Made by a program: the position numbers and the translations under genes
Assembly: GCF_000760295.1 (NCBI RefSeq)
Contig: NZ_JNBA01000036.1
Location: 1-64,000 of the forward strand
From: Prochlorococcus sp. MIT 0701
GTDB taxonomy: Bacteria > Cyanobacteriota > Cyanobacteriia > PCC-6307 > Cyanobiaceae
Reading direction: 5' to 3'
Length of the DNA: 64,000 bases
In this document: one piece after another, positions 1-64,000 of the stretch
How the letters are laid out: each line of letters begins with the position of its first letter
Numbering within the stretch: position 1 is the stretch's first letter
Notes under the pieces: generated by a model
Told to the model about the DNA's origin: nothing
Databases searched by the model: none
Seen by the model: the letters and a program-made list of their open reading frames with translations, nothing else

Positions 1-38
1 AGTTCAGTGTTGTTGTAGTCAGTGTTGAAAGTAGTCAT
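1..38 (-). CDS. 5' end of an unidentified reverse-strand gene (partial)
   Basis: An ATG on the reverse strand at 36-38 opens a frame reading MTTFNTDYNNTE, which runs off the window edge. It lies downstream of two reverse-strand terminators, as expected for a separate transcription unit. Twelve codons are too few to name a family. No strong ribosome binding site is visible, so it may also be chance. Confidence 0.3.
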   Translation of the reverse strand, partial: MTTFNTDYNNTE

Positions 39-221
39 GGTTTTAAAGGTGATAAGTGTGTGAGTTGTGTTGGGTTGTTTTCCCTCGACTCCTACAAGAT
101 CTCAGCCTTTCTGGTGATCTCCACTACACAGCTCTGGTGTAGACCCCAAGAGGTTCTGGTGAGCTTCTGGTGAACCGCTCAGATCCCAGTTGCAGCAAGG
201 AATCGAAACACCACAGCCATG

Positions 222-244
222 AAAAAACCCCGCTCGTGGCGGGG
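222..244 (-). terminator. intrinsic terminator, reverse strand
   Basis: A perfect 6-bp GC stem (228-233 with 239-244, loop TCGTG) is followed on the reverse strand by six T residues (222-227). It is the second of two reverse-strand terminators behind the Nif11-type gene. About 60 bases separate them, so it could also end a very short RNA. Confidence 0.75.
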
Positions 245-310
245 CTAAGTATTAATTAGTGCCAGGTATTGGAGGCTGATTTGTAGGCTTTTGGGGGTGA
301 TTGAAGCAAT

Positions 311-340
311 AAAAAGCCCCTGCTAATGCAAGGGCTTTGA
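311..340 (-). terminator. intrinsic terminator of the Nif11-type precursor gene
   Basis: The inverted repeat AAAGCCC/GGGCTTT, extended by TGC/GCA around a TAAT loop, is followed by a T-rich tail on the reverse strand. It lies about 25 bases after the stop codon of the precursor gene, which fits a monocistronic transcript. Confidence 0.7.
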
Positions 341-365
341 GTGTGTAGGCTGAAGGCGGCAGTTG

Positions 366-728
366 CTAAAATAGATCTTCTGAAGAGTTATGATGGCCAG
401 GTAACCGTCTCGACGGCCTGCCATTTGGAGGACCACACACCCCCGGTTTTCCCGTCGCGATTTGTGTGAAAGGTGCCGCCCAGAGTACACAGCACAAGCC
501 CCGTTGAGAATCAGACAGCCCGCCCGGATGACCACCAGCCGCGCCTTCCAGCTCTTCTTCAGAAAGCTCTTGTTGAGCGTTCTTCAAATCGTCAGCCGAA
601 ATACTAAAACCTGCCTCTTTCGCAATCGCAAGAACTGCATCGACATCAGCAGCAGCTTTGAGCTTCTCCTGAAGGCTGGTGTCTGCTTTGACTTTTTCAA
701 GGAAGGCTTTGAGTTGCTCTTCTGACAT
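366..728 (-). CDS. Nif11-leader peptide precursor, prochlorosin-like, with an atypical C-terminus
   Basis: This 120-residue protein is probably a ribosomally made, post-translationally modified peptide precursor. Residues 1-66 form a Nif11-type leader starting MSEEQLKAFLEKVKADTSLQ and ending in ELEGAAGG, the double-glycine site cut by C39 peptidases. In Prochlorococcus such leaders direct a LanM-type synthetase (ProcM) to install lanthionine rings. The segment after GG is 54 residues, longer than most prochlorosin cores. It has Cys79, Cys80 and Cys98 and several Ser/Thr, then a basic, proline-rich tail without cysteine. The real core may end near residue 102, or the 3' end may have been altered. 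No LanM is nearby; a matching exporter lies at 7.8-13.9 kb. The leader assignment is strong; ring formation is inferred. Confidence 0.85.
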   Translation of the reverse strand: MSEEQLKAFLEKVKADTSLQEKLKAAADVDAVLAIAKEAGFSISADDLKNAQQELSEEELEGAAGGHPGGLSDSQRGLCCVLWAAPFTQIATGKPGVCGPPNGRPSRRLPGHHNSSEDLF

Positions 729-853
729 TAAGTTTGAGGTTTATTCTTTATATTTAGCAGTCAGCAGGAGACAGAGAGAAAAATCAAACAAATCTTTCAC
801 GCCATTTAACGATCGGAAGCGGGCCTCATTGTCCCCATAGCCCCTCTGCAACG

Positions 854-876
854 CACGTCTATTTCCTTGAGACGTG
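854..876. other. 7-bp inverted repeat upstream of the Nif11-type gene
   Basis: CACGTCT (854-860) and AGACGTG (870-876) form a perfect stem with a 9-base loop. No T run follows on either strand, so it is not a standard terminator. It lies about 125 bases upstream of the precursor start and could be an operator or an RNA hairpin. Its function is unknown. Confidence 0.3.
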
Positions 877-1019
877 ATCTGTTAGGGCGAGCAAGGTGCG
901 TTGAGTCGTGACCACCAGACCAAAGGATCCAATGAGCACTACGTCTTTTACAAGTGCTAACATTGCGCTAACAGAAGAAAGTGATCGCTGCAGTCTGCTG
1001 CTAGCACTAGCTTTTTACA

Positions 1020-2294
1020 TTACGTAGTGTAATCGGCGTTGATGCGCACGTATTGATCCGAAAGGTCGCAGCCCCAAGCCATGCCATCGCCCGATCCATC
1101 ACCCACAACCAAACGAATCCTCACTGTGTCATCACTTAAATAACTCCCATCAACCCGCTCTTGCATATAGCGAGATGCAACGATCCGATCAAAAGGCAAG
1201 GGTTCACCACATTCCATTAACTGGTGAGGACCCAACCAAAGGGCTACTGCTGCAGGATCAAAAGACACACCAGCACGCCCTGCAGCCGCGACGATTCGGC
1301 CCCAGTTGGGGTCACGACCATGGACGGCCGTTTTTACTAAAGAAGAGCCGCAGACAGTGCGTGCAATACGGCGGGCCTCAACATCGCGATGGGTACCATC
1401 CACTTGCACCTCGAGCAAACAGGTGGCACCTTCACCATCACGTGCGATGGCCTTGGCTAGGTGCTGAGCCACCGCCATAAGCCCAGCCTCTAATGCCTCC
1501 AGGTATTGAAGCTCTAGAGGCTCACCGGCTGCAAAGGCCAACAACGAATCATTCGTACTGGTATCCCCATCAACCGTGATCGCATTAAAGGAGCGATCAA
1601 CAACCCGCTTCACCATCGCCTGCCAAACATCTACCGAAATACCGGCATCACAACTGAGATAACCCAACATTGTTGCCATCTCGGGATGGATCATCCCTGA
1701 TCCCTTGGCCATGCCGCCAATTCGCACACGTCGACCACCTAATTCAGCTTCGAGCGCAAACTGCTTCTCAACCAAATCGGTCGTCAGGATTGCGCAGGCC
1801 GCCTCAGCACCACCCTCATCGCTGAGTGCTTCCACAAGGGGATCCAACCCTGCAAGCAAGATATCCATGGGGATAGGTACACCAATCACACCGGTTGAAC
1901 AAATCAAAACCTGCTCAACTGGTAGCTCAAGTCGGTCGGCCAGAGCCTGCGTGACTCGAACACTGTCGAGCAAGCCACGGTCACCGGTGCATGCATTGGC
2001 CTGACCAGAATTGATCAACACGGACCGTGCCTTGCCAGCACAAGCCCTCAAACGTTCCGCGCAAAGATCGACGCAGGCAGCCCGCACCAATGAAGTCGTG
2101 AACGTCCCTGTGCAAACAGCACCTTCTGGAGCCAGAAGTAACGCAAGATCCGGCTTGCCAGATTCCTTCAATCCAGCTGTGATGCCTGCCGCCTGAAAGC
2201 CGAAAGGTGCCGTTAGGCCACCAGAGATGGGGCGCCAAAGGGAGGCAAGCTCAAAGCTCACGGCCTTAGGAGACAAACTAAACACATCCTCCAC
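1020..2294 (-). CDS. argJ: ArgJ, bifunctional ornithine acetyltransferase / N-acetylglutamate synthase
   Basis: ArgJ moves the acetyl group from N-acetylornithine to glutamate in the cyclic arginine pathway; bifunctional forms also use acetyl-CoA. The 424-residue length is normal. The self-cleavage motif MIHPEMATML is present, with Thr208 expected to become the N-terminal nucleophile of the beta chain. The N-terminal WRPISGGLTAPFGFQAAGI block is typical of the family. The frame begins with GTG at 2294; GTG at 2285 is an alternative. The gene is divergent from coaE with about 7 bases between starts, so the two share a very compact promoter region or have promoters inside each other's 5' ends. 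Confidence 0.95.
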   Translation of the reverse strand: MEDVFSLSPKAVSFELASLWRPISGGLTAPFGFQAAGITAGLKESGKPDLALLLAPEGAVCTGTFTTSLVRAACVDLCAERLRACAGKARSVLINSGQANACTGDRGLLDSVRVTQALADRLELPVEQVLICSTGVIGVPIPMDILLAGLDPLVEALSDEGGAEAACAILTTDLVEKQFALEAELGGRRVRIGGMAKGSGMIHPEMATMLGYLSCDAGISVDVWQAMVKRVVDRSFNAITVDGDTSTNDSLLAFAAGEPLELQYLEALEAGLMAVAQHLAKAIARDGEGATCLLEVQVDGTHRDVEARRIARTVCGSSLVKTAVHGRDPNWGRIVAAAGRAGVSFDPAAVALWLGPHQLMECGEPLPFDRIVASRYMQERVDGSYLSDDTVRIRLVVGDGSGDGMAWGCDLSDQYVRINADYTT

Positions 2295-2301
2295 CTACAC
2301 G

Positions 2302-2967
2302 ATGACCACCGAGCCACCAAGCCCGGTAGCACTCCCACGTTGGCAGGGGCCGCAACGACGCATCGGTCTTACAGGCGGCATCGCCAGTGGTAAGAGCAGC
2401 GTTGGGCACTACCTCGCGGAGCAACACGCCCTGCCTGTGCTGGATGCCGATGTGTACGCCCGAGAGGCCCTTGCCCCTGGTAGCGCAGCAACCAAGGCTG
2501 TGCTGGAACGGTATGGCAGCGCAGTAGGGGAAGCAGGCCAACGCAGTCCAGCCAGCCTCGATCGCTCAGCCCTAGGGCGAATCGTATTTAGCGATACCCG
2601 CGAACGCCGCTGGCTGGAGCAGCTCGTTCATCCCATCGTTGCAAAGCGCTTTGATGTGGCTCTGAGGGATCTCTCAGCAGAACCGGTGGTGGTGCTGATG
2701 GTGCCGCTGCTGTTCGAAGCGGAGCTCACAGGCCTCTGCAGTGAAGTGTGGTTGGTGGATTGCACTCCAACCCAGCAATATCAACGGCTGATGGCCCGTG
2801 ATGAGATAACGCTCAAAGAAGCAGAACAACGGATCGCTACTCAATGGCCACTGGAAAGCAAACGGCCTCTGGCAGATGTCGTTATCGACAACCGAGGCAC
2901 ACTGCAGCAGCTAGCTGAGCAGCTCAGCCGTTACGCCCCGTCTGAACCCGGAAACACTTGGCAATGA
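2302..2967 (+). CDS. coaE: CoaE, dephospho-CoA kinase
   Basis: CoaE phosphorylates the 3'-hydroxyl of the ribose in dephospho-CoA, the last step of coenzyme A synthesis, in the cytoplasm. The 221-residue protein has the P-loop GGIASGKS at residues 25-32, the DADVYARE segment and the HPIVAKR motif of the family. The open frame extends upstream to 2227 inside argJ on the other strand. ATG at 2302 gives a normal N-terminus and avoids that overlap, so it was chosen. It is divergent from argJ and probably monocistronic. Confidence 0.93.
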   Translation: MTTEPPSPVALPRWQGPQRRIGLTGGIASGKSSVGHYLAEQHALPVLDADVYAREALAPGSAATKAVLERYGSAVGEAGQRSPASLDRSALGRIVFSDTRERRWLEQLVHPIVAKRFDVALRDLSAEPVVVLMVPLLFEAELTGLCSEVWLVDCTPTQQYQRLMARDEITLKEAEQRIATQWPLESKRPLADVVIDNRGTLQQLAEQLSRYAPSEPGNTWQ

Positions 2968-3118
2968 CCCACTTGCTCCAGACTTCCACCAGCATCACCT
3001 AATAAAATGTGAAGGGGTTGGGTCTGCCATCCGCCTGCAGGTTATGCCAAGCCAGCCCCAATCCCTGCACCGGCGTGAAACCACTCGCACCAGGCCTCAG
3101 GGATAACGTCGGTCGCAG

Positions 3119-4609
3119 TCAACCTCCCTTCAACTTCTTGCTAAGGATCTGATTAGCAAGCTTGGGATCTGCCTTTCCACCCGTTTTTTTCATGAGCTGA
3201 CCAACAAAGAAGCCTTGAAGCTTGGTCTTGCCACCGCGGAACGCTTCCACCTCGTCAGGATGGGCTGCCAGTAATTCTTCAACGATCGTTGTGATCGCAG
3301 CAGGGTCGCTAATCATGCCGAGGCCACGCTGATCAACAATCGCCTTCGCTGAGCCGCCCTTCTCCAGCAACTCAGGCAAGATTTCCTTGGCGATCTTGCC
3401 GCTGATCTTGCCGCCGTCGATCAGTTGCACCATCTCTGCCAACTGCTCCGGTCGCAATGGCAACGTGGAATAAGAAAGGCGATTGGCATTCACGTAAGCA
3501 GCAATATCGCCCTGGATCCAATTAGCCACTCCCTTGGCCTCGGCACCTGCCGCCACGGCCGCCTCGAAGTATTCCGCCATCGCATACTCATCAGTGAGCA
3601 CCCTGGCGTCATACACCGACAAACCAAACTCTTCGGCATAGCGATGACGCTTCGCCGACGGCAACTCTGGCAACTCAGTACGCCAACCCTCACGTACAGA
3701 TGCAATCACCTCAATCGGACCTAGATCAGGATCCGGGAAATAGCGGTAATCGCTACTGCCTTCCTTCGAGCGCATGCTCTTGGTGAGTTGCTTGCTCTCA
3801 TCCCAAAGGCGAGTTTCCTGCACCACTGCTTCACCGGCTTCATAAGCCTTGATCTGGCGTTGAATCTCATGATCACAAGCTTTCTGGATGGCCGAAAACG
3901 AGTTCATGTTTTTGATCTCTACCTTGGTGCCAAAGGGAGCATCAGGCCCCTGGCGCACGGAGATATTGACGTCGCAACGCAAGGAGCCTTCCTGCATATT
4001 TCCATCAGAAACTCCCAAATAACGCATGATCCGACGAATCTCCGAGGCGTATTCAGCCGCCTCTCGCCCTGTGCGCAAATCAGGCTTGCTGACAATCTCG
4101 GCTAACGCCACGCCGGCCCGGTTGTAGTCCACCAGGGAGTGGGTGGAGCCAGCCAGCCGATCACTACCAGCATGAACGAGCTTGCCGGCATCCTCCTCCA
4201 TATGCAGACGCTCGATACCAATGCGCTTGATGTAGGTGTCCTTCCCCTTCTCTGCAACTTCCACCTCAATCCAACCCTCTTCTGCAATCGGCTCATCAAA
4301 TTGAGAGATCTGATAGTTCTTCGGTAGATCGGGATAAAAATACTGTTTGCGATCAAACTTGCTGTGCTCGGCAATGTTGAGGTTGAGTGCCATCGCCGCC
4401 TTGACCGCGTACTCCAACACCATCTGATTAAGCACCGGCAACGTGCCGGGCAGGCCACACACAACAGGGTCAATGTGGGTGTTGGGGTCGTCGCCAAAGG
4501 TCGTTGAAGCGCATGTGAAGATCTTGCTATTGGTGCCTAGCTGCACGTGTGTCTCCAGACCGATCACGGCTTCCCATGCGCCGTTATCCGAGCTGGTGGC
4601 AGCTGTCAT
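3119..4609 (-). CDS. gatB: GatB, Asp-tRNA(Asn)/Glu-tRNA(Gln) amidotransferase subunit B
   Basis: GatB is the tRNA-binding kinase subunit of the GatCAB complex, which converts Glu-tRNA(Gln) (and in some species Asp-tRNA(Asn)) to the correct amide form. The 496-residue length is standard. Recognisable blocks are WEAVIGLETHVQL at the N-terminus, FDRKQYFYPDLPKNYQISQ, the acidic HMEEDAGK segment, and the C-terminal YqeY-like tail ending with PKLANQILSKKL. The start is ATG at 4607-4609. The gene is divergent from thiO. gatA and gatC are not in the window, in keeping with scattered gat genes in cyanobacteria. Confidence 0.97.
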   Translation of the reverse strand: MTAATSSDNGAWEAVIGLETHVQLGTNSKIFTCASTTFGDDPNTHIDPVVCGLPGTLPVLNQMVLEYAVKAAMALNLNIAEHSKFDRKQYFYPDLPKNYQISQFDEPIAEEGWIEVEVAEKGKDTYIKRIGIERLHMEEDAGKLVHAGSDRLAGSTHSLVDYNRAGVALAEIVSKPDLRTGREAAEYASEIRRIMRYLGVSDGNMQEGSLRCDVNISVRQGPDAPFGTKVEIKNMNSFSAIQKACDHEIQRQIKAYEAGEAVVQETRLWDESKQLTKSMRSKEGSSDYRYFPDPDLGPIEVIASVREGWRTELPELPSAKRHRYAEEFGLSVYDARVLTDEYAMAEYFEAAVAAGAEAKGVANWIQGDIAAYVNANRLSYSTLPLRPEQLAEMVQLIDGGKISGKIAKEILPELLEKGGSAKAIVDQRGLGMISDPAAITTIVEELLAAHPDEVEAFRGGKTKLQGFFVGQLMKKTGGKADPKLANQILSKKLKGG

Positions 4610-4729
4610 TGCCGATCTCCAATTACTGGGTATGTGTCCTTGATCCTATGGAAAGGTTCCCTCACATGCCCGAAGTTGGGTCAACAGGCTGAAACACTGA
4701 ACTGATATGGACTGTTCATTCAGTTGACC

Positions 4730-5845
4730 ATGGCAGCAATGCGTACTGAATCAGTGCTGATCCTGGGAGGCGGCTTGATGGGCCTAGCTTTAGCCCACAA
4801 ATTGGCACGGCGCGGCAGCTCAGTAGAAGTACTCAGCAGACGCCGCAATGAGGCCGCCGGCTTCGTTGCGGCCGGCATGCTTGCACCCCATGCTGAAGGG
4901 CTCAGCGGAGAGCAACTACGGCTAGGCCAATTAAGCCTGGATCTCATCCCATCCTGGGTGAACCAAATCGAAACCGACAGCGGCCTCTGTTGCGGTCTTC
5001 GCCAATGCGGAATTGTGGTGCCCTTCATCACAGCGACGCAGCGAGATCTCTATCCCACCGCCTGCTTAGGTGAAAGCCTCGATCGTTCGGGCCTGGAACG
5101 AGAAGTACCAGGCATTGGACCCAGCTGGCAGGCCGGCTTACTCTTCAACCAAGACGGCCAGATCGACAATCGCCGACGATTGATGCGGGCACTGGAGACA
5201 GCCTGTGTGAGCCTGGGTGTTCGCTTCCAAGAAGGCGTAGAAGTAGAGGAGATCCTGCAAGACGGCCATACGTTCAGAGGGGTGAGAATGCGCAACGCTG
5301 AAGGGGAGATGCACACGCTTACGTGTCAAAAGGCTGTGCTTTGTTGCGGTGCCTGGAGTGCCCAACTGCTCCCAGCCCTAGCCATCGTGCCCGTGAAGGG
5401 TCAAATGCTGTCACTCCAAGGGCCACGGGACAGCTTGAAGCGAATTATGTTTGGTCCGGGCACTTACCTCGTACCTCGTGAAGATGGGCTACTCGTGGTG
5501 GGAGCCACCAGCGAGCCAGAGGCCGATTTCATGGAAGGTCTCACCCCTTTCGGCCAACAACAACTTCAAGCTGGCATTGACACTCTCCTGCCAAAAGCAA
5601 GCCAATGGCCGCCGATGGAACGTTGGTGGGGGTTCCGACCTTGCACACCTGACGGAGGTCCAATACTGGGCCGCTCATCCGTTGATGGCCTCTGGCTAGC
5701 AACTGGACATCACCGCAATGGGGTCCTGCTCGCCGCCATAACAGCTGAATTAATCGAAGCAAGCATCAGCGGCAAGGGAATCAACGCAGAACAAATTCAG
5801 ATTTTAGAAGCATTTCAGTGGAATCGATTTACGGCGGAAATATAA
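4730..5845 (+). CDS. thiO: ThiO-like glycine oxidase (FAD-dependent amine oxidoreductase)
   Basis: ThiO oxidises glycine to iminoglycine to supply the C-N unit of the thiazole of thiamine. The protein (371 residues from this start) has the N-terminal FAD-binding motif LILGGGLMGLALAHKLARRG and the conserved EAAGFVAAGMLAPHAEG segment. It ends with the DAO-family pattern GFRPCTPDGGPILG and ATGHHRNGVLLA. The frame opens at a TTG at 4724; ATG at 4730 and 4739 are more likely starts, and 4730 was chosen. It appears to be a single gene. A long stretch without recognised genes follows. ThiO is the best match; another DAO-family amino-acid oxidase cannot be excluded. Confidence 0.88.
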   Translation: MAAMRTESVLILGGGLMGLALAHKLARRGSSVEVLSRRRNEAAGFVAAGMLAPHAEGLSGEQLRLGQLSLDLIPSWVNQIETDSGLCCGLRQCGIVVPFITATQRDLYPTACLGESLDRSGLEREVPGIGPSWQAGLLFNQDGQIDNRRRLMRALETACVSLGVRFQEGVEVEEILQDGHTFRGVRMRNAEGEMHTLTCQKAVLCCGAWSAQLLPALAIVPVKGQMLSLQGPRDSLKRIMFGPGTYLVPREDGLLVVGATSEPEADFMEGLTPFGQQQLQAGIDTLLPKASQWPPMERWWGFRPCTPDGGPILGRSSVDGLWLATGHHRNGVLLAAITAELIEASISGKGINAEQIQILEAFQWNRFTAEI

Positions 5846-6773
5846 CAATTAAACCATGCAGTCATTAAGGCATGGCAATAATTACTCTTCGCCAATTGAC
5901 TTCAGAAATCTGAGAAGAATCGCAATTCAATCAACACCATAAAGCTGCAGGATGATGCTTCCATTCTAGCGAGGCATCATTTTCAACACAATCAGAAGTA
6001 TAGGCAATAAATCATAATATCAACGGATCATGCAGATACCTTGAGTGATGGCAAATTATCCAAGCATTAACAAAGCCAACGGTTAGTGCAAACAATACAA
6101 AGCCATTCTCCTGACCTCTCTACGAAATTGCAAAAAGCAAACAGGCGCCTTGCGTAAATCCCTTAATATTACAAAGCTATAGGACTAAACTATAAAGCTG
6201 AAGCCACATTTTATCTGCAGCACAATGACCAAGCTGCTCATAGGAATGGGATGAAAACTCACCAAAAAATCCTGCAGAAAACTGACCGGAATCCGATGGA
6301 ATTAAAACATCCGAAAGCTGCCAATCATCACGCTAGCCATTGCGGCAGAAAGCCGTCCTAATGCTTGGGTATCACGACAGACTCTGCAAAGTCACAACAT
6401 CAAACTGCTTTTCCAAAAACCCAAGACTTCTGCCGAGGCTCAGACCGCCAACCATCAGCAAGCAAAAACCTGCTTGCCTCAACAATCAACTTGCCCATGA
6501 ACAATGGCAGCTGACTTCCCTTAACAACAGCACAATGTGCCGCCAAAGGGAGCCCCAAGGCAACCAGAGCAAAGTTTATTGAGCGCAAAGGAAGATATCA
6601 TTAGCCTCATCCCATCTGAATAAGCTAATGAAAACCATCTGCCCTGAAAGTCTACTAAACCTCTCAGGCTTCTACTTGCAGCATTGACTTGCCCCAAACA
6701 GAGTTGTGAGCTTTCTCAAAAGTTTAAGCAAAGTATCTGAATCTCAGCTTCAGGCAAAACAAGGTCCAATCAA
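5846..6773. other. 928-bp A/T-rich gap with no convincing intact gene
   Basis: No conserved gene was recognised here. Codon usage in the short frames looks poor except for one reverse-strand remnant at 6400-6588, listed separately. The last 100 bases must hold the promoter of the exporter operon, but no clear -35/-10 pair stands out. Confidence 0.6.
6400..6588 (-). pseudogene. possible remnant of a small secreted protein
   Basis: A 62-codon reverse-strand frame begins MRSINFALVALGLPLAAHC, which reads like a signal peptide, and continues with ASRFLLADGWRSEPRQKSW. The DGW segment resembles small secreted proteins common in marine picocyanobacteria. The frame stops abruptly, and a neighbouring frame continues with plausible residues (FDVVTLQSLS), suggesting a frameshift. 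Assignment rests on pattern memory only. Confidence 0.25.
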
Positions 6774-7802
6774 ATGCACAATGAAATTGTGACTGGGAAT
6801 GTCTTGCCTTTTAACATCTTTGAAAAGGCGGATTCCAAGCTACTGGCCTGGATTCGTGATGTGTCTGTCGTAAGGGAAATCACAACCTCCTGTCGTCTGA
6901 TCGAAGAAGGCAGCACTCCGGACGGCTTGTTTGTAGTGGAGTCAGGACCAATCACGGTTTGCACCAAGCAAGCTGATGGCGGAAGCTTGTCACTCGCCAG
7001 CCTAAAAGCAGGCAACCTGGTGGGAGAGATGAGCTGGCTGGAAGAACGTCCAGCAGTAGCAAGCGTCGATGCTGGTCCAGGAAGTCGTCTTCTCCAAATC
7101 CCTAGAGCGGCTCTGGAGTCAATCAATCAATCCGAGGATTCCATTTGCCATCTCCTCTATCGCGTCATCGCTGAAAAATTGGCCCTCCAAGTGCAAGGCC
7201 AAAACGCATGGGTTCATCGTATTGCCGCGACTGACCAGGAACCCCTCCGCAAAGTTCTGGTGCTATTCGCAGAACTCGAAGAAAAGGATGTGGCCTGGAT
7301 CGCCAGATCCGGTAAATTCAAACGTCTTATGGCCGGAGATATTCTCCTTGAAGAGGGAGATAATGTGCCTGGTCTCTATCTGCTGCTCTCTGGAGAGGCC
7401 AGAATAAGTATCACTAAAAACGGAAGCTGGCAATCGGTAGGCAGCTCTCGACGCGGTGAACTACTCGGTGAGCTCACAATGCTCAACCCTCAAGCAGCCG
7501 GAGCCACCGCCAATGTGGACACACTCACAGGCCTAGAGCTACTGGTGCTCGACAAACAGGAACTCAGCATGACTCTCAACGCAAATCCAAGGCTGGCTAA
7601 GCGTTTCTACAAAGGCATCGCACGCATGCTCTCCCAACGCAGCCGTGATCAACTCCTCAGCCGTGGATTTGCTGAAGCAAGCCGCATGGCCGAGGAAATC
7701 ATCGACAACGAACAGCTTGGGCTTGATCAACTCTCGGCCATCAGTTCAGCCGGGTTGCGTTTTGACTGGCTGTGCAGACAGTTTCAGGATAAGGAGGGCT
7801 GA
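6774..7802 (+). CDS. protein with two cyclic-nucleotide-binding-fold domains, first gene of the exporter operon
   Basis: The 342-residue soluble protein carries two cNMP-binding-fold domains (about residues 10-125 and 155-265) and a helical tail. Both have the glycine-rich LxxGxxxGE turn (GNLVGEMSWL and GELLGELTML). However, the arginine that normally binds the cyclic phosphate (PRxAS/T) is missing in both, where the sequence reads RPAVAS and PQAAGAT. Binding of cAMP is therefore doubtful, and a structural or other-ligand role is possible. The stop codon lies 4 bases before the start of the next gene, and the ribosome binding site of that gene lies within its last codons. Co-transcription with the NHLM-type exporter is thus very likely. 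In this context it may control or scaffold the transporter; that is inference. Confidence 0.85.
   Translation: MHNEIVTGNVLPFNIFEKADSKLLAWIRDVSVVREITTSCRLIEEGSTPDGLFVVESGPITVCTKQADGGSLSLASLKAGNLVGEMSWLEERPAVASVDAGPGSRLLQIPRAALESINQSEDSICHLLYRVIAEKLALQVQGQNAWVHRIAATDQEPLRKVLVLFAELEEKDVAWIARSGKFKRLMAGDILLEEGDNVPGLYLLLSGEARISITKNGSWQSVGSSRRGELLGELTMLNPQAAGATANVDTLTGLELLVLDKQELSMTLNANPRLAKRFYKGIARMLSQRSRDQLLSRGFAEASRMAEEIIDNEQLGLDQLSAISSAGLRFDWLCRQFQDKEG
7791..7798 (+). promoter_or_regulatory. strong Shine-Dalgarno that fixes a TTG start
   Basis: AAGGAGGG lies 8 bases before TTG at 7807, while the open frame itself extends back to 7645 inside the previous gene. The site decides in favour of the TTG start and indicates translational coupling to the upstream stop codon at 7800-7802. 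Confidence 0.8.
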
Positions 7803-7806
7803 TGTC

Positions 7807-10557
7807 TTGAAACTGCTTCCCGGTGAAGAGCAACCATGGCCCTCTAATCCTTTGAGGGTTACTGAGGGAGAGATAAGACTGATCCTTGAGCAACGCTCTA
7901 AGGAAGGATCCCTTCGCTCAAGACTTGGCCTGCTAAGCCTGAAAGAAGGCGCAATCCTGCCTGGTTTACCTGTCGATGGTCTCAATAGCACAAGCCACCT
8001 TCGCATCAAAGCCATCACCACCAGTGTGTTGACGTCGCTGAACAGCTCAGATCCAGAACAACAAGAAGGGCTGGACATTCTGCAAGCATTGCTATGGGAG
8101 AAACTTAGCCATCGTCCTGAGACAACAAACGCCAGCGAAGCTGCTATCGCACAGCTTCTGGAAGCCCACCATCAACAAGCCTGGGAGCAACACCACTTAA
8201 GACAACACAGTCATGAGCCCCTGAGCCAACAGAGCGAAGAACATCTATTCCGCAGTCTTGAGGCAGCAGGTCAAGCCAGCCAGACCCAGCAACCGCCGCC
8301 CCTACAAGACACTGTTCGTCAAGATCCTCTTCTGGCCTGCGTCGCGACCCTGGCCCAGCAAGGCTCAACATCAGCGAAGGCACCAATTCAAAACACGCCT
8401 GACCCTCGATCACGGCTACTGCTGATTCTGGAATCGGCAGGTTTAATCGGACGGGAGGTGCTGCTCAACGACAACCTGCTGGAAAAAGATTGCGGGGACC
8501 TCATCGGCTTCCTCGAACAGACGCCTACAAGCCCAGTTGTGCTTCATTCCACTGCCAACGGCTATCGCGTCTGGGCTCCCGAGCGAATGACAAAGCCGAT
8601 ACCACTCTCCCAAGCCAGCCAACTACTTGAAGAACTAAATCCAAGGGTGATGGCCATCAGCCCCAAATTCCAAACCAAGGATCTAACCACCTTGGGGCTT
8701 TTGCGTTTTGCCTATGGAGAACCAACCAATCTCTCCAGATTTGTGATCAGTGGTCTGCTCTTGGGAATCACCTTAGGTTTCTTACTTGCCATTGGCCGAG
8801 ACGTCGGAGCTGCTCGCTGGATCTTCGGGATGGGGCTCACCGGATTGGCAGCTGGGGCATGCCTTGGACTACTCAGCGGCGGCTTCCGTATCGGAGTAGG
8901 CGTGATGTTTTTGGCAACTCTTCTGAGCTTGCTGACCCCCACGTTCAACACCGTGATTACAAACTCGGCTTTGCCGGACAGAGACCTTCTTCTATTGCTG
9001 CAAATAGGCCTAATTCTTATCGCTGCTGGTATCACACGAGTGGCATTGGAATGGATCCAAAGCCGATCTTTCCAAATCACCCAACAAAAAGGGGGAGCAA
9101 AGTTCCAGCTGGCCAGTATTAAACACTTACTAAGCCTGCCGACGGATTTCTTCCGTAAATACAACATCGGCGACCTTCAACTCCGCTTTAATGCAATCGA
9201 GCAATTGCGCAGTCAAATCCAAAACCTCTTGGAAGGGGGCCTGGTCAAGGTAGTGCTCACCAGTATTTATGTGCTGTTCATGTTGAGGATCAGCGTCAAG
9301 TTGACATTGCTGGCGCTAGTAATCTCCATGATGGTGCTTCTACCCACAGCATTGATCGGTCTGCAAACTCGCCCTCTGAAACGCCAACAGGAGGAGATCG
9401 AAGGACAAGCCCAAAGTCGCAATCTTGAGCTCATCAGCTCCGTCTCCAAGCTGCGTCTAGCAGGAGCTGAAGCTGCGGCCGCCCGCTGGTGGGGAGAACA
9501 GTTCCAACGCGTCGTGGTTCTAGAAAATGCTCTGGATATCAAAGAAGCAACCGCCGAAATCCTGCAGGGTGTGATGCCAAACCTTGGCAACCTGCTGCTT
9601 TACATCGTGATCACAAAACTGATCGCTGATGCCGCGACGACCCCTGCACTCAATGCACCCAACGCTGGCCAGTTACTTGGGTTTTTCTCAGCCTTCGGAA
9701 CATTTGTGGGAGGCATGGCCAGCTTCGCTGGGCTTGCAGTGGAAGCCTTCGATATGCCTGTCCTCTATGAACGAGCAAAGCCTTTCCTGACAGCCACACC
9801 AGAAGTCATCGATGCAGCGATAGAACCAGCCGAGCTGCGTGGAGCCATCAAACTCGACCGAGTGAGTTATCGCTATGCCCCAGATCTACCACTCATTCTA
9901 GATAACGTGAGCCTGAAAGCAAACCCAGGGGAATTCATCGCTCTGGTGGGTCCTTCAGGATCAGGCAAATCAACAATCGTGCGCATGCTGCTGGGATTTG
10001 GCACGCCTGAAAACGGAGAAATCAGTTATGACGATCAGCCACTTAATGGCTTACGCATCGACAGCTTGCGGCGTCAAATTGGCACAGTGCTACAAAGAAA
10101 TAGTTTATTCAGCGGCAGTCTGATGGAGGCTATCGCCGGAGGATGCCTGATCAATCAAGAGGAGGCCTGGGCTGCTGCTGAGATGGCAGGCCTGGCAGAC
10201 GACATCCGCGAAATGCCAATGGGACTACAAACCATTGTTTCTGAGGGAGGGGGGACCCTCTCTGGTGGTCAACGCCAACGAATTGCCATCGCCCGAGCCT
10301 TGGTGCGGCAACCGCGAATTCTGATCTTTGATGAAGCCACAAGCGCCCTCGACAATCACACACAGGGAATTGTGATTCGCAGTCTTGAAACACTAAGCAT
10401 CACACGTTTGGTCATCGCCCATCGACTGAGCACAATTCGCCACGCCGATCGCATCATTGTGCTAGAGAAAGGTCAAGTGCAGCAACAAGGCACATTCGAA
10501 AGTCTGATGAATGAAGCTGGGCTATTTGCCCGCTTAATGGAGAGGCAAGTTTCATGA
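7807..10557 (+). CDS. NHLM-type peptide export ABC transporter, permease/ATPase without peptidase
   Basis: This 916-residue protein fits the NHLM system ATP-binding/permease family. A soluble N-terminal region of about 300 residues precedes a membrane domain of roughly six helices (about 311-640). A full ABC ATPase domain follows: Walker A GPSGSGKST at 715-723, signature LSGGQRQR from 818, and Walker B ILIFDEATSALD near 838. It lacks a C39 domain; the partner at 11.7 kb has one. The two exporters and the HlyD-like adaptor are the three-part set known from nitrile-hydratase-leader and Nif11-leader peptide clusters. The start is TTG at 7807, chosen for its ribosome binding site. Its stop overlaps the next start by 4 bases. 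The cargo is probably Nif11-leader peptides such as the one at 0.4-0.7 kb. Confidence 0.92.
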   Translation: MKLLPGEEQPWPSNPLRVTEGEIRLILEQRSKEGSLRSRLGLLSLKEGAILPGLPVDGLNSTSHLRIKAITTSVLTSLNSSDPEQQEGLDILQALLWEKLSHRPETTNASEAAIAQLLEAHHQQAWEQHHLRQHSHEPLSQQSEEHLFRSLEAAGQASQTQQPPPLQDTVRQDPLLACVATLAQQGSTSAKAPIQNTPDPRSRLLLILESAGLIGREVLLNDNLLEKDCGDLIGFLEQTPTSPVVLHSTANGYRVWAPERMTKPIPLSQASQLLEELNPRVMAISPKFQTKDLTTLGLLRFAYGEPTNLSRFVISGLLLGITLGFLLAIGRDVGAARWIFGMGLTGLAAGACLGLLSGGFRIGVGVMFLATLLSLLTPTFNTVITNSALPDRDLLLLLQIGLILIAAGITRVALEWIQSRSFQITQQKGGAKFQLASIKHLLSLPTDFFRKYNIGDLQLRFNAIEQLRSQIQNLLEGGLVKVVLTSIYVLFMLRISVKLTLLALVISMMVLLPTALIGLQTRPLKRQQEEIEGQAQSRNLELISSVSKLRLAGAEAAAARWWGEQFQRVVVLENALDIKEATAEILQGVMPNLGNLLLYIVITKLIADAATTPALNAPNAGQLLGFFSAFGTFVGGMASFAGLAVEAFDMPVLYERAKPFLTATPEVIDAAIEPAELRGAIKLDRVSYRYAPDLPLILDNVSLKANPGEFIALVGPSGSGKSTIVRMLLGFGTPENGEISYDDQPLNGLRIDSLRRQIGTVLQRNSLFSGSLMEAIAGGCLINQEEAWAAAEMAGLADDIREMPMGLQTIVSEGGGTLSGGQRQRIAIARALVRQPRILIFDEATSALDNHTQGIVIRSLETLSITRLVIAHRLSTIRHADRIIVLEKGQVQQQGTFESLMNEAGLFARLMERQVS

Positions 10558-11672
10558 GCCTGTTTCGCAAAAATGCGCTGGATGCCTTAGCGAGTCCTGA
10601 ACAGCTAGACCAACCTATTGAATTACTTAGGCCTAGCTACTGGCTTTTAATAATCTCACTGTTGGGATTCAGTCTCAGCATTGTGCTGTGGTCGATCTTT
10701 GGCCGATTACCGGTAAGAATTGAAGGACGAGGGATATTGATCAGATCAGAAAGCTTACAACTGGTTCAAAGCGAAATTGACGGACGAGTTCAAGAGCTAA
10801 AAAGCAATGTGGGTGACTGCATCAAGCAAGAAACAACCCTTGCAGTCATTGAACCAGTGAAATTAAAACTAGCGAAAGAGAAAGCCGAAAAAGAGCTAAG
10901 ACTTCAGATCGTCAATGATAAAAAATTAGGTCTGATAGCGATTCAAAGAGAAAATGAAGCCAAGAAAACTCTCACACGCTATAAGTTTTATAAAGAAGCT
11001 GTCAGTCTTAAAGAGTTGGAAACAAAAGAACAACAATTCTCTGAACTGTTGTTCAGCCTAGAAAACAGTGATGCTCAACGTGAACAAGTCATCAATCAAA
11101 AACGCAGCGAGATTGTTTCTTTAGAGAAAGAAATCGCACAAACCGCTGCCGTGAAAGCGCCTCGTGCAGGCTGCATCACAGACCGCCATGTGCAATTAGG
11201 ACAATTGGTGCAGCGAGGCGCCACGCTATTTGAGCTGGAACAAGACAAAGACAGCCATACACTTGAAAGCTTGGCCTTCTTCCCCGCCAAAGATGGTAAA
11301 CGCCTGCGCATAGGTCAACCAGTACGCGTAACACCAACAACAACCAGCCCACAACGCCATGGTGGTATCGAAGCTGAAATCCTTAGCGTGCGTCGTTTGC
11401 CAGTCAGCAAAGAAGCCGTCATCAACCGCCTCTACAACAAAGAGTCGCTATATAAAGCCATCACGAGCAAAGACGAAGGTCCATTAATCGAAGTCACCAC
11501 GTCCTTAACTAAAGACCCAACAACACCAAGCGGCTATGACTGGGGCGGCAGCAAAGGGCCGGACCTACAGCTCACAGCAGGCACACCAACAACGCTGCGA
11601 GTGCTTGTAGAGCAAAGGCAGCCAATCAGCTATGTGATCCCTCTATTGAGAAATCTCAGTGGGATCTACTGA
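10554..11672 (+). CDS. HlyD-family adaptor (NHLM-type secretion protein)
   Basis: This 372-residue membrane-fusion protein should bridge the inner-membrane ABC exporters and the outer membrane. One transmembrane helix (about residues 29-50) follows a short cytoplasmic N-terminus. A beta/lipoyl-like half (SEIDGRVQELKSNVGD), a coiled coil rich in Lys/Glu/Leu (about 95-195) and the second lipoyl-like half (VKAPRAGCITDRHVQLGQLV) follow. The order matches HlyD proteins of NHLM clusters, at a normal length. ATGA overlap with the upstream ATPase shows translational coupling. The next gene starts 12 bases after its stop. Confidence 0.92.
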   Translation: MSLFRKNALDALASPEQLDQPIELLRPSYWLLIISLLGFSLSIVLWSIFGRLPVRIEGRGILIRSESLQLVQSEIDGRVQELKSNVGDCIKQETTLAVIEPVKLKLAKEKAEKELRLQIVNDKKLGLIAIQRENEAKKTLTRYKFYKEAVSLKELETKEQQFSELLFSLENSDAQREQVINQKRSEIVSLEKEIAQTAAVKAPRAGCITDRHVQLGQLVQRGATLFELEQDKDSHTLESLAFFPAKDGKRLRIGQPVRVTPTTTSPQRHGGIEAEILSVRRLPVSKEAVINRLYNKESLYKAITSKDEGPLIEVTTSLTKDPTTPSGYDWGGSKGPDLQLTAGTPTTLRVLVEQRQPISYVIPLLRNLSGIY

Positions 11673-11684
11673 GGGAGACAAGAC

Positions 11685-13898
11685 ATGAACCTGCAGTCTT
11701 TCTGCCGTCAACTCTGGATCCGCATCCAAGCTCGTCTCAGCAAGCAGTGGGTACGTACCCCAACATTGCTGCAATTGGAAAACACGGAATGTGGGGCAGC
11801 CTCCCTGAGCATCATCCTCCAGTACTACGGCCGTTATGTACCGCTGACCCAACTGCGCGAACTTTGCGGCGTCTCACGCGACGGCAGTGATGCGGCCAAT
11901 TTATTACTTGCAGCGAAAAGCTTAGGGCTCAAAGCAAAAGGATTCAAAAAAGGATTGCTGGCTTTAGAACAAATCCAGCCACCAGTCATCGTGTTTTGGG
12001 AATTCAACCATTTCCTCATCCTCGAAGGTTTCATTGGTGATCGGGTGGCCCTCAATGATCCAGCTCTCGGTCCTCGAACTGTCAGTCGCGAAGAGTTCGA
12101 TACCAGTTACACCGGCATCGTCCTAACGCTGGAGCCAGGCCCAAACTTTCAAAAAGGCGGAAAGGCACCATCAGTCTGGCCAGTGATTTGGCGGCGCTTA
12201 AGCCTTGAACCCAAAGGAGCCCTATTCATTCTGCTAGCTGGTCTCCTGCTGATCCTGCCCCAGCTGGTGATGCCGATCTTTGCCCAGATCTATATGGATG
12301 AGATTATCGGCAATCAAATCCAAACGTGGTTAAAGCCAATGTTGTGGGGAATGGCCCTCACCATCAGCCTGCAAGTGGTGCTGCAGCATCTTCAGCTCAT
12401 CGGAACACGCGCCCTGGAGAGGCGACTAACCCGACGCTTTGCCGCACAATTTGAACACCAGGTTCTGGCCTTACCAGAGCGTTATTACGCCCAACGCTAT
12501 GCATCAGATGTAGCCAGCAGGGTTTCTAGTAATGCTCGAATTGCTGAATTCATCGGCGGAGAACTGATCCCGATGCTCACCGGCATTGTTCTGCTGGTGT
12601 TTTATCTGATATTGACTTTGCTCTACAGCCCAATTCTAGGACTGATAGTAGGCGTCACTACTGGCATCAACGCCCTCGTTGTAGCCATCAACCTTCGAGT
12701 ACAACAAGACTCTAGTCAACAGCTCCAAAAAGATGGGGCCAAAGCTGGCGCAGTCGTGGTAGGTGCCCTGCAAGATATCGACACCGTAAAAGCAGCAGCC
12801 GTAGAAAACGACATCTTCAGACGCTACGCGGGTTACCAGAGCCGACTACTCAACACTGTGCAAAAGCTCCAACTTCTCAACGCACGGATCAGGGTGATCC
12901 CCAGCGTCATGACTACCTTTAACGAGGTGGCAATTTTGTTGGTTGGATTTTTCCTGGTGATTCAAGGTCAGCTCACTCTAGGAATGCTCCTAGCAGCCCA
13001 AACCATTGCCAGCAACTTAAAAGCTAAAATCGAAAGCGTGATTGGCTTCGTGCAAAACCTGCCCGACTTGGAAGCTGAAGTACTCCGCCTGGAAGATGTT
13101 CTTGAACAACCTCGAGACCCATTACTGATAGACGCACCAAAAATTCAGGACTGGAATGGCGACAGGGAACGCCTATCAGGCGCCATCGAAATTCAAGACC
13201 TCTACTTCGGCTATATGCCACTTAAACCACCTCTCATCAATGGACTACGTCTATCTATCCAACACGGCCAAAGGATTGCTTTTGTCGGAGGCAGTGGCTC
13301 TGGGAAAAGCACAATCGCCAAACTGCTTGCAGGTCTCTATCAACCTTCCTCAGGACAAATCCTCTACGACGGTATTCCGCTAAACGAAATACCACGAGCC
13401 ATCAGCATCAGTTCACTTGCGATGGTTCAACAAGATGTACAACTCTATGGATGCAATGTTCGTGAGAACCTCAATCTCTGGAATAACAGCCTTCCAGACA
13501 AAGACCTTAGGCAGGCCTGCGCAGATGCCCAAATTCTCGACACCGTTCTCGGCCTGCCTGATGGCTTTGAAACCGTACTTAGCGAAGGAGGTCGCAACCT
13601 TTCAGGCGGTCAACGACAACGGCTCGACATTGCTCGTGCCCTGGTTCAAAACCCCAGCATCCTGATCCTCGATGAAGCCACCTCAGCACTCGATAGCGAA
13701 ACAGAACGATTAGTGGACGAGGCCTTCCGACGCCGTGGCTGCACACAAATCATCGTGGCGCACCGCCTCAGCACAATCCGTGATGCTGACCTCATCTTGG
13801 TCCTAGAGCGTGGTCAAGTGGTCCAACAAGGTCGCCATGAAGACATGGCGACCGTCACTAATTCTCCCTACCAGAAGCTCTTGGCGGAAGTGGCCTAA
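11685..13898 (+). CDS. C39 peptidase / ABC exporter (LanT/NHLM type)
   Basis: This 737-residue protein should cut precursor leaders after a double glycine and export the C-terminal part. The N-terminal C39 domain has the full triad, Cys36 (NTECGAAS), His109 (FNHFLIL) and Asp125 (NDPALG). A six-helix ABC membrane domain follows (about 175-460). The ATPase domain has Walker A GGSGSGKST at 535-543, signature LSGGQRQR and Walker B ILILDEATSALD. The intact triad and its pairing with a peptidase-less exporter and HlyD match the NHLM set. In Prochlorococcus MIT9313 a LanT/ProcT protein of this kind processes prochlorosins, and this is the likely counterpart. It is the last gene of the operon; the convergent cyclase gene follows after 25 bases. 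Confidence 0.94.
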   Translation: MNLQSFCRQLWIRIQARLSKQWVRTPTLLQLENTECGAASLSIILQYYGRYVPLTQLRELCGVSRDGSDAANLLLAAKSLGLKAKGFKKGLLALEQIQPPVIVFWEFNHFLILEGFIGDRVALNDPALGPRTVSREEFDTSYTGIVLTLEPGPNFQKGGKAPSVWPVIWRRLSLEPKGALFILLAGLLLILPQLVMPIFAQIYMDEIIGNQIQTWLKPMLWGMALTISLQVVLQHLQLIGTRALERRLTRRFAAQFEHQVLALPERYYAQRYASDVASRVSSNARIAEFIGGELIPMLTGIVLLVFYLILTLLYSPILGLIVGVTTGINALVVAINLRVQQDSSQQLQKDGAKAGAVVVGALQDIDTVKAAAVENDIFRRYAGYQSRLLNTVQKLQLLNARIRVIPSVMTTFNEVAILLVGFFLVIQGQLTLGMLLAAQTIASNLKAKIESVIGFVQNLPDLEAEVLRLEDVLEQPRDPLLIDAPKIQDWNGDRERLSGAIEIQDLYFGYMPLKPPLINGLRLSIQHGQRIAFVGGSGSGKSTIAKLLAGLYQPSSGQILYDGIPLNEIPRAISISSLAMVQQDVQLYGCNVRENLNLWNNSLPDKDLRQACADAQILDTVLGLPDGFETVLSEGGRNLSGGQRQRLDIARALVQNPSILILDEATSALDSETERLVDEAFRRRGCTQIIVAHRLSTIRDADLILVLERGQVVQQGRHEDMATVTNSPYQKLLAEVA

Positions 13899-13923
13899 TC
13901 AATGGTTTAACAACCACAACCCA

Positions 13924-15852
13924 TCACCCTCTCTCAGAAAGGCTATAAACCTCAAGGCGCCCAATCCCCTTTAGCTCTTGCATCCCCAAAGATCGGATAG
14001 CAAAACCCTCTCCTGCCAATTCTGAGGTGCACTGATCGAAAAGAATGGATTGATCCAGGCTGCGGGTCAAACCCTCCAGACGGCTAGCAAGGTTGACGGT
14101 GTCTCCGATCACGGAAAGTCCCCCAAGCTTGCGACCACCAATACCACCAGCCAAGACGATGCCGCTAGCGATACCAATACCATTAACCAGAGGCTCCACT
14201 CCCTCCGCCTGCCAGAGACGATTCAGATGAACAAGCCTCTCACGCATCGCCATAGCACAACAAATAGCGGATTGCGCTTCTGCAGATTCACCACGACCAT
14301 CGGGCAGACCAAACACGGCCATCACGGCATCGCCAATAAACTTGTCGAGGAATCCATGGTGGTCCCATACCACCGAACGCATCTCATCGAGATAATGATT
14401 GAGCTGCTCAAGATGAGCACGAACTCGGCCCTGCTCGCTGCGCTGTCTAGTCAGAACAGTGAACCCTTGAAGATCCGCGAACAACACACTGACAGATTTG
14501 AGCTGACCATCAAACAAAGTCTCCATATCACTTGGGTCGCTGAGCATGGGGCCTACAACGGAGGGGTCCACACAACGTTCCAACCAGCGCCGCGTCAAGC
14601 GCCGTTTGATCGACATACGTCGATAAGCCTCACCTCCATAGAGCAAAGCACCAACCACCAATGCGACAGGAGGTGTAAGAACGGGAATCCAGACATGACG
14701 ATGCTGCATCAGCGCATAGCCAAGGACAAACCACAAACCTGCGCATGCAAAAAGCACACCAAGTCGCCAACCCAAATCGGTGCGATAAAAAGCCAGTAAA
14801 AGTGTTAGTAGAACAACAAGGCCAACAAAAGTGCCTCTCTGCGGAAGTGACTGGGGCCAGGCCCGCAGTCCATCGCCTGTCAAAGCATTGCCAGTAGAGG
14901 TAGCAAGCAACTCCATTCCCGAAAGATCACCGAAGGGTGATGGCAGATCGCTTAACGCACTTCCACCACCAGACACAACAACACCCACCAAAACGACAGC
15001 CCCATCAACCCGCTCACGACAGGGATGCACCGCCCATTGCCGCGGATTGATCACATTCTTTGCCGACAGTCGCAAAAACCCGTGACCAAGGGTTGAGCAG
15101 GATCCATCCATCCCGATGGGCTCTGGCTCAGGACCATAGAAATTAAGAGTCTGGCCATCAAGGTCCAACTCGAGCGAGCGACCTGCCTGCTCCAATGCAG
15201 CAACTGGCAAAGAATGCAACGCCTGATGACCGAGCGGTTGTTCCAACGTGGTGGCATAAAACTCTGGTTGCAAAAACCGAGCTCCATGCTCAGGGGGAAA
15301 GAGATTGCTCAAGCCCAGCGAGAGTCTGTCAAGTTCAGCGGCGTCCACAGCAGCAGGACGCAAGAGAGAAATTGCACCGGCGCCGAGTTGATCTTCTGCC
15401 TCAACCATTTCTGCCGCCAGTACAAGGTTCTGCTGATGCGGCTCGAGGGCTGCGATAAAAGCCTTGTCGTCTGCTGGCCCGAAGACACTCTCGCCAGCGA
15501 AGACCACATTCAAGACCACCACATCAGCACCAGCCGCCATCAAAGGCTCCAAAAGGTCGCCGTAGCGCGCTCTTGGCCAGGGCAGGCTTCCCATCCCCAC
15601 GGCCCAGGCTGGCATCTGCTCCTGCTGCTCAAACCAGAGACCCTCCGCGAGGGTTGCATCGTCGATCACCACCTGCACGATCTCTGGCGAGGCCAGGCGA
15701 GGACCACGAATCCTGACGAGCTGACCCTCAAGATTGCGTTCCAATGCCCACCAAGGTCGACAAAGCGATGCCGAACAAGATGCCAATAGGGCAGAAGCCA
15801 GCGTCAGGACAACAGCCACAAGAAGCACTGGAGCATTTCTAAGAATGCGCAT
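13924..15852 (-). CDS. CHASE2-domain adenylate cyclase (class III)
   Basis: The 642-residue membrane protein should make cAMP from ATP in response to an extracytoplasmic signal. After an N-terminal helix (about 8-28) comes a periplasmic CHASE2 domain (about 40-330), then three helices (about 340-410) and a cytoplasmic class III cyclase domain (about 450-630). Metal-binding aspartates are Asp460 (LFADLQGF) and Asp508 (KFIGDAVMA). Lys504 and the GDTVN segment are the adenine-type determinants, and NLASRLE supplies the transition-state Asn and Arg. All catalytic positions seem present. It ends next to the convergent exporter operon and follows a FecR-like gene by about 75 bases on the same strand, so the two are probably co-expressed. 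Confidence 0.93.
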   Translation of the reverse strand: MRILRNAPVLLVAVVLTLASALLASCSASLCRPWWALERNLEGQLVRIRGPRLASPEIVQVVIDDATLAEGLWFEQQEQMPAWAVGMGSLPWPRARYGDLLEPLMAAGADVVVLNVVFAGESVFGPADDKAFIAALEPHQQNLVLAAEMVEAEDQLGAGAISLLRPAAVDAAELDRLSLGLSNLFPPEHGARFLQPEFYATTLEQPLGHQALHSLPVAALEQAGRSLELDLDGQTLNFYGPEPEPIGMDGSCSTLGHGFLRLSAKNVINPRQWAVHPCRERVDGAVVLVGVVVSGGGSALSDLPSPFGDLSGMELLATSTGNALTGDGLRAWPQSLPQRGTFVGLVVLLTLLLAFYRTDLGWRLGVLFACAGLWFVLGYALMQHRHVWIPVLTPPVALVVGALLYGGEAYRRMSIKRRLTRRWLERCVDPSVVGPMLSDPSDMETLFDGQLKSVSVLFADLQGFTVLTRQRSEQGRVRAHLEQLNHYLDEMRSVVWDHHGFLDKFIGDAVMAVFGLPDGRGESAEAQSAICCAMAMRERLVHLNRLWQAEGVEPLVNGIGIASGIVLAGGIGGRKLGGLSVIGDTVNLASRLEGLTRSLDQSILFDQCTSELAGEGFAIRSLGMQELKGIGRLEVYSLSERG

Positions 15853-15927
15853 CGGTGCCTGACCTAGGGATCACCTTGCTCACCCAATCAGTATGAAGAT
15901 CACTCAGATCTTCCAGGACTCATTGAA

Positions 15928-16692
15928 TCAAAACCGAAAAAAGCCACCACCAGGGATCCGAGGGGTAGAGGAAGGCACGATCGTAGGAATTGAAGGAATT
16001 CTCACTGATGGGAACTGAGAGCGTACATAAGATTGGAGTGAAGGCAAAGCAGCGATCTCAGTCTGGAAGCCCTCAAACAAAGGGCCTGCAAAGATGCTGC
16101 TGTAATCGCCAGCCGTTAGCTTTCTCAATGCTGAGATCATGCCATCAGGGGTCACCCGAAGCGATTCTCCAGATCTAATGATGACCGGCTCATCACTAAA
16201 CGATTGTTGATCCTGAGCTTGATCCCTCCTGGGAGATTGATCAGCTTGAGATTGAGGCTCCACAGAACGATATTCCACCTCACCCTCCAACACAGAAACC
16301 TCAGTAGCCCCATCGTCCGAAACCTGCAGAACGTAATTGGTGCCTCGAACACTCAGTCGGGCTGAACGGGTACAGCCATCTTGCTTCCCGGACACCAAAA
16401 TCTGCCCCTGGGTCAGTTGATAACAACTACTACCTAATTGCATCCTGGAAAACCGATTAAGGCGACCAGATGCTCCGGAATTGAACAGAAGCTGTCCGCG
16501 ACTATCGCCCGTGCTGACTTGCTCTGGCTCAGTAGCCTTTTGATTCACTTTCGCCTGTTGAGAATCGATGTACAACTGATTGCCATCGAGGATCTCCTGC
16601 ACCATTGCGGTCTCTGCAGCTTGAACCGAGCTCGAAAGCGTCATGGCCATCAAACTGAAGCCAGTGAAGAGACCCACTGGCTTCAGGATCAT
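15928..16692 (-). CDS. secreted FecR-like domain protein
   Basis: From ATG at 16692 the protein has 254 residues and begins with a clear Sec signal peptide (MILKPVG...LSSSVQA, cleavage near residue 25). The frame is open further upstream, and ATG at 16710 is an alternative start. The central part is a FecR-type beta domain: a RLSVRGTNYVLQVSDDG core followed by VSVLEGEVEY. A low-complexity Gln/Asp stretch and a proline-rich C-terminus ending GGGFFRF follow. In cyanobacteria such secreted FecR-domain proteins often lie beside CHASE2 genes, as here. The role is unproven, but binding in the periplasm and signalling to the CHASE2 sensor is a reasonable guess. Confidence 0.8.
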   Translation of the reverse strand: MILKPVGLFTGFSLMAMTLSSSVQAAETAMVQEILDGNQLYIDSQQAKVNQKATEPEQVSTGDSRGQLLFNSGASGRLNRFSRMQLGSSCYQLTQGQILVSGKQDGCTRSARLSVRGTNYVLQVSDDGATEVSVLEGEVEYRSVEPQSQADQSPRRDQAQDQQSFSDEPVIIRSGESLRVTPDGMISALRKLTAGDYSSIFAGPLFEGFQTEIAALPSLQSYVRSQFPSVRIPSIPTIVPSSTPRIPGGGFFRF

Positions 16693-16773
16693 GATGTCAG
16701 TCCAAACCATCACAAAAGCCTGATCAACAGCACAATCATTTTGCCCCAATCAGGCACGCGAAATCTTGCAACC

Positions 16774-17232
16774 TCAGCTTTCAATACGCCAGTCCTGATC
16801 TGAAGGAGTCCATGTGTTGAGCTCTTCAGCAGAGAACCAGAGGTTGATCTCAAACTGAGCGGTGTCTGGACCATCGGAGCCGTGGATCACATTACGACCG
16901 ATGTTCACAGCTAAATCCCCGCGGATGGTCCCCGGCTCAGCCTCCAGAGGCTTGGTGGCGCCGATCAACTTGCGGGCGCTCGCAATCACACCATCACCTT
17001 CCCAGACCATTGCAATCACCGGACCGGAGGTAATGAAATCAACAAGCCCAGCAAAGAAAGGGCGCTCACGGTGCACACCGTAATGCTCACCAGCCAAATC
17101 ACGACTGGGGGTGACCTGTTTAAGCCCCACGAGCTTGAAGCCCTTGCGCTCAAATCGACCCAGAATTTCTCCCACCAGACCACGCTGGACGCCATCGGGC
17201 TTGATGGCAACAAAGGTGCGTTCCATGGCCAT
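16774..17232 (-). CDS. ndk: Ndk, nucleoside diphosphate kinase
   Basis: Ndk transfers phosphate from ATP to other nucleoside diphosphates through a phosphohistidine. The 152-residue protein begins [20 protein letters not shown] and carries the active-site motif NVIHGSD with His117. The [11 protein letters not shown]-site and [16 protein letters not shown] segments are intact. ATG at 17232 gives the length usual in picocyanobacteria; ATG at 17226 is also possible. It precedes the FecR-like gene on the same strand, but as a housekeeping enzyme it is probably transcribed independently. Confidence 0.97.
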
Positions 17233-17559
17233 GCTGATCAGTCGTTATTGCGGCCATCGTCCGTGTTGGAGTTACCGCTTGGCAAGCCAACCAATGGCCC
17301 TAGATCTGAATCAGACAAGCAGCAATGCCCTAAACCTCAACTGCACTGCTCTCTATCGAGGCCTTTCAACAGAGAAATCCAACTAGAAATGGCACACGCT
17401 CCACATTCACAGAAGATCATTGGGCTCGTGATATCGCTGCAAAGCCTGTCGCAGAAAGGATAGCTAAATCATCCGACCTAAAAGTTATCCACGCTGCTGC
17501 AATCCCAGGCAACCACCATCAACAGAAAACTGACAAGGGCCCAAATGATGCACTGGTGA
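17233..17559. other. 327-bp gap with no gene seen
   Basis: No coding signal, repeat or clear hairpin was found. It should contain the promoter of ndk at its left end. The decayed CHASE2 copy begins at its right end. Confidence 0.5.
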
Positions 17560-17932
17560 GGTCGTCTTGTTTCCTACGCAATCATTCTATTAAGCACTGC
17601 CACTTTTTGGCAGACCAATCTAGCCCAATCATTCGATCTAATCATCTACGACCTTGTGAGTGAGGCAGGTCCGACCCGCTCTAACGAGGAGGATCCAATC
17701 ACAATGATCTCCATCAGTGAATCGAGCAGCAATTACCTTTGCTGGCCAATTGACGACCAAAAGCTCTGTAATGCCATCGATCCCTTGACGAACACAGGCG
17801 TCAGCACCATTGGCTTAGACCGTTACCGCAACCAAAGCCCAAGCACAACAAGACAATGGGCGCATTGATGGCCTCGCAGACGACAAATCCATCAGAATTC
17901 AATCACTTGAAGCTGCTTCAACATGCTGACTC
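17560..17932 (+). pseudogene. decayed CHASE2-domain gene fragment
   Basis: After a TGA at 17557-17559, one frame reads a hydrophobic helix (SYAIILLSTATFW), then QSFDLIIYDLVSEAG and DPITMISISESSSNYL, then WPIDDQKLCNAIDPLTNTGV and STIGLDRYRNQ. This follows the N-terminal helix and CHASE2 start of the cyclase at 20250 almost block by block; there the text is GLDLLLYDLV, QPITIIGIGEDD, FPIDDGLFCKGIDQLSKNGA and AIGFDIYRDQ. The frame stops at 17868, and a second frame continues with GRIDGLADDKSIRIQ until 17932. No start codon, cyclase domain or further CHASE2 sequence follows. It is a truncated, frameshifted paralogue. Confidence 0.7.
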
Positions 17933-17990
17933 CATGGCATGACTGGCAAACCAATGCAATCAAGTCTCCTAATACGAACGCCCAAATCTG

Positions 17991-19499
17991 ATGACGTTTG
18001 GCCTGCGCCTGATCACCACGATTTTGATCACCCTGCTGCTAGCGGTTAGCCATCAACGCAACCTGATTAGCTCACGCTGGCCAAAACCACCGGTTCGCCT
18101 GCCCGTGCTGGCGTTACTGATCTGGGTAGGGACTGCGCTGCCGTTCTTAGAAAAGATCATCTCCAAGCAGGCCAGCCTCACCACAATCGGACAACTGGCA
18201 CTGCTCTACGCAACACTCAGCCTGGGGGGATGGTTGCTCCTGGAGATTCCAGGGGCACTGGGCTGGTGGCATCCACCCGCCAAAATTCTGCGCCAACTGA
18301 GCGGACTGATCCTGGCAGCCATCCTGACATTAATCATCCTTCAACAGGCAGGGGTCAACCTCGCTGGCTTGATCACGACATCTGCCTTGCTCACAGGCGT
18401 CGTCGCCTTCGCAGCACAAGAACCACTTAAAGACATTTTCGGAGGGCTGAGCCTTCAATTAGACCAACCGTTTAAAGAAGGGGATTGGATCCAAATAGGA
18501 GAGGACTGCGGTCAAGTCATCATGCTGACCCTAATGAACACCTATCTCCGCACTGGTATGGATGGGTGCACCCTGATTATCCCAAACGACACGGTTGCTC
18601 AAGCGACGATCCGTCGAGTTCACCTAGGCACTCCCTATGGCAATTGTTTTGAAGTTGGCCTGGATTACGGCTTCCCACCATCACAAGCTCTCAGCCTGTT
18701 GCTGGATGTAGTCAATCGCCACGCTTCTGTACTGAACAAACCAGCCCCAAAAGCATGGGTAGCCAGCTTCGAAGACAGTTACATCTGCTATGGCATCCAG
18801 GTTTGGCATAGAGATATCAGTGACGTCAAACGGTTGAGCATCCGTGGTGAACTGATGGAACAAATTTGGTATGCCCTCGAGCGAATCGGTCAAAGCATTC
18901 CATTCCGAGTCCGTTTAGGGAGCCCCAAACCACAGACCTTGGCTGCAGACGATCCAATGTGCGCTGACGCTCAACGCAAGGTCAAATGGCTCACTAGCAA
19001 TGCACTTTTTACAGATCTAAGTCAAGCTCAACTTGATGCCCTAGCCCCATCAACACGCTGCGTACGTTTCGCAAAAGGGGAAACGATTATCCGACAGGGT
19101 GAAAGCGGAGATTGCTTGTACCAGGTGATCACCGGCACGGTTGAGGTGTCGCAAACAAATTCACAAGGACAAGCAATAACCTTTTCCAAACTTGGCCAGC
19201 ATGAGATCTTCGGAGAAATGGCACTGTGCACGAAACAACCTCGCAACTCCACAGTTCGCGCACTTGAAGAATCGGTACTACTAGAAGTGGAGCGCCGAGA
19301 CCTACAACCCCTGATCGATCAAGACCAGGGATTGGTTGAAAAGCTAGCCCGATTGGTACATCTCCGCCAAATGGAAATCGGGACACTCAATCAGCAGCAA
19401 AGTCATTCCAGCAGACTTCATAGTCAAAGAAGGCTGATTCGCTCCATGCATAAGCTCTACAAGGTGATACGCGGAGGGTCAAACGTGTCGAAAAACTAG
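17991..19499 (+). CDS. MscS-like channel with C-terminal cNMP-binding domain (bCNG type)
   Basis: The 502-residue protein joins a small-conductance mechanosensitive (MscS) channel to a cyclic-nucleotide-binding domain. About four to five membrane helices lie in residues 1-150. The pore-lining helix and beta domain follow (LAGLITTSALLTGVVAFAAQ, then EPLKDIFGGLSLQLDQPFKE and GDWIQI). The cNMP domain spans about 340-455 and has GQHEIFGEMAL followed by PRNSTV, so the phosphate-binding Arg is present. This is the layout of the bacterial cyclic nucleotide-gated branch of the MscS family, in which cAMP is thought to gate ion or osmolyte flow. It sits between two CHASE2 cyclases, which could supply its ligand. 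No operon partner is evident. Confidence 0.9.
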   Translation: MTFGLRLITTILITLLLAVSHQRNLISSRWPKPPVRLPVLALLIWVGTALPFLEKIISKQASLTTIGQLALLYATLSLGGWLLLEIPGALGWWHPPAKILRQLSGLILAAILTLIILQQAGVNLAGLITTSALLTGVVAFAAQEPLKDIFGGLSLQLDQPFKEGDWIQIGEDCGQVIMLTLMNTYLRTGMDGCTLIIPNDTVAQATIRRVHLGTPYGNCFEVGLDYGFPPSQALSLLLDVVNRHASVLNKPAPKAWVASFEDSYICYGIQVWHRDISDVKRLSIRGELMEQIWYALERIGQSIPFRVRLGSPKPQTLAADDPMCADAQRKVKWLTSNALFTDLSQAQLDALAPSTRCVRFAKGETIIRQGESGDCLYQVITGTVEVSQTNSQGQAITFSKLGQHEIFGEMALCTKQPRNSTVRALEESVLLEVERRDLQPLIDQDQGLVEKLARLVHLRQMEIGTLNQQQSHSSRLHSQRRLIRSMHKLYKVIRGGSNVSKN

Positions 19500-20249
19500 A
19501 TCAATAAAGGATTTACACTTTCACCAAGACAGTAAATAACTGATTCTAGGACCAAAAGACTCCAAAATTGAAGACCAAAGAAGCATAACTATTCCAATGA
19601 AAAGCTTTTAGCAGAGGTCGGTGCATAGCCGAAACTGCTAGCAAGCACCTTGCAAGCTGTCATTTTTGTTCGTTCAGATTGCGATTACTTCAAAAGCAAT
19701 TAAACAACTTTCCAAATAATTTAAATCTGCAAAGTCAATGAAAAACAAATTTTTATTGACCGCTCCATTCAGCGCACTTGCTATTCAGGCAAGAAGCTCG
19801 AGATCGTCACGAATGATGATGATTCGAACTTCTACTGAGGCTTCACAACTTGAACAAAGCAGAAAGATCATAAACGGCATATTTATGGCCTTCAATAGAC
19901 AGGGATTAACAGATAACTCGCTGACACTCTTGCACAGTATATTAGTTTATATATGGCTCACCACTAAATAGTGACCATCTCGTCAAGGGAAACAGAAAAT
20001 CCTCAGTTTCTAGTCCATAGGGCACAACCAATAATTACGGATTTAACAGCTGTAGCTGGCCACAATAATCGCCTTTCATAGAGGCAGCATGAAGGCAAGG
20101 AACTCAGGCTGAAAAAAACCAATCCGGAAATCACAGATCCTTAGGACTGCTCGAATCAAGCCGGTTGCAAGCAGTCAAATACCTAGTTTCATAGTGAAGT
20201 CAACCAGCCAGGTCGATGCTGCATAGGCTGAGAGAAAGGAGCATGGCTA
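19500..20249. other. 750-bp gap with no recognised gene
   Basis: The sequence is A/T-rich. A 77-codon forward frame at 19738-19971 starts with a hydrophobic run, but the rest reads as random and no ribosome binding site precedes it. Nothing else was identified apart from the ribosome binding site of the following cyclase gene (AAAGGAG at 20235-20241). Confidence 0.55.
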
Positions 20250-22244
20250 GTGGGAAAAGCCTCAAAAAGCAGCGGGCACCAACGACAACAGCCACGGCCA
20301 ACCAAAGCAACTGGCTGGAGATCCATCACCGCTAGAGGTATTGCTTGGCGAATAGCCCCCTACCTGATCGGCCTAGCTTTACTTGCTGTTTTCAAAGGTT
20401 TCGGAATATCCCAGGGTCTTGATCTACTGCTTTACGACCTCGTCACCACGTTGCGCCCTGCAGCCTCAGGCAAAACACAACCAATCACAATCATTGGCAT
20501 CGGGGAAGACGACATCCGCAACCACGGATTCCCCATCGATGATGGCCTGTTCTGCAAAGGAATCGACCAACTCAGCAAGAATGGAGCTGTTGCCATTGGC
20601 TTCGACATCTATCGCGATCAGGGCGTGGGTCCAAATCAGGAGTGCCTACGCGAGCGCTTTCGCAATAATCCTCGACTGGTCTCGATTTTCAACGTAGCCA
20701 GCAATATTCCAGCTGTTCCAGGAACGCCTCCTGAAAGACATAGTTACAACGACGTCTCCGTGGATGATGACAATGTCATCAGGCGAGATCTTGTTCACGT
20801 TGCCGGCCAAGACGAAGCCACAGTCGCCTTCCCTTTGCGCATTGTCGAAGTCGGCACAAAGGATAAAAAGCTGCGTCAACAACTAGAAGCAGGGACCATC
20901 ACTGATGCATGGTTGACAGCAAATCCCAATGGCAATTTCTTGTTTCACGGGAGTCATGCTGGCGGTTATTTCAACCAGAAAGCTGCAAGAGATGGAATGC
21001 AACGGCTGATTGTCTTCCGTGAACCAGGCAGTTTCCGCACCTTCTCTCTTTCCGCTCTGCTCAATGGAGATGTACCCAAAGCTGCCATTGCAAACCATAT
21101 GGTGCTGATCGGCAGCACCGCACCATCGCTGAAAGATCTTTTCGAGATTCCCCATAGCCGCTTCAGCGAAGGCGAAATTCAGCTCAAAATGCCAGGGATA
21201 GAAGTCCATGCTTTGCGGGTTGCCGCCTTACTGGACCGACAGCAAGGCATTCTCGTCAGAGGCTTCTTGATGCCCGGCTGGGGCAACATGATGCTGATCC
21301 TGGCAACCGCAGGATTAGGGCTATGGCTAGGCGAATCTTTCTCAACGCTGCGGCGTAGCGTGATTGTGGTCGTGACTGCAGCCGTTGTATTGAGCGCTGG
21401 ACTGGTGCTTCTGCTGATCAATTACATCTGGATCGGCACCGTCATGCCTGTTGCGGGTCTAACTGTCTTGGCAGGAACAGCATGGATTCGTCGCGGTGCC
21501 GCAAGTCAAAAGCACCAACAAGAAATACAACGCCTACTGGGCCAAGCCACATCACCAGCAGTCGCCCAGCAACTATGGCAACAGCGTGATCAACTACTCA
21601 AAGACGGACGTTTCGAAGGTCGTCAACTACCAGTCACGGTGCTGTTCACTGATACAGCCAACTTCACAACAGTATCCGAGCATTTTCAACCTGCTGAGCT
21701 GATGGACTGGCTTAACCGAGGCATGGCTAGTTGCGTTCCAGCCGTTACAACTCGAGGAGGAATGATCAACAAATTTACCGGTGACGGGCTGTTGGCAGTC
21801 TTTGGAGTCCCCCTCAGTGAAGACCCAAAAGCCGACGCCCGCGCGGCCATTGAAGCGGTAATCGAAATTCAAACTGGGCTGGTGAAGCTCAATGAAGAAT
21901 TAGCAAAAGAGGGTGCCCCAGCCAACCGTATGCGCATTGGCATTCACTCGGGTGTCGTCCTAGCAGGATCGATGGGTAGCAGCGAGCGGCTCGAATACGC
22001 GATCATCGGCGATACCGTGAACTGTGCATCAAGACTTGAGAGTTTCGAAAAAAATCGCCATGTAGGAGTTCTTCGCGTGTTGGTTTCATCAACCACCAGA
22101 GAACTACTCGGAGACGAGCTCAACAACTCTCTGCATTGGGACGAGTGGGGAGAGATTCAAGTCAAAGGAAGGGAAGAACCCCTACTCGTATCAGAACTCA
22201 CGATGGACAACGCACCGGCAACTGGGCCGGCCAGTTCGAAGTGA
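20250..22244 (+). CDS. second CHASE2-domain adenylate cyclase (class III)
   Basis: The 664-residue protein has a basic cytoplasmic N-terminus, one helix (about 35-50), a CHASE2 domain (about 55-335), three helices (about 340-415) and a class III cyclase domain (about 455-640). Metal-binding residues are Asp468 (LFTDTANF) and Asp512 (KFTGDGLLAVFG). Lys508, IIGDTVN and NCASRLE complete the adenylate-type active site, so it should make cAMP. GTG at 20250 is supported by AAAGGAG at 20235-20241; ATG at 20243 is in another frame that soon stops. Its 3' end overlaps the convergent DUF928-like gene by 47 bp. It is more similar to the relic at 17.6 kb than to the cyclase at 14-16 kb. Confidence 0.94.
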   Translation: MGKASKSSGHQRQQPRPTKATGWRSITARGIAWRIAPYLIGLALLAVFKGFGISQGLDLLLYDLVTTLRPAASGKTQPITIIGIGEDDIRNHGFPIDDGLFCKGIDQLSKNGAVAIGFDIYRDQGVGPNQECLRERFRNNPRLVSIFNVASNIPAVPGTPPERHSYNDVSVDDDNVIRRDLVHVAGQDEATVAFPLRIVEVGTKDKKLRQQLEAGTITDAWLTANPNGNFLFHGSHAGGYFNQKAARDGMQRLIVFREPGSFRTFSLSALLNGDVPKAAIANHMVLIGSTAPSLKDLFEIPHSRFSEGEIQLKMPGIEVHALRVAALLDRQQGILVRGFLMPGWGNMMLILATAGLGLWLGESFSTLRRSVIVVVTAAVVLSAGLVLLLINYIWIGTVMPVAGLTVLAGTAWIRRGAASQKHQQEIQRLLGQATSPAVAQQLWQQRDQLLKDGRFEGRQLPVTVLFTDTANFTTVSEHFQPAELMDWLNRGMASCVPAVTTRGGMINKFTGDGLLAVFGVPLSEDPKADARAAIEAVIEIQTGLVKLNEELAKEGAPANRMRIGIHSGVVLAGSMGSSERLEYAIIGDTVNCASRLESFEKNRHVGVLRVLVSSTTRELLGDELNNSLHWDEWGEIQVKGREEPLLVSELTMDNAPATGPASSK

Positions 22245-22869
22245 TCAGATCACCAAGATCGAAAGCCTTGGCCAATTCAGCACTTGGCACAGTCCCCCCG
22301 CAATAACGTCGTATCTCCGCAATCGCTATCTGAATACCGGCATCAGCAGGTTGAACATCTCTCACCAACAAACTCACGGCAGGTGGAGATACCGTCTGCA
22401 CGAACTGGAGGGGATCAGTGCTATTGATATCACCATCACCGCAGCGGTATGAAGACTCCCAAACAGTTGGGACCTGCAGGGCCTCAAATCTGATCAGAGT
22501 TATCCCTGCCGTGGAAGCCGGCAAATCTTTAGACGTTAGGTTTAGTCCAGAAGTCTCATTACTACGTGAGCCACTCATAGGACGAAACTGCAGTTCAAGC
22601 GGTTTAGGAGTTGCCGTAGGTCCCTCAAGTAAGCCAATTTGCAAAGTGCTATTCGGGGCATAGACACTGCTTTCGGGGACCAGATGAACCAGCAAGCGTG
22701 CACTACATTCACCTCTAGTACCCCCGCCCACTCGTCGACCAGGGAAACTACTGCGAAGGTCATCCTGAGCAAAACCAACGGCTGGAGCCAAGACAAGGGC
22801 AGCCAGTAGCGACCACAATCGCAATCGAAAAGCTGACCGTGATAAGCGCATAGACGATACTAAAGACAT
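22198..22869 (-). CDS. secreted DUF928-like protein
   Basis: The 223-residue protein starts with a signal peptide (hydrophobic LWSLLAALVLAPAVGFAQ, cleavage near residue 35). It has the DUF928-type opening SFPGRRVGGGTRGEC and a beta-rich domain with paired cysteines (YRCGDGD, RRYCGG, RCPS at the end). DUF928 has no known activity, but in cyanobacteria it repeatedly neighbours CHAT, CHASE2 and haemagglutinin-type genes, as here. It is the third gene of a reverse-strand set (exoprotein, CHAT, DUF928) and lies 136 bases after CHAT. ATG at 22851 is an alternative start. Its last 47 bases lie within the convergent cyclase gene. Confidence 0.8.
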   Translation of the reverse strand: MSLVSSMRLSRSAFRLRLWSLLAALVLAPAVGFAQDDLRSSFPGRRVGGGTRGECSARLLVHLVPESSVYAPNSTLQIGLLEGPTATPKPLELQFRPMSGSRSNETSGLNLTSKDLPASTAGITLIRFEALQVPTVWESSYRCGDGDINSTDPLQFVQTVSPPAVSLLVRDVQPADAGIQIAIAEIRRYCGGTVPSAELAKAFDLGDLITSNWPAQLPVRCPS

Positions 22870-23005
22870 AATGACCTACTTGAATGCAGGCTGCATCCAG
22901 CCTGCAGCCTCTCCTTCACTCTTACTATCACACCTCTGCAGAGGAAGCAAAAGCAAACAACACAAATAGAGCAAGCAGTGAATGATGGTGCCCATCAGAC
23001 ATGCT

Positions 23006-24325
23006 TCACCAGGGCGAACCCAACAGTTCAATCCCAGCCCAAAAGAAAGGATTCTGCATGCCCCTAGCTACGCGGCGTTGCTGTGTAGGGGTGAGATCGA
23101 TAAGCAGAGGTATGCCATCAGCACCGATGATCTGATCCCCCTCAAGTCTTACAAGCCCTCTGAGGAATGCCTGACGCGTGAGCTGTAGTGACTCAGCTTT
23201 GGGCATATCTTGCTCGAGGTAGCGATACATCTGCACGAAATAAGCAGACGTCACTACGTCATCGACATACCAAAGGGTACCGACAGCACTACGGGCACCA
23301 GCCTGAAGCGCCAGCCCAGCGAATCCGAGTTCAGAATCAGGATCGCCAATTGCAGTACGACAAGCACTAAACACAACCAGATCAAGGGGCACCCCTTTTC
23401 GCTGCTGACGCAGTTTCGATAACTGCGCCATAGAGATGGGCCCGGTACCAGAGTGAAGCTGAGATGCCGACGGTCCACCCGGCCGGAACTCCGCGTGAGT
23501 TGCTACATGAACGCGGTCATAGCGGGATTCACCGCCCTGCACAAGCAACGCTGATGGAGTGAAAGCTTTATCGAGGAAAAGATCCTTACGATCGGGATCG
23601 GATACTGCGATCTTCTCGAGCTCCTGTGGCACAAGCGGAAGTGACGCCAAGCCATCAAACTGAGAGGCACCAAGGGCCAGGAACCGCGAACCACTCTGAG
23701 CAGGTAGGTTTATATCGGTAAGTGCGAGCGATGGTGTCATCGCAAAGGCATAGCTGTCACCGAAGTAGCGCTGCCCATCGCTAAGTGCTGCAAAAGGTAC
23801 CGCCTGTAGGCCTCGATCAGCAGCAATCAGCAAGGTGCTGACGCGATGTTTCTCAAGCAACGGGGTAATACTGCCGATCAACCATTGGTGCAATCGTCGC
23901 GTTGGGGATTCTGGATTGGCCACATCCAAAAAGTCCTGCCGCGAGAGCTGGATATAGAGCTGCCTAAGCTGGGAGGCGAACTCACGTGTTGAGAGTTCAA
24001 CGCGACGTCCCTCAAGCTCGCCCTTAGACGGTATCAGGGTTAAATCGAGAAAAGCATCTGTATTTTTAGAAGTGGTCTTTCCGGCGGCCTGGGTGAAGCG
24101 CACATGCAATACCGCAGGGTTGTAGGCCACCCGGTTAAATCCAGGAGGTGGTTTTGGGGAAGGCAAAGCTGTCTGAGCAGCTACGAGCAGCCAAGGGTCT
24201 TTGCGCATCAAATTGGTTTGAAGCTCTGCCGATGTATGGCCCTGGCCAGCAGCACTTACTGAAGCCACCAACCCAAGCAATGAGGACTTAACAACAAAAC
24301 TGGCGTTCGCCCTAGCGAATGTCAT
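23006..24325 (-). CDS. CHAT-domain (caspase-like) protein
   Basis: The 439-residue protein has a possible N-terminal export signal (VVKSSLLGLVASVSAAGQG) and a C-terminal CHAT domain. The predicted catalytic dyad is intact: His277 in VHVATHAEF and Cys322 in VVFSACRTA. GFAGLALQAGARSAVGTLW, which follows, is a family signature. CHAT proteins are caspase/separase-like cysteine peptidases, and the secretion signal suggests action outside the cytoplasm. Its ATG overlaps the stop of the large exoprotein gene by 4 bases, so the two are translated together. Processing of the exoprotein or of its partner is an attractive but unproven role. Confidence 0.9.
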   Translation of the reverse strand: MTFARANASFVVKSSLLGLVASVSAAGQGHTSAELQTNLMRKDPWLLVAAQTALPSPKPPPGFNRVAYNPAVLHVRFTQAAGKTTSKNTDAFLDLTLIPSKGELEGRRVELSTREFASQLRQLYIQLSRQDFLDVANPESPTRRLHQWLIGSITPLLEKHRVSTLLIAADRGLQAVPFAALSDGQRYFGDSYAFAMTPSLALTDINLPAQSGSRFLALGASQFDGLASLPLVPQELEKIAVSDPDRKDLFLDKAFTPSALLVQGGESRYDRVHVATHAEFRPGGPSASQLHSGTGPISMAQLSKLRQQRKGVPLDLVVFSACRTAIGDPDSELGFAGLALQAGARSAVGTLWYVDDVVTSAYFVQMYRYLEQDMPKAESLQLTRQAFLRGLVRLEGDQIIGADGIPLLIDLTPTQQRRVARGMQNPFFWAGIELLGSPW

Positions 24326-27300
24326 CGGCGCTCACCAAAGCGTTGAACAGCCTGCTGCATACCTGCCTGGAGCTGAGCCGTCGTTGGTGTGGGTCGGTCC
24401 GCCAGATCAGGCAAGTTGAGATCCCGAATAGTACGGCTCGTGGTTACCTCATCAGCCTTGGCAAGATTGGCAGCCGCCTGAACTGATGTCACCCTGGTAA
24501 CAGAAGAAGGTGTCGAGGCTGCTGTCGGCGATGACGCAACGGAATCAGTGGTTCCACCTTCTAGCTCACCTGATTCAGGCTCGGCAGCTGAAGCTTCACC
24601 TAAGTCTGCATTTGCAGTGGAGTCTGTAGCTTCGCCTGATTCAACACCTCTGGCCTCTGTCTGGATATCGCCACTGCTACTAACAGAAGAAGTCAAAGCC
24701 CCATCAGCTACACCAGTTGAGCCATATGTCGAATTATCGACAACCTCAAAAGAGTTATTGAGCGAAAGATCCACTTCCAAACCATTAGCGGCTATGGCTT
24801 GAGGAGCCCCTTGTACAGCACCCGTATCAAATTCATCATTGGGAGAATCACTCATGGTTTCCGTAGATTCTCCCCCTTCAATTACTGTTACTGAGCTAAC
24901 AGTTGCTGTTTCAATAGCTACTGAACTAACGAGGCTTGTCACTAGTTGGGGCTGAGTGGAATTCACAACAGCGATAAGCTCAGCCACATCCTCATCATTA
25001 ATCAAATCCTGAGTGAAGTCATCATTTTCTTCTGTAGCATCTCCTGTATTGGCAGTTGGGGCAGATGTTGAAGTAGGTGTTGTAGCAGTCGCTCTAGTCT
25101 GAGTTGTAGTAGGTGTTGTCGTCTGAGTTGTAGTAGGTGTTGTAGCAGGTGTTGTAGCAGGTGTTGTAGTCTGAGTTGTCGTAGGTGTTGTCGTCTGAGT
25201 TGTAGCAGGTGTTGGGGTAGATGTATCGCCACCACCACCACTACTACTACTACTACTTAAACAGAGGTTACTGCTAGCACCACTAGAACAAGTCGCAGAT
25301 GTAGGAGCCGCAGAGTTAACTGTCAAAGTGCCAGCGGTAACTATTGTAGGGCCAGAGTATGTATTAACACCCTCCAAAATCAACGTCCCCTGGCCGATCT
25401 TGGTCAAACCATTACTAGCACTTCCACCTTGAATATTAGTGCTGTCAGTGTAAACCTCAAGTCCCGAATCTACATCAAATGTTCCTCCAGAGGCGCCCAA
25501 GGTTAACGTAGTAGTAGCCGCAGTAGAATCGCGTGGCACGTTAACACTGAATTTCAGAGTTGCGGCAGTGGTGTTAGATCCAAGGTTAATAGAAGTAGAT
25601 GTACCGAAGGCATCATTATGAGCGACTTGGAATGTACCCTCCTGTATATCTATCGTCTGAGTGATATCCGATTTTCCGGATATTAGTAACGTGCCAGATT
25701 CAACTTTAGTGAGCGTAAAAGAATCAGTGCCATCATTAAGATCAATACCGTGGCCTGATTCTGTTTGCACATTGCCAGCTCCGCCAACAGAAAGATTGCA
25801 AGTATTGGTTGATGTGCAGAGAGTTGCATCAGGTGCCACTGCATATGCAGTGGCACTGCTCGAGGGATCTAAAATCAAAAATGATGAGGCATTAGCCTCA
25901 ATCTTTGAATCTCCCTCCAACATAACTGTATCGGTAATCTCCGTGTAACCTGAAAAAGCCCTAAGCACAGAATCTGTAGGACCACGATTATAATTCAATT
26001 TAATCTGTTCCCCTACTTCCATCTCTTGAGCAAGTGTTGCACCACCAGCAAATTCAAGAGTGGCACCATCGCGTACAAGAGTTTCCTGTGTGGCAGTGCC
26101 AAGGCCCGCTGCATTCGACACTCTCAAGATGCCAGCATCAACGTAAGTTTCCCCATCGTAGGTATTAGCGCCAGCAAGAACCTGTGTACCAGGCCCTTGC
26201 TTAAGAAGCCTAGAAGTAGCATTATCTGCCTGAATAACGCCCGAGAATGTTTCAGTAGCACCTGAAGGGATATTGATTGTTAAATCTGTTGTAGTACCAG
26301 ACATATTATAGGTTCCACTGCCACTGAGTGAGCGAATTGTCAGATCATTCGAAGCACTCAATGTGGCTCCACTATCAATTATCAAATCCGTTGAACTAGA
26401 AAGCCCTGAGGCCGCACCCATTGTCAACATACCCGAATCAATGGAAGTATTGCCTGTATACGTTTGGGTACCTGTAAGCGTCAGATTGCCAACACCCTTC
26501 TTTTGTAGTCCGCCAGCACCAGAAATCACACCACTATATGTAGAAGTTCCAGATTGATTAACTGCAAATGTGCCTCCTGAAGCAACCGAAACATTGCCTT
26601 CTCCCGTTAGCTTGGCAGTTGTTACATCCAAGCCCCCACTGCCTGTGGTAACTGTGACTCCATTTGCAATATTTACTGTGTCATCAGCATTCAATTGCAG
26701 AGTCCCAGAGCCACCTGACCAATCCAAACTAATATTAATATTAATATCGCCATCAGGCGCATTCACAGTTGCGATATCTGAATCAGGAACATAAGTCGTA
26801 TCTTTTGTACTTGTACTAATTGCAACATTAGTGCCAGCAATCAAAGCATTTTGAATCGAATTTTGACTCGAATTGTCAATGGTATATGTAAATGGATCCA
26901 AGAGCCATTCACCCGCCTCACCATTTACACTCCCGACATCAATTGCGACTTGATCAACATCAAGATAAGCACCAGATGTTTCAATTTTTCCTCCATTGCC
27001 ATGAAGGCTTCCACCACGACTAACCAAACTGCCTGCAACGCTAGTTAAGCCATTAGGGTTATGGATATCACTCCAAGCCACAATCGTTCCGCCATTACCC
27101 TGATCAGTAGCCGAAGCATCAAATAACGCGCCAGGTTCAACCGTTGTATGCAACGCCTGGCGAACAGTTGGATCACTGTTCTGCCAGCTGCCACCCACTT
27201 GAATCAATCCTCCGCCAGTCGCACCAGTCGCCAACAGCTGAGAGCCACCATCCACCTTCACTTGCTCACCGGTCAGCGTGAGACTGCCACCACTACCATC

Positions 27301-27981
27301 AGCAGAACTCACCGAAAGGCGGCTGCCAACGACCTTCACACTGCCACCAGGTGCATCTACCAAGAGGCTTTGGTCAATCGATACATCAATTCCTTGGAGC
27401 AGAATCCTTGGGGTAGCTATAAGGCCAAGCTCTGCACGCCGCGCCGGATCATCTACAAATCCCTGCGATCCTGACAAGGGATCAGACACCAAAGCCGCCA
27501 GCTGCTGCGGGCTACTACCAAACACATCGAAAACACCGTTATGAAAACGCAGCGAATTGGCCGTACTTAGCTTGAGCTGCTGCACATTCACAAAGCCAAC
27601 CCCTGAGCCAAGATGAATGCCACCAGGTGACAGCCAAAAGAGATTGGCTGGTGACGACAAACTCAGCAGCTTGTCGAGATAGGTGCCAGCAGAAGCGGTC
27701 ACACCCACAATCAAATTACTTTTCCCACCGGTATCGATATTCACGCCCTTAATGGCACCACGAGTATCGAAAGCACTAAATCTGTGGAAACGATTCTTAC
27801 CCGCATCGCTGCCACCAGTAATGCGACAGATCCCACGCCTGCAGACCCCTTCAAGGTTCCCGTTAACACGAGTACCCAGCCCACCCGAACGCACATCAGC
27901 CCGCGCGACAGAACCAAGCCACGTCGAAACACCTAGCGTTAGAGCCAAGGTCAGCAAAACCCGTCTAGCGATAGATGTCAT
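24322..27981 (-). CDS. haemagglutinin-type TpsA exoprotein with PATR repeats
   Basis: The 1219-residue protein is the likely cargo of the divergent TpsB gene. ATG at 27981 gives a standard signal peptide (MTSIARRVLLTLALTLGVST...ARA); the frame extends to 28053. Residues of about 30-310 form a TPS/haemagglutination-activity domain (NRFHRFSAFDTRG, NLFWLSPGGIHLGSG). A beta-helical region follows with at least three passenger-associated repeats of the form GxGxLxLxGxNTYxG. Then come poly-Ser/Gly, a Thr/Pro/Gln-rich linker, an acidic low-complexity stretch and an Arg-rich end. It should be exported to the cell surface as an adhesin or similar fibre. No C-terminal barrel is present, which agrees with two-partner rather than classical autotransport. 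It heads an operon with CHAT and DUF928. Confidence 0.9.
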   Translation of the reverse strand: MTSIARRVLLTLALTLGVSTWLGSVARADVRSGGLGTRVNGNLEGVCRRGICRITGGSDAGKNRFHRFSAFDTRGAIKGVNIDTGGKSNLIVGVTASAGTYLDKLLSLSSPANLFWLSPGGIHLGSGVGFVNVQQLKLSTANSLRFHNGVFDVFGSSPQQLAALVSDPLSGSQGFVDDPARRAELGLIATPRILLQGIDVSIDQSLLVDAPGGSVKVVGSRLSVSSADGSGGSLTLTGEQVKVDGGSQLLATGATGGGLIQVGGSWQNSDPTVRQALHTTVEPGALFDASATDQGNGGTIVAWSDIHNPNGLTSVAGSLVSRGGSLHGNGGKIETSGAYLDVDQVAIDVGSVNGEAGEWLLDPFTYTIDNSSQNSIQNALIAGTNVAISTSTKDTTYVPDSDIATVNAPDGDININISLDWSGGSGTLQLNADDTVNIANGVTVTTGSGGLDVTTAKLTGEGNVSVASGGTFAVNQSGTSTYSGVISGAGGLQKKGVGNLTLTGTQTYTGNTSIDSGMLTMGAASGLSSSTDLIIDSGATLSASNDLTIRSLSGSGTYNMSGTTTDLTINIPSGATETFSGVIQADNATSRLLKQGPGTQVLAGANTYDGETYVDAGILRVSNAAGLGTATQETLVRDGATLEFAGGATLAQEMEVGEQIKLNYNRGPTDSVLRAFSGYTEITDTVMLEGDSKIEANASSFLILDPSSSATAYAVAPDATLCTSTNTCNLSVGGAGNVQTESGHGIDLNDGTDSFTLTKVESGTLLISGKSDITQTIDIQEGTFQVAHNDAFGTSTSINLGSNTTAATLKFSVNVPRDSTAATTTLTLGASGGTFDVDSGLEVYTDSTNIQGGSASNGLTKIGQGTLILEGVNTYSGPTIVTAGTLTVNSAAPTSATCSSGASSNLCLSSSSSSGGGGDTSTPTPATTQTTTPTTTQTTTPATTPATTPTTTQTTTPTTTQTRATATTPTSTSAPTANTGDATEENDDFTQDLINDEDVAELIAVVNSTQPQLVTSLVSSVAIETATVSSVTVIEGGESTETMSDSPNDEFDTGAVQGAPQAIAANGLEVDLSLNNSFEVVDNSTYGSTGVADGALTSSVSSSGDIQTEARGVESGEATDSTANADLGEASAAEPESGELEGGTTDSVASSPTAASTPSSVTRVTSVQAAANLAKADEVTTSRTIRDLNLPDLADRPTPTTAQLQAGMQQAVQRFGERR
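25070..25217 (-). repeat. degenerate 12-bp coding repeat encoding a Thr/Pro/Gln linker
   Basis: Units related to GTTGTAGCAGGT and GTTGTCGTCTGA repeat about a dozen times, reading TTTP, TTTQ and ATTP on the coding strand. They are followed by CCA/CTA triplet runs (25230-25258) that encode Gly and Ser. Such tracts are prone to slippage and probably vary in length between strains. Confidence 0.85.
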
Positions 27982-28192
27982 CACAGGAATTTTATTGCCC
28001 TCAAAACACATATCATCTAAAAGAAAGCCGTGATCAACAGTGATCAGTATCAAGACTTGCTGTGATCTGGCTCACTTGGCCAATGCTGAAGCGAATAGCA
28101 CCAGCGAGAAACCAATACGCCAAGGTCTATGACATTAATAATATTCGCCAAGCAACGGGTACTTGGTTCATCAATAAAAAACCCCATAATGA
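27982..28192. promoter_or_regulatory. divergent intergenic region between the TpsA and TpsB genes
   Basis: About 210 bases separate the exoprotein operon from the TpsB frame and must hold promoters for both directions. Several A/T-rich boxes are present, but none can be assigned with confidence. The right side contains the problem start of TpsB. Confidence 0.4.
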
Positions 28193-29905
28193 TTTGCAAT
28201 ACCTCGGAATACTCAAACCATATTTTTCCTTCTGGCTCAACTTGTAGCACCACCCCTGCAACCCGGGCCAGTACGACTGCCGGAACATACCCCCCTGGAA
28301 ACAGGGCCCCAACCAAGCCAACCCAGGCAGCCACAAATACTTAAAGAACCACAACCGCCGCTTGAAAACAAACCTGAAGAATCGCTAGTAGCACCTGCGG
28401 ATATCCCAAGCTCTAACTGGCGACCTCCTATCGAGGGCACGACCCCTTACAGCACTGAGCAACTTCAAAAAATTCTCAGCTCCTGCGGCAGACCAACCGT
28501 CGCAGACACCCTGAACATCTGTGCTGCCAAACTCACCGCCAGGCTGGTGCGCGATGGCTATGTGAACAGTCGGGTCTTCACTCTTGCAACACCAAGTCCA
28601 GGAGCACTGGAGGTGGTAGAGGGCCGAATCGCTGAGCTGCGCATCAAAAGCCCTGACTTAGGCCTGCAAAAGGAGATCAAGAAGCGGCTGAATTCACTGA
28701 TCGGCAGTGTGCTTCATCTGCCCAGCCTCGAAAAAGCTTTGGTAAATGTGCGCAGCATGCCTGGGGTGGGGCAGATCACAGGAAATCTGGGTCGCCTCGG
28801 CAGCGATGCCACTCAAGCCAAATTGAGCCTCACAGTCGACCCGGCCCCCACCCCATGGCTGGGAGAAGTAAGCATCCGCAACGACGGCAATATCGGCACC
28901 GGCGAATGGCGCAGTATTGCCACGGTGATGAAAAACAACCTCGTAAAGCGCAACGATAATTTTCTGGCCTACTTCGAAATGAATAGTGATTCCGACCCAG
29001 AACTCGGAGCCACCATCACCTCCACCAGTTACACCTGGCCGTTATCAGACAACTGGCGACTTATCGGATCATTCGGCCACAGCCGCCGCCAGCTAGTAGA
29101 AGCATCAGATGACGCCCATGAGATCAGCTTCCGGCAGTTGCAAGCCATGGGACAGGTGGAAACCACCTTGTACCGCTCAACCAATCAACTCTGGAGTGCC
29201 TTTGCAGGTATCAGCGGCAACCGCAATGACAGCTACCTCGCTGGCGACAGCATTCCTCTTGTACTCGGAGGCGGCCCAGACGGCTGGCTACGAAGCGGCT
29301 ATCTAAGAGGCGGCATTAACTTCTCCGGAAGCATCAAAGACCTGGCTTGGAACAGCAATATCTATGGACTACAAGGAATCGCTGGGTTCAGCACTGAGAG
29401 CCAGCTCAAGGAATTGGCCTGGTTCGGAATTAATCCAGGCGAAGCTCGAGCCATCGGTGGCCTAGCCAACCTTCACTGGAGCCTAAGCCCCAACGTGATG
29501 CTTAAGCTACGAGGGGCCGGTCAATGGGCCTTTAATCATCTTCCTAGCGACATGGGATTCAGCATCGGCAGCGATGTAGGTCTACGCGGGTTGCCTGGCA
29601 GTCTGATCAGTGGCGACAGCGGCTGGGTTGGAGTCAGTGAGCTGATAATGACTGCCTGGCGAAAAGATGATCAAGCACTCCAGATCGTCCCCTTCATTGG
29701 GATGGGTGGGGTTAGAACAGATTTCAACGACATCGTCTTTGAAGACACGATTGGATCAGGTGGAATCCTGACTCGCTACTACAAAGGATCCTGGATGCTG
29801 GAGTTGGGCTGGGTTAATTCTTTTGAAAGCGCAGATAACCAAGGCATTTGGCAAGAGTGGCTGCTAGGAGATGGCCTCTATGCACACCTGAAATATCGCT
29901 TTTGA
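28193..29905 (+). CDS. TpsB/ShlB-type outer-membrane transporter; start codon unclear
   Basis: This is the likely outer-membrane partner that exports the TpsA protein. The frame is open from 28193. It reads a signal-like TIFFLLAQLVAPPLQ, a proline-rich linker, and a POTRA-type domain (STEQLQKILSSCGRPTVADT, then CAAKLTARLVRDGYVNSR). A 16-strand-type barrel ending in the aromatic motif KYRF follows. No ATG, GTG or TTG lies in frame between 28193 and GTG at 28547, yet the conserved POTRA sequence starts well before 28547. ATG at 28189 is in another frame; removing one T from the run near 28222 would join them. Either a non-standard start (ATA 28220 or CTG 28232) is used, or a 5' frameshift has damaged the gene. 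The barrel itself is intact. Confidence 0.85.
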   Translation, partial: FAIPRNTQTIFFLLAQLVAPPLQPGPVRLPEHTPLETGPQPSQPRQPQILKEPQPPLENKPEESLVAPADIPSSNWRPPIEGTTPYSTEQLQKILSSCGRPTVADTLNICAAKLTARLVRDGYVNSRVFTLATPSPGALEVVEGRIAELRIKSPDLGLQKEIKKRLNSLIGSVLHLPSLEKALVNVRSMPGVGQITGNLGRLGSDATQAKLSLTVDPAPTPWLGEVSIRNDGNIGTGEWRSIATVMKNNLVKRNDNFLAYFEMNSDSDPELGATITSTSYTWPLSDNWRLIGSFGHSRRQLVEASDDAHEISFRQLQAMGQVETTLYRSTNQLWSAFAGISGNRNDSYLAGDSIPLVLGGGPDGWLRSGYLRGGINFSGSIKDLAWNSNIYGLQGIAGFSTESQLKELAWFGINPGEARAIGGLANLHWSLSPNVMLKLRGAGQWAFNHLPSDMGFSIGSDVGLRGLPGSLISGDSGWVGVSELIMTAWRKDDQALQIVPFIGMGGVRTDFNDIVFEDTIGSGGILTRYYKGSWMLELGWVNSFESADNQGIWQEWLLGDGLYAHLKYRF

Positions 29906-30147
29906 ACTCTAAACAACAAGCCTACAGATCAGCCTGAATACCGAAAAGGGATGAGGGCATGAACAAGTCGTTCACAGCAGTCTTTAATAATGGGCACAAG
30001 TAATCACAGCTTTGAAAAAAGGGAATTCCAAAGAAAGCACCAAAACAAAAGCATGAAGTGCAGGAGATTCTGATACTTAAGCAATACGAATGCCAAAGCA
30101 CACCTAGATTTCCTTGTCATTCCCTCAGCGATCCATCTGCGTGCGTT

Positions 30148-32094
30148 ATGTCGGCAGCCGACCCCATCCAGGGCAACAAGTCATGGACCGTTGCCGATAG
30201 CGCAGCCCTCTATGGCCTCGACCGCTGGGGGGAGCCCTACTTCTCAACCAATGCCCGCGGCCACGTATTGGTGCAGCCACGCGGCGATCAAGGCAGCTGC
30301 CTTGATCTGGTGGAACTGGTAGAGGAGCTCAAAAGCCGCAACCTCAACTTGCCTCTGCTGATCCGCTTTGATGACATCCTCGAAGACCGGCTAGAGAGGC
30401 TGCACAGCGCCTTCGAAGAAGCCATTACCAAATACGGATACGCCGGTCGATATCAAGGCGTATTCCCGGTGAAGTGCAACCAACAGCGCCACGTCGTAGA
30501 ACAACTGGTAGAAAGTGGTCGCCACTGGCACTTTGGCCTAGAGGCTGGCAGCAAGGCTGAGCTGCTGATTGCTCTTTCACTCGTCAACGACCCAGAGGCA
30601 CTCCTGATCTGTAACGGCTACAAAGATCAGCGCTACATCGAAACCGCGATCCTGGCCCGCAGGCTTGGTCGCCAACCTGTAGTAGTGATTGAACAACCCG
30701 ATGAAGTGGAGCGGATTATCCGCTCCAGCCAAGAACTTGGCGCAGCCCCCTTCATCGGTGTACGAGCAAAGCTAACGACACGCAGTACGGGCCACTGGAG
30801 TAGCTCAGTAGGCGAAAAAGCCAAGTTCGGCCTCTCAATCCCGGATCTGCTATCCACAGTGGAAGCCTTAAGGCAAGCTGATCTACTGAGCGATCTGCGC
30901 CTACTGCACTTCCACATCGGCAGCCAAATCAACGACATCGCTGTACTCAAAGACGCGCTTCAAGAGGCAGCGCAAATTTACGTAGAGCTGACCAAGCTGG
31001 GAGCCCCCATGGGGTATTTAGATGTTGGGGGTGGTCTGGGTGTCGACTACGACGGCAGCCGCAGCGCTAGCGCAGCATCGACCAACTACTCCCTACAAAA
31101 CTACGCCAATGATGTGGTCGCAACGGTGCGCGAATGCTGTGAACCCCATGGCATCACTTTGCCTATCCTTGTGAGCGAAAGCGGACGCGCAATCGTTAGT
31201 CATTTCTCAATACTCGTATTCGATGTACTGGGTACAGGAACTATCCCAGGAGCTGTACCAAAGCAAACAGGAGAGGAACCCCTCACCATTCACAACCTTA
31301 GGGAGACGCTCGCAGGAGTTATGGCAACTCAAAAGGGTGCTATGCCTGAAATATCGCGCCTACAGGAAGCATGGAACGACGCGATCAAATTCAAAGAAGA
31401 TGCCCTCGCTGCCTTCCGCTTGGGTTACATCAGTCTGCCAGAGCGGGCTCTGGCAGAACAACTTACAGGGGCTTGCGCCGAAGCAATTATGGGCCAATTG
31501 CCTTGCAACCAAACAATTCCCGACGACCTACAAAGTTTAAGAGCTGTTCTCGCTGACACCTACTACGCCAACCTTTCAATATTTCGTTCAGCCCCAGACA
31601 CCTGGGCCATCGAACAACTCTTCCCGCTCATGCCGATTCATCGATTGAATGAAGAACCAACTCAGCTAGGTCACTTCGCCGACCTCACATGCGACTCCGA
31701 CGGCAAACTGGACCGCTTCATCGGGAATGGGCAAACCAAAACTCTGCTTGAGCTGCACAACCTACGCCAAAACGAGGCTTACATGATTGGTATGTTTCTC
31801 GGCGGTGCTTACCAGGAAGTGATGGGCAATCTGCACAACCTGTTCGGCAGTACCAATGCAGTGCACATCCGGCTAACAACTGGTGGTGGCTACCAGGTAG
31901 ACCACGTTGTGCGAGGCAACACCAATTCCGAGGTGCTCGAAGCAATGGAGCACAACCCTGAGCTCCTGCTAGAGCGACTGCGCTTGGCTAGTGAACTTGC
32001 GATTCAACGAGGTGAGCTAAAGATCAACGATGTGCGCCGGCTGATGGACCATCTAGAAGCGAGCCTGCGTCAGACCACCTACCTTCAAGGCTAG
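30148..32094 (+). CDS. speA: SpeA, biosynthetic arginine decarboxylase
   Basis: SpeA converts arginine to agmatine with PLP, the first step of polyamine synthesis from arginine. The 648-residue length from ATG at 30148 (MSAADPIQGNKSW) is typical. The frame is open back to 30058 without family sequence. The PLP-binding lysine lies in YQGVFPVKCNQQRHVVEQ. HFHIGSQ, LDVGGGLGVDYDGS and ETLAGV are other family landmarks, and the C-terminal LHNLFGSTNAVHI block is complete. It stands alone, with 242 bases upstream without a gene. Confidence 0.96.
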   Translation: MSAADPIQGNKSWTVADSAALYGLDRWGEPYFSTNARGHVLVQPRGDQGSCLDLVELVEELKSRNLNLPLLIRFDDILEDRLERLHSAFEEAITKYGYAGRYQGVFPVKCNQQRHVVEQLVESGRHWHFGLEAGSKAELLIALSLVNDPEALLICNGYKDQRYIETAILARRLGRQPVVVIEQPDEVERIIRSSQELGAAPFIGVRAKLTTRSTGHWSSSVGEKAKFGLSIPDLLSTVEALRQADLLSDLRLLHFHIGSQINDIAVLKDALQEAAQIYVELTKLGAPMGYLDVGGGLGVDYDGSRSASAASTNYSLQNYANDVVATVRECCEPHGITLPILVSESGRAIVSHFSILVFDVLGTGTIPGAVPKQTGEEPLTIHNLRETLAGVMATQKGAMPEISRLQEAWNDAIKFKEDALAAFRLGYISLPERALAEQLTGACAEAIMGQLPCNQTIPDDLQSLRAVLADTYYANLSIFRSAPDTWAIEQLFPLMPIHRLNEEPTQLGHFADLTCDSDGKLDRFIGNGQTKTLLELHNLRQNEAYMIGMFLGGAYQEVMGNLHNLFGSTNAVHIRLTTGGGYQVDHVVRGNTNSEVLEAMEHNPELLLERLRLASELAIQRGELKINDVRRLMDHLEASLRQTTYLQG

Positions 32095-32206
32095 GGCTTG
32101 CCATCATTCCTATATCGGAGGCATGAGCAACTGTGATCACGGCAACTCATTGAGCACTGAAGAGTCGCATCCCAGGAGATCAGCAACTTGTTTTTCTGAA
32201 AGCTTT

Positions 32207-32255
32207 CCTAAGACTCCTAAGACTCCTAAGACTCCTAAGTCTCCTAAGTCTAAGA
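32207..32255. repeat. 9-bp tandem repeat (CCTAAGACT/CCTAAGTCT)
   Basis: Three CCTAAGACT units and two CCTAAGTCT units run head to tail, followed by a partial unit. The repeat is intergenic, between speA and the convergent Crp-family gene. It encodes no recognised protein and may be a simple slippage tract or part of the 3' ends of both transcripts. Confidence 0.9.
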
Positions 32256-32299
32256 CTGTTCTGGCTGATCAATTCAACCCGTAACCGTGCTCAAAAGCT

Positions 32300-32995
32300 C
32301 TAAGAGCCAAGCGGCAACAGACCTCGTTTGACCAGCGGCTGCAGATCCACCAAACGCAGACAGCCTTCAACCTCCTCCAGTGTTCCACGACTCCGCAGCT
32401 TGCTCAATGTCCGGGAGGCAGTCTCCCTGGACAAACCTGCCATGAGACCCAACTCCCTTTGAGCTAAGGATGGAATCGCCACTTTGGGATCATCGGCAGA
32501 AGAACTCTTGCGAGCCAAGTAAGCCAATGCATTGAGTAAGCGCGTCGTGGCATCACTGGTCTGGATTGCAAAACGCTGATTGAGATCCCGCAAGCGAGAT
32601 GCCTCAAGCTGAGCCAGGGCAATCGCAAAGCCCACTTCCTTGCGCAGCAAAGTCACAAAAGGCGACGCTCTCATCTTCAAAAGTTTCACTGGCGTTAAGG
32701 CCACAACATCAGCAGACCTGGGTGCTGCATCAAGAACAGCCATCTCACCAAACAGATCCCCCTCCCCCAACACTGACATCACAACTTCATCGCCATCAGC
32801 CGTATAACTGCGGACTTTGGCCATGCCTGAGCACAACAGAAAAACCGACTCACCCCAGTCTTGCTCCATCACGAAAACCTGTTCAGCAGCATGACTGGAC
32901 TCAAGATGGCGATCCAATAATTGCTCACAATCATCCGTTGTTAAAGCCGAAAAAAATTGCACAGCCTGCAACTGCTCAACACTGAAAACAGCCAT
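32300..32995 (-). CDS. Crp/Fnr-family transcriptional regulator
   Basis: The 231-residue protein has an N-terminal cNMP-binding domain (about 10-125), a long dimer helix (about 125-150) and a C-terminal winged helix (about 160-220; recognition helix in LMAGLSRETASRTLSKL). The phosphate-binding cassette GEMAVLDAAPRSAD keeps the canonical Arg and Ser, so cAMP binding is plausible. No Cys cluster for an Fnr-type Fe-S centre is seen. It could be the main reader of cAMP made by the CHASE2 cyclases; an NtcA-like role is less likely given the cassette. The gene faces speA, and the region upstream to the broken CHASE2 gene is 157 bases. Confidence 0.9.
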   Translation of the reverse strand: MAVFSVEQLQAVQFFSALTTDDCEQLLDRHLESSHAAEQVFVMEQDWGESVFLLCSGMAKVRSYTADGDEVVMSVLGEGDLFGEMAVLDAAPRSADVVALTPVKLLKMRASPFVTLLRKEVGFAIALAQLEASRLRDLNQRFAIQTSDATTRLLNALAYLARKSSSADDPKVAIPSLAQRELGLMAGLSRETASRTLSKLRSRGTLEEVEGCLRLVDLQPLVKRGLLPLGS

Positions 32996-33152
32996 GTTTC
33001 ATTATTTTTAGTTATTGAACAGTAATGCAACCCCTAAATCACTCTTCAATAAGAATCAATTATTGGCACATTAGTCAACCTTCACTCACACACTAAGCAT
33101 GCACTATTCCTGATCACAACTGTCGATCTCCAAACAAAGCTGTTCCTGCCTA

Positions 33153-34157
33153 ATGCAACAAGAGCTGGCTGTTCAGAACGACTGGCATCACGATGGTTAT
33201 TTGCAGTCTTGCGCATGGATGGCGACAAAGGGCAAGTGGATCAAGCGCCAAGCGGTTGTCTTAAGCCTTGGAGTGGTGATTGGCGGTATTGGCTTACTCT
33301 ATCCCAGCCAAATAGAGCTTCTTGAACTGGCATTTGTCGATGCTGCCCAAGAGCTTCGTGGCCCACGTCGGGTTCCCGATGGCATCACGATCGTGACCAT
33401 TGACGACTTCAGCCTGCAACAAGCATCCAATACAGATCTTAGTGAGAGAAGAGATTTACGTAGTTTGCAGCATTGGCATTGGCCGCGAAAAATCTATGCC
33501 ACGGTTTTGGATCGTCACTTTGCCTGTGGAGTGAAGGCTATTGGTGTTGACCTGCTCTTCGATAGCCCAAGTATCTATGGCACTACGACGATCAGGTCTT
33601 AACCATCATCTTAAAGCGCTGCCAACCCAAAGTCGTATTGGCAGCACAAGTGCTCGAAAGCCGTGGTGCTGTAGGAGGCCTAATCCTTCTGCGTGCCATG
33701 CCTGCACTTAGCGCTGCATTGGGAACAAACCAACACGGACTACTCAACGGATTCCAGGATGCTGATGGTTTGATCCGCCAACGCCCGAATACCTACTCCA
33801 CCACGGTCAGCAAGAGTCTTGGCGAAACAAGAAATCCAATACGGATCAATCTAGCGAAAGCAACGAGAATGAAGATTCAAATAATGAATCTACGAATACT
33901 TCTAGTCATGATTCGGCAATACTTCAACAGATAGCTCTAGGAATGACTCAGGCACTACCTCTAGGAATGACTCAGGCACTACCTCTAGGAATGACTCAGG
34001 CACTACCTCTAGGAATGACTCAGGCACTACCTCTAGGAATGACTCAGGTGATGCCTCATCGAATAATTCAGACAATAGCTCCAGCAGTGCATCGAGTGAC
34101 AATAAGAACAGTCAAGCTGCGAATACACGCACCATTACATTTACGCCTACAATTAAT
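33153..34157 (+). pseudogene. frameshifted CHASE2-domain gene with Ser/Asn-rich tail
   Basis: The first part (33153-33602) reads a membrane helix and a CHASE2 N-terminus (DGITIVTIDDFSLQQ, AIGVDLLFDSPSIYG). After a shift near 33580 the domain continues in another frame as YDDQVLTIILKRCQPKVVLA and GLLNGFQDADGLIRQR. A further shift leads to a Ser/Asn/Asp/Glu-rich run (KSNTDQSSESNENEDSNNES). A third, near 33915, leads to NTSTDSSRNDSGTT repeats and an end near 34157. At least three indels in one coding stretch mark it as a pseudogene, unless the assembly is faulty. No cyclase domain is present. Resemblance is closest to the cyclase at 13.9-15.9 kb. Confidence 0.75.
33937..34047 (+). repeat. 24-bp tandem repeat, about four and a half copies
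   Basis: The unit GAATGACTCAGGCACTACCTCTAG repeats almost perfectly and keeps one frame, encoding NDSGTTSR. The last unit diverges into NDSGDASS. The perfect copies point to recent expansion inside a gene that is otherwise decaying. Confidence 0.92.
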
Positions 34158-34520
34158 ACACGCACGATTACCAACATTCGATAAATTCTGCCATCAATAA
34201 GCATCTATGAATAATTAGCGCATCAACCCTCTTCAATGGGTTGGAGTTTGATCGTTCCGCCAAAAATATGAACTCAAACCTGAAATCTCCTATCATTTTA
34301 ACCAAAAATAATTCTATATTAATGCACAAAATTGATGAGAAAATAAATTAAGCCTTGATTTAAATGGCTGATCAAAGGCCAATCATCTAGAGAAGAGATG
34401 CCCAGTCACCAACATTACTATTTAATGCAAAAAAGCTTCCCCCCATCAAGCGACAGCTTGCATTGGCTCTGCAAGCTGTTGCCAGTCATACCAAGATAAT
34501 GAAAGCCATCCACGGCAGCC
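34158..34520. other. 363-bp A/T-rich gap
   Basis: No gene or hairpin of note was recognised. If one T is dropped from the TTTT at 34140-34143, the pseudogene frame would run on to 34185 as FTPTINTRTITNIR, a further sign of slippage there. Confidence 0.5.
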
Positions 34521-35087
34521 ATGTGGGGACAAGAACCTCAACTTCAGCGAGTCCGCGAGCGACTGAAGTTACTGCTTGCGATCCACACCAATGAACTCCA
34601 GCCAACAACCGTGCATGCCAAGCAAGGAGAGCTGCTCCTCAAGCAAGACGCACCAGCCAAACACCTGCTTCTGCTGACTCGGGGAAAGGTAGCGATTCAG
34701 ATCCAACACCAAGGTCAGTCACCGCACACATTGACGGTGGTTGAAGCCGAAGCAATTTTGGGGGAAATGGGACTATTTGGTGGTGGCACCCACTCCACTG
34801 ACGTACGAGTTGTCGATGGTCCAGCCGAACTGCTCCAAGTCTGCGGTGACGATCTACTCAAAGCACTGATCTATGACTCAGAGCTGCTGATCGAGCTTCT
34901 TTCTCTGGTTAGTCAGCGGGCCTGCAATGCCAACAAAGGGATCACATTACTACTTGATTCCATTAATGCAGCATACAAAGGGGATGATATCTTATTGGAC
35001 AAAATGCTCACAGAACTAACAAGTCTGAACCACTATATTTCGCAAACTGCCCAACAACTCAAGAAGCTCGACAAGAAAAATGAATGA
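34521..35087 (+). CDS. small cyclic-nucleotide-binding-fold protein
   Basis: The 188-residue protein is a single cNMP-binding fold (about 20-125) with a helical C-terminus ending in a Lys-rich coil (TAQQLKKLDKKNE). The cassette reads ILGEMGLFGGGTHSTD, with His in place of the phosphate-binding Arg, so normal cAMP binding is uncertain. There is no DNA-binding or membrane domain. The start ATG at 34521 lacks a clear ribosome binding site. It may act by protein contact, possibly with signalling partners nearby; no direct evidence exists. Confidence 0.75.
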   Translation: MWGQEPQLQRVRERLKLLLAIHTNELQPTTVHAKQGELLLKQDAPAKHLLLLTRGKVAIQIQHQGQSPHTLTVVEAEAILGEMGLFGGGTHSTDVRVVDGPAELLQVCGDDLLKALIYDSELLIELLSLVSQRACNANKGITLLLDSINAAYKGDDILLDKMLTELTSLNHYISQTAQQLKKLDKKNE

Positions 35088-35463
35088 CTTGTGAAATCAG
35101 TCAATAGGAAAATAAAACTTTGCTTATATCAAATTCCAAGTATCAAAATAACTCCGCAGAGGCACTCCGACATTTAACAAATCAATCTCCACATCTAGCC
35201 TTCAACTCCCAAGATAAACGATTTTAATCGCAATATGTTTTCTAAAAAGCATTCTTTCCTCTCCCAAATCAGCACAGAGCAATCCTCAGCAACAAGACAG
35301 GTGTCCATTGTCAAATCATCGACCATATCCTTAAAAATCACGAGCCCAAGAGCACATCTCATCTTGCTTATTAACTTAAACAAGGAAAATCTTTAAAAAT
35401 TAGACTTTACTTGATGCGTCAATAATCAAGCATTTAGGCACGTCCTTACCCTTCAATGAAAGC
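35088..35463. other. 376-bp A/T-rich gap
   Basis: The 62-codon reverse-strand frame at 35195-35383 has no family resemblance or clear ribosome binding site and is not called. Nothing else was recognised. It should contain the 3' ends of the cNMP-fold gene and of alaS, which converge here. Confidence 0.5.
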
Positions 35464-38142
35464 TCAGCCCAAGGCTTGCTTCAGCTCAACCTTTGCCGCT
35501 TCTAATGCTCCATCCAAAGCCGCTCCATCGCGCCCGCCCGCCTGAGCCAGATTCGGGCGACCGCCACCGCCGCCGCCGCAACGCTTAGCGATCGAGCCAA
35601 TGAACTTGCCCGCTTGCTGACCTTGAGCGATCACGGCTTTGCCAAAAGCTGCCACCAAAATCACCTTGCCTTCGTCGCTCGGATCAGGCAAACCTCCCAA
35701 CACAACAGCAGCACCATCCCCCAATTGATCCAATAAACCCTGAGCTGCGTTTTGTAAGCCCGCACCCTCCACACCATCAAGACGGGCCACCAACAACTGG
35801 TACTCACCAACAGCTACTGCCTGGGTTGCCAAGGCCGCGGACTTCGCGACCGCTAATTCAGCTCGTGCTGCAGTCAATGCTTTTTGGCTGCTCTTTAGCT
35901 CCTCCTGCAGCGATGTCACCCGTTCGACGATTTCGCTGGGCTGCGCCTTAAAGCGATCACCGAGCTGCTTCACCACCTCATCGCGCTCATTGAGATAAGC
36001 CAGCACCGCCGGACCGGCTACCGCCTCAATCCGCCGAATTCCTGCAGCAACACTGCTCTCAGCAACGATCTTGAACAAGCCGATCTCAGCTGTATTGGCC
36101 ACATGGGTTCCGCCGCACAGTTCCATCGACACACCTGGCACATCCACCACGCGCACCACATCGGCGTACTTCTCACCGAACATCGCCACAGCACCGGCAG
36201 CCTTGGCCTCCTCGATCACCATCTCCTCAACAATCAGATCATGAGATTCCGTGATCCAACCGTTAATCAAAACCTCAATCTGCTCGAGTTCCTTGGCCGT
36301 AACAGCTCGCGAACAGTGGAAGTCGAAGCGCAAGCGATCGAAGTCCACCAGAGAACCTGCCTGACCGATCCCCGAATCAACGACCTGCTTGAGAGCCGCC
36401 TGCAAGAGGTGAGTTGCAGTGTGATTGGCCTGGGCACGGCGACGACAGGCCCGATCCACCTGAGCGTTGACCAAGTCCCCCAGGGCTAACGTGCCGCGCT
36501 CAATACGACCAAAATGCACAAATACGTTGCGATGACGACTCACATCGTCAACAGCCACGATCACACCATTGCCGCCGGAGCCTTCACCCGAAAGCACACC
36601 GTGATCACCCACCTGGCCGCCACTTTCACCGTAGAAGGGCGTGGTATCGAGCACAATCTGCACACTGTCACCAGCGCTGGCTCGTTCGGCCGACTCCCCA
36701 TTCACGACTAAGGCCAAGACACAGCAGGGCTGCTCCAAGACCTCATAACCCTTGAAGCGAGTGGCCTCCAACTCAGCGGCCATTTGCTCGATAGCCCCCT
36801 GAAGCGTGAGATCAATGCTCACTGCAGCGGCCTTAGCCCGCTGACGTTGCTGATCCATCGCTTGCTCAAATCCTTGGAGGTCCACAGTCAAGCCATGCTC
36901 TTCAGCAATCTCCTGGGTAAGTTCCAAAGGAAAGCCATAGGTGTCGTACAACTCAAAGGCCTGGACCCCTGAAATCATCTGGGGCTTAGCAACCAACACA
37001 TCAGCCAGCAACTTCTCTCCACGCTCCAACGTTTCCAAGAAGCGGGCCTCCTCGCGATTGAGTTCCGCCAGAATCAGCTTTCGGCGCTCCTCAAGCTGGG
37101 GGTAAGCCTCCACCATTAAGGCAATCGCCGCTTCCCCCATTGCCTGCAGGAAAGGCTTCTCGATCCCGACCAGTCGCCCATGACGAACCACTCTGCGTAG
37201 CAAACGCCGCATGATGTAACCGCGGCCAAGGTTGCTAGCAGTAACCCCATCACAGATCAGATGCGTAATCGCGCGGCAGTGATCGCCGATCACCTTGAAG
37301 CTGGTCTTCCCCTTGTCATCAAGCTTTTGATAATCGAGACCCGCCAGCCCAGCAGCCGTCTCGATCAATGGGTAAATAATGTCAGTTTCATAGTTATTAG
37401 GTACGTCCTGCAAAATCTGAGCCATCCGCTCCAAGCCCATGCCGGTATCAATATTGCGCTTCGCGAGTGGGGTGAGATTGCCCTCCCCATCGCGGTTGTA
37501 TTGCATAAAAACCAGGTTGTAGAACTCAACAAAACGACCGTCGTCTTCCAGATCAATGTCGTCGTTGCCCAGATCAGGCTTGAAGTCGTAATAGATCTCC
37601 GAACAAGGCCCACAGGGGCCAGTTGGCCCTGAAGCCCAAAAATTATCAGCCTCATCCATACGAATGATGCGCTTGGGGTTCACCCCCACCACATCGCGCC
37701 AGATGGCCTCAGCCTCATCGTCCTCACGAAATACGCTCACCACCAAATTCTTCGGATCAAGTCCAAACACCTCAGTCGTGAGCTCCCAGGCCCACTCAAT
37801 CGCTTGTTGCTTGAAGTAATCGCCAAAAGAAAAGTTGCCAAGCATCTCAAAAAACGTGTGATGCCGCGCTGTGCGCCCCACGTTCTCGATGTCATTCGTG
37901 CGAATACATTTCTGGCTACTGGTGGCCCGCGGCGCAGGGCGTTCAGCCTGTCCCATGAAAACGGGCTTAAACGGCAGCATTCCAGCGATGGTTAATAGCA
38001 CCGTGGGATCTTCAGGAACCAACGAAGCACTAGGAATCACCTGATGCGCACGCTCAGCAAAAAATGTCAGAAAAGCACTGCGGATCTCTGCCCCAGTGCG
38101 AGGTCCCGACTCACCAGAACGCAACGATCTTGCAACGGCCAT
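35464..38142 (-). CDS. alaS: AlaS, alanyl-tRNA synthetase
   Basis: AlaS charges tRNA(Ala) and edits mischarged Ser/Gly. The 892-residue length from ATG at 38142 ([20 protein letters not shown]) is normal. The class II core ([35 protein letters not shown]) is followed by the editing domain with zinc-binding HTATHLL and CGGTHV. The C-terminal DHHA1 domain ends with [15 protein letters not shown]. The frame extends to 38268, but the extra 42 residues have no family character. A possible small forward gene overlaps that upstream region. Confidence 0.97.
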
Positions 38143-38177
38143 GAAGAATTCGGACGTGGAACAAGGATCCACCAGCC

Positions 38178-38339
38178 ATGATCGCCTTTGGACCTCCATA
38201 TGACGTTGGCCGCCACCCCAACCAACCCAATGGTTGGGACCCAGATGTATTTGCATTCGCTTGGCCAATGCCGACTTCAGGCATGCGTGCAGCCCTGTTG
38301 AACCTGCCCTTCAAACTGGCAATGCACTTGCGCTCCTAG
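38178..38339 (+). CDS. possible 53-residue small protein
   Basis: A short frame starts at ATG 38178, ten bases after AAGGA, and reads [20 protein letters not shown] and [20 protein letters not shown] before ending LRS. The composition looks protein-like rather than random, with a hydrophobic C-terminal half. It lies in the spacer between divergent alaS and the SNF2 helicase gene. No family was recognised; this is a candidate only. Confidence 0.35.
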
Positions 38340-38533
38340 GGATTATTGGGCTTGCTCTATTGCAGCTGTCGCTTGCCTAATCCAAAGCCGCACCCCCCTA
38401 AAGCAGCAAGCCATAGCTAGGGGACCGGCGCCCTGGCATGATTGGTTGTGGAACTCCTGCGTGGATGGTTGCCGTTGATCGGCAGTGCACTCCTGCTCCA
38501 AGAAACCCAACACATACTTTTCGCGTCGCGGCC

Positions 38534-41500
38534 ATGAGCCTGCTGCACGCCACCTGGCTCCCAGCCATCCGTACTCCGACCAGCTCCGGTCGCCCTGCGC
38601 TCCTTGTGTGGGCAGATACCTGGCGAGTCGCTACCCCAGCAGGACCCGCAGCAACTCCCGCACTCCACCCCTTCACCCTTAGCCCAGACGATCTACGTGC
38701 CTGGCTGATTGAGCGCGATCTACTACCCGATGAAATCATCGACGCCACAGCCTGTCTGACCCTGCCTAGCCGAACACTCAAACCGCGAAGCAAAGCCAAG
38801 AACTTATCGACTGAATCCGACGAAGCCAACGACCACAAAACAAGTTGGACAGGACTGCCCTTACAAGCAGGCGAACCCATTCCTAAACAGACTGAATGGT
38901 GGCCCTGGCAGGTGCAAGGCCTGGCAGTGGAACCTGCTGCCGCAACGGCCTGGCTCTCGAAACTGCCTCTTTCAGGAGATCATCCTGATCTGGCCGATGA
39001 ACTGCGCTGGTGGAGCCATCTACAGCGCTGGGCCCTGAGCATGATTGCTCGCGGACGTTGGCTACCCCAGGTGGAACTCAGCAAGGGAGAGGGCTATCCC
39101 CACCGAGCACGCTGGACACCGCTACTCAACCGTGAAGATGATCGCCGCCGCCTCGAAGACCTTGCCGCTCAGCTTCCCTTAGTGGCCACCTGCGCCCTCC
39201 CCTGGCGGGAGCCCACCGGAAGGCGTAGCAACCGAATGACCCGCCTAAGACCAGAGGCGATGCGAGCCGCTAACCCTGTGGCTTCATGCCGACCCCGCAG
39301 CGGTCGCCTTCGCGTAGCCAGCCTGCTGGAAGAACTCTTGGATGCCCAACTGCGCACCGGGTTTGAAGCGAGTGAGCAAGGACTAGACCCATTGCTCACA
39401 GCCTGGCAGGAAGCACTCGGGTCGGACAGCGGCGTGATCAACCTCCCCGATGAGGAAGCAGAACGTCTAGCTACAGCAAGCAACCATTGGCGAGAAGGCG
39501 TCGCTGGCAACGTCGCACCAGCCAGGGCCTGCTTAGAACTCTTCACTCCCGGCGAAGGGGAAGACCTCTGGGAGCTGCGCTTCGCCTTACAGGCTGAGGC
39601 TGATCCCACCATCAAAGTACCGGCCGCAGCAGCCTGGGCAGCTGGTCCCAAGGTCCTGCAACTAGGCGAAATCCGTGTGGAACATCCAGGCGAGGTGCTA
39701 CTGGAAGGCATGGGACGAGCCCTCACGGTGTTTGCACCAATCGAGCGAGGCCTCGACAGCGCCACACCAGAAGCAATGCAGCTCACCCCTGCCGAAGCCT
39801 TTGTACTGGTGCGCACTGCAGCGGCACAACTGCGTGATGTTGGCGTTGGCGTGGAATTACCTGCCAGCCTCTCGGGAGGGCTGGCCAGTCGCCTAGGCCT
39901 AGCGATCAAGGCGGAGCTATCGGAGAGATCTAGAGGATTCACTTTGGGCGAAACCCTCGACTGGAGTTGGGAGCTAATGATCGGTGGCGTCACCCTGACG
40001 CTTCGCGAACTGGAGCGACTAGCAAGCAAGCGCAGCCCGCTTGTCAACCACAAGGGCGCCTGGATCGAATTACGCCCCAACGATCTCAAGCATGCGGAAC
40101 ACTTCTGCAGCGTCAATCCAGGCATCAGCCTCGACGATGCCTTGCGCCTTACCGCAAGCGACGGCGACACGCTGATGAGACTGCCCGTGCACCGCTTTGA
40201 GGCCGGTCCACGACTACAGGCGGTGTTGGAGCAATACCACCAGCAAAAAGCTCCTGACCCCCTACCTGCTCCCGAAGGCTTCTGCGGTCAGCTAAGGCCT
40301 TATCAGGAAAGGGGGCTGGGTTGGCTGGCCTTCCTGCATCGCTTCGATCAAGGGGCATGCCTGGCCGACGACATGGGCCTGGGCAAAACGATCCAGCTAC
40401 TGGCATTCCTCCAACACCTCAAGGCCGAGCAGGAACTCAAACGGCCGGTATTGCTTATCGCTCCCACGTCCGTACTCACCAACTGGAAGCGAGAGGCATT
40501 GGCCTTCACACCAGAGTTAAACGTCCGCGAACACTATGGGCCGCGTCGGCCCTCTACCCCCGCCGCCTTAAAGAAAGCACTCAAAGGCTTAGACCTCGTT
40601 CTCACCAGTTACGGGCTACTTCAGCGCGATAGTGAACTACTGGAAACGGTCGACTGGCAAGGAGTAGTCATCGATGAAGCCCAAGCCATTAAGAACCCCA
40701 ACGCCAAACAGAGCCAAGCAGCACGCGATATGGGCCGCCCAGACAAAAACAATCGCTTCAGGATTGCTCTTACCGGCACACCCGTAGAAAACCGAGTCAG
40801 TGAACTTTGGGCACTGATGGACTTCCTCAACCCAAGGGTTCTCGGTGAAGAAGACTTCTTCCGCCAGCGCTACCGGCTGCCGATTGAGCGCTACGGCGAC
40901 ATGTCTTCCCTGCGAGACCTCAAGGGACGTGTTGGTCCCTTCATCCTGCGACGACTAAAAACCGACAAGGCCATCATCTCCGACCTACCCGAAAAGGTAG
41001 AGCTGAGCGAATGGGTAGGCCTGAGCAAAGAACAGGCAGCGCTCTATCGCAACACAGTCGATGAAACACTGGAGGCCATTGCCCGCGCACCCAGGGGTCA
41101 ACGTCATGGCAAGGTGCTCGGACTGCTCACCCGACTGAAGCAAATCTGCAACCATCCCGCCCTAGCCCTCAAAGAGAAAACCGTTGAAAAAGGCTTCATG
41201 GACCGCTCCGCCAAACTGCTTCGTTTGGAAGAAATTCTTGAGGAAGTGATCGAGGCAGGAGATCGCGCCCTGTTGTTCACCCAATTCGCAGAATGGGGTC
41301 ATCTGCTTAAGGACTACCTGCAACAACGCTGGCGCTTTGAAGTTCCCTTCCTTCACGGCAGCACAAGCAAAACTGAACGTCAGGCCATGGTTGATCGCTT
41401 CCAGGAGGATCCACGTGGACCCCAACTATTCCTGCTGTCACTCAAAGCCGGTGGCCTAGGCCTAAACCTCACGCGAGCCAGCCATGTGTTTCATGTCGAT

Positions 41501-41737
41501 CGCTGGTGGAATCCTGCCGTAGAAAACCAGGCCACTGATCGCGCTTACAGGATCGGGCAAACCAATCGGGTAATGGTGCACAAATTCATCACCAGCGGCT
41601 CAGTTGAAGAGAAAATTGATCGCATGATTCGCGAAAAATCTCGACTTGCCGAAGACATCATTGGCTCTGGAGAAGACTGGTTGGGTGGCTTAGGCGTCAG
41701 TCAATTGCGCGAACTAGTGGCCCTAGAAGACAGCTGA
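38534..41737 (+). CDS. SNF2-family helicase
   Basis: The 1067-residue protein is a bacterial SNF2/RapA-type ATP-dependent DNA translocase. About 500 residues of an SNF2-associated N-terminal region precede the helicase core. The core has Walker A ADDMGLGKTIQLLAFL, the DEAQ box (VIDEAQAIKNP), motif III LTGTPVENR and the C-terminal helicase half (FLHGSTSKTER, LSLKAGGLGLNLTRASHVFH, DRAYRIGQ). ATG at 38534 was chosen; the frame is open to 38438. It is followed after 15 bases by a SWIM zinc-finger gene, the usual partner of these helicases. A role in DNA repair or nucleoid remodelling is inferred. Confidence 0.93.
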   Translation: MSLLHATWLPAIRTPTSSGRPALLVWADTWRVATPAGPAATPALHPFTLSPDDLRAWLIERDLLPDEIIDATACLTLPSRTLKPRSKAKNLSTESDEANDHKTSWTGLPLQAGEPIPKQTEWWPWQVQGLAVEPAAATAWLSKLPLSGDHPDLADELRWWSHLQRWALSMIARGRWLPQVELSKGEGYPHRARWTPLLNREDDRRRLEDLAAQLPLVATCALPWREPTGRRSNRMTRLRPEAMRAANPVASCRPRSGRLRVASLLEELLDAQLRTGFEASEQGLDPLLTAWQEALGSDSGVINLPDEEAERLATASNHWREGVAGNVAPARACLELFTPGEGEDLWELRFALQAEADPTIKVPAAAAWAAGPKVLQLGEIRVEHPGEVLLEGMGRALTVFAPIERGLDSATPEAMQLTPAEAFVLVRTAAAQLRDVGVGVELPASLSGGLASRLGLAIKAELSERSRGFTLGETLDWSWELMIGGVTLTLRELERLASKRSPLVNHKGAWIELRPNDLKHAEHFCSVNPGISLDDALRLTASDGDTLMRLPVHRFEAGPRLQAVLEQYHQQKAPDPLPAPEGFCGQLRPYQERGLGWLAFLHRFDQGACLADDMGLGKTIQLLAFLQHLKAEQELKRPVLLIAPTSVLTNWKREALAFTPELNVREHYGPRRPSTPAALKKALKGLDLVLTSYGLLQRDSELLETVDWQGVVIDEAQAIKNPNAKQSQAARDMGRPDKNNRFRIALTGTPVENRVSELWALMDFLNPRVLGEEDFFRQRYRLPIERYGDMSSLRDLKGRVGPFILRRLKTDKAIISDLPEKVELSEWVGLSKEQAALYRNTVDETLEAIARAPRGQRHGKVLGLLTRLKQICNHPALALKEKTVEKGFMDRSAKLLRLEEILEEVIEAGDRALLFTQFAEWGHLLKDYLQQRWRFEVPFLHGSTSKTERQAMVDRFQEDPRGPQLFLLSLKAGGLGLNLTRASHVFHVDRWWNPAVENQATDRAYRIGQTNRVMVHKFITSGSVEEKIDRMIREKSRLAEDIIGSGEDWLGGLGVSQLRELVALEDS

Positions 41738-41752
41738 TTCAAAGATGACGTC

Positions 41753-42649
41753 ATGACAAGCAGCACCAACAACACCAGCATCACAACCGCCCTAGGGGAA
41801 GAAGGGCTAGGGCAACAGCCTTGGTGGGTGGAGCAATGGATGGAATTGATTAATTCCTACCGCTTCAAAAAGCGACTTGAGCGTGCCTGGACCTACGCCA
41901 GAGAAGGCAATGTCACCTCAATACGCTTCGAGGGTCGCCGAGTACATGCCCGCGTCCAGGGCACCGGCGAAGACCCCTACAAGGTGAAGCTCTGGCTCGA
42001 TGTCCTCAACGACGAAGACTGGAAGTATGTACTTGAAGCCCTTACCCAGAAAGCGCGCTGGTCTGCCCAGTTGCTGGCAGGGATCATGCCGGCTGACATC
42101 GAGCGTGCATTTGCAGCCAGTGGGCGACGTCTATTTCCCTTCAAGCTGCAGGAAGTCCGCAGTGAATGCAGCTGCCCAGATAAAGCCAATCCATGCAAAC
42201 ACATCAGTGCCATCTATTTCCTGATGGGGGATCGCTTCAGTGAAGACCCCTTTGTGCTGTTTCAGCTACGCGGTCGCACCCGCAGCAAATTGCTTGCAGA
42301 TCTAGCCGAACAACGGCGTGATGCACTAGCAAAACTAGCTGAAACAACTGCCGAAAAGAATGAGATTCCTGCTGAGCCAACCAGCAGCGACGACCTGCCT
42401 GTACCACCCCATCCGGCCGTTGTGGACCCGAGCTTATGGTGGCGATACGACTCCAACCTCGATGCCGATCTGGTCGTCATTACTCCAGCCATGGAAGGCG
42501 ACACAGGGCTCGATGCAGCAGGAGATCTACCCCTAGCCGAAGAACCCCGCTTCCCAAAAGCCCGTCAGACTTTCCTGAATCATCTCAGGGAGCAGGGGCA
42601 AGCCCTATCCCAGCAAGCCATGCTTCAGGCGATGGCGACCGGTGGTTGA
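41753..42649 (+). CDS. SWIM zinc-finger protein
   Basis: The 298-residue protein contains a SWIM motif, SECSCPDKANPCKHISAIYF (CxC...CxH, around residues 138-152). This zinc-binding fold is often paired with SNF2 ATPases for nucleic-acid or protein contact. The N-terminus (WWVEQWMELINSYRFKKRLE) is conserved in cyanobacterial members. The C-terminal third is acidic and proline-rich, probably flexible. It starts 15 bases after the SNF2 gene and overlaps the next gene by 8 bases, so all three are likely one operon. Confidence 0.88.
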   Translation: MTSSTNNTSITTALGEEGLGQQPWWVEQWMELINSYRFKKRLERAWTYAREGNVTSIRFEGRRVHARVQGTGEDPYKVKLWLDVLNDEDWKYVLEALTQKARWSAQLLAGIMPADIERAFAASGRRLFPFKLQEVRSECSCPDKANPCKHISAIYFLMGDRFSEDPFVLFQLRGRTRSKLLADLAEQRRDALAKLAETTAEKNEIPAEPTSSDDLPVPPHPAVVDPSLWWRYDSNLDADLVVITPAMEGDTGLDAAGDLPLAEEPRFPKARQTFLNHLREQGQALSQQAMLQAMATGG

Positions 42650-43118
42650 ACCCCCCTGGCTATCTTCTGAAAAGCAGGAGCTGGTGAACCTGCTTTTAAT
42701 CTCTCACCAACACGCTTTCAATCGCCCACTTCTGGCATGTGAGCGACACCAGCCTTCACAACGTCTTGCCGGTCAGGAACTGTTTGCCGCAACACAGCCT
42801 GTACTGGCCCATAGTGACGGGCACGATCCCAATCTCAGCTATGCCAATGCTGCTGCGCTTCAGCTGTGGGGTCGGCGCTGGGAAGAGATGGTCGGCATGC
42901 CTTCCCGCTTGACAGCACCAACCAGCGAACAAGATGCACGAGCCAATGCCTTAGGCAGAGCGCTGCAAAAGGATGCAATCAAGGGCTATCAAGGGATCCG
43001 TATGAACAATGAAGGGCGAAGGTTTCTAATCAATAATGCACGCATTTGGACACTCTGGAATCAAGAAGGCCTTCGCATCGGCCAAGCTGCTTTGATCGGC
43101 AGCTGGTGGTGGTTATGA
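42642..43118 (+). CDS. MEKHLA-domain protein
   Basis: The 158-residue protein is a single MEKHLA domain, a PAS-like fold. It contains VLAHSDGHDPNLSYANAAAL, QLWGRRWEEMVGMPSRL and the C-terminal IGQAALIGSWWWL. Its biochemical role is unknown; the PAS-like fold suggests sensing or small-molecule binding. GTG at 42642 overlaps the SWIM gene stop by 8 bases, so it is probably translated together with it. Confidence 0.85.
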   Translation: MVEPPWLSSEKQELVNLLLISHQHAFNRPLLACERHQPSQRLAGQELFAATQPVLAHSDGHDPNLSYANAAALQLWGRRWEEMVGMPSRLTAPTSEQDARANALGRALQKDAIKGYQGIRMNNEGRRFLINNARIWTLWNQEGLRIGQAALIGSWWWL

Positions 43119-43130
43119 GTGCACACCCCA

Positions 43131-43322
43131 TTAACAATCAAAGCTTGACGCTGCCTTGAAACCAAGTTCCTGCAATAAATCAAGGGAATCATCAGGCAAT
43201 ACGCATGGACTATTTTCTGATACATTAAGTTCAGACAAAATAAACAGATTAGCTTTATGGCAATCACTTAAGCCTTGAACATTTTCTACCTTGAGAATCC
43301 AAGAATGCTGGCCATCAGCCAA
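43131..43322 (-). CDS. possible small hypothetical protein (63 residues)
   Basis: The reverse-strand frame reads MADGQHSWILKVENVQGLSD, then CHKANLFILSELNVSENSPC, and ends GFKAASSFDC. Codon choice looks like that of real genes. The start would be TTG at 43322 with AAAGGAAG almost directly before it, closer than usual. No family was recognised. Confidence 0.33.
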   Translation of the reverse strand: MADGQHSWILKVENVQGLSDCHKANLFILSELNVSENSPCVLPDDSLDLLQELGFKAASSFDC

Positions 43323-43526
43323 TCTTCCTTTGATCTATTTAAGCTCCTGAAAAAGCAACTCGATACATCCCACTTATCGCCACAACTAAAATTATACAAA
43401 CAAAAATAACTTATACAGTTAGACTTGAACAGTTGAGCTTAGGCAAAGCCGCCATCAATATAAAAATTACTGACCTGACCCTGGTGGTCATTGCTTAAGT
43501 CAAGGGCTCAATAGAGCCGAAAACAC

Positions 43527-43712
43527 TTAGCTGTCAAACAACAACGAAAAGTCTCTGATCCTGCTGTCAAAGTTTTGGACCATGAACTGCTCAAAACATT
43601 TTGCTATGGGATCTTGAGCCATCACTTCCACTTGTCCTAAGGGCGAGCGCGCGAACAGATAAAAGCGGCCTGGCGCGTTGCAATTCGAGAGATCACCGTC
43701 GCCAAAAACCAA
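43527..43712 (-). pseudogene. possible gene fragment
   Basis: The frame reads DLSNCNAPGRFYLFARSPLG, then QVEVMAQDPIAKCFEQFMVQ and ends FSLLFDS, with gene-like codon use. The only start is TTG at 43712. A neighbouring frame reads VVRQLNRGRNVIL directly upstream, so a frameshift may have cut off the 5' part. No family was identified. Confidence 0.25.
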
Positions 43713-43775
43713 GAATCACATTGCGACCACGGTTCAGCTGACGAACGACGTGTGATGCGAACAAGACCCTTTAAA

Positions 43776-43800
43776 CACGCCTCAATGTTGTGGAGGCGTG
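43776..43800 (-). terminator. strong hairpin, possible terminator
   Basis: CACGCCTC (43776-43783) and GAGGCGTG (43793-43800) pair perfectly around a 9-base loop. Short T-containing stretches flank both sides (TTTAAA read in reverse, CTCTTTA read forward), so direction is uncertain. It isolates the TRAP operon from upstream sequence. Confidence 0.5.
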
Positions 43801-43913
43801 CTCTTTAGGAACAGCCCTAACCCAAAAAGCAGCCCCAACCTTAATTATTCAACTGACATCGTTGCCCTGAACTTGTAGATGCGCCGTAAAATCGCAGCGA
43901 CCCAGAGAACTGT

Positions 43914-45038
43914 ATGCAACGTCGAAAACTACTCGGGTCTGGCGCTACGGCTGTCTCAGCAGCCGTCGGCGCAGGCATTCTCAGTGCCTGCACAATCCGT
44001 AGAGAGGAAGAAAGCGGCAGTAAGAGCAGCCAGCCGAAGGTGCGCTGGCGCATGGCCACCAGCTGGCCCCCCTCACTAGACACGATTTACGGCGGGGCCG
44101 AAACAATCAGCCAACGGGTGAATGAACTAAGCGGCGGCAACTTCCAAATCAAGCCCTATGCCGCCGGTGAGCTCGTACCAGGCCTAGAAGTCCTTGATGC
44201 GGTTCAGGCGGGCTCCGTCGAATGCGGTCATACCGCCAGCTACTACTACATCGGCAAAAATCCCAGCTTTGCCTTCGGCACTTCCGTACCGTTTGGCCTT
44301 AGCGCACAACAACAGAACGCTTGGCTCTACGAAGCAGGTGGCAACGAAGCCATTAACAACCTCTATGCCGATTTCGGAGTGATCAGCTTTCCCGCCGGAA
44401 ACACCGGAGCACAAATGGGCGGATGGTTCAAGCGCAAACTCGAAGGTCTGAGTTCCCTTCAGGGACTCAAAATGCGCATTCCTGGTCTAGGTGGCAAGGT
44501 ACTGGCCAGCCTTGGCGTCAACGTGCAGGTTTTGCCGGGCGGAGAGATCTACCTGGCCCTCGAGCGTGGCGCAATCGATGCAGCTGAATGGACCGGTCCA
44601 TACGATGACGAAAAGCTGGGCCTAGCCAAGGCCGCGCGCTTTTACTACTACCCAGGCTGGTGGGAACCGGGCCCCACCCTTACAGCTCTGGTCAACCAAC
44701 AAGCCTGGAGCAAGCTGCCGAGCGAGTATCAAGCGATGTTCAGCACCGCCTGTTACGAAGCCAACCTCACCATGCTCAGCCGATACGACACCCTCAATGG
44801 GGCTGCTCTGCAAAGACTTTTAAAGGGCAACACCGAACTGGTTCCCTATGACCAAAGCATCCTTAAAGCTGCCCAGGAAGCAGCCTTCCAGCTCTATAGC
44901 GATACCGCCGCGAAAGATGCCAGCTTCCGCAACCTTCTTCAGCAATGGCAAGGCTTCCGCAAAGAGGTTTACGCCTGGAACAACGTCAATGAGTTCTCAT
45001 TCGCTCGCTTCAGTTACGACCAACTGAAAGGAAGTTGA
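43914..45038 (+). CDS. TRAP transporter periplasmic solute-binding protein (DctP type)
   Basis: The 374-residue protein is the substrate-binding part of a TRAP transporter. The N-terminus MQRRKLLGSGATAVSAAVGA is Tat-like (twin Arg), and ILSAC forms a lipobox, so it is probably a Tat-exported lipoprotein. The mature part has DctP features such as RWRMATSWPPSLDTIYGGAE, LEVLDAVQAGSVECGHTASY and AIDAAEWTGPYDD. It resembles the COG4663 branch, which in Synechocystis includes the Gtr glutamate transporter; the substrate here is not proven. The three subunit genes overlap or abut and form one operon. Confidence 0.92.
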   Translation: MQRRKLLGSGATAVSAAVGAGILSACTIRREEESGSKSSQPKVRWRMATSWPPSLDTIYGGAETISQRVNELSGGNFQIKPYAAGELVPGLEVLDAVQAGSVECGHTASYYYIGKNPSFAFGTSVPFGLSAQQQNAWLYEAGGNEAINNLYADFGVISFPAGNTGAQMGGWFKRKLEGLSSLQGLKMRIPGLGGKVLASLGVNVQVLPGGEIYLALERGAIDAAEWTGPYDDEKLGLAKAARFYYYPGWWEPGPTLTALVNQQAWSKLPSEYQAMFSTACYEANLTMLSRYDTLNGAALQRLLKGNTELVPYDQSILKAAQEAAFQLYSDTAAKDASFRNLLQQWQGFRKEVYAWNNVNEFSFARFSYDQLKGS

Positions 45039-45607
45039 TGAGGCGCTGGCTAGACCTAGCAGAACGCCTTGACGCCTTAAACAAGGCCTTTGCAGTCGTT
45101 GCTCGCTGGTCGGTGTTAATTATGCTGGGATTAGGGCTCTGGAACGTTGTGGGGCGCTATCTGGGTGTGTCCATCGGCCACAATCTCAGCTCCAACGGTC
45201 TCATCGAAGGGCAGTGGTACCTCTTTGATCTGGTGTTCCTGCTGGGACTGGGCTGGACCCTCCAACGCCATGGGCATGTGCGGGTTGATGTGCTTCAAAG
45301 CCGCTGGGGAGCAAAGCGCCAAGCACGTATGGAGCTGCTTGGCACCCTGGTCTTCCTGTTGCCATTTGCCCTGGGAGTGATGCTGATCTCTCTCGAACCC
45401 GCCCTGCAGTCGTGGAGCATCGGCGAAGCCTCACCCGACCCCAATGGCCTGCCGCGCTACTGGGTTAAATCCCTCATCCCATTGGGCTTCCTACTCTTGG
45501 CCCTACAAGGCATCGCCGAAGCCATTCGAGCCTGGGCAAAGCTAAAAGCCCCAACATTTAGGCCATTCAACCCTGAAGGTGAACAGGGCGGAGATCCCCT
45601 TGATTGA
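45038..45607 (+). CDS. TRAP transporter small permease (DctQ type)
   Basis: The 189-residue membrane protein has four predicted helices (about 20-45, 65-80, 100-125, 140-165) and the DctQ pattern WYLFDLVFLLGLGWTLQRHG followed by HVRVDV. ATG at 45038 follows AAAGGAAG and overlaps the stop of the binding protein by one base. The large permease starts 29 bases before its end, so the three genes are translationally coupled. Confidence 0.92.
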   Translation: MRRWLDLAERLDALNKAFAVVARWSVLIMLGLGLWNVVGRYLGVSIGHNLSSNGLIEGQWYLFDLVFLLGLGWTLQRHGHVRVDVLQSRWGAKRQARMELLGTLVFLLPFALGVMLISLEPALQSWSIGEASPDPNGLPRYWVKSLIPLGFLLLALQGIAEAIRAWAKLKAPTFRPFNPEGEQGGDPLD

Positions 45608-46970
45608 GATTGAACTACTCGACCATGTGATCAGTTTCGATCCCTCCACAACACTTGGGCCTGGGATGTTTATAGCCCTGGTTTTCGCCCTATTGAGCGG
45701 CTATCCAGTGGCCTTCTGCCTCGGTGGCATTGCCGTGATCTTCGCGTTGCTGGGCATGGCTCTTGGTGAAATCGATCCACTGTTCGTTACCGCTCTGCCG
45801 CAGCGAATCCTGGGGATCATGGCCAACTTCACCTTGTTGGCCATTCCCGCATTTGTGTTCATGGGCGCCATGCTCGAGACATCAGGTATTGCAGAGCGAC
45901 TACTCGAGAGCATGGGACGTCTACTCGGCCAGCTACGCGGTGGCCTGGCCCTAGCCGTCGTGCTAGTGGGCTCGCTCCTCGCTGCCACGACCGGAGTCGT
46001 AGCAGCCACAGTCACCACCATGGGGCTGATCTCCCTACCGGCCATGCTGAGAGCGGGCTACGACCGCTCGCTCGCCACGGGGGTTATTGCTGCCTCAGGC
46101 ACCCTTGGCCAGATCATCCCACCCAGCATTGTCTTGGTGGTTCTCGGCGACCAGTTGGGTGTCTCAGTAGGAGATCTGTTCCTCGGCTCAGTGATCCCAG
46201 GGGTGCTCATGGCTGGTGCATTTGCCACTTATGTGCTCGTGATCAGCTACCTAAAACCTCATCTCGCCCCCCAACTGAATCCAGCAGAACTGATCCCCAT
46301 GCAACCTGGCCAACTGCTGCGCGTGATCATCCCGCCCCTTGGTCTGATCCTATTGGTGCTAGGCAGCATCTTCTTTGGGATCGCAACACCCACCGAAGCT
46401 GGCGTTCTTGGTGCCACTGGCGCCATGGTCCTAGCGGCGCTCAATGGAGGGTTCAGCCGCAGCAGCCTCTCAAAAGTATGCGATGAAACCCTACGAACCA
46501 CTGCCATGGTGATGGCGATTTTACTGGGCTCAACCGCTTTTAGCCTTGTCTTTCGCGGAGTAGGCGGCGATCAACTCATTGCCGATCTTTTGCTGAACCT
46601 ACCCGGCGGCAAGGTTGGTTTTATGGCCGTGAGCATGCTCACAATTTTCGGCCTCGGCTTTTTCATCGACTTCTTTGAAATCGCCTTTATTGCCGTTCCG
46701 CTCTTACTACCAGCAGCTCGCCAAATCCTTGGACCCGAGGCCTTGATCTGGCTAGGGGTGGTCATTGGCGCCAACTTGCAAACCTCCTTCCTCACCCCAC
46801 CTTTCGGCTTCGCACTCTTTTATCTACGCGGAGTAGCCCCTAAAACCATTACCACACAAGAAATCTATAAGGGTGCACTGCCCTTCGTGGGCCTGCAAAT
46901 CGCTGTCTTGGTGCTGATCATTGCAGCCCCACCCCTGGTGGATTGGCTGCCCAACCTTGCCGCCTCCTGA
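45579..46970 (+). CDS. TRAP transporter large permease (DctM type)
   Basis: The 463-residue protein has about a dozen hydrophobic helices and carries out Na+-coupled transport with DctQ and DctP. Family blocks include ILGIMANFTLLAIPAFVFMG, ASGTLGQIIPPSIVLVVLGD and FGIATPTEAGVLGATGAM. GTG at 45579 overlaps dctQ by 29 bases; the first internal ATG (45666, GMFIAL) would lose family sequence. It probably belongs to the mannitol/chloroaromatic-type (COG4664) branch. The substrate may be glutamate or another organic acid. Confidence 0.93.
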   Translation: MNRAEIPLIEIELLDHVISFDPSTTLGPGMFIALVFALLSGYPVAFCLGGIAVIFALLGMALGEIDPLFVTALPQRILGIMANFTLLAIPAFVFMGAMLETSGIAERLLESMGRLLGQLRGGLALAVVLVGSLLAATTGVVAATVTTMGLISLPAMLRAGYDRSLATGVIAASGTLGQIIPPSIVLVVLGDQLGVSVGDLFLGSVIPGVLMAGAFATYVLVISYLKPHLAPQLNPAELIPMQPGQLLRVIIPPLGLILLVLGSIFFGIATPTEAGVLGATGAMVLAALNGGFSRSSLSKVCDETLRTTAMVMAILLGSTAFSLVFRGVGGDQLIADLLLNLPGGKVGFMAVSMLTIFGLGFFIDFFEIAFIAVPLLLPAARQILGPEALIWLGVVIGANLQTSFLTPPFGFALFYLRGVAPKTITTQEIYKGALPFVGLQIAVLVLIIAAPPLVDWLPNLAAS

Positions 46971-47029
46971 ACGACAGCACAGTTCTCAGAACACCCTCCG
47001 TAGAGTTTTGGCATTGGTGTAAAGGGTCC

Positions 47030-48805
47030 ATGAACGTTGCGAGCAAAGACACCACGATGACAACGACCAGCACTGCTCCAAGGTTGTCACTCCAATGCGC
47101 AGCTATCGCTAGCGACACCACCACAATCCGTGCCCTCGATTGGGACCGCAGCCGCTTTGATATCGAGTTCGGCCTCCGTAACGGCACCACCTACAACAGC
47201 TTCCTGGTGAGAGGTGCCCAGACAGCACTGATCGATACCAACCACCTCAAGTTTGAGGACACCTGGCTACCGATGCTTAAGGAGCAAATCGATCCAAAAG
47301 CGATCGACTATCTCATCATCAGCCACACCGAGCCCGACCACTCCGGTCTAGTGGGCCAGATCATCGATCTCAATCCCGAGATCGAAATCGTTGCTTCGAA
47401 AGTCGCCATCAAGTTCCTACAAGATCAGGTGCATCGCCCCTTCCGGTCGCGAGAAGTCAAAAGCGGCGAAGAACTGGATCTAGGCACTAACCCAACCAGC
47501 GGTATTGCTCACCGCTTCGAATTTCTGAGTGCGCCCAACCTGCACTGGCCAGACACAATCTTCTCTTTCGACCACGCCACAGGGATTCTTTACACCTGTG
47601 ACGCATTTGGTCTGCACTATTGCTCAGATGAACTCTTCGACCAAGATCCCTCCGCACTGGCCCCAGACTTCCGCTTCTATTACGACTGCCTGATGGGACC
47701 CAATGCGCGCAGCGTTGTCCAGGCTTTGAAGCGCATGGATCAGCTACCAGAGATCACCACAATTGCTGTTGGCCACGGCCCGCTACTCCGCCATCATCTC
47801 AAGCTTTGGGTCGACGACTATCGCGACTGGAGCAGCCAACGAAGCAAGGGAGAAAGCTATGCAGCCATCTGTTATCTCAGTTATTACGGCTTTTGCGACC
47901 GGCTCAGCCAAGCCATTGCCCACGGCATCGGCAAAGCCAAAGGAGAGGTACAACTAGTCGATCTACGAGCCACTGATGCCCAAGAACTGAGCGCATTAAT
48001 TGGTGAAGCAAAAGCAGTAGTAGTACCAACCTGGCCATCCCAACCAGATGCAGAACTGCAGAGTTCAATTGGCACCCTATTGGCAGCTTTGAATCAAAAG
48101 CAATGGGTTGCCGTTTACGATGCCTATGGCGGCAATGATGAGCCAATTGATGCAGTAGCAGCGCAGCTGCGTAGCCTTGGGCAAAAAGAAGCTTTCGAAC
48201 CTCTAAGGGTGCGGCAAGCTCCTGATGGCAATCTCTACCAACGCTTCGAAGAAGCTGGTACCGACCTTGGACAACTACTCAACCAAAAACAAAATATTGC
48301 GGCAATGAAAAGCCTAGATACTGAACTTGACAAGGCCATGGGTACCCTGAGTGGTGGCCTTTATGTCGTCACAGCCAGCCAAGATGAAGAGTCCAGCCAA
48401 CGACGTGGCGCCATGATCGCAAGTTGGGTGAGTCAAGCAAGTTTCACACCGCCAGGGCTAACAGTCGCAGTAGCCAAAGACAGAGCCATAGAAACCCTGA
48501 TGCAAGTAGGGGATCGCTTCGTGATCAACGTATTAAGAGAAGACAACTATCAACCCTTACTAAGACAATTCCTCAAACGCTTCCCGCCCGGAGCCGATCG
48601 TTTCGAAGGAGTGAATGTACTCAACAACGTTGCTAAAGGAGGTCCCGTACTCGTGGATGCGCTGGCCTTCTTGGATTGCCTCGTCAAACAGCGACTAGAA
48701 ACCCCCGATCACTGGATCATCTACGCCCTAGTAGAACAAGGCAATGTGGCGGATGCTGAAGCCAAAACAGCTGTGCATCACCGCAAAGTAGGAAACCACT
48801 ACTGA
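47030..48805 (+). CDS. flv3: flavodiiron protein, Flv3-type
   Basis: In cyanobacteria Flv1/Flv3 reduce O2 to water with NADPH and protect photosystem I. The 591-residue protein has a metallo-beta-lactamase-like domain (about 30-270) with a canonical diiron set: HTEPDH, NLHWPD, TCDAFG and VGHGP. A flavodoxin domain (about 280-430) and a C-terminal NAD(P)H:flavin reductase domain (about 440-590; RRGAMIASWVSQASFTPPGL) complete the three-domain layout unique to photosynthetic organisms. ATG at 47030 follows AAAGGG closely; ATG at 47057 is an alternative. Its stop overlaps the next start (TGATG). Confidence 0.93.
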   Translation: MNVASKDTTMTTTSTAPRLSLQCAAIASDTTTIRALDWDRSRFDIEFGLRNGTTYNSFLVRGAQTALIDTNHLKFEDTWLPMLKEQIDPKAIDYLIISHTEPDHSGLVGQIIDLNPEIEIVASKVAIKFLQDQVHRPFRSREVKSGEELDLGTNPTSGIAHRFEFLSAPNLHWPDTIFSFDHATGILYTCDAFGLHYCSDELFDQDPSALAPDFRFYYDCLMGPNARSVVQALKRMDQLPEITTIAVGHGPLLRHHLKLWVDDYRDWSSQRSKGESYAAICYLSYYGFCDRLSQAIAHGIGKAKGEVQLVDLRATDAQELSALIGEAKAVVVPTWPSQPDAELQSSIGTLLAALNQKQWVAVYDAYGGNDEPIDAVAAQLRSLGQKEAFEPLRVRQAPDGNLYQRFEEAGTDLGQLLNQKQNIAAMKSLDTELDKAMGTLSGGLYVVTASQDEESSQRRGAMIASWVSQASFTPPGLTVAVAKDRAIETLMQVGDRFVINVLREDNYQPLLRQFLKRFPPGADRFEGVNVLNNVAKGGPVLVDALAFLDCLVKQRLETPDHWIIYALVEQGNVADAEAKTAVHHRKVGNHY

Positions 48806-50652
48806 TGTCGATGTCCTCCATCCACAAGCCTGCTGCTGCTGCGCAGCGAACGGTGATCACACTCCCAATCGAAAAGGGCCTGATCAGCTTGCGCGGCCTT
48901 AGTCCACAACGTCTGCGCTTTGAGCTGGAATATGCCCTGGAGCGAGGCAGTACTGCCAATAGCTTTCTTTTCTCTGCCGGTGATGACTCACATGGGCAAC
49001 CTCAATCGGCTGTCCTGGTACACCCCCCTGGCGACGCCTATGCCGAGGTTTTCATGCCGGCACTCGCCAAGGCCCTCCCTTCAGGGACCACAACGTTGAA
49101 GGTGGTCGTTGGTCACATCAACCCCAACCGAGTCGCACTACTAAAAAAGCTGGCCAACACCTACCCCCAGCTGGAGTTAATCAGCTCCAATCCCGGCGCC
49201 AAATTGCTCAGAGAGCTTTGGGAACAACGCAAACCAGCAACACCCAACAACAAGGAAGAGGGAGAGTCATCCCTTCCGTCTCTTCCATCCATTGAGATTG
49301 TTCGACAAGAACAGAAGCTCTCCCTAAGCAACGAACACGCATTGTGGTTGCTACCAGCGCCAACCGCTCGCTGGCCAGGCGGTCTACTGGCCTTCGAGGA
49401 AAGCCTTGGCTTGTTGATGAGCGACAAACTATTCGCCGCCCACCTCTGCACAAGCGAATGGGCAGAAGCCAATCGCATCAGCACGGAAGAGGAGCGTCGG
49501 CATTTCTATGACTGCCTCATGGCTCCAATGGCCAGCCAGGTGGATGCCCTAGTAGAGCGGCTTGAAGAACTAGACATCCGCACGATCGCCCCATGCCATG
49601 GGCCAGCCATAGAAACGAGCTGGCGAAGCCTGCTGAATGACTACCGCCGCTGGGGTGAAAGCCAACAACAAGCCCCTTTAAAAGTCGTTCTTCTTTTCGC
49701 CAGCGCCTATGGCAACACAGCGGCGATTGCTGACGCACTCGCAAAAGGAGTCTCCAGTACTGGTATTCAAGTAGAAAGCCTCAACTGCGAATTCACACCT
49801 GCGAATGAATTGGTGAATGCAATCCAACAAGCCGATGCCTACCTAATTGGATCGCCAACCCTTGGAGGGCATGCACCAACACCAATCGTATCGGCCCTAG
49901 GAACCTTGCTAGCCGAAGGTGACCGCAACAAAAAGGTAGGCATATTCGGCAGCTATGGCTGGAGTGGAGAGGCATTGGAACTTCTCGAAAAGAAACTACG
50001 TGATGGTGGTTTCTCCTTTGGTTTCGAGCCAATCAAAGTGAAGTTCAGTCCCGATGCTGCCATGGTGAAAACCCTGGAAGAGACAGGCACACTCTTTGGC
50101 CGAGACCTTCTCAAGCAACAACAACGCCAGCAACCACGAGCCAGCAGTGGCATGAGTGCAAGTCGTAGCGATCCAGCCGTGCTTGCCCTTGGTCGGGTGG
50201 TGGGCTCCCTATGCATATTGACGGCTCGCAAAGGTGAGGGGAATACAGCGCTTAGCGGCGCAATGGTCGCAAGCTGGGTCAGCCAAGCCAGCTTTTCACC
50301 GCCAGGGCTGAGCGTGGCCGTCGCCAAAGACCGAGCCGTTGAAGCGTTGCTGCATCGGGGCGACCACTTCGCTCTCAATGTGTTGGCAGCAGGAAGGCAA
50401 CACGACCTGATGAAACATTTCCTGCAACCATTTCCAGCTGGTTCAGACCGGTTCGCAGGGCTAGACCTTGACGCCAGTCCCGCAGGTCAACCGCTGCTTA
50501 AAAATGCTCTGGCATGGCTTGAAGGATGCGTACAGCAACGCATGGAATGTGGAGACCACTGGCTGCTATATGCCGAGATCAGCCATGGTGCCCTACTGGA
50601 GCGAGAAGGCACGACGGCTGTGCATCAGCGCCGCAGCGGGGCGAACTACTGA
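48805..50652 (+). CDS. flv1: flavodiiron protein, Flv1-type, with altered diiron ligands
   Basis: The 615-residue protein has the same three domains as the upstream gene. The first diiron ligand motif is replaced: HxExDH reads GHINPNR, and the NLHWPD position reads TARWPG. The later Asp (LMSDKLF) and His (PCHGP) remain. This loss is typical of the Flv1/Flv2 branch, which works with Flv3/Flv4 as a heteromer. The flavodoxin (ASAYGNTAAIADALAKGV) and flavin reductase (LSGAMVASWVSQASFSPPGL) parts are intact. The start overlaps the flv3 stop by one base, so equal synthesis of the two subunits is likely. Confidence 0.92.
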   Translation: MSMSSIHKPAAAAQRTVITLPIEKGLISLRGLSPQRLRFELEYALERGSTANSFLFSAGDDSHGQPQSAVLVHPPGDAYAEVFMPALAKALPSGTTTLKVVVGHINPNRVALLKKLANTYPQLELISSNPGAKLLRELWEQRKPATPNNKEEGESSLPSLPSIEIVRQEQKLSLSNEHALWLLPAPTARWPGGLLAFEESLGLLMSDKLFAAHLCTSEWAEANRISTEEERRHFYDCLMAPMASQVDALVERLEELDIRTIAPCHGPAIETSWRSLLNDYRRWGESQQQAPLKVVLLFASAYGNTAAIADALAKGVSSTGIQVESLNCEFTPANELVNAIQQADAYLIGSPTLGGHAPTPIVSALGTLLAEGDRNKKVGIFGSYGWSGEALELLEKKLRDGGFSFGFEPIKVKFSPDAAMVKTLEETGTLFGRDLLKQQQRQQPRASSGMSASRSDPAVLALGRVVGSLCILTARKGEGNTALSGAMVASWVSQASFSPPGLSVAVAKDRAVEALLHRGDHFALNVLAAGRQHDLMKHFLQPFPAGSDRFAGLDLDASPAGQPLLKNALAWLEGCVQQRMECGDHWLLYAEISHGALLEREGTTAVHQRRSGANY

Positions 50653-50700
50653 AGAAGCAGCCTTGCGAGAAACTCGCGCAGACAGGCCCCATACGCTCCT

Positions 50701-50727
50701 CCTAACTCATACCGACTGTGAGTTAGG
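50701..50727. promoter_or_regulatory. perfect 9-bp palindrome before rubrerythrin
   Basis: CCTAACTCA (50701-50709) and TGAGTTAGG (50719-50727) form a perfect inverted repeat with a 9-base spacer, 28 bases before the rubrerythrin ATG and 48 after the flv1 stop. No T run follows, so an operator or an attenuating RNA hairpin is more likely than a terminator. Confidence 0.55.
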
Positions 50728-50755
50728 CTGCCAATTATTGCGCATCCCTCCATTC

Positions 50756-51463
50756 ATGAATCTCACCACCAACGCCAATCTTGAAGCGGCCTTTGGCGGC
50801 GAGAGCATGGCCAACCGTAAATACCTCTTCTTTGCCGACGTTGCCAAAAAACTTGGCAACAATGAATTAGCAAAGCTTTTCCGCGACACTGCGGCCCAGG
50901 AAACCGAACACGCCTTCGCTCACTTCCGCTTGCTCCATCCTGAGCTATTAATCGAAGATCCTGCCGCACTCAACGATGCTGACAAGCAGAAGATGCTCAC
51001 CCGCTGCCTCGAGCTGGCCATTGAAGGTGAAACCTATGAGTACACCACCATGTACCCAGAGTTCGCTACTCAGGCCCGCCAGGACAGAGACAGCACTGCA
51101 GAAGCAGAATTCAACGAACAGATCGAAGAGTCTCAGCAACACGCGAACCTTTTTCGTCGTGCAGCCAGCAACTTCGGCTTTTTAGTGCCAATCGAGCAAC
51201 ATCATGCTGAGCGTTACGGCCTTGCCCTCAAAGCACTGGAAGGCAAGGGCGTCGTAAGCGAAGCGGATCAACCCGTAGCTGGTCAATGGATCTGCAAAGT
51301 GTGCTCGATGATCTATGACCCAGCCATCGGTGATCCCGAGTCAGGCATCTCCGCAGGAACCGCATTTGAAGCAATCCCTGAAGATTGGGTCTGCCCCATA
51401 TGCGGCACCCGAAAAGCCAACTTCGTGCCTTACCGAGAAGCCGAACTCAAAGAAGCGGCCTGA
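50756..51463 (+). CDS. rubrerythrin with C-terminal rubredoxin domain
   Basis: Rubrerythrin reduces hydrogen peroxide at a non-haem diiron centre. The 235-residue protein has a ferritin-like four-helix part (about 1-180) with ligand Glu/His motifs (AAQETEHAFAHF, EGETYEYTTMYPEF, QIEESQQHANLF). A rubredoxin domain (about 188-228) with CKVC and CPICG Cys pairs follows. ATG at 50756 was chosen because upstream frame sequence falls in flv1. It lies behind the flavodiiron pair, which suits a shared O2/peroxide defence role. A palindrome just upstream may give it separate control. Confidence 0.92.
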   Translation: MNLTTNANLEAAFGGESMANRKYLFFADVAKKLGNNELAKLFRDTAAQETEHAFAHFRLLHPELLIEDPAALNDADKQKMLTRCLELAIEGETYEYTTMYPEFATQARQDRDSTAEAEFNEQIEESQQHANLFRRAASNFGFLVPIEQHHAERYGLALKALEGKGVVSEADQPVAGQWICKVCSMIYDPAIGDPESGISAGTAFEAIPEDWVCPICGTRKANFVPYREAELKEAA

Positions 51464-51538
51464 GATTGGCTGAGGTGCTGCAAAAGCGTGTACAAATTTG
51501 TTGCGTGAGAGCAGCATCTCTTCAGTTAGACCAGGTTT

Positions 51539-52066
51539 ATGGCGTTATCACCCCCCCCCGATCTGCTTGTCATCGCCGCTAGCAATGGCGAAAATTTAAA
51601 ACTAGCCCGTCGCATCGCCGCTCAAGCTGAAGATCAGGGCCACAGAGCCAAGATTCTCGATCTCACAAGCTTGGGCCTGCCACTGTTCACACCTGTGGCA
51701 AAGGAAGCTGGAATGCCAGACGGTGTAGCACCACTCCATCAACAGCTGATGGAGGCCACACACTGGGTGATCTGCGCGCCTGAATACAACGGCTCGATTC
51801 CACCTGTGTTCACAAGTGCCGTTGCCTGGCTCTCCGTGCAAGGAGATGACTTCCGCAGTTTGTTCAACGGCAGGCCAATCGCAATGGCAAGCTTTTCCGG
51901 CGGGGGCGGCATGGGCATGTCGATGAGCCTGCGCAGTCAACTCAGCCACCTCGGCGCTCAGGTGCTTGGACGGCAGCTGATGAGTAACCACGCCAAACCC
52001 GCCAAAGACGAATCCATTCGAGACTTAGTGCACCTGCTGATGCAGATGCAACCTCTCAAGCTTTGA
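51539..52066 (+). CDS. NAD(P)H-dependent FMN reductase-like protein
   Basis: The 175-residue protein has a flavodoxin-like fold of the NADPH-dependent FMN reductase family. The FMN loop is VIAASNGENLKLARRIA, and the second loop is ICAPEYNGSIPPVFTSAVAW, which is characteristic. A glycine-rich MASFSGGGGMGMSMSLRSQL segment follows. It might supply reduced flavin or reduce quinones. It starts 75 bases after rubrerythrin, so the region from flv3 onward may form an oxidative-stress cluster. The exact substrate is unknown. Confidence 0.9.
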   Translation: MALSPPPDLLVIAASNGENLKLARRIAAQAEDQGHRAKILDLTSLGLPLFTPVAKEAGMPDGVAPLHQQLMEATHWVICAPEYNGSIPPVFTSAVAWLSVQGDDFRSLFNGRPIAMASFSGGGGMGMSMSLRSQLSHLGAQVLGRQLMSNHAKPAKDESIRDLVHLLMQMQPLKL

Positions 52067-52610
52067 TCCCATCCGAACCAATCACCTTTGTTGCAACAGC
52101 CTCGATAAGGATCTTCTCGACGACCGTTCGAAGGCCTAGAACTGCGAAACAAACTAAATCTAGTGAACACTAGATATGGATTCTTATAAAAGAAACTCTC
52201 TACAGCTTTAAACGCAAAAAAATCTGGTTTTGCTAACTTAAGAATGAGAGCAAAAGCCTGACCTGCAAGAAGCCTTGCCCTATCTAGAAGCAACAAAAGC
52301 CAGACACAATCGCAATCATAAAGATAATCTAAAAAAAGATTGGCACGCTAGATGTTGTGGTTTGAAATGCGCAAGTCATTGCATACAGCCCTCGGCGCGA
52401 TGGGATCTCAGCCTGGCCAAAACGCTGCTGTTCGATACCGCGGTTTTCTGCTCCTGCCACAAAGCAACCAAACATGGTTGGTTAGACCTGAACGCAGTCC
52501 AATGCTTTTGTTGCCGTTCCGTACCCCAATCTGTTCCTTGACAGATGTCAAGTCGATGCTGGATTGGCGTCTCTCTCAGCAAACAAAGCTGGTTGATGCT
52601 GCCTGATCAA
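52067..52610. other. 544-bp gap with no convincing gene
   Basis: The first half is A/T-rich. Forward frames of 84-88 codons (52275-52541, 52352-52606) share one stretch in different phases, which argues against either being real. Nothing else was recognised except the palindrome at its right end. Confidence 0.5.
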
Positions 52611-52621
52611 TTAGGCAGCAT
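52596..52621. other. perfect 9-bp inverted repeat
   Basis: ATGCTGCCT (52596-52604) and AGGCAGCAT (52613-52621) pair around an 8-base loop. It overlaps the stop of the possible reverse-strand gene at 52611-52871, so it may be its terminator, although no T run follows. Confidence 0.4.
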
Positions 52622-52871
52622 GAGGAGGAGGTGTGGGGTTTCCTTGAGATTGAAATGGCAGCACCAATGTTGCCCATCGTTCTGGACGCTCAGGTCGTTG
52701 ACGGCGTGGCTGACGGACACCAAAAGGGACACGCACCACATTGGTACCATCCACCGCCAAGGTATGTCCCTGCAGAAGAGCTGATTCCAATCCGTCTGGA
52801 AGGGTAGGAAGACTTAAGCCAGCCCCCCTAGAGGACTGATCTGATTGGTTCAATGAAGTGTCCCTATCCAT
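52611..52871 (-). CDS. possible hypothetical protein (86 residues)
   Basis: From ATG at 52871 the frame reads MDRDTSLNQSDQSSRGAG, then LPTLPDGLESALLQGHTLAV, DGTNVVRVPFGVRQPRR and ends PPPHAA. The middle looks like a folded beta-type segment, and codon use is normal for this genome. A G-rich stretch upstream could serve as ribosome binding site. No family was recognised. It is flanked by gaps and by gcvP downstream. Confidence 0.4.
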   Translation of the reverse strand: MDRDTSLNQSDQSSRGAGLSLPTLPDGLESALLQGHTLAVDGTNVVRVPFGVRQPRRQRPERPERWATLVLPFQSQGNPTPPPHAA

Positions 52872-52987
52872 GCTGTCCCCCCAGCGATGGTGCAGATGCG
52901 GGACAGTATGGTCAAAACACTGCCACATGTGCTGAATTAAAAACCAAAAATTCGGTTTTCAGTGAAAAGTTACTGCCTTTAATCTGT

Positions 52988-55936
52988 TCAGACCAGGGGA
53001 GGTTTAAGAACAGCGTTATCAGCAAGCTCCTCAACCGATGGGCAACTACACAGCAAATTGCGATCGCCATAGGCATTATCAATTCGCGAAACCGCAGGCC
53101 AAAACTTGCTTTGGCGCTGCTCAGCCAATGGGAAAGCAGCGTCGGTGCGGGAGTATGGACGATCCCAAACCTCTGCTGTTACGGCCGCCAAGGTGTGAGG
53201 TGCCCGTCGCAGCGGGTTGTTCTGAGGATCCATCTGGCCTGACTCAATCGCTGCCGTTTCTTGTCGTATGGCAATCATGGCGTCGCAGAAGCGGTTGAGC
53301 TCCTCCAAGCTCTCGCTCTCAGTGGGTTCCACCATCACAGTCCCTGCAACCGGCCAGCTCACGGTTGGGGCATGAAAACCGTAGTCCATCAACCGCTTTG
53401 CAATGTCATCCACCTCCAAGCCTGCACTTCGCTTAAGGGGTCGCAGATCGAGGATGCATTCATGGGCAACCAACCCTGCTTGACCCCGAAACAGCACCGG
53501 GAAATGCGGATGCAACCGATGGGCTAGGTAATTAGCAGATAACAGTGCAACAGCACTGGCCTGCCGCAATCCCTCCGCACCCATCATGCGCAGGTACATC
53601 CAGCTGATCGGCAGGATGCCTGCACTTCCCCATGGCGCAGCCGAAATTGCGCCGATTCCCTGCTCACCGCCGCAGACAGCTAGGGGATGACCTGGAAGGA
53701 AGGGCATCAAATGAGCCGACACCGCGATAGGACCAACCCCTGGTCCACCACCGCCATGGGGGATACAAAATGTCTTGTGCAGATTGATATGACAAACATC
53801 AGCGCCATAAGTCCCAGGACGACAAAAACCGATCTGCGCATTGAGATTGGCGCCGTCCAGATACACCTGGCCACCGTGACCATGAACGAGCTCACAGATT
53901 TCACGAATCTGCGGTTCAAAGACACCATGGGTTGAGGGATAGGTGACCATCAGGGCTGCCAGCTGAGGAGCATGGGCCTCTGCCTTGCCAGCCAAATCGT
54001 TGAGATCCACATTCCCCTCTGCATCACAAGCCACAGGCACCACCCGCAAACCGGCCATCACGCACGTGGCTGGATTGGTGCCATGGGCACTGGTGGGAAT
54101 CAGACAAACATCTCTCTGCTGCTCTCCGCGGGAATGATGCCAAGCGCGAATCACCAACAAGCCAGCTAATTCCCCCTGAGAGCCGGCATTCGGCTGCAAA
54201 GACACCCCGGCAAAGCCAGTAATTTCTGCAAACCAATGTTCCAGGTCCTGAACCAATCTCTGATACCCATGACACTGCTCCTGAGGAGCAAAAGGATGCA
54301 GCGCCGCAAACTCCCTCCAACTAATGGGGATCAGTTCAGCTGCAGCATTGAGCTTCATGGTGCAGCTGCCCAGGGGGATCATCCCGTGAACCAATGAAAG
54401 ATCGCGGCCCACCAGTCGCTGGAGGTAGCGAAGCAACTCGGTTTCGCTGCGATAACGATGAAACACCTGCTGCTGCAACCAAGGTCGCTGGCGCAACGGC
54501 AAGCCAACAAGCTCCTCAAAGTGAGGGTTGCCAGGGTCTTCGAGAACTGGCACAGGCTGACCTGCAGCCTCAGCCAAAATCTGGAGGATCGACTTCAGCT
54601 CCTGATCGGTGCTGAGCTCATCAAAACTAATCCCAAATCCATGAGCTGCCTCTGGAGCAACACCCAAAGGCAGCACCCGCAGGTTGAATCCCGCCAAAGC
54701 GGCTGCCTGATGAACAGCCGGAGCTTCGCGACAGATCACCTCAACAGTGTCAAAACGAGCTATCGACTGGACTGGATAGCCCAACTGCTGCAATCCCCTC
54801 TCCAGTTGAGCCCGTAAAAGCAGGACTCGTCTAGCGATTGCAGCGAGCCCATCGGGTCCATGGTGCACTGCATAGAACGACGCCATCACAGCCAGTAAGA
54901 CCTGCGCAGTGCAGATATTGCTGGTGGCCTTGTCTCGGCGGATGTGTTGCTCCCGGGTCTGCAACGCCAATCGCAAAGCCGGTTGACCCTCCGCATCCAC
55001 AGACTGGCCGACTAAACGTCCGGGGACCTGGCGCTTGAAGATCTCAAGGGTGGCAAAAAAGGCGGCGTGTGGGCCCCCAAAGGCCATTGGCACCCCAAAC
55101 CGTTGAACACTGCCAACAGCAATATCAGCTCCAAATTCAGCTACTGGAGCAATCAAAGTCTGTGCAAGAGGATCAATGGCAACAGTTGCCAGCGCCCCAA
55201 CCTCATGAGCAGCCTGAATGGAGGTCGTGGGATTCCAGAGCCTGCCGCTACATCCAGGCAACTGAAGCAAAACACCAAAGACATCAGCATCAAACTGAAA
55301 GGTCATCGGCTCGGCTACCTCGAGCTGAATGCCCAGAGGTTCAGCCCGAGTTCTCAACACAGCAAGAGTCTGGGGAAGAACCTCTGCATCCACGAGAAAA
55401 CGATGTGCATGAGGGCGCTTGCAAATCGCAAAGCTGAGGCTCATTGCCTCAGCAGCTGCCGTGCCCTCATCAAGCAAGGAAGCATTGGCGATCGGCAACC
55501 CCGTGAGTTCACTGATCAGCGTCTGAAAGTTGAACAGAGCCTCAAGCCGTCCTTGAGAAATCTCAGCCTGATAAGGGGTGTAAGCGGTATACCAAGCAGG
55601 ATTTTCAAGCACCTGACGCTGAATCAATGCAGGCGTTGCTGTGCCGTAGTAGCCAAGCCCAATTAAAGAACGCCTCACCCGATTCGCAGCCGCGATGAGA
55701 CGCAGTTCCTCCATAGCCTGAACTTCACCACAGCCCTCAGGAAGGGAACGACTAGGTGCCGTTGTCTCGAGAATGTCTGGAGGAACTACAGCGGCAACAA
55801 AACTCTGAAGATCACAATGCCCAAGCTCCTGCAGCATGTGCTGCTGGTCTTCAAAGCTGGGCCCAATGTGCCTCACCAGAAAAGGTGACGGCTGAATGCT
55901 TGAAGCCTCAACTGCACGCTGTTCAAGCAGGGTCAA
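52988..55936 (-). CDS. gcvP: GcvP, glycine dehydrogenase (P-protein)
   Basis: GcvP decarboxylates glycine with PLP and passes the aminomethyl group to lipoyl-GcvH. The 982-residue length covers both halves of the dimer-like chain. Landmarks are [20 protein letters not shown] at the N-terminus, [10 protein letters not shown], and the PLP lysine in [20 protein letters not shown] (around residue 720). The most likely start is TTG at 55936; no ATG is in frame near it. It follows gcvH by 71 bases on the same strand, so gcvH and gcvP are probably one operon. gcvT is not in the window. Confidence 0.97.
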
Positions 55937-56007
55937 GGGACATTCATCAACAAGATGGAAACAAGTTTAGAAAATTTGGACCAGAACCATCGCACTTCAT
56001 AGGGTGC

Positions 56008-56406
56008 TTAGTTGATTGATTCGACAGCCACCTTGTTGGCATAGGTGGCTGCGTCCATCAGATCCTGCAATTGAGCTGGGTCCGCCGGGCGAACCAAGAG
56101 CAGCCACCCCTCACCATGAGGATCATTTTGGAGTTCATCCGGGTTGGAAAGCACCGACTCATTAATCCGCACCAGCTCACCGCTGATCGGAGCATGCAAA
56201 TCCTCGACAGCTTTCACCGACTCAACGGAACCGAAAGTGGTGCCGCGATCAAGGAGATCGCCCACCTCCGGCAAATCCACAAACACAATGTCACCCAACT
56301 GATCAACAGCAAAGGCACTGATGCCTACCCGCACCAATTCACCATCCAAGCTGGCGTATTCATGGGTATCGGCAAACCGAAATTGGTCGGGGAATTGGAA
56401 AGCCAT
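56008..56406 (-). CDS. gcvH: GcvH, glycine cleavage H protein
   Basis: GcvH carries the lipoyl arm that shuttles the aminomethyl group between P-, T- and L-proteins. From ATG at 56406 (MAFQFPDQFRFADTHEYASL) it has 132 residues. The lipoylated lysine is Lys65 in GSVESVKAVEDLH. The barrel-type hybrid motif (GDIVFVDLPEVGDLLDRGTT) is complete. The frame extends to 56430 but that would overlap the upstream gene. It sits 20 bases after that gene and upstream of gcvP. Confidence 0.96.
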   Translation of the reverse strand: MAFQFPDQFRFADTHEYASLDGELVRVGISAFAVDQLGDIVFVDLPEVGDLLDRGTTFGSVESVKAVEDLHAPISGELVRINESVLSNPDELQNDPHGEGWLLLVRPADPAQLQDLMDAATYANKVAVESIN

Positions 56407-56426
56407 CGAGCCTGGCGAGGCAAAGC

Positions 56427-57728
56427 TCACCCAGTCTGGGGTACATCCAGCAAACCGGCGCGAACCAAAGCCACCAAAGCTCGGATCAGTGCCAATTCCA
56501 CATGAGTGCGATGGGTACCTCCCTGCACATAGAGGTTGTAAGGGGGGCGCAAGGGAGCATCTGCAGAAAACTCACTGGTGCTGCCGTCGATAAATGTTCC
56601 TCCTGCCATCACCAAATCGCTTGCATAGCCAGGCATCGCTGCCGGCACAGGATCGAGATAGGCGCCAACAGGTGAACATGCCTGAAAGGCCCTGCAAACA
56701 ACTTTCAAAACCTCAGGGTCTCCAAGCTGTACCGCCTGAATTAAATCGCTACGAAAGGCCCCCATAGAGGGCTTCACTGCAAAGCCCAAAGTGTCGAACA
56801 CACCCGCGACCAAATCAGCTCCGATCAATGCCTCTGCCACCATTTGTGGAGCTAAGAACAGCCCCTGCAACACCAACCGATAAAGATCAAAGCCAGTGCC
56901 TCCCTGACTACCGATCCCTGGGGCAGTGAGCCGGCAGCAAGCCTGCTCCACCAAATCAGCCCGACCGGCGACATAGCCACCAGTTGGAGCAATCGTGCCA
57001 CCGAGATTTTTGATCAAAGAGCCCGCAATCAGATCAGCACCAACTGCTGGGGGCTCCAAATCCTCAACAAGCTCGCCATAGCAATTGTCGACAAAACAGA
57101 CACACCCAGGCTGAGAGTTATGGATGCGATGACACAACTCACCAATAGCTTTGATCGAAAGAGATGACCGCGAGCTGTAGCCACAGCTGCGCTGAATCAA
57201 CACCATCCTTGTTGGCACCTCCAAGGCTCGTTCCAAGGCAGGGATATCCACACACCCCTCGGCAGTGAGGGGCAGCTGGTCATAAAAGATCCCTAATTCG
57301 GTTAAGGATCCCTGGCCGGATCCACGCAGACCAATCACTTCTTCAAGTGTGTCGTAAGGCTCTCCGGTCACTGACAAGAGTCGGTCACCAGGTCGAAGAA
57401 CGCCAAACAACGCAGTCGCAATTGCATGGGTACCACTCACAAACTGGAGTCGAACAGCTGCTTTCTCAGCACCAAGCACCCTTGCAAATACACGGTCAAC
57501 CACCTCCCGGGCCTGATCTCCATGGCCATAACCAGTGATGGAAGCAAAGTGTTGCGTGGCGACTCGTTCGCTGCTGAAAGCCTCCAAAACCTTCTCAAGG
57601 CGAACCGCTACGGCAGCCGTCCGCTCGCATGCGATCCCCTCAAGGCGCTGAGAGACAGAACCGACGTGCCGCCTGGCCCACGCCTGCACCAGCACTTCAT
57701 CAAAGCCAGCTGCGGGGAATGTCTTCAC
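56427..57728 (-). CDS. PLP enzyme of the methionine gamma-lyase / aluminium-resistance family
   Basis: The 433-residue protein belongs to the Met_gamma_lyase family (once called aluminium resistance protein). It has the fold type I PLP pattern QFVSGTHAIATALFGVLRPG (phosphate loop), VDNCYGELVEDLEP (Asp) and the Schiff-base lysine in AGSLIKNLGGTIAPTGGYVA. C-terminal APGIGSQGGTGFDLYRLVLQ and GGTHRTHVELALIRALV are family features. The natural substrate is not settled; a sulphur-amino-acid lyase is likely. It lies 20 bases upstream of gcvH and may be the first gene of a three-gene operon with gcvH and gcvP. Confidence 0.88.
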   Translation of the reverse strand: MKTFPAAGFDEVLVQAWARRHVGSVSQRLEGIACERTAAVAVRLEKVLEAFSSERVATQHFASITGYGHGDQAREVVDRVFARVLGAEKAAVRLQFVSGTHAIATALFGVLRPGDRLLSVTGEPYDTLEEVIGLRGSGQGSLTELGIFYDQLPLTAEGCVDIPALERALEVPTRMVLIQRSCGYSSRSSLSIKAIGELCHRIHNSQPGCVCFVDNCYGELVEDLEPPAVGADLIAGSLIKNLGGTIAPTGGYVAGRADLVEQACCRLTAPGIGSQGGTGFDLYRLVLQGLFLAPQMVAEALIGADLVAGVFDTLGFAVKPSMGAFRSDLIQAVQLGDPEVLKVVCRAFQACSPVGAYLDPVPAAMPGYASDLVMAGGTFIDGSTSEFSADAPLRPPYNLYVQGGTHRTHVELALIRALVALVRAGLLDVPQTG

Positions 57729-58006
57729 AACAATCCGGGGTCAGAATCAATCATCCCCATGCTGAATCCTCGTTGAACGTCAAACGAAATCGAGAGTTAA
57801 GAACTAGAGAGCAACATTGACAAAATCACAATTCACCGAACCCAGTCAGCGCAAATCATTGGCAAAACTGCCATAGCTCAGCACGCATCAAGAACATGCA
57901 CAGCTGAGCAAGGCCCCTGGAAACGGTTCCATAGTTCCTTTAGATTTGAACATGTCTCGGCCCTCCCCGCTCCACTCGCCTTACAAGCCAAGCGGCCGAC
58001 CCATCC

Positions 58007-58013
58007 AAAGGAG
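58007..58013 (+). promoter_or_regulatory. Shine-Dalgarno fixing a TTG start
   Basis: AAAGGAG lies 6 bases before TTG at 58020 and supports that codon as the start of the first desaturase. No in-frame ATG offers a better N-terminus. Confidence 0.7.
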
Positions 58014-58019
58014 TACCTC

Positions 58020-58940
58020 TTGGTTTCCCCTCTTCCGGTTTCTTCAGCCACAAACCGCCAGCAACGCTTGTGGGCTGCTGTAAAGGCTCATCGTGAGCCG
58101 CTGCCAGCCAAACAACGTCGACTCAAATGGGGCACCACCAGTTTCATGCTGGCCATGCATGTAGCAGCAACCTTCGCGCTGCTACCACGCTTTTGGAGCT
58201 GGCAAGGGTTGGTCGCTTTTGCCGTTCTTTATTGGACCACGGTGCTCGGGGTGACCTTGGGATTGCATCGACTTGTTGCTCACCGCAGCTTTGTCGTACC
58301 CGTTTGGCTGGAGAGAATTCTGGTAATCATGGCCACGCTTGCCTGCCAGAGTGGCCCCATCGAATGGGTGGCTCTGCATCGCCACCATCACCGCTACTCA
58401 GACCAAACCAATGACCACCACGACGCTGGCCGTGGCCTGTGGTGGGCCCACAGTGAATGGATGCTGCATGAGATTCCGGCGCTGGATCACATGGACCGCT
58501 TTGCAGGAGATCTGCTAGCCGACCCTTTCTTCCGATGGCTTGATCGCTGGTTCCTGCTGCTACAGATCCCTCTCGGTCTTGGTCTCTACTGGTACGGGGA
58601 AGTCGCCCAGGTGCACGGTGGAGGACTTGGCCTAGTGCTCTGGGCCATCCCCCTGCGACTGGTGGTTGTGTACCACGTGACCTGGTTTGTGAACTCGGCG
58701 ACCCATGCATTTGGCTACCGCAACTTCGACAGCCCAGACCTCTCTCGCAACTGCTGGTGGGTGGCGGTGCTGTCCTTCGGCGAGGGTTGGCACAACAACC
58801 ACCATGCTTATCCCTCCAGCGCCCGTCATGGCCTGCGCTGGTTTGAATTCGACATCACCTGGCAGCACGTGAAGGCGTTGCGTCGTCTTGGCCTGGCTCG
58901 TCGAGTCCAGCAAGCCCGCTACGTTTCCGGGGCTTCCTGA
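58020..58940 (+). CDS. acyl-lipid desaturase (DesC/delta-9 type)
   Basis: The 306-residue membrane enzyme puts double bonds into fatty acyl chains. Three His boxes that bind two irons are present: HRLVAHR, HRHHHRY and HNNHHAY. Two pairs of helices flank them (about 38-75 and 180-215). The start is TTG at 58020, supported by its ribosome binding site. It resembles the downstream gene at 59.7 kb and differs mainly in the N-terminus. Its last 22 bases overlap the convergent HTH-like gene. Confidence 0.92.
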   Translation: MVSPLPVSSATNRQQRLWAAVKAHREPLPAKQRRLKWGTTSFMLAMHVAATFALLPRFWSWQGLVAFAVLYWTTVLGVTLGLHRLVAHRSFVVPVWLERILVIMATLACQSGPIEWVALHRHHHRYSDQTNDHHDAGRGLWWAHSEWMLHEIPALDHMDRFAGDLLADPFFRWLDRWFLLLQIPLGLGLYWYGEVAQVHGGGLGLVLWAIPLRLVVVYHVTWFVNSATHAFGYRNFDSPDLSRNCWWVAVLSFGEGWHNNHHAYPSSARHGLRWFEFDITWQHVKALRRLGLARRVQQARYVSGAS

Positions 58941-59671
58941 TCAACCAACAACTCTGAGCGGGCCCTTAGATCATCCAGGAACCCCTCTGCTCCCTGTCTA
59001 TTAACTCCACCCAAGGCCACCTGAGTTGCGTGCAGATCAAGCAATTCACCATCGAGCTCCTCAGCGTTGTAATCCCTCAAACCAGCCATCACCTCCGCAA
59101 AACGTTCCCTTCGATGCGCCTTAGTGACTGGATAAGCCTCCATCACCTTGTCCCGGCAATGACGCCAAGATTTTCCATTGCATAGACAATCAGCCAAAGC
59201 AGCACTAAGAGCTGCGGCCTCATCTTCTTCAATTCGCCAATCAAAGCCCGAAGGCAAGGCAGCAAGACCCACAAAAATCTCAAACAGAGCGCCAGCTCCG
59301 AGTGGCTCACCATCTTCTCCTTCCAGAGGAAGAGAACTTTCCGAAAGCACCTTGAGTAAGTCGGGATGACCCTCAACCAAGCGATCACGAATCGGCTCTA
59401 GACCGGCATGAAGGATGGCGTTGGCTTGACCCAATGCCAGAAACACTTCGGGGCCTGGTGAAGCGAGTTTGCCGTTGCGCAGATTAGAGATCTGAGAATT
59501 GTGCACCCGGCCAAGATCCAGGCATTCAGCCAGAGCCGGCAAGACCTTATGTGACCAACCATTGCGCTCATGCCAGACATGAATGAGATGAGCCATGGCC
59601 CGGCGCCCATCATCCAAGCGCTCGCGATAGCCCCTGGTCGCCGAATCAGATTCAACATCAGGCTTGGTCAC
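58919..59671 (-). CDS. hypothetical protein with a possible helix-turn-helix
   Basis: The 250-residue protein was not matched to a named family. Residues of about 30-85 (GWSHKVLPALAECLDLGRVH, then NSQISNLRNGKLASPGPEVF) have the spacing of an XRE-like helix-turn-helix, with SQISNLRNGK as the recognition part. The rest is acidic and mostly alpha-helical, without membrane segments. It starts with GTG, 51 bases from the start of the second desaturase, and its end overlaps the first desaturase by 22 bases. This placement suggests a desaturase regulator. Confidence 0.7.
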   Translation of the reverse strand: MTKPDVESDSATRGYRERLDDGRRAMAHLIHVWHERNGWSHKVLPALAECLDLGRVHNSQISNLRNGKLASPGPEVFLALGQANAILHAGLEPIRDRLVEGHPDLLKVLSESSLPLEGEDGEPLGAGALFEIFVGLAALPSGFDWRIEEDEAAALSAALADCLCNGKSWRHCRDKVMEAYPVTKAHRRERFAEVMAGLRDYNAEELDGELLDLHATQVALGGVNRQGAEGFLDDLRARSELLVDQEAPET

Positions 59672-59722
59672 TGGATAAGGATCCGTATCGTGTATAGTTT
59701 AGGCACATTCGACAGATCGCTC
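59672..59722. promoter_or_regulatory. 51-bp divergent promoter region
   Basis: The spacer between the HTH-like gene and the second desaturase contains TATAGT at 59693-59698, a plausible -10 box for the desaturase. Any upstream promoter element would lie inside the regulator's 5' end. The tight layout favours autoregulation by the HTH-like protein. Confidence 0.35.
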
Positions 59723-60655
59723 ATGGCCTCCAGAGTGATAGCAACGCCTTCAACAATAAGCAGACCTGCACCTTCGCATAAGGCCTCAAGCCTTTCCTCA
59801 AAACTTCAGCGCCCCTACACAAGCAAGGCCATTTGCCCACCCAAAGAATCAAGACGCTGGGGAACGATCGGATTCATGATCGGCATTCATGCCCTATCCA
59901 TCCTGGCCCTGCTACCCCGTTTCTGGAGCTGGCAAGCGATCACAACCCTTCTCGTCCTCTACTGGGTCACGGCCTGCCTCGGGGTGACGATCGGCTACCA
60001 CCGTCTGCTCTCACACCGCTCGTTCCGCGTACCCCACTGGCTGGAGCGCTTCTTTGCCACCTGCGGAACCTTGAGCTGCCAACACGGTCCACTCGACTGG
60101 GTAGGACTCCATCGTCACCACCACAAGTTTTCCGATACTGACCCCGACCACCACAACAGTCATAAGGGCTTCTGGTGGAGCCACATGGGCTGGATGTTCG
60201 AACCCATTCCAGCCATGCAGGTAGTGCCACGCCTCACTGTTGACCTGGCCGCGGATCCCTATTACCGCTGGCTTAACAAGTACTTTCTACTGTTGCAGCT
60301 CCCGCTAGCCGGTCTGCTCTTCTGGATCGGCAGCGTCAGTGGAGCTGGTGGTTGGGCCCTCGTGCTGTGGGGTATCCCCTTGCGCCTAACGATCGTTTAT
60401 CACATCACCTGGCTGGTCAATTCCGCCACTCACTGCTGGGGGACTGTGGCCTTCGACAGCGGTGATAACTCCCGCAACAACCCTTGGGTAGCAGCTCTTA
60501 CCTTCGGCGAAGGTTGGCACAACAACCACCACGCCTTCCCGCACTCCGCCATTCATGGACTCCAGCGCGGTCAGATCGACCTCACCTGGCAGCACATCCG
60601 CCTGATGCGAGCCCTAGGCTTGGCTCGCAAGATCCGGCTACCGATCACATCGTAA
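59723..60655 (+). CDS. second acyl-lipid desaturase (DesC/delta-9 type)
   Basis: The 310-residue protein has the three His boxes HRLLSHR, HRHHHKF and HNNHHAF and the same helix layout as the first desaturase. ATG at 59723 ([20 protein letters not shown]) was chosen; the frame runs upstream into the divergent gene. The N-terminal 40 residues are Ser/Pro-rich and not shared with the paralogue. Two neighbouring delta-9-type desaturases may differ in sn-position or in induction by cold. It precedes rplI by 43 bases. Confidence 0.92.
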
Positions 60656-60698
60656 GGTTGTCGATCGCTCAACAGTCGTCGTCCGTCTTCTTATCGCC

Positions 60699-61157
60699 AT
60701 GGCCAAGCGCGTACAAGTCGTCCTGAACGAAGACGTCCTCAGCCTCGGCAAGGACGGCGACCTGGTAGAGGTTGCTCCTGGTTATGCCCGCAACTTCCTT
60801 CTCCCCTTCGGCAAGGCTGTCCCTGTGACCCCAGCCGTGATGAAACAGGTCGGTCACCGACGTGCCAAGCAGGCCGAACAACAGGCGGCAATCAAGCAGG
60901 AAGCCCTGGACTTCCAAACCGCTCTGGTCACAATCGGACGTTTCACCGTTAAAAAGCAAACCGGCGAAGACGATGTCTTGTTTGGCACAGTCACCAATGG
61001 TGATGTCGCTGAAGTAATCGAAACAGCCACAAAGAAGGAGATCGACCGCCGCAATATCATCGTTCCGGAAATTCACCGGACCGGTAGCTACAAGGTGCAA
61101 GTGAAACTGCACAATGAAGTCAACGCCGAAATCAACCTCGAAGTCGTCAGCTACTGA
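60699..61157 (+). CDS. rplI: ribosomal protein L9
   Basis: L9 binds the base of the L1 stalk of the 50S subunit. The 152-residue protein has the N-terminal [20 protein letters not shown] fold, the [17 protein letters not shown]-binding segment, a long linking helix and the C-terminal domain ending EINLEVVSY. It lies directly before dnaB, a frequent pairing in bacteria. It probably shares transcription with dnaB. Confidence 0.97.
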
Positions 61158-61219
61158 TTGCTGGCAAGGCTTGCCAAACAAGCCAAAGTGGGTCTCCTTA
61201 TAACGTCAGCTCCTCATCC

Positions 61220-62638
61220 ATGGTGAGCGCCCCCCTACCAAACAACGGCGATACCGCCGCAGAGGGGTCCCGTCCCTTAAGGAAAGCCTCTGCCACATCT
61301 CGAGAACCGAGATTTGAAGCCCTGCCAGACTCCGTGCCTCCTCAAAATCTGGAGGCAGAGGAAGCTGTTCTAGGAGGGATCCTCCTCGATCCTGATGCCA
61401 TCGGCAGAGTGGTCGATGTGCTCCAACCTGAGGCTTTTTATCTCAACGCCCATCGAGAGATCTTCCGCACAGCCCTGATGCTTCACAGCCAGGGCAAGCC
61501 CACCGACCTCACAGCAATGAGCGCCTGGTTGGCCGACACAGGATCCCTGGAGAAGGTAGGTGGCAGCAACCGTCTAATCGAGCTTGTAGAGCGCGTCGCC
61601 TCCACTGCATCCATCGAGCAAGTGGCCCGTTTGGTCATGGACAAATTCCTGCGGCGACAGTTGATTCGCTCAGGAAACGAAGTGATTCAACTCGGCTTTG
61701 ACCAGGGCCTGCCGATGGAACAGGTTCTCGACAAAGCAGAACAAACAATTTTTGCGATTAGCCAGGAAAAACCATCCAAAGGGCTCACCCCCACAGCAGA
61801 AATCCTTACCAGCACCTTCAACGAGATCGAAAGCCGCTCACTGGGCACGTCCGTCGCAGGCATCCCAGTGAACTTCTACGACCTGGATGCCATGACCCAG
61901 GGGCTGCAGCGCAGTGACCTAATCATTGTGGCTGGCCGCCCCGCCATGGGCAAAACCTCAATGGTGCTCAATCTGACCAAAAACGTAGCCCAACTCCACA
62001 ACCTGCCTGTGTGCGTGTTCAGCCTGGAGATGAGCAAGGAGCAACTCACCTATCGACTGCTCTCAATGGAGGTTGGCATTGAGAGCAGTCGACTGAGAAC
62101 AGGCCGTTTACGGCAGGAGGAGTGGCCTCTTTTGGGCCAGGGCATCAACACCCTTGGTCAGCTACCGATCTACATCGATGACAAACCCAATTCAGGCGTT
62201 CTGGAGATGCGTTCTCTCTCCAGGCGACTGATGGCCGAACAAGGCAAAGAGCTAGGGCTCATCGTGATCGACTACCTACAGCTAATGGAGGGCTCCACGC
62301 CTGACAACCGTGTCCAGGAACTCTCCCGGATTACCCGTGGCCTTAAGGGCATGGCCAGGGAACTAAACGTACCTGTGATTGCCTTATCACAGCTCAGCCG
62401 TGGGGTGGAATCCCGCACCAACAAACGCCCAATGCTCAGCGACCTGCGCGAGTCAGGCTCAATCGAACAGGACGCCGACCTGGTGCTGATGATCTACCGC
62501 GACGAGTACTACAACCCAGAAACCCCCGACCGCGGCATCACCGAAGTCATCGTGACCAAGCACCGCAACGGCCCTGTCGGCACAGTAAAACTGCTGTTCG
62601 AGCCACAATTCACACGGTTCCGCAACCTGGCGGCCTAA
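61220..62638 (+). CDS. dnaB: DnaB, replicative DNA helicase
   Basis: DnaB unwinds DNA at the replication fork as a hexamer. The 472-residue protein has the N-terminal helical domain ([20 protein letters not shown]) and a RecA-like core with Walker [10 protein letters not shown], Walker [11 protein letters not shown] and the [16 protein letters not shown] loop. No intein interrupts it; some cyanobacterial dnaB genes carry one. ATG at 61220 gives an N-terminal extension of about 40 residues before the conserved domain, as in other cyanobacteria. Confidence 0.97.
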
Positions 62639-62691
62639 AGCAGCAATACATTGATGATTTCCACTGTTCTCTAGAACTTCACGGGCCCCAT

Positions 62692-64000
62692 ATGCCCTTC
62701 AGTACTCCCCCTACCGAACACTTCGACGTCATCGTCGTCGGCGGTGGGCACGCCGGTTGTGAAGCCGCGATCACTGCAGCGCGCTTAGGCCTCTCCACAG
62801 CTTTATTCACCCTCAACCTCGATCGGATTGCCTGGCAACCGTGCAACCCCGCAGTGGGAGGTCCAGCCAAGAGTCAACTCGTGCATGAAGTGGATGCCCT
62901 TGGGGGTGTCATCGGGCGCCTGGCCGATGCGACAGCGCTGCAAAAACGTGTGCTCAATGCCAGCCGCGGCCCTGCCGTCTGGGCGCTTCGTGCTCAGACA
63001 GACAAACGTCTCTATGCGCGCCAGATGCTGCAGTTGCTGCAACAAACAGCCAACCTCTCTCTAAGAGAAGCGATGGTGACTGGTCTCGAAGTCAAAGGTG
63101 ATCCATCAGGTGGAGGGGAGCACTGGGAGCCGGCTCAAGGACAAGCGGCCCAGATCACAGGCGTTCGAACCTATTTCGGCAGTGTGTATCGAGCCAAAGC
63201 TGTCGTGCTAACCACCGGCACGTTCCTTGGTGGTCAGATCTGGGTTGGCAATCAATCCATGCCGGCAGGTCGTGCCGGCGAGCAAGCCGCAGAGGGGCTC
63301 ACCGAAGCCCTCGAGTCACTTGGCTTCCAAACCAATCGCCTCAAGACAGGCACTCCGGCCAGAGTCGATCGACGCAGCATTGCTCTCGATCAACTGGAAG
63401 AGCAACCCAGCGATGCCGCTGATCGCTTCTTCTCCTTCGACCCAACCGCCTGGGTCAGCGGTGAACAGATGAGCTGCCACATCACCCGCACCACCGCATC
63501 AACCCATCAGCTGATCAAAGAGAACCTCGAACTAACGCCTATCTATGGAGGCTTTCTCGACAGCAAAGGGCCGCGTTACTGCCCATCAATCGAAGACAAG
63601 ATCGTCCGTTTTGCTGACAAAGACTCTCACCAGATTTTTCTCGAACCGGAAGGTCGCGACACTCCAGAGATCTATGTGCAGGGATTCTCAACAGGGCTAC
63701 CTGAGCGGTTGCAACTCGACTTGCTACGCACCCTGCCAGGGCTTGAACAATGCGTAATGCTGCGACCCGCCTATGCAGTCGATTACGACTACCTTCCCGC
63801 CACACAGCTCAGTCCTTCATTGGAAACCAAACGCGTCAAAGGGCTGTTCACTGCTGGGCAACTGAATGGCACAACCGGCTATGAAGAAGCCGCCGCCCAA
63901 GGGCTGGTCGCAGGCCTCAATGCAGCAAGACAAATCAAAGGCGAGCCAGCCATTTATTTCCCACGCGAAGAGAGCTACATCGGCACGATGATCGATGACC
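62692..64000 (+). CDS. mnmG: MnmG (GidA), tRNA uridine-modifying enzyme (partial)
   Basis: MnmG works with MnmE to add carboxymethylaminomethyl to U34 of certain tRNAs, using FAD. The window holds the first 436 codons of a protein usually of about 630-650 residues; the rest lies beyond the edge. The FAD motif [12 protein letters not shown] (residues 16-27) and [13 protein letters not shown] are present, as are LTTGTFLGG and the [20 protein letters not shown] block. The start ATG at 62692 lies 53 bases after dnaB. Confidence 0.96.

What the first reader, a model, noticed from the sequence alone, without database searches (positions are those of the whole stretch)
366..728. Prochlorosin-like precursor with an over-long, Pro/Arg-tailed C-terminus
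The Nif11 leader with GAAGG end is clear in the sequence. The part after GG has 54 residues, Cys79/Cys80/Cys98 and a basic, proline-rich tail without Cys, unlike the shorter cores usual for prochlorosins. It could be a new core type, a fused tail removed after export, or a 3' frameshift product. Adjacent cysteines (CC) are also unusual for ring formation.
Basis: partly seen in the sequence, partly recalled or inferred. Interest (0 to 1): 0.7.

Follow-up and report, generated by a model that had tools for sequence, protein, structure and literature searches.

The report
Long-core prochlorosin precursor gene
This is a real gene for a prochlorosin-type ring-forming peptide in the ocean cyanobacterium Prochlorococcus MIT0701; its active part is unusually long but typical for this strain, which as a whole has longer and more cysteine-poor versions than the well-studied strain MIT9313.

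Summary
In detail: minus-strand ORF 728-366 encodes 120 aa, a textbook Nif11/ProcA leader ending in GAAGG and 54 residues after it, with Cys79, Cys80 and Cys98. The genome matches Prochlorococcus MIT0701 (LLIV) by size and contig count. The gene is downstream of argJ, in the slot held by a 93-aa procA in MIT9313. The 5' flank is 91% identical; the core is unrelated. The leader is under purifying selection (dN/dS 0.07-0.22) and an intact ProcM is present. The stop lies 20 nt before a conserved procA 3' module, normal spacing, which argues against a lost stop codon. CC is not unusual: 7 of 18 MIT9313 cores have it. The length is normal for this strain: 13 MIT0701 cores have median 46 residues, 18 MIT9313 cores median 21 (P = 1e-4). 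The basic, Cys-poor tails have the composition of unselected reading frames of the same DNA, so there is no evidence that the tail is a designed part. I file it as a new member of the prochlorosin precursors, probably a substrate of ProcM and a C39 exporter, with a core enlarged by replacement. More interesting is the strain-wide pattern, which coincides with absence of a transporter operon that MIT9313 and AG-412-I05 have.

The parts
366..728 (-). procA-type precursor gene (120 aa)
   Evidence: ORF; TIGR03798 8e-27
531..728 (-). Nif11/ProcA leader, residues 1-66, ending LEGAAGG (C39 cleavage expected after GG)
   Evidence: dN/dS 0.07-0.22
369..530 (-). core region, residues 67-120, 54 aa; no DNA relative found
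489..494 (-). Cys79-Cys80 codons
   Evidence: direct reading
435..437 (-). Cys98 codon
   Evidence: direct reading
369..434 (-). Cys-free Pro/Arg tail, residues 99-120 (GPPNGRPSRRLPGHHNSSEDLF)
   Evidence: direct reading; composition of MIT0701 tails tested
258..349 (-). conserved procA 3' module, 20 nt after the start of the stop codon: terminator plus about 50 nt ending in ATACCTGGC
   Evidence: nhmmer E 1.4e-23, though the window copy was one of 12 seeds; independent DNA match 97% to another MIT0701 procA, C5
313..338 (-). intrinsic terminator inside the module, 11-pair stem
1020..2294 (-). ArgJ homologue (named from general knowledge of the family), conserved upstream neighbour that fixes the synteny with MIT9313
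   Evidence: 87% identity, same order
7645..10557 (+). NHLM_micro_ABC2-like export ABC protein (best model TIGR03797, below its cut-off)
10554..11672 (+). NHLM HlyD-type secretion protein (TIGR03794, above cut-off)
11685..13898 (+). NHLM C39 peptidase/ABC exporter (TIGR03796, above cut-off); candidate for leader removal and export

Best explanation
A working prochlorosin precursor gene whose core has been replaced by unrelated, longer DNA between a conserved leader and a conserved 3' module. Shown by sequence: Nif11 leader, GG site, purifying selection on the leader, intact ProcM elsewhere in the genome, canonical stop-to-module spacing, unrelated core in the same chromosomal slot of MIT9313. 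Inferred: ProcM binds the leader, dehydrates Ser/Thr of the core and closes up to three rings on Cys79, Cys80 and Cys98 (donors N-terminal to them: Ser72, Ser74, Thr88, Thr92); a C39 exporter, in this genome most likely the NHLM system 7-13 kb away, cuts after GG and releases a peptide of up to 54 residues with a ring-bearing head and a linear 22-residue tail. The tail is probably just part of a core that is not under tight length selection in this strain.
For: Leader family and score; leader dN/dS 0.07-0.22; intact LanM of 1082 aa with CHG and CCG motifs, TIGR03897 E 1e-243, dN/dS 0.19 against MIT9313 ProcM, as for ArgJ 0.17; argJ-procA synteny with 91% identical 5' flank and an unrelated core; stop 20 nt before the 3' module, where 39 of 46 genes with a module have 5-80 nt; 9 of 13 cores in this genome have 44 or more residues, so the gene fits its strain; C39 NHLM exporter in the same window.
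Against: Pooled MIT0701 cores show no significant Cys enrichment over their other reading frames (5.1% against 3.8%, P 0.21), whereas MIT9313 cores do (12.2% against 3.3%, P 9e-9). So selection on the core chemistry is not shown here. No expression or product data. Which exporter, if any, handles it is inference.
Confidence: 0.6

Rival explanations
1. The core is unselected run-on sequence: the leader is still conserved, but cores in MIT0701 have drifted under weak selection, and the Pro/Arg tail is simply what translated local DNA looks like.
For: Tail Arg+Lys 17.1% equals the other frames of the same DNA 16.4% (P 0.82), tail Cys 2.9% against 2.9%; no significant Cys enrichment in MIT0701 cores; MIT0701 lacks a transporter operon that stands next to procM in AG-412-I05.
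Against: Pooled core length is longer than random stops give (mean 44.8 against 20.9 expected, P 7.6e-4); ProcM and the leader remain under purifying selection; stop-to-module spacing is canonical.
Confidence: 0.27
2. Lost stop codon or 3' frameshift: an original core of about 25 residues now runs on into former 3' untranslated DNA.
For: The MIT9313 gene in the same slot ends at residue 93; an ancestral core of about 22 plus a random extension of about 21 codons would give the observed mean of about 45 (inference).
Against: The stop is 20 nt before the 3' module, as in the MIT9313 counterpart (24 nt); if the core had ended near residue 94 the stop would have been about 100 nt before the module, beyond most genes. 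No residual DNA similarity to the MIT9313 core. Other frames give no known core.
Confidence: 0.1
3. A bipartite precursor: ring-forming head plus a basic linear tail with a job of its own (transport, targeting, later trimming), shared by the MIT0701 precursors.
For: In the long MIT0701 cores Cys lies towards the start (P 0.036) and Arg/Lys towards the end (P 0.0007); the Arg/Lys gradient is absent in the other frames.
Against: Tests were made after seeing the pattern and on about ten genes; tails share no sequence motif that I could see; the tail's basicity does not exceed the other frames of the same DNA.
Confidence: 0.08

Closest known systems
Prochlorosin precursors (ProcA) of Prochlorococcus MIT9313, modified by ProcM
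   Same: Leader up to 87-88% identical, GG site, Cys/Ser/Thr core, 3' module, argJ-linked slot, ProcM present with CCG motif
   Different: Core 54 residues instead of 15-32; the MIT0701 set as a whole is Cys-poor
Nif11-like leader RiPP precursors (TIGR03798, N11P)
   Same: Leader matches the model over its full length
   Different: No difference at family level
Long SyncA cores in Synechococcus (EAC657, A18-25c) mentioned in PMC10783134
   Same: Long cores within the same precursor family have been reported
   Different: Those stand in YcaO-containing clusters (the paper's description; supplementary sequences not read)

Membership tests
Nif11-like leader RiPP precursor (TIGR03798) | Leader above the curated score cut-off | tested here: met
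   93.3 bits against 32.3, residues 1-66
Nif11-like leader RiPP precursor (TIGR03798) | Double-glycine C39 cleavage site at the leader end | tested here: met
   ELEGAAGG, direct reading
Prochlorosin (ProcA) | ProcM-like LanM synthetase in the genome | tested here: met
   C7:4336-7584, TIGR03897, CCG motif, dN/dS 0.19
Prochlorosin (ProcA) | Core with Cys and Ser/Thr able to form lanthionines | tested here: met
   3 Cys, 7 Ser/Thr, 4 of them N-terminal to a Cys
Prochlorosin (ProcA) | Core length in the range of the MIT9313 members (15-32 aa); a typical value, not a defining requirement | tested here: not met
   54 aa; two cores of AG-412-I05 have 48 and 51
Prochlorosin (ProcA) | Selection for Cys in the core | tested here: inconclusive
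   MIT0701 pooled P 0.21; a single gene cannot be tested
Prochlorosin (ProcA) | Dehydration and ring formation by ProcM | not testable with these tools
   Needs co-expression and mass spectrometry

The most novel reading that the evidence does not exclude
MIT0701 has a strain-wide shift to long prochlorosin cores with a ring-bearing, Cys-containing head and a linear basic tail, linked to having lost the C39/HlyD/ABC operon that accompanies procM in a relative and to depending on the NHLM exporter instead, so that exporter identity sets core length.
Probability: 0.15. Interest if true: 0.6.

Novelty: new member of a known kind. Interest (0 to 1): 0.35.

Why it matters
As a single gene it adds one more member to a hypervariable family. 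The comparison it led to is more useful. In MIT9313 the core reading frame is strongly enriched in Cys; in MIT0701, with ProcM equally conserved, it is not, and cores are twice as long. If confirmed in MIT0702, MIT0703 and MIT9303, this gives a natural contrast for asking what limits core length (synthetase, exporter or function) and whether all procA genes in a genome make useful products.

Tried and rejected
Core captured from another gene: DNA searches of 40 relatives and of the phage collection found nothing. A tblastn match of residues 77-119 to an out-of-frame stretch of a GIY-YIG-like gene (G000 C29:83471-83602, E 7e-4) looked striking at the protein level (shuffle z about 15), but the DNA is 50% identical with third positions at 26%, DNA alignment is within shuffles, and the other sequence is read out of frame with a stop: taken as a chance match. 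Hairpin in the tail DNA: fold energy z +0.9, nothing special. Rfam: only AbsR28 far below its threshold. Pfam on the core and its other frames: nothing above a cut-off. Codon usage as a test of the core frame: uninformative, since the MIT9313 cores also fail it. A search for papers naming ProcT found none, so I do not name the MIT9313 transporter ProcT.

Full report
WHAT WAS CHECKED. The ORF lies on the minus strand, 728 to 366, 120 aa: leader MSEEQLKAFLEKVKADTSLQEKLKAAADVDAVLAIAKEAGFSISADDLKNAQQELSEEELEGAAGG, core HPGGLSDSQRGLCCVLWAAPFTQIATGKPGVCGPPNGRPSRRLPGHHNSSEDLF. It is the best Nif11 match of its genome and matches TIGR03798 at 8e-27. By the same table the relative G003 (2,410,873 bases) is MIT9313. 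G002 shares contig lengths with Prochlorococcus sp. AG-412-I05.

LOCUS. In MIT9313, argJ (2245240-2246511) is followed on the same strand by a procA of 93 aa at 2244945-2244664. Window 655-1100, which covers the argJ end, the intergenic stretch and the first 25 codons of the leader, is 91% identical to that place. The rest of the leader is closer to other MIT9313 procA leaders (87-88%). The core has no DNA similarity to the MIT9313 core. The region after the stop again matches procA 3' regions: 77% to the MIT9313 counterpart and 97% to another MIT0701 procA on contig C5. AG-412-I05 has no procA behind argJ within the 500 bases available. So the gene occupies the same slot with a different core. 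Exchange between conserved flanks would produce this arrangement; that step is inference.

END OF THE GENE. I built a profile of the 3' module (terminator plus about 50 bases, ending ATACCTGGC) from 12 procA genes and searched behind 64 Nif11 precursor ORFs. Of the genes with a module, 39 of 46 have the stop 5-80 bases before it, median 34; here it is 20, in the MIT9313 counterpart 24. Between GG and the module lie 181 bases here and 107 in the counterpart. The extra length lies inside the gene and does not come from reading past a normal end. The terminator is also found by the consensus scan at 338-313.

LENGTH AND COMPOSITION. Thirteen MIT0701 cores have 14-67 residues, median 46; eighteen MIT9313 cores 15-32, median 21 (Mann-Whitney P 1.1e-4). 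The sum of the MIT0701 lengths exceeds what random stops would give (P 7.6e-4). Cys: MIT9313 12.2% in frame against 3.3% in the two other frames (P 9e-9); MIT0701 5.1% against 3.8% (P 0.21). In the first 30 residues MIT0701 has 6.4% Cys against 4.2% (P 0.14), after residue 30 2.9% against 2.9%; Arg+Lys after residue 30 is 17.1% against 16.4% in the other frames (P 0.82). Cys tends to the start and Arg/Lys to the end of the long cores (P 0.036 and 0.0007), but these tests were made after seeing the sequences and on few genes. The Pro/Arg tail is therefore what unselected DNA of this region would encode, and nothing shows that it is a module. CC occurs in 7 of 18 MIT9313 cores and in 1 of 13 MIT0701 cores.

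MACHINERY. The genome has one LanM (C7:4336-7584, 1082 aa), dN/dS 0.19 against MIT9313 ProcM, about the same as for ArgJ (0.17), with the CCG motif. The leader's dN/dS is 0.07-0.22. The window carries an NHLM-type export system at 7645-13898, also present in MIT9313 near its argJ-linked procA cluster; Haft et al. 2010 (PMC2887384) tied an ABC export system to nitrile-hydratase-like leader peptides and described Nif11 precursors as a parallel family. A second C39/HlyD/ABC operon, 92% identical (C39 protein) between MIT9313 (1056 kb) and AG-412-I05 and lying tail to tail with procM in AG-412-I05, has no orthologue in MIT0701: best match 36%, the NHLM protein itself. A gap in the draft assembly cannot be excluded, although the assembly is rated 99.98% complete.

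MECHANISM. Most likely ProcM uses the leader to dehydrate and cyclise the core, with up to three rings on Cys79, Cys80 and Cys98, and a C39 exporter removes the leader. ProcM tolerates large fusions in engineered substrates according to a review (PMC12328550), so the tail need not block modification. Every enzymatic step here is inferred from homology. From my own knowledge, unread here: Cubillos-Ruiz et al. 2017 reported that prochlorosin cores diversify through large, indel-based changes, which this case fits.

VERDICT. The gene is an ordinary member of its strain's set, and an unusual one only beside MIT9313 and Synechococcus. The point worth a follow-up is the strain-wide difference in core length and Cys content.

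Noticed in passing
window 1-38, minus strand: Start of a second type of double-glycine peptide (MTTFNTDYNNTEL...), cut by the contig end; fuller copies are at L130 238-468 and in L006.
   Followed up: partly
window 258-349 and 3' ends of procA genes in many loci: A 92-base 3' module (terminator plus conserved downstream stretch) follows procA-type genes in Prochlorococcus, Synechococcus and Cyanobium. Its end motif TACCTGGCAC occurs 21 times in this genome against 2 for the reversed control, in part far from any procA found here.
   Followed up: partly
G003 C1:1053485-1053639 (L156 3486-3640): MIT9313 carries a 155-base copy (87%) of the 3' end of procM next to its 1056-kb C39/HlyD/ABC operon, as if procM once stood there as it does in AG-412-I05.
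   Followed up: partly
L050 (G002 C7:83683): An AG-412-I05 precursor whose core holds a tandem duplication (RPKRDETAGPLTFACTD twice); its MIT0701 relative (L005) has an unrelated 67-residue core.
   Followed up: no
L012 (G000 C23:40812-41183): A precursor ORF with two Nif11 domains in tandem, GG site and a Cys-free core.
   Followed up: no
L158 (G002 C56): AG-412-I05 has a second, very different LanM-type protein (about 27% identity to ProcM).
   Followed up: no
L163 1560-2482 and many further places in G000: A multi-copy family with a conserved signal-peptide-like start and a coiled-coil stretch, looking like an outer-membrane porin family.
   Followed up: no

Follow-up and report, generated by a model that had tools for sequence, protein, structure and literature searches.

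In the Cyanobiaceae, the CHAT cysteine-protease-like protein encoded here is, by sequence comparison, usually the C-terminal domain of a two-partner exoprotein, TpsA, a relation that was absent from the original prediction. TpsA and CHAT belong to a five-gene block with a TpsB transporter, a DUF928 protein and a CHASE2 cyclase (19475..30065 of the window, the whole 64,000-nucleotide stretch analyzed). The block is best explained as one module made of two submodules, A (TpsA-CHAT and TpsB) and B (DUF928 and the CHASE2 cyclase), and it points to an undescribed cell-surface system of predicted function. No published description of the five-gene set was found in the literature.

The five-gene block and its distribution

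All five genes are open frames, in the places and orientations originally given. The block was delimited by comparison with a complete genome of the same genus, G003, whose flanks at the corresponding locus (L299) are 94% identical in nucleotides to the window (17510-19474 and 30066-32500 of the window against 7030-8993 and 9154-11561 of L299), with 160 unrelated bases in place of the 10.6 kb holding all five genes. A search for four of the genes in 251 Cyanobiaceae genomes found all in 48, none in 191 and part of the set in 12. Presence and absence agree in about 95% of the genomes, and pairwise co-occurrence gave Fisher p values of 1e-41 to 6e-54, uncorrected for phylogeny. The four genes are missing together from six near-complete genomes (G003, G008, G013, G014, G021 and G037), which come from six genera with both block-positive and block-negative members. 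In view of these co-occurrence counts and of the exact empty site, the gene set is a real unit, gained and lost as a block more often than by chance. A and B are not strictly coupled, since a few genomes carry A alone or B alone (G117 and G182; G094 and possibly G004).

The neighborhood check proposed in the original prediction found the set well beyond close relatives, and the set or parts of it also recur together in other families. TpsB, CHASE2, DUF928 and a TpsA-CHAT fusion occur together in Nostoc sp. FACHB-152, as do CHAT-CHASE2, DUF928 and a TPS-CHAT fusion in another cyanobacterial family. The block hosts are marine and freshwater Synechococcus, Prochlorococcus and Cyanobium, the cultured strain WH7803 among them. 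The ndk-speA pair is a recurrent insertion place, and in genus g5 it sits between submodules A and B.

CHAT, the TpsA tail and the TpsB transporter

CHAT proteases are familiar chiefly from inside the cell. The one in the window (23006..24325, minus strand; 439 aa; PF12770, 3.3e-47) has a Sec-like signal of its own. Cys322 (23360-23362), correctly named in the original prediction, has His277 (23495-23497) as its partner; both dyad residues are invariant in the family, as is the C-terminal Trp439. A structural model (pLDDT 82.9) matched Csx29 TPR-CHAT in Foldseek (E 4.2e-14) and also separase and gingipain, so that domain, fold and His-Cys dyad are all those of CHAT peptidases. The closest likeness is to Csx29/TPR-CHAT (Craspase) and SAVED-CHAT, the best structural matches of the model. 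These are cytoplasmic and controlled by RNA or cyclic oligonucleotides, whereas the CHAT of the block, in which neither a TPR nor a SAVED domain was found, is predicted to be exported and goes with a TPS exoprotein.

When one contig-edge case was taken out, 40 of 57 loci encoded CHAT as the C-terminal part of TpsA and 17 encoded it free, the latter being the window and about 16 others. The tree shows six changes between the fused and split states (five without the contig-edge case), at least four of which are forced by well-supported branches. The 4-bp overlap of the TpsA and CHAT genes noted in the original prediction is real and recurrent: it measures 4 bp in 11 split pairs, including that of the window, and 1 bp in two. 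Every free CHAT (17/17) carries its own Sec-like signal, the hydrophobic N-terminal stretch scoring 1.92-3.29 against a median of 1.23 in the homologous linker of the fusions (p 2e-9).

The TpsA-like exoprotein (24322..27984, minus strand; about 1220 aa) was identified by PF12951 (6.2e-19), TIGR02601 (4.9e-26) and homology to TPS-CHAT fusions. Its frame reaches 28053, ATG at 27984 being the better start. It consists of a signal peptide, seen as MTSIARRVLLTLALTLGVSTWLGSVARA, a TPS-like N-domain, PATR beta-strand repeats and a Pro/Thr/Ser linker. The TPS domain scored 14.0 bits with TIGR01901, below the library cut-off of 29.1, and the protein shares homology with unambiguous PF05860 members such as that of locus L043 (3.1e-32). 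Its extreme C-terminus is a pre-CHAT segment (residues 1143-1238 of 1243; 24340..24627, minus strand; E 2.3e-13). The HMM for this segment was built from fused TpsA-CHAT proteins only, and in every split TpsA that adjoins a CHAT it matches the C-terminal end. The Cyanobiaceae model did not detect the segment in other cyanobacterial families, and we therefore regard it as so far a Cyanobiaceae feature. A C-x8-C pair (Cys922/Cys931, numbered from the start at 28053; 25261..25290, minus strand) closes the repeat region, ahead of the low-complexity linker. The motif, TATC-x-G-x-SN-x-C, is near-identical and in the same place in 16 proteins, in which these are usually the sole cysteines past residue 100; it is confined to this part of the family and absent from the g6 group. 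With the linker before the tail, the pair resembles disulfide-locked TpsA C-termini (PMC5422565) and is a candidate disulfide anchor.

Given the signals of the free CHATs and the pre-CHAT segment retained in the adjacent free TpsA, CHAT seems to act extracytoplasmically, with TpsA as its target or its partner. Export of the CHAT and DUF928 proteins is predicted, as had been proposed, and the signals lend no support to a cytoplasmic CHAT. The periplasm would be its simplest site. The surface is less likely because the free CHATs, which carry a Sec-like signal, lack the TPS domain and should thus be unable to use TpsB; a fused CHAT could equally reach the surface along with the rest of TpsA. The idea of a peptidase acting on the fiber or its partner has to be recast, since CHAT is usually fused to the TpsA C-terminus: it would be part of the TpsA tail or docked there.

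TpsB (28220..29905, plus strand) is a ShlB/FhaC-type transporter of uncertain start codon. Its secretion barrel matched PF03865 above the cut-off (E 1.1e-17), and its POTRA_2 match (0.0034) scored 17.6 bits, short of the cut-off of 24. The start formerly placed at 28547 is wrong, as the homologous frame is already open at 28193 and takes in the POTRA-like region. Upstream of 28547 this frame contains no ATG, GTG or TTG; the closest possible starts are ATA (28220) or CTG (28232), where a relative of the same genus has ATG. Lacking a common start codon, the copy in the window may be weakly expressed. The TpsA and TpsB genes are divergent neighbors in most loci. A CRP-type site between them in the window (28061-28076, TGTGATCTGGCTCACT) is one mismatch from TGTGA-N6-TCACA and is not conserved, occurring in 7/35 TpsA/TpsB intergenic regions against 4.4 expected; the hypothesis of cAMP control of this promoter was therefore dropped and is not claimed.

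The DUF928-CHASE2 pair and its surroundings

The cyclase (20250..22244, plus strand; 664 aa) combines a CHASE2 domain (PF05226, 7.5e-42), predicted to be extracytoplasmic, with a cytoplasmic class III adenylate cyclase domain (PF00211, 1.6e-23), the closest solved relative being the adenylate cyclase 2w01. D468, K508, D512, N591 and R595 are present in 35/35 orthologs and D588 in 34/35. The proposal of a membrane sensor making cAMP gains from this, in that cAMP production is likely because all six class III catalytic residues (two metal Asp, the Lys/Asp adenine pair, Asn and Arg) are retained. Both cyclase and CHAT are under strong constraint, with a dN/dS of 0.14.

The DUF928 gene (22198..22869, minus strand; 223 aa) shares 47 bp at its 3' end with the cyclase gene. 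Its assignment held only in part: there is no Pfam match even at E<=1, and the protein is a divergent member by profile-profile comparison alone (hhalign to PF06051 members, 96.8%, E 2.8e-10), the match spanning the N-terminal PGRR-GGGTRG-C region whereas the C-terminal part differs. A signal peptide precedes an Ig/FnIII-like beta sandwich (AlphaFold pLDDT 84.9). Compared with the PDB, the model gave no match below E 1e-3, and no function was read from the fold. DUF928 and CHASE2B form the tightest pair in the Cyanobiaceae (53 shared, one exception). DUF928 is present in most cyanobacteria sampled outside this family, in many without TPS or CHAT, and CHASE2 is directly adjacent in 10 of 20 DUF928 loci from other families, with cyclase or CHAT as output. 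CHASE2-GGDEF proteins also adjoin DUF928 as well as TPS-CHAT fusions. As judged from gene neighborhoods, DUF928 tracks CHASE2 even where the output domain of the sensor differs. One CHASE2-GGDEF protein, Dgc2 of Leptolyngbya boryana, regulates motility and biofilm formation (PMC10581220); it too is a CHASE2 membrane sensor making a cyclic nucleotide, c-di-GMP instead of cAMP. The main text of that paper mentions neither CHAT nor hemagglutinin.

Three neighbors lie outside the block: an MscS-type channel with a cyclic-nucleotide-binding domain (17991..19499, plus strand; PF00924, PF00027), which adjoins the cyclase in 17/35 relevant loci, a second CHASE2 cyclase (13924-15852, minus strand) and a FecR-domain protein (15928-16749, minus strand). 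The block-less G003 retains all three, the latter two with 97% and 93% identity, and misses only the five genes, which ruled out a wider unit. As they persist where the block is missing, reception of cAMP is not exclusive to it.

A proposed envelope system and its alternatives

We propose that a caspase-like protease sits in the periplasm, either as part of the exoprotein tail or docked on it, and is paired with an envelope sensor made of DUF928 and CHASE2; we consider this model about as probable as its negation. TpsA would pass the inner membrane via Sec and be threaded through TpsB with its N-terminus leading, while its tail, the pre-CHAT segment that follows the flexible linker, would remain periplasmic; in the C-x8-C clade a probable disulfide plug would also hold it. 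CHAT would sit on this tail, fused or docked; in the window genome its gene stands apart, encodes a Sec signal and is probably coupled to that of TpsA in translation. It would cut the tail or a neighboring envelope protein, and the fiber would be kept on the cell or released. The DUF928-CHASE2 pair would sense the periplasmic state, perhaps through a CHASE2 ligand, and respond by making cAMP, which cyclic-nucleotide-binding proteins, for instance the nearby-encoded MscS channel and Crp proteins, would bind. A tentative and rather unlikely extension is an envelope switch formed by the tail-held protease and the DUF928-CHASE2 cyclase, in which tail cleavage would both free the fiber and signal inward via cAMP; no such outside-in caspase-cAMP pathway was found described for bacteria.

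CdrA/LapG and FhaB/SphB1 resemble the block in that a TPS exoprotein bearing a C-terminal tail is released or matured by a protease, with CdrA release tied to the cyclic-nucleotide signal c-di-GMP (PMC5422565). There, however, the protease is a non-CHAT protein encoded away from the TPS operon, whereas here CHAT is fused or coupled to TpsA, the linked sensor is a cAMP cyclase, and fiber release is a proposal. A literature search returned nothing that linked CHAT domains in cyanobacteria to two-partner secretion, to hemagglutinin or to CHASE2, and the main texts of three Synechococcus exoproteome papers make no mention of hemagglutinin, two-partner, type V or CHAT.

CHAT might instead be a surface effector, TpsA being a stalk that presents the protease outside the cell, against proteins, neighbors or predators, with DUF928/CHASE2 as regulator only. 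The 40 fusions, in which CHAT is a C-terminal passenger, and the existence of secreted TpsA proteases such as LepA (PMC5422565) speak for this; we still find it doubtful, as the free CHATs would halt in the periplasm and CHAT is strongly conserved. Exported weapons are usually variable. The same conservation makes a contact-dependent or polymorphic-toxin system, with CHAT as toxin domain and DUF928 as immunity protein, quite improbable: the architecture of a TPS protein with a C-terminal enzyme domain would fit, as would the small gene directly downstream in 26 loci, but the C-terminal domain, including dyad and Trp439, is invariant between strains and conserved across the family, unlike a variable toxin paired with its own immunity gene, CHAT is often encoded by a gene of its own, with an export signal, and DUF928 often lacks TPS or CHAT and tracks CHASE2 instead.

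The two submodules could also be unrelated envelope modules sharing a hotspot beside ndk-speA, as the lone submodules in several genomes (loci L203-L205), the recurrent insertion there and the arrangement in g5 would allow. The 95% agreement in presence and absence and the recurrence of the set or its parts in other families, as in Nostoc sp. FACHB-152, render this improbable. Least credible is a cyclic-nucleotide anti-phage defense (Pycsar-like) or caspase-based cell death. PADLOC lists the cyclase as PycC (best 1.5e-25) and CHAT weakly as BovA (3.7e-06), but the PycC matches span only the generic class III cyclase domain, the scan of the other proteins of the module gave no partner effector for a dedicated cyclase, and export is predicted for both CHAT and DUF928; we judged the matches generic and rejected this reading.

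Returning to the protease-bearing exoprotein tail, the system is testable since its hosts include the cultured strain WH7803. DUF928, an orphan family, gains a predicted role as the exported partner of CHASE2 sensors. An exported CHAT built into a two-partner exoprotein would, if true, extend caspase-like proteolysis to the bacterial envelope.

A five-gene unit at a recurrent insertion place

In the complete congeneric genome G003 the flanks were 94% identical in nucleotide sequence to the window up to position 19474 and again from 30066, and 160 unrelated bases stood in place of the 10.6 kb holding exactly the genes for CHASE2 adenylate cyclase, DUF928 protein, CHAT protease-like protein, TpsA exoprotein and TpsB transporter. 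The five genes form one unit. MscS-cNMP, FecR, a second CHASE2 cyclase and Crp were all retained in G003 and are therefore neighbours of the block, not members.

All five genes claimed in the original prediction were found as open frames in the window, which belongs to a genome of 2.59 Mb with relatives in Synechococcus, Prochlorococcus and Cyanobium; three corrections were necessary. The start of TpsB had been misplaced: the gene begins near 28220 with none of the common start codons, the frame at 28193-28547 being open yet containing no ATG, GTG or TTG, and same-genus genome G002 (locus L202) shows an ATG at the equivalent position. The DUF928 protein is probably a divergent member of its family, and Pfam fails to recognise it. 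The TPS domain of the window's TpsA was detectable solely via relatives.

CHAT, DUF928, cyclase and TpsB were scored in 251 Cyanobiaceae genomes. All four were present in 48 and absent from 191, and 12 genomes were partial, some of them owing to contig breaks as in G002, where DUF928 stops 51 bases short of the contig end and the TpsA tail opens another contig. Fisher values for co-occurrence, which ignore the relatedness of the genomes, ranged from 1e-41 to 6e-54. Six genera hold both states, and a near-complete negative genome of each lacks all four genes.

In four genera (g1, g5, g10 and g34) the block lies at or around ndk and speA (window 16774-17232 and 30058-32094), otherwise adjacent genes separated by about 90-160 bp in most relatives searched (G008, G013, G014, G021, G037, also G143 and G275). 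Insertions of envelope genes recur at this place. The same place in G094 (L205 7844-12137) carries a CHASE2 cyclase, DUF928 and a distant CHAT (29% identity), with no TPS genes.

CHAT and the tail of TpsA

The predicted structure of CHAT resembles Csx29, separase and gingipain, and His277 and Cys322 are invariant; fold and His-Cys dyad are intact. The dN/dS ratios, 0.14 for CHAT and cyclase and 0.24 for TpsA, indicate tighter constraint on the former two.

Most relatives encode CHAT and TpsA as one protein, with CHAT as its C-terminal domain; proteins of this form, in which both the TPS and the CHAT domain are clear, also occur in other cyanobacterial families. Among 58 CHAT domains placed on a tree, the label switched between fused and split 6 times, and supported branches force at least 4 of these switches; the "split" row of L140 is to be discounted as a contig edge. 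Free CHATs carry a Sec-type hydrophobic N-terminal stretch in 17 of 17 cases, where fusions have an ordinary linker; in the tests on split features some rows share ancestry and the p-value is indicative. Where a split TpsA adjoins a CHAT, it always ends with the segment that precedes CHAT in fusions, according to a model built from fusions only, and the TpsA of the window is no exception (E 2.3e-13). Overlaps of the two genes measure 4 bp in 11 split pairs and 1 bp in a further two. On the simplest reading of these sequences, CHAT and the TpsA tail have to come together outside the cytoplasm, fused or split alike.

Lacking a TPS domain, a free CHAT should not be taken by TpsB and should stay in the periplasm. 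Some TpsA proteins have disulfide-locked tails that keep their C-termini there (PMC5422565). Similarly, in the window's wider clade 16 proteins have a C-x8-C pair, often the sole cysteines of mature TpsA beyond the N-domain, placed after the beta-strand repeats and ahead of a low-complexity linker, and by analogy their tails may be periplasmic; the motif is absent from other groups possessing the system.

CHASE2 and DUF928, a probable sensor pair

Every residue expected for ATP use is present in the window's cyclase. DUF928, found in 115 of 145 cyanobacterial genomes and 0 of 14 controls, is predicted to be exported and was modelled as an Ig/FnIII-like sandwich, for which structure comparison found no close solved relative. 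CHASE2 is the next gene in 10 of 20 DUF928 loci, picked solely as the best hit per genome. Its output there is a cyclase or a CHAT domain, and GGDEF in another locus. Since the output varies while CHASE2 stays, the partner of DUF928 appears to be the CHASE2 sensor domain, whatever its output. The additional peptidoglycan-binding domain (PF01471) of one DUF928 protein (L046 5090-6136) supports a location in the envelope.

CHAT-CHASE2 fusion proteins adjoin DUF928 in L046 (2727-10621) and L183/L195 with DUF1822 proteins close by, and this sensor group may have DUF1822 as another partner. At window 33153-34520 a third gene for a CHASE2 cyclase is broken, only its first 149 codons being open; in G003 (L299 12280-14001) it is open throughout the stretch examined. 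Window positions 7645-13898, immediately next to the second CHASE2 cyclase, encode a likely peptide or protein exporter: two ABC exporters, of which one has a C39 peptidase domain, and an HlyD-family adaptor.

Proposed working of the block

The component parts of the block are already known. The combination was not described in the literature found by a search that reached few subscription papers, and there appears to be no description of the gene combination, of the pairing of DUF928 with CHASE2 or of the recurrent splits that conserve the tail. A CRP-type promoter site was tested as a regulatory link and failed.

The comparisons establish the anatomy, co-inheritance, fusion and conservation of the block. 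As judged from sequence, it would most likely work as a TPS fibre whose retention is controlled by a caspase-like protease, carried by or docked on the fibre's periplasmic tail, next to a DUF928-CHASE2 sensor that would make cAMP.

Follow-up and report, generated by a model that had tools for sequence, protein, structure and literature searches.

The CHASE2 cyclases of Sinorhizobium meliloti bring about a rise in cAMP when a plant protein is sensed via the outer-membrane barrel NsrA, and the CRP regulator Clr responds, as set out in the parts of the published accounts drawn on here (PMC13001267, PMC7529298). The Burkholderia BiofilmReg operon, in the sections of its description used here, places a FecR/LysM protein beside a CHASE2 histidine kinase (PMC5192318). 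The intact form of the picocyanobacterial locus examined in this work is like the NsrA-CyaK/CyaD1/CyaD2-Clr system, as far as those parts of its description go, in combining a CHASE2 cyclase, an exported-looking protein that appears barrel-like by eye, and a CRP regulator (PMC13001267, PMC7529298). It is unlike that system in that the partner's barrel is a prediction from sequence, with no Pfam match and no significant PDB match. With the BiofilmReg operon, again on the sections used, it shares a FecR-domain envelope protein encoded beside a CHASE2 sensor, but the sensor is a histidine kinase there and a cyclase here, where the partner has no LysM match and carries a repeat tail (PMC5192318).

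The locus in the present genome is a remnant of that arrangement. Like the CHASE2 class III adenylate/guanylate cyclases, it begins with the start of a CHASE2 domain, 90% identical to the intact cyclase of its nearest relative; unlike them, it has no CHASE2 end, membrane helices or catalytic domain, these having been deleted. The deletion pseudogenes of streamlining Prochlorococcus-type genomes offer a further comparison. The likeness lies in the fate of the gene pair, kept at its site in one of five sister genomes, and the difference in that the locus would be an intermediate stage, an accidental fusion with the appearance of a gene. The feature is a deletion pseudogene of an ordinary kind, and its anatomy is instructive.

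Frame structure and domain content

The remnant lies in the window, meaning the whole 64,000-nucleotide stretch of DNA that was analysed (genome G000, contig C36, positions 1-64000). The genome measures 2.59 Mb in 53 contigs and is 99.98% complete. The features of the locus are as follows, with deletions given relative to the nearest relative, G001.

32300..32995, minus strand: CRP/FNR-type regulator (cNMP_binding and HTH_Crp_2), a neighbour that stands beside the cyclase pair in other species too (Pfam, synteny)
33219..33583, plus strand: 5' portion of a gene for a CHASE2-class III cyclase in its original frame, codons 1 to about 121 (PF05226, shared ATG)
33583..33584, plus strand: 1-bp deletion relative to G001, the first frame change (DNA alignment; a stop follows at 33600)
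33585..33824, plus strand: further CHASE2 sequence, now in frame 2, reaching roughly residue 202 of the 637-aa cyclase (translation, DNA alignment)
33825..33827, plus strand: join left by a deletion of 3220 bp in G001 coordinates; both sides have AAA (DNA alignment)
33828..34184, plus strand: Ser/Asn/Asp-rich C-terminal tail relic of a FecR-like gene, frame 1 and then frame 0 (G001 alignment, frames)
33914..33915, plus strand: second 1-bp deletion relative to G001, inside the tail (DNA alignment)
33935..34048, plus strand: 24-bp tandem repeat coding NDSGTTSR in frame 0 (Tandem Repeats Finder)
34521..35087, plus strand: cyclic-nucleotide-binding protein, a neighbour, without a helix-turn-helix match (Pfam)

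Translation of 33120-34260 gave a frame order of 0, 2, 1, 0 along the remnant, with stops. The CHASE2 residues of frame 0 end at the stop at 33600 and frame 2 takes over from about 33584; the Ser/Asn/Asp-rich stretch occupies frame 1 at about 33826-33914; frame 0 resumes after about 33914 with the NDSGTTSR repeat and closes at the stop at 34182-34184. A first-pass annotation of this DNA had described a CHASE2 domain split over two frames and a Ser/Asn/Asp-rich region in a third, and both descriptions hold. The NDSGTTSR repeat that it reported is also real, but the frame of the repeat is not a new one, being the first frame again.

The same annotation had begun the gene at 33153, which is an unlikely start because G001 has an in-frame stop directly upstream of the ATG that it shares with the window at 33219. 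The shared ATG is the likely start, and the frame that it opens runs for 127 codons and carries the beginning of the CHASE2 domain. PF05226 (CHASE2) matched in the 33219-33602 frame only (E 1.4e-15), over profile positions 7-82 (or 83) of 257, whereas the match in the G001 cyclase spans positions 7-253; a full-length CHASE2 domain is thus absent here. Over residues 1-127 the first piece shares 90% amino acid identity with the G001 cyclase.

Two genes at the site

At the corresponding site G001, which we take to be Prochlorococcus marinus MIT 9313, has two adjacent intact open reading frames of 637 and 743 amino acids. The first product, P0001, consists of CHASE2 (PF05226) and a class III cyclase domain (PF00211); the second, P0002, is a FecR-like, exported-looking protein whose end is Ser/Asn/Asp-rich. 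Window positions 30066-33827 aligned with G001 at 94.7% identity without a large gap, ending at L011:4389, and the match picked up again at window 33825, which corresponds to L011:7607. At single-base level the window agrees with the left flank as far as 33827 and with the right flank from 33825 onwards, the shared letters being AAA, in a junction known from one assembly. Both ends of the deletion fall within intact G001 open reading frames, one in the cyclase and one in the FecR-like gene, and the tail matched G001 at 82% DNA identity over 33825-34000. The front of CHASE2 therefore abuts its partner's tail, out of frame, and the locus is not the one frameshifted gene that it had been taken for, because a 3220-bp deletion joined two genes.

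The other frame changes are two single-base deletions, at 33583/33584 and 33914/33915. The three losses, 1 + 3220 + 1, add up to a number divisible by three, which returns the repeat to the first frame. These three frame-breaking lesions bear out the earlier view that the rest of the gene is decaying. None lies at a homopolymer run, and the slippage-prone spots that had been suggested do not account for the single-base lesions, which are outside homopolymer or slippery runs.

The missing 3217 bp had no DNA match anywhere in the window's own genome, all contigs included; an empty DNA search run without a positive control proves little alone, but protein searches agree with it. Searches of the genome with P0001 and P0002 returned only the 5' cyclase fragment and paralogues. 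PF00211 was not found at the remnant, and a profile search of the same genome matched only at 74180, 21630 and 13936, in three other cyclase genes. Translocation rather than deletion was rejected on the missing 3217 bp having no match in the genome. Programmed frameshifting was likewise rejected, given that the cyclase domain is absent and that the orthologues listed at 50% identity or more read through; one of these 26 (G123) has an internal stop. As to a phage origin, the window feature had no match in a phage collection, and the 24-bp repeat had none in viral contigs.

We therefore assign a probability of roughly 0.93 to the reading of the feature as a two-gene pseudogene, produced by a deletion of about 3220 bp and two 1-bp deletions and bearing the lineage's own repeat expansion. 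Its one-gene appearance would be the scar of a 3.2-kb deletion that fused the front of a cyclase to its neighbour's repetitive tail.

The gene pair in related genomes

The cyclase was searched for in 300 genomes of the family at E 1e-40, giving a match in 99, and the FecR-like partner in 300 at E 1e-15, giving a match in 72. A FecR-like gene lies within 750 bp and on the same strand at all 26 orthologous cyclases (at least 50% identity), downstream in 25 of them, and within 750 bp at 29 of 30 loci when all identities are counted. Four cyclase loci fall below 50% identity; the FecR-like gene is at most 500 bp away in G004, G047 and G229 and 4278 bp away in G249. In G013, G123 and G215, speA, the CRP gene, the cyclase, the FecR-like gene and alaS occur together. 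As homologues of CRP, speA or alaS stand beside the pair in other genomes, the ancestral state at this site is the intact pair.

Within the genus the pair is intact at the site in G001 and broken or absent in the other four of five genomes. In G002 some 160 bp of the cyclase remain, joined directly to the downstream spacer, through a different and larger deletion. G003 and G004 have about 170 bp between the CRP and cNMP matches, with similar spacers, and the pair is absent at the site; a diverged pair (39% and 38%) is present on a different contig of G004. Of the four sister genomes compared, three (G002 to G004) are incomplete drafts, yet each has both flanks of the site on one contig. There are at least two independent junctions, those of the window and of G002, and the loss is therefore recurrent. 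The window locus appears to be a pseudogene caught part-way through this recurrent loss.

The FecR-like protein of G001 has no Pfam match, but its residues 25-145 aligned at 42% identity (E 1.8e-28) with the window protein at 15928-16749, which itself matches FecR (PF04773). Among nine FecR-like members none had a Pfam match, and one weak PDB match was obtained (E 0.1). The alignment of the FecR-like partners has a strand-like pattern, judged by eye only. Of 121 FecR-like places listed, from searches that scored at most three or four candidates per genome, at least 88 have a listed cyclase on their own strand no more than 1 kb away; a chance model with genes placed at random gives a mean of 0.36. 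Adjacency of cyclase and FecR-like genes on one strand recurs family-wide in several paralogous sets, and the window itself has another CHASE2 cyclase and FecR-like gene side by side, at 13924-15852 and 15928-16749.

The repetitive tail

Tandem Repeats Finder reported a period of 24, 4.8 copies and a 100% match at 33935-34048, with four exact 24-bp units at 33942-34037. The unit, allowing up to two mismatches, was found nowhere else in the window's genome and nowhere in the four sister genomes. The same tail in G001 contains a related 24-bp unit, at 2.9 copies and a 76% match, and an AAC run; the perfect array of the window is in keeping with the recent expansion that the first-pass annotation had read from its purity.

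Tandem repeats were found by the same program in 11 of 15 other FecR-like orthologues, with quite different units, Glu-Pro, Lys-Pro-Ala-Pro and Thr-Pro among them. All lie past nucleotide 1546 of the scanned reading frames (1719-1974 nt), and the periods reported are multiples of three. The cyclase genes of the same genomes had tandem repeats in 2 of 15, with periods of 13 and 14. Because repeats occur in 11 of the 15 orthologous tails, the repeat is a habit of the tail and not the mark of a special gene. A 24-bp unit is a multiple of three, so that a change in copy number cannot shift the frame.

Elsewhere in the window, a tandem repeat of 12/24/72 bp at 25054-25214 codes for a Thr/Pro/Ala-rich stretch in a large secreted-type protein (24322-28053). 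An intergenic 9-bp repeat, TCCTAAGAC, lies at 32206-32248 (4.8 copies, 97%); a search of the G001 stretch L011 for an 11-base piece of it found none.

Residue changes in the remnant

Seventeen residues differ from G001 in the aligned cyclase part, after exclusion of two of 19 raw differences, the first of those at 194 and the one at 197, in which letters were misaligned behind the frameshift. Two of the changes, P87H and L100H, alter residues that are identical in all 24 orthologues having one at that column. Some differences run the opposite way; at residue 109 the window has glycine, the commoner state (19 of 25). Of 35 changes in the remnant, 18 fall outside third codon positions, compared with 61 of 207 in speA, CRP and alaS (Fisher p=0.018), neighbouring genes that are imperfect controls for this comparison. 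The residue and codon-position changes give a modest indication of decay under relaxed constraint, and a working product from the remnant is very improbable.

Discussion

The proposed history begins with an ancestor in which a CHASE2 receptor cyclase would have been followed by a FecR-like protein, with a CRP regulator on one side of the two and a cyclic-nucleotide-binding gene on the other. The tail of the FecR-like envelope protein would have been of low complexity and prone to repeats. About 3220 bp, ending in 3 bp of shared sequence (AAA), would then have been deleted, so that the cyclase lost its second half and the partner gene was removed almost entirely; what remained of the two was fused out of frame. 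The two 1-bp deletions, and the substitutions at conserved positions, may have come before or after this large deletion. The 24-bp repeat would be the lineage's own expansion in a tail that bears different in-frame repeats in most species.

Other explanations were weighed against this history. The first-pass annotation had proposed a switchable gene, its frame set by repeat number or slippage. A perfect tandem repeat does lie within the remnant, and the three shifts do sum to a multiple of three, which makes the last frame the same as the first. The 24-bp unit is frame-neutral, however, and the lesions are outside the repeat as well as outside homopolymers. The cyclase domain and the partner gene have no match in the genome, and no frame change restores the deleted domain, so that phase variation is the least credible of the readings considered. 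An assembly or sequencing error over intact genes is slightly less far-fetched but still very improbable. The assembly is indeed a draft of 53 contigs, but the junction lies well within a contig of 197 kb, the missing 3.2 kb is on no other contig of an assembly of such completeness, the indels are away from homopolymers, substitutions fall at otherwise invariant residues, and the same pair was lost in a sister genome. Between these two in plausibility, and also very doubtful, is a new use for the fused remnant, for example as a short CHASE2 membrane fragment; its first piece is open from 33219 and includes the start of the domain, but this would be a partial sensor domain without an output, with conserved residues altered.

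A further explanation is a variant of the deletion reading and concerns how the join was formed. In homology-assisted illegitimate recombination, G002-like donor DNA would have paired on the alaS side and microhomology would have served on the cyclase side, with deletion of the 3.2 kb. Divergence from G001 is about 5% to the left of the junction, rises at the junction to 17-18%, a level seen across the tail and the cNMP gene, and returns to 5% from 35407. The cNMP gene of the window (34521-35087) is 82% identical to that of G001 and 90% to that of G002, the reverse of speA, at 96% and 88%. Given this divergence and the grouping of the cNMP gene with G002, recombination may have shaped the junction. 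Against this, a tail of low complexity may just change quickly, G001 may be the genome with the odd sequence (the cNMP genes of G001 and G002 are only 79% identical), and a plain replication-slippage deletion accounts for the join equally well. We regard recombination of this kind as unlikely, while considering it a far better candidate than phase variation, assembly error or new use.

With the two-gene pseudogene as the preferred reading, the false lead of a switchable repeat gene is removed and its cause supplied. The intact pair, whose tail has repeatedly re-evolved repeats, merits testing. In the ancestral locus the CHASE2 cyclase adjoins the CRP regulator, and the ancestral role may have been to convert an envelope signal into cAMP; by analogy, the intact pair resembles the NsrA-CyaK outer-membrane cAMP sensor of Sinorhizobium. 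CHASE2, FecR and cyanobacteria were not found together in the literature searched, although CHASE2 with FecR alone does occur. A tentative proposal, which we would not favour at present, is that the pair forms an undescribed marine picocyanobacterial envelope-to-cAMP sensor. An exported receptor, FecR-like and barrel-like and with a hypervariable repeat tail, would act on the CHASE2 cyclase and the cyclase on the flanking cyclic-nucleotide-binding regulators, and the genus would be discarding the pair by repeated independent deletions, with the window as one frozen intermediate. Should the pair prove to be a sensor, the fact that one genus has lost it repeatedly would show a signalling input given up during genome streamlining.

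Other features of the window

A second CHASE2 relic was observed at 17587-17829 on the plus strand, with an internal stop just upstream. It shares 38% identity with the N-terminal region of the intact cyclase encoded at 20250-22244, and the surrounding stretch is also present in G001. The block at 19475-30065 encodes a CHASE2 cyclase, a CHAT-domain protein, a large PATR-repeat protein and a ShlB-type transporter. This block is missing from G001 at the corresponding place (L010, 11993 to 12154), and parts of it are present in G002 at 71-73%.
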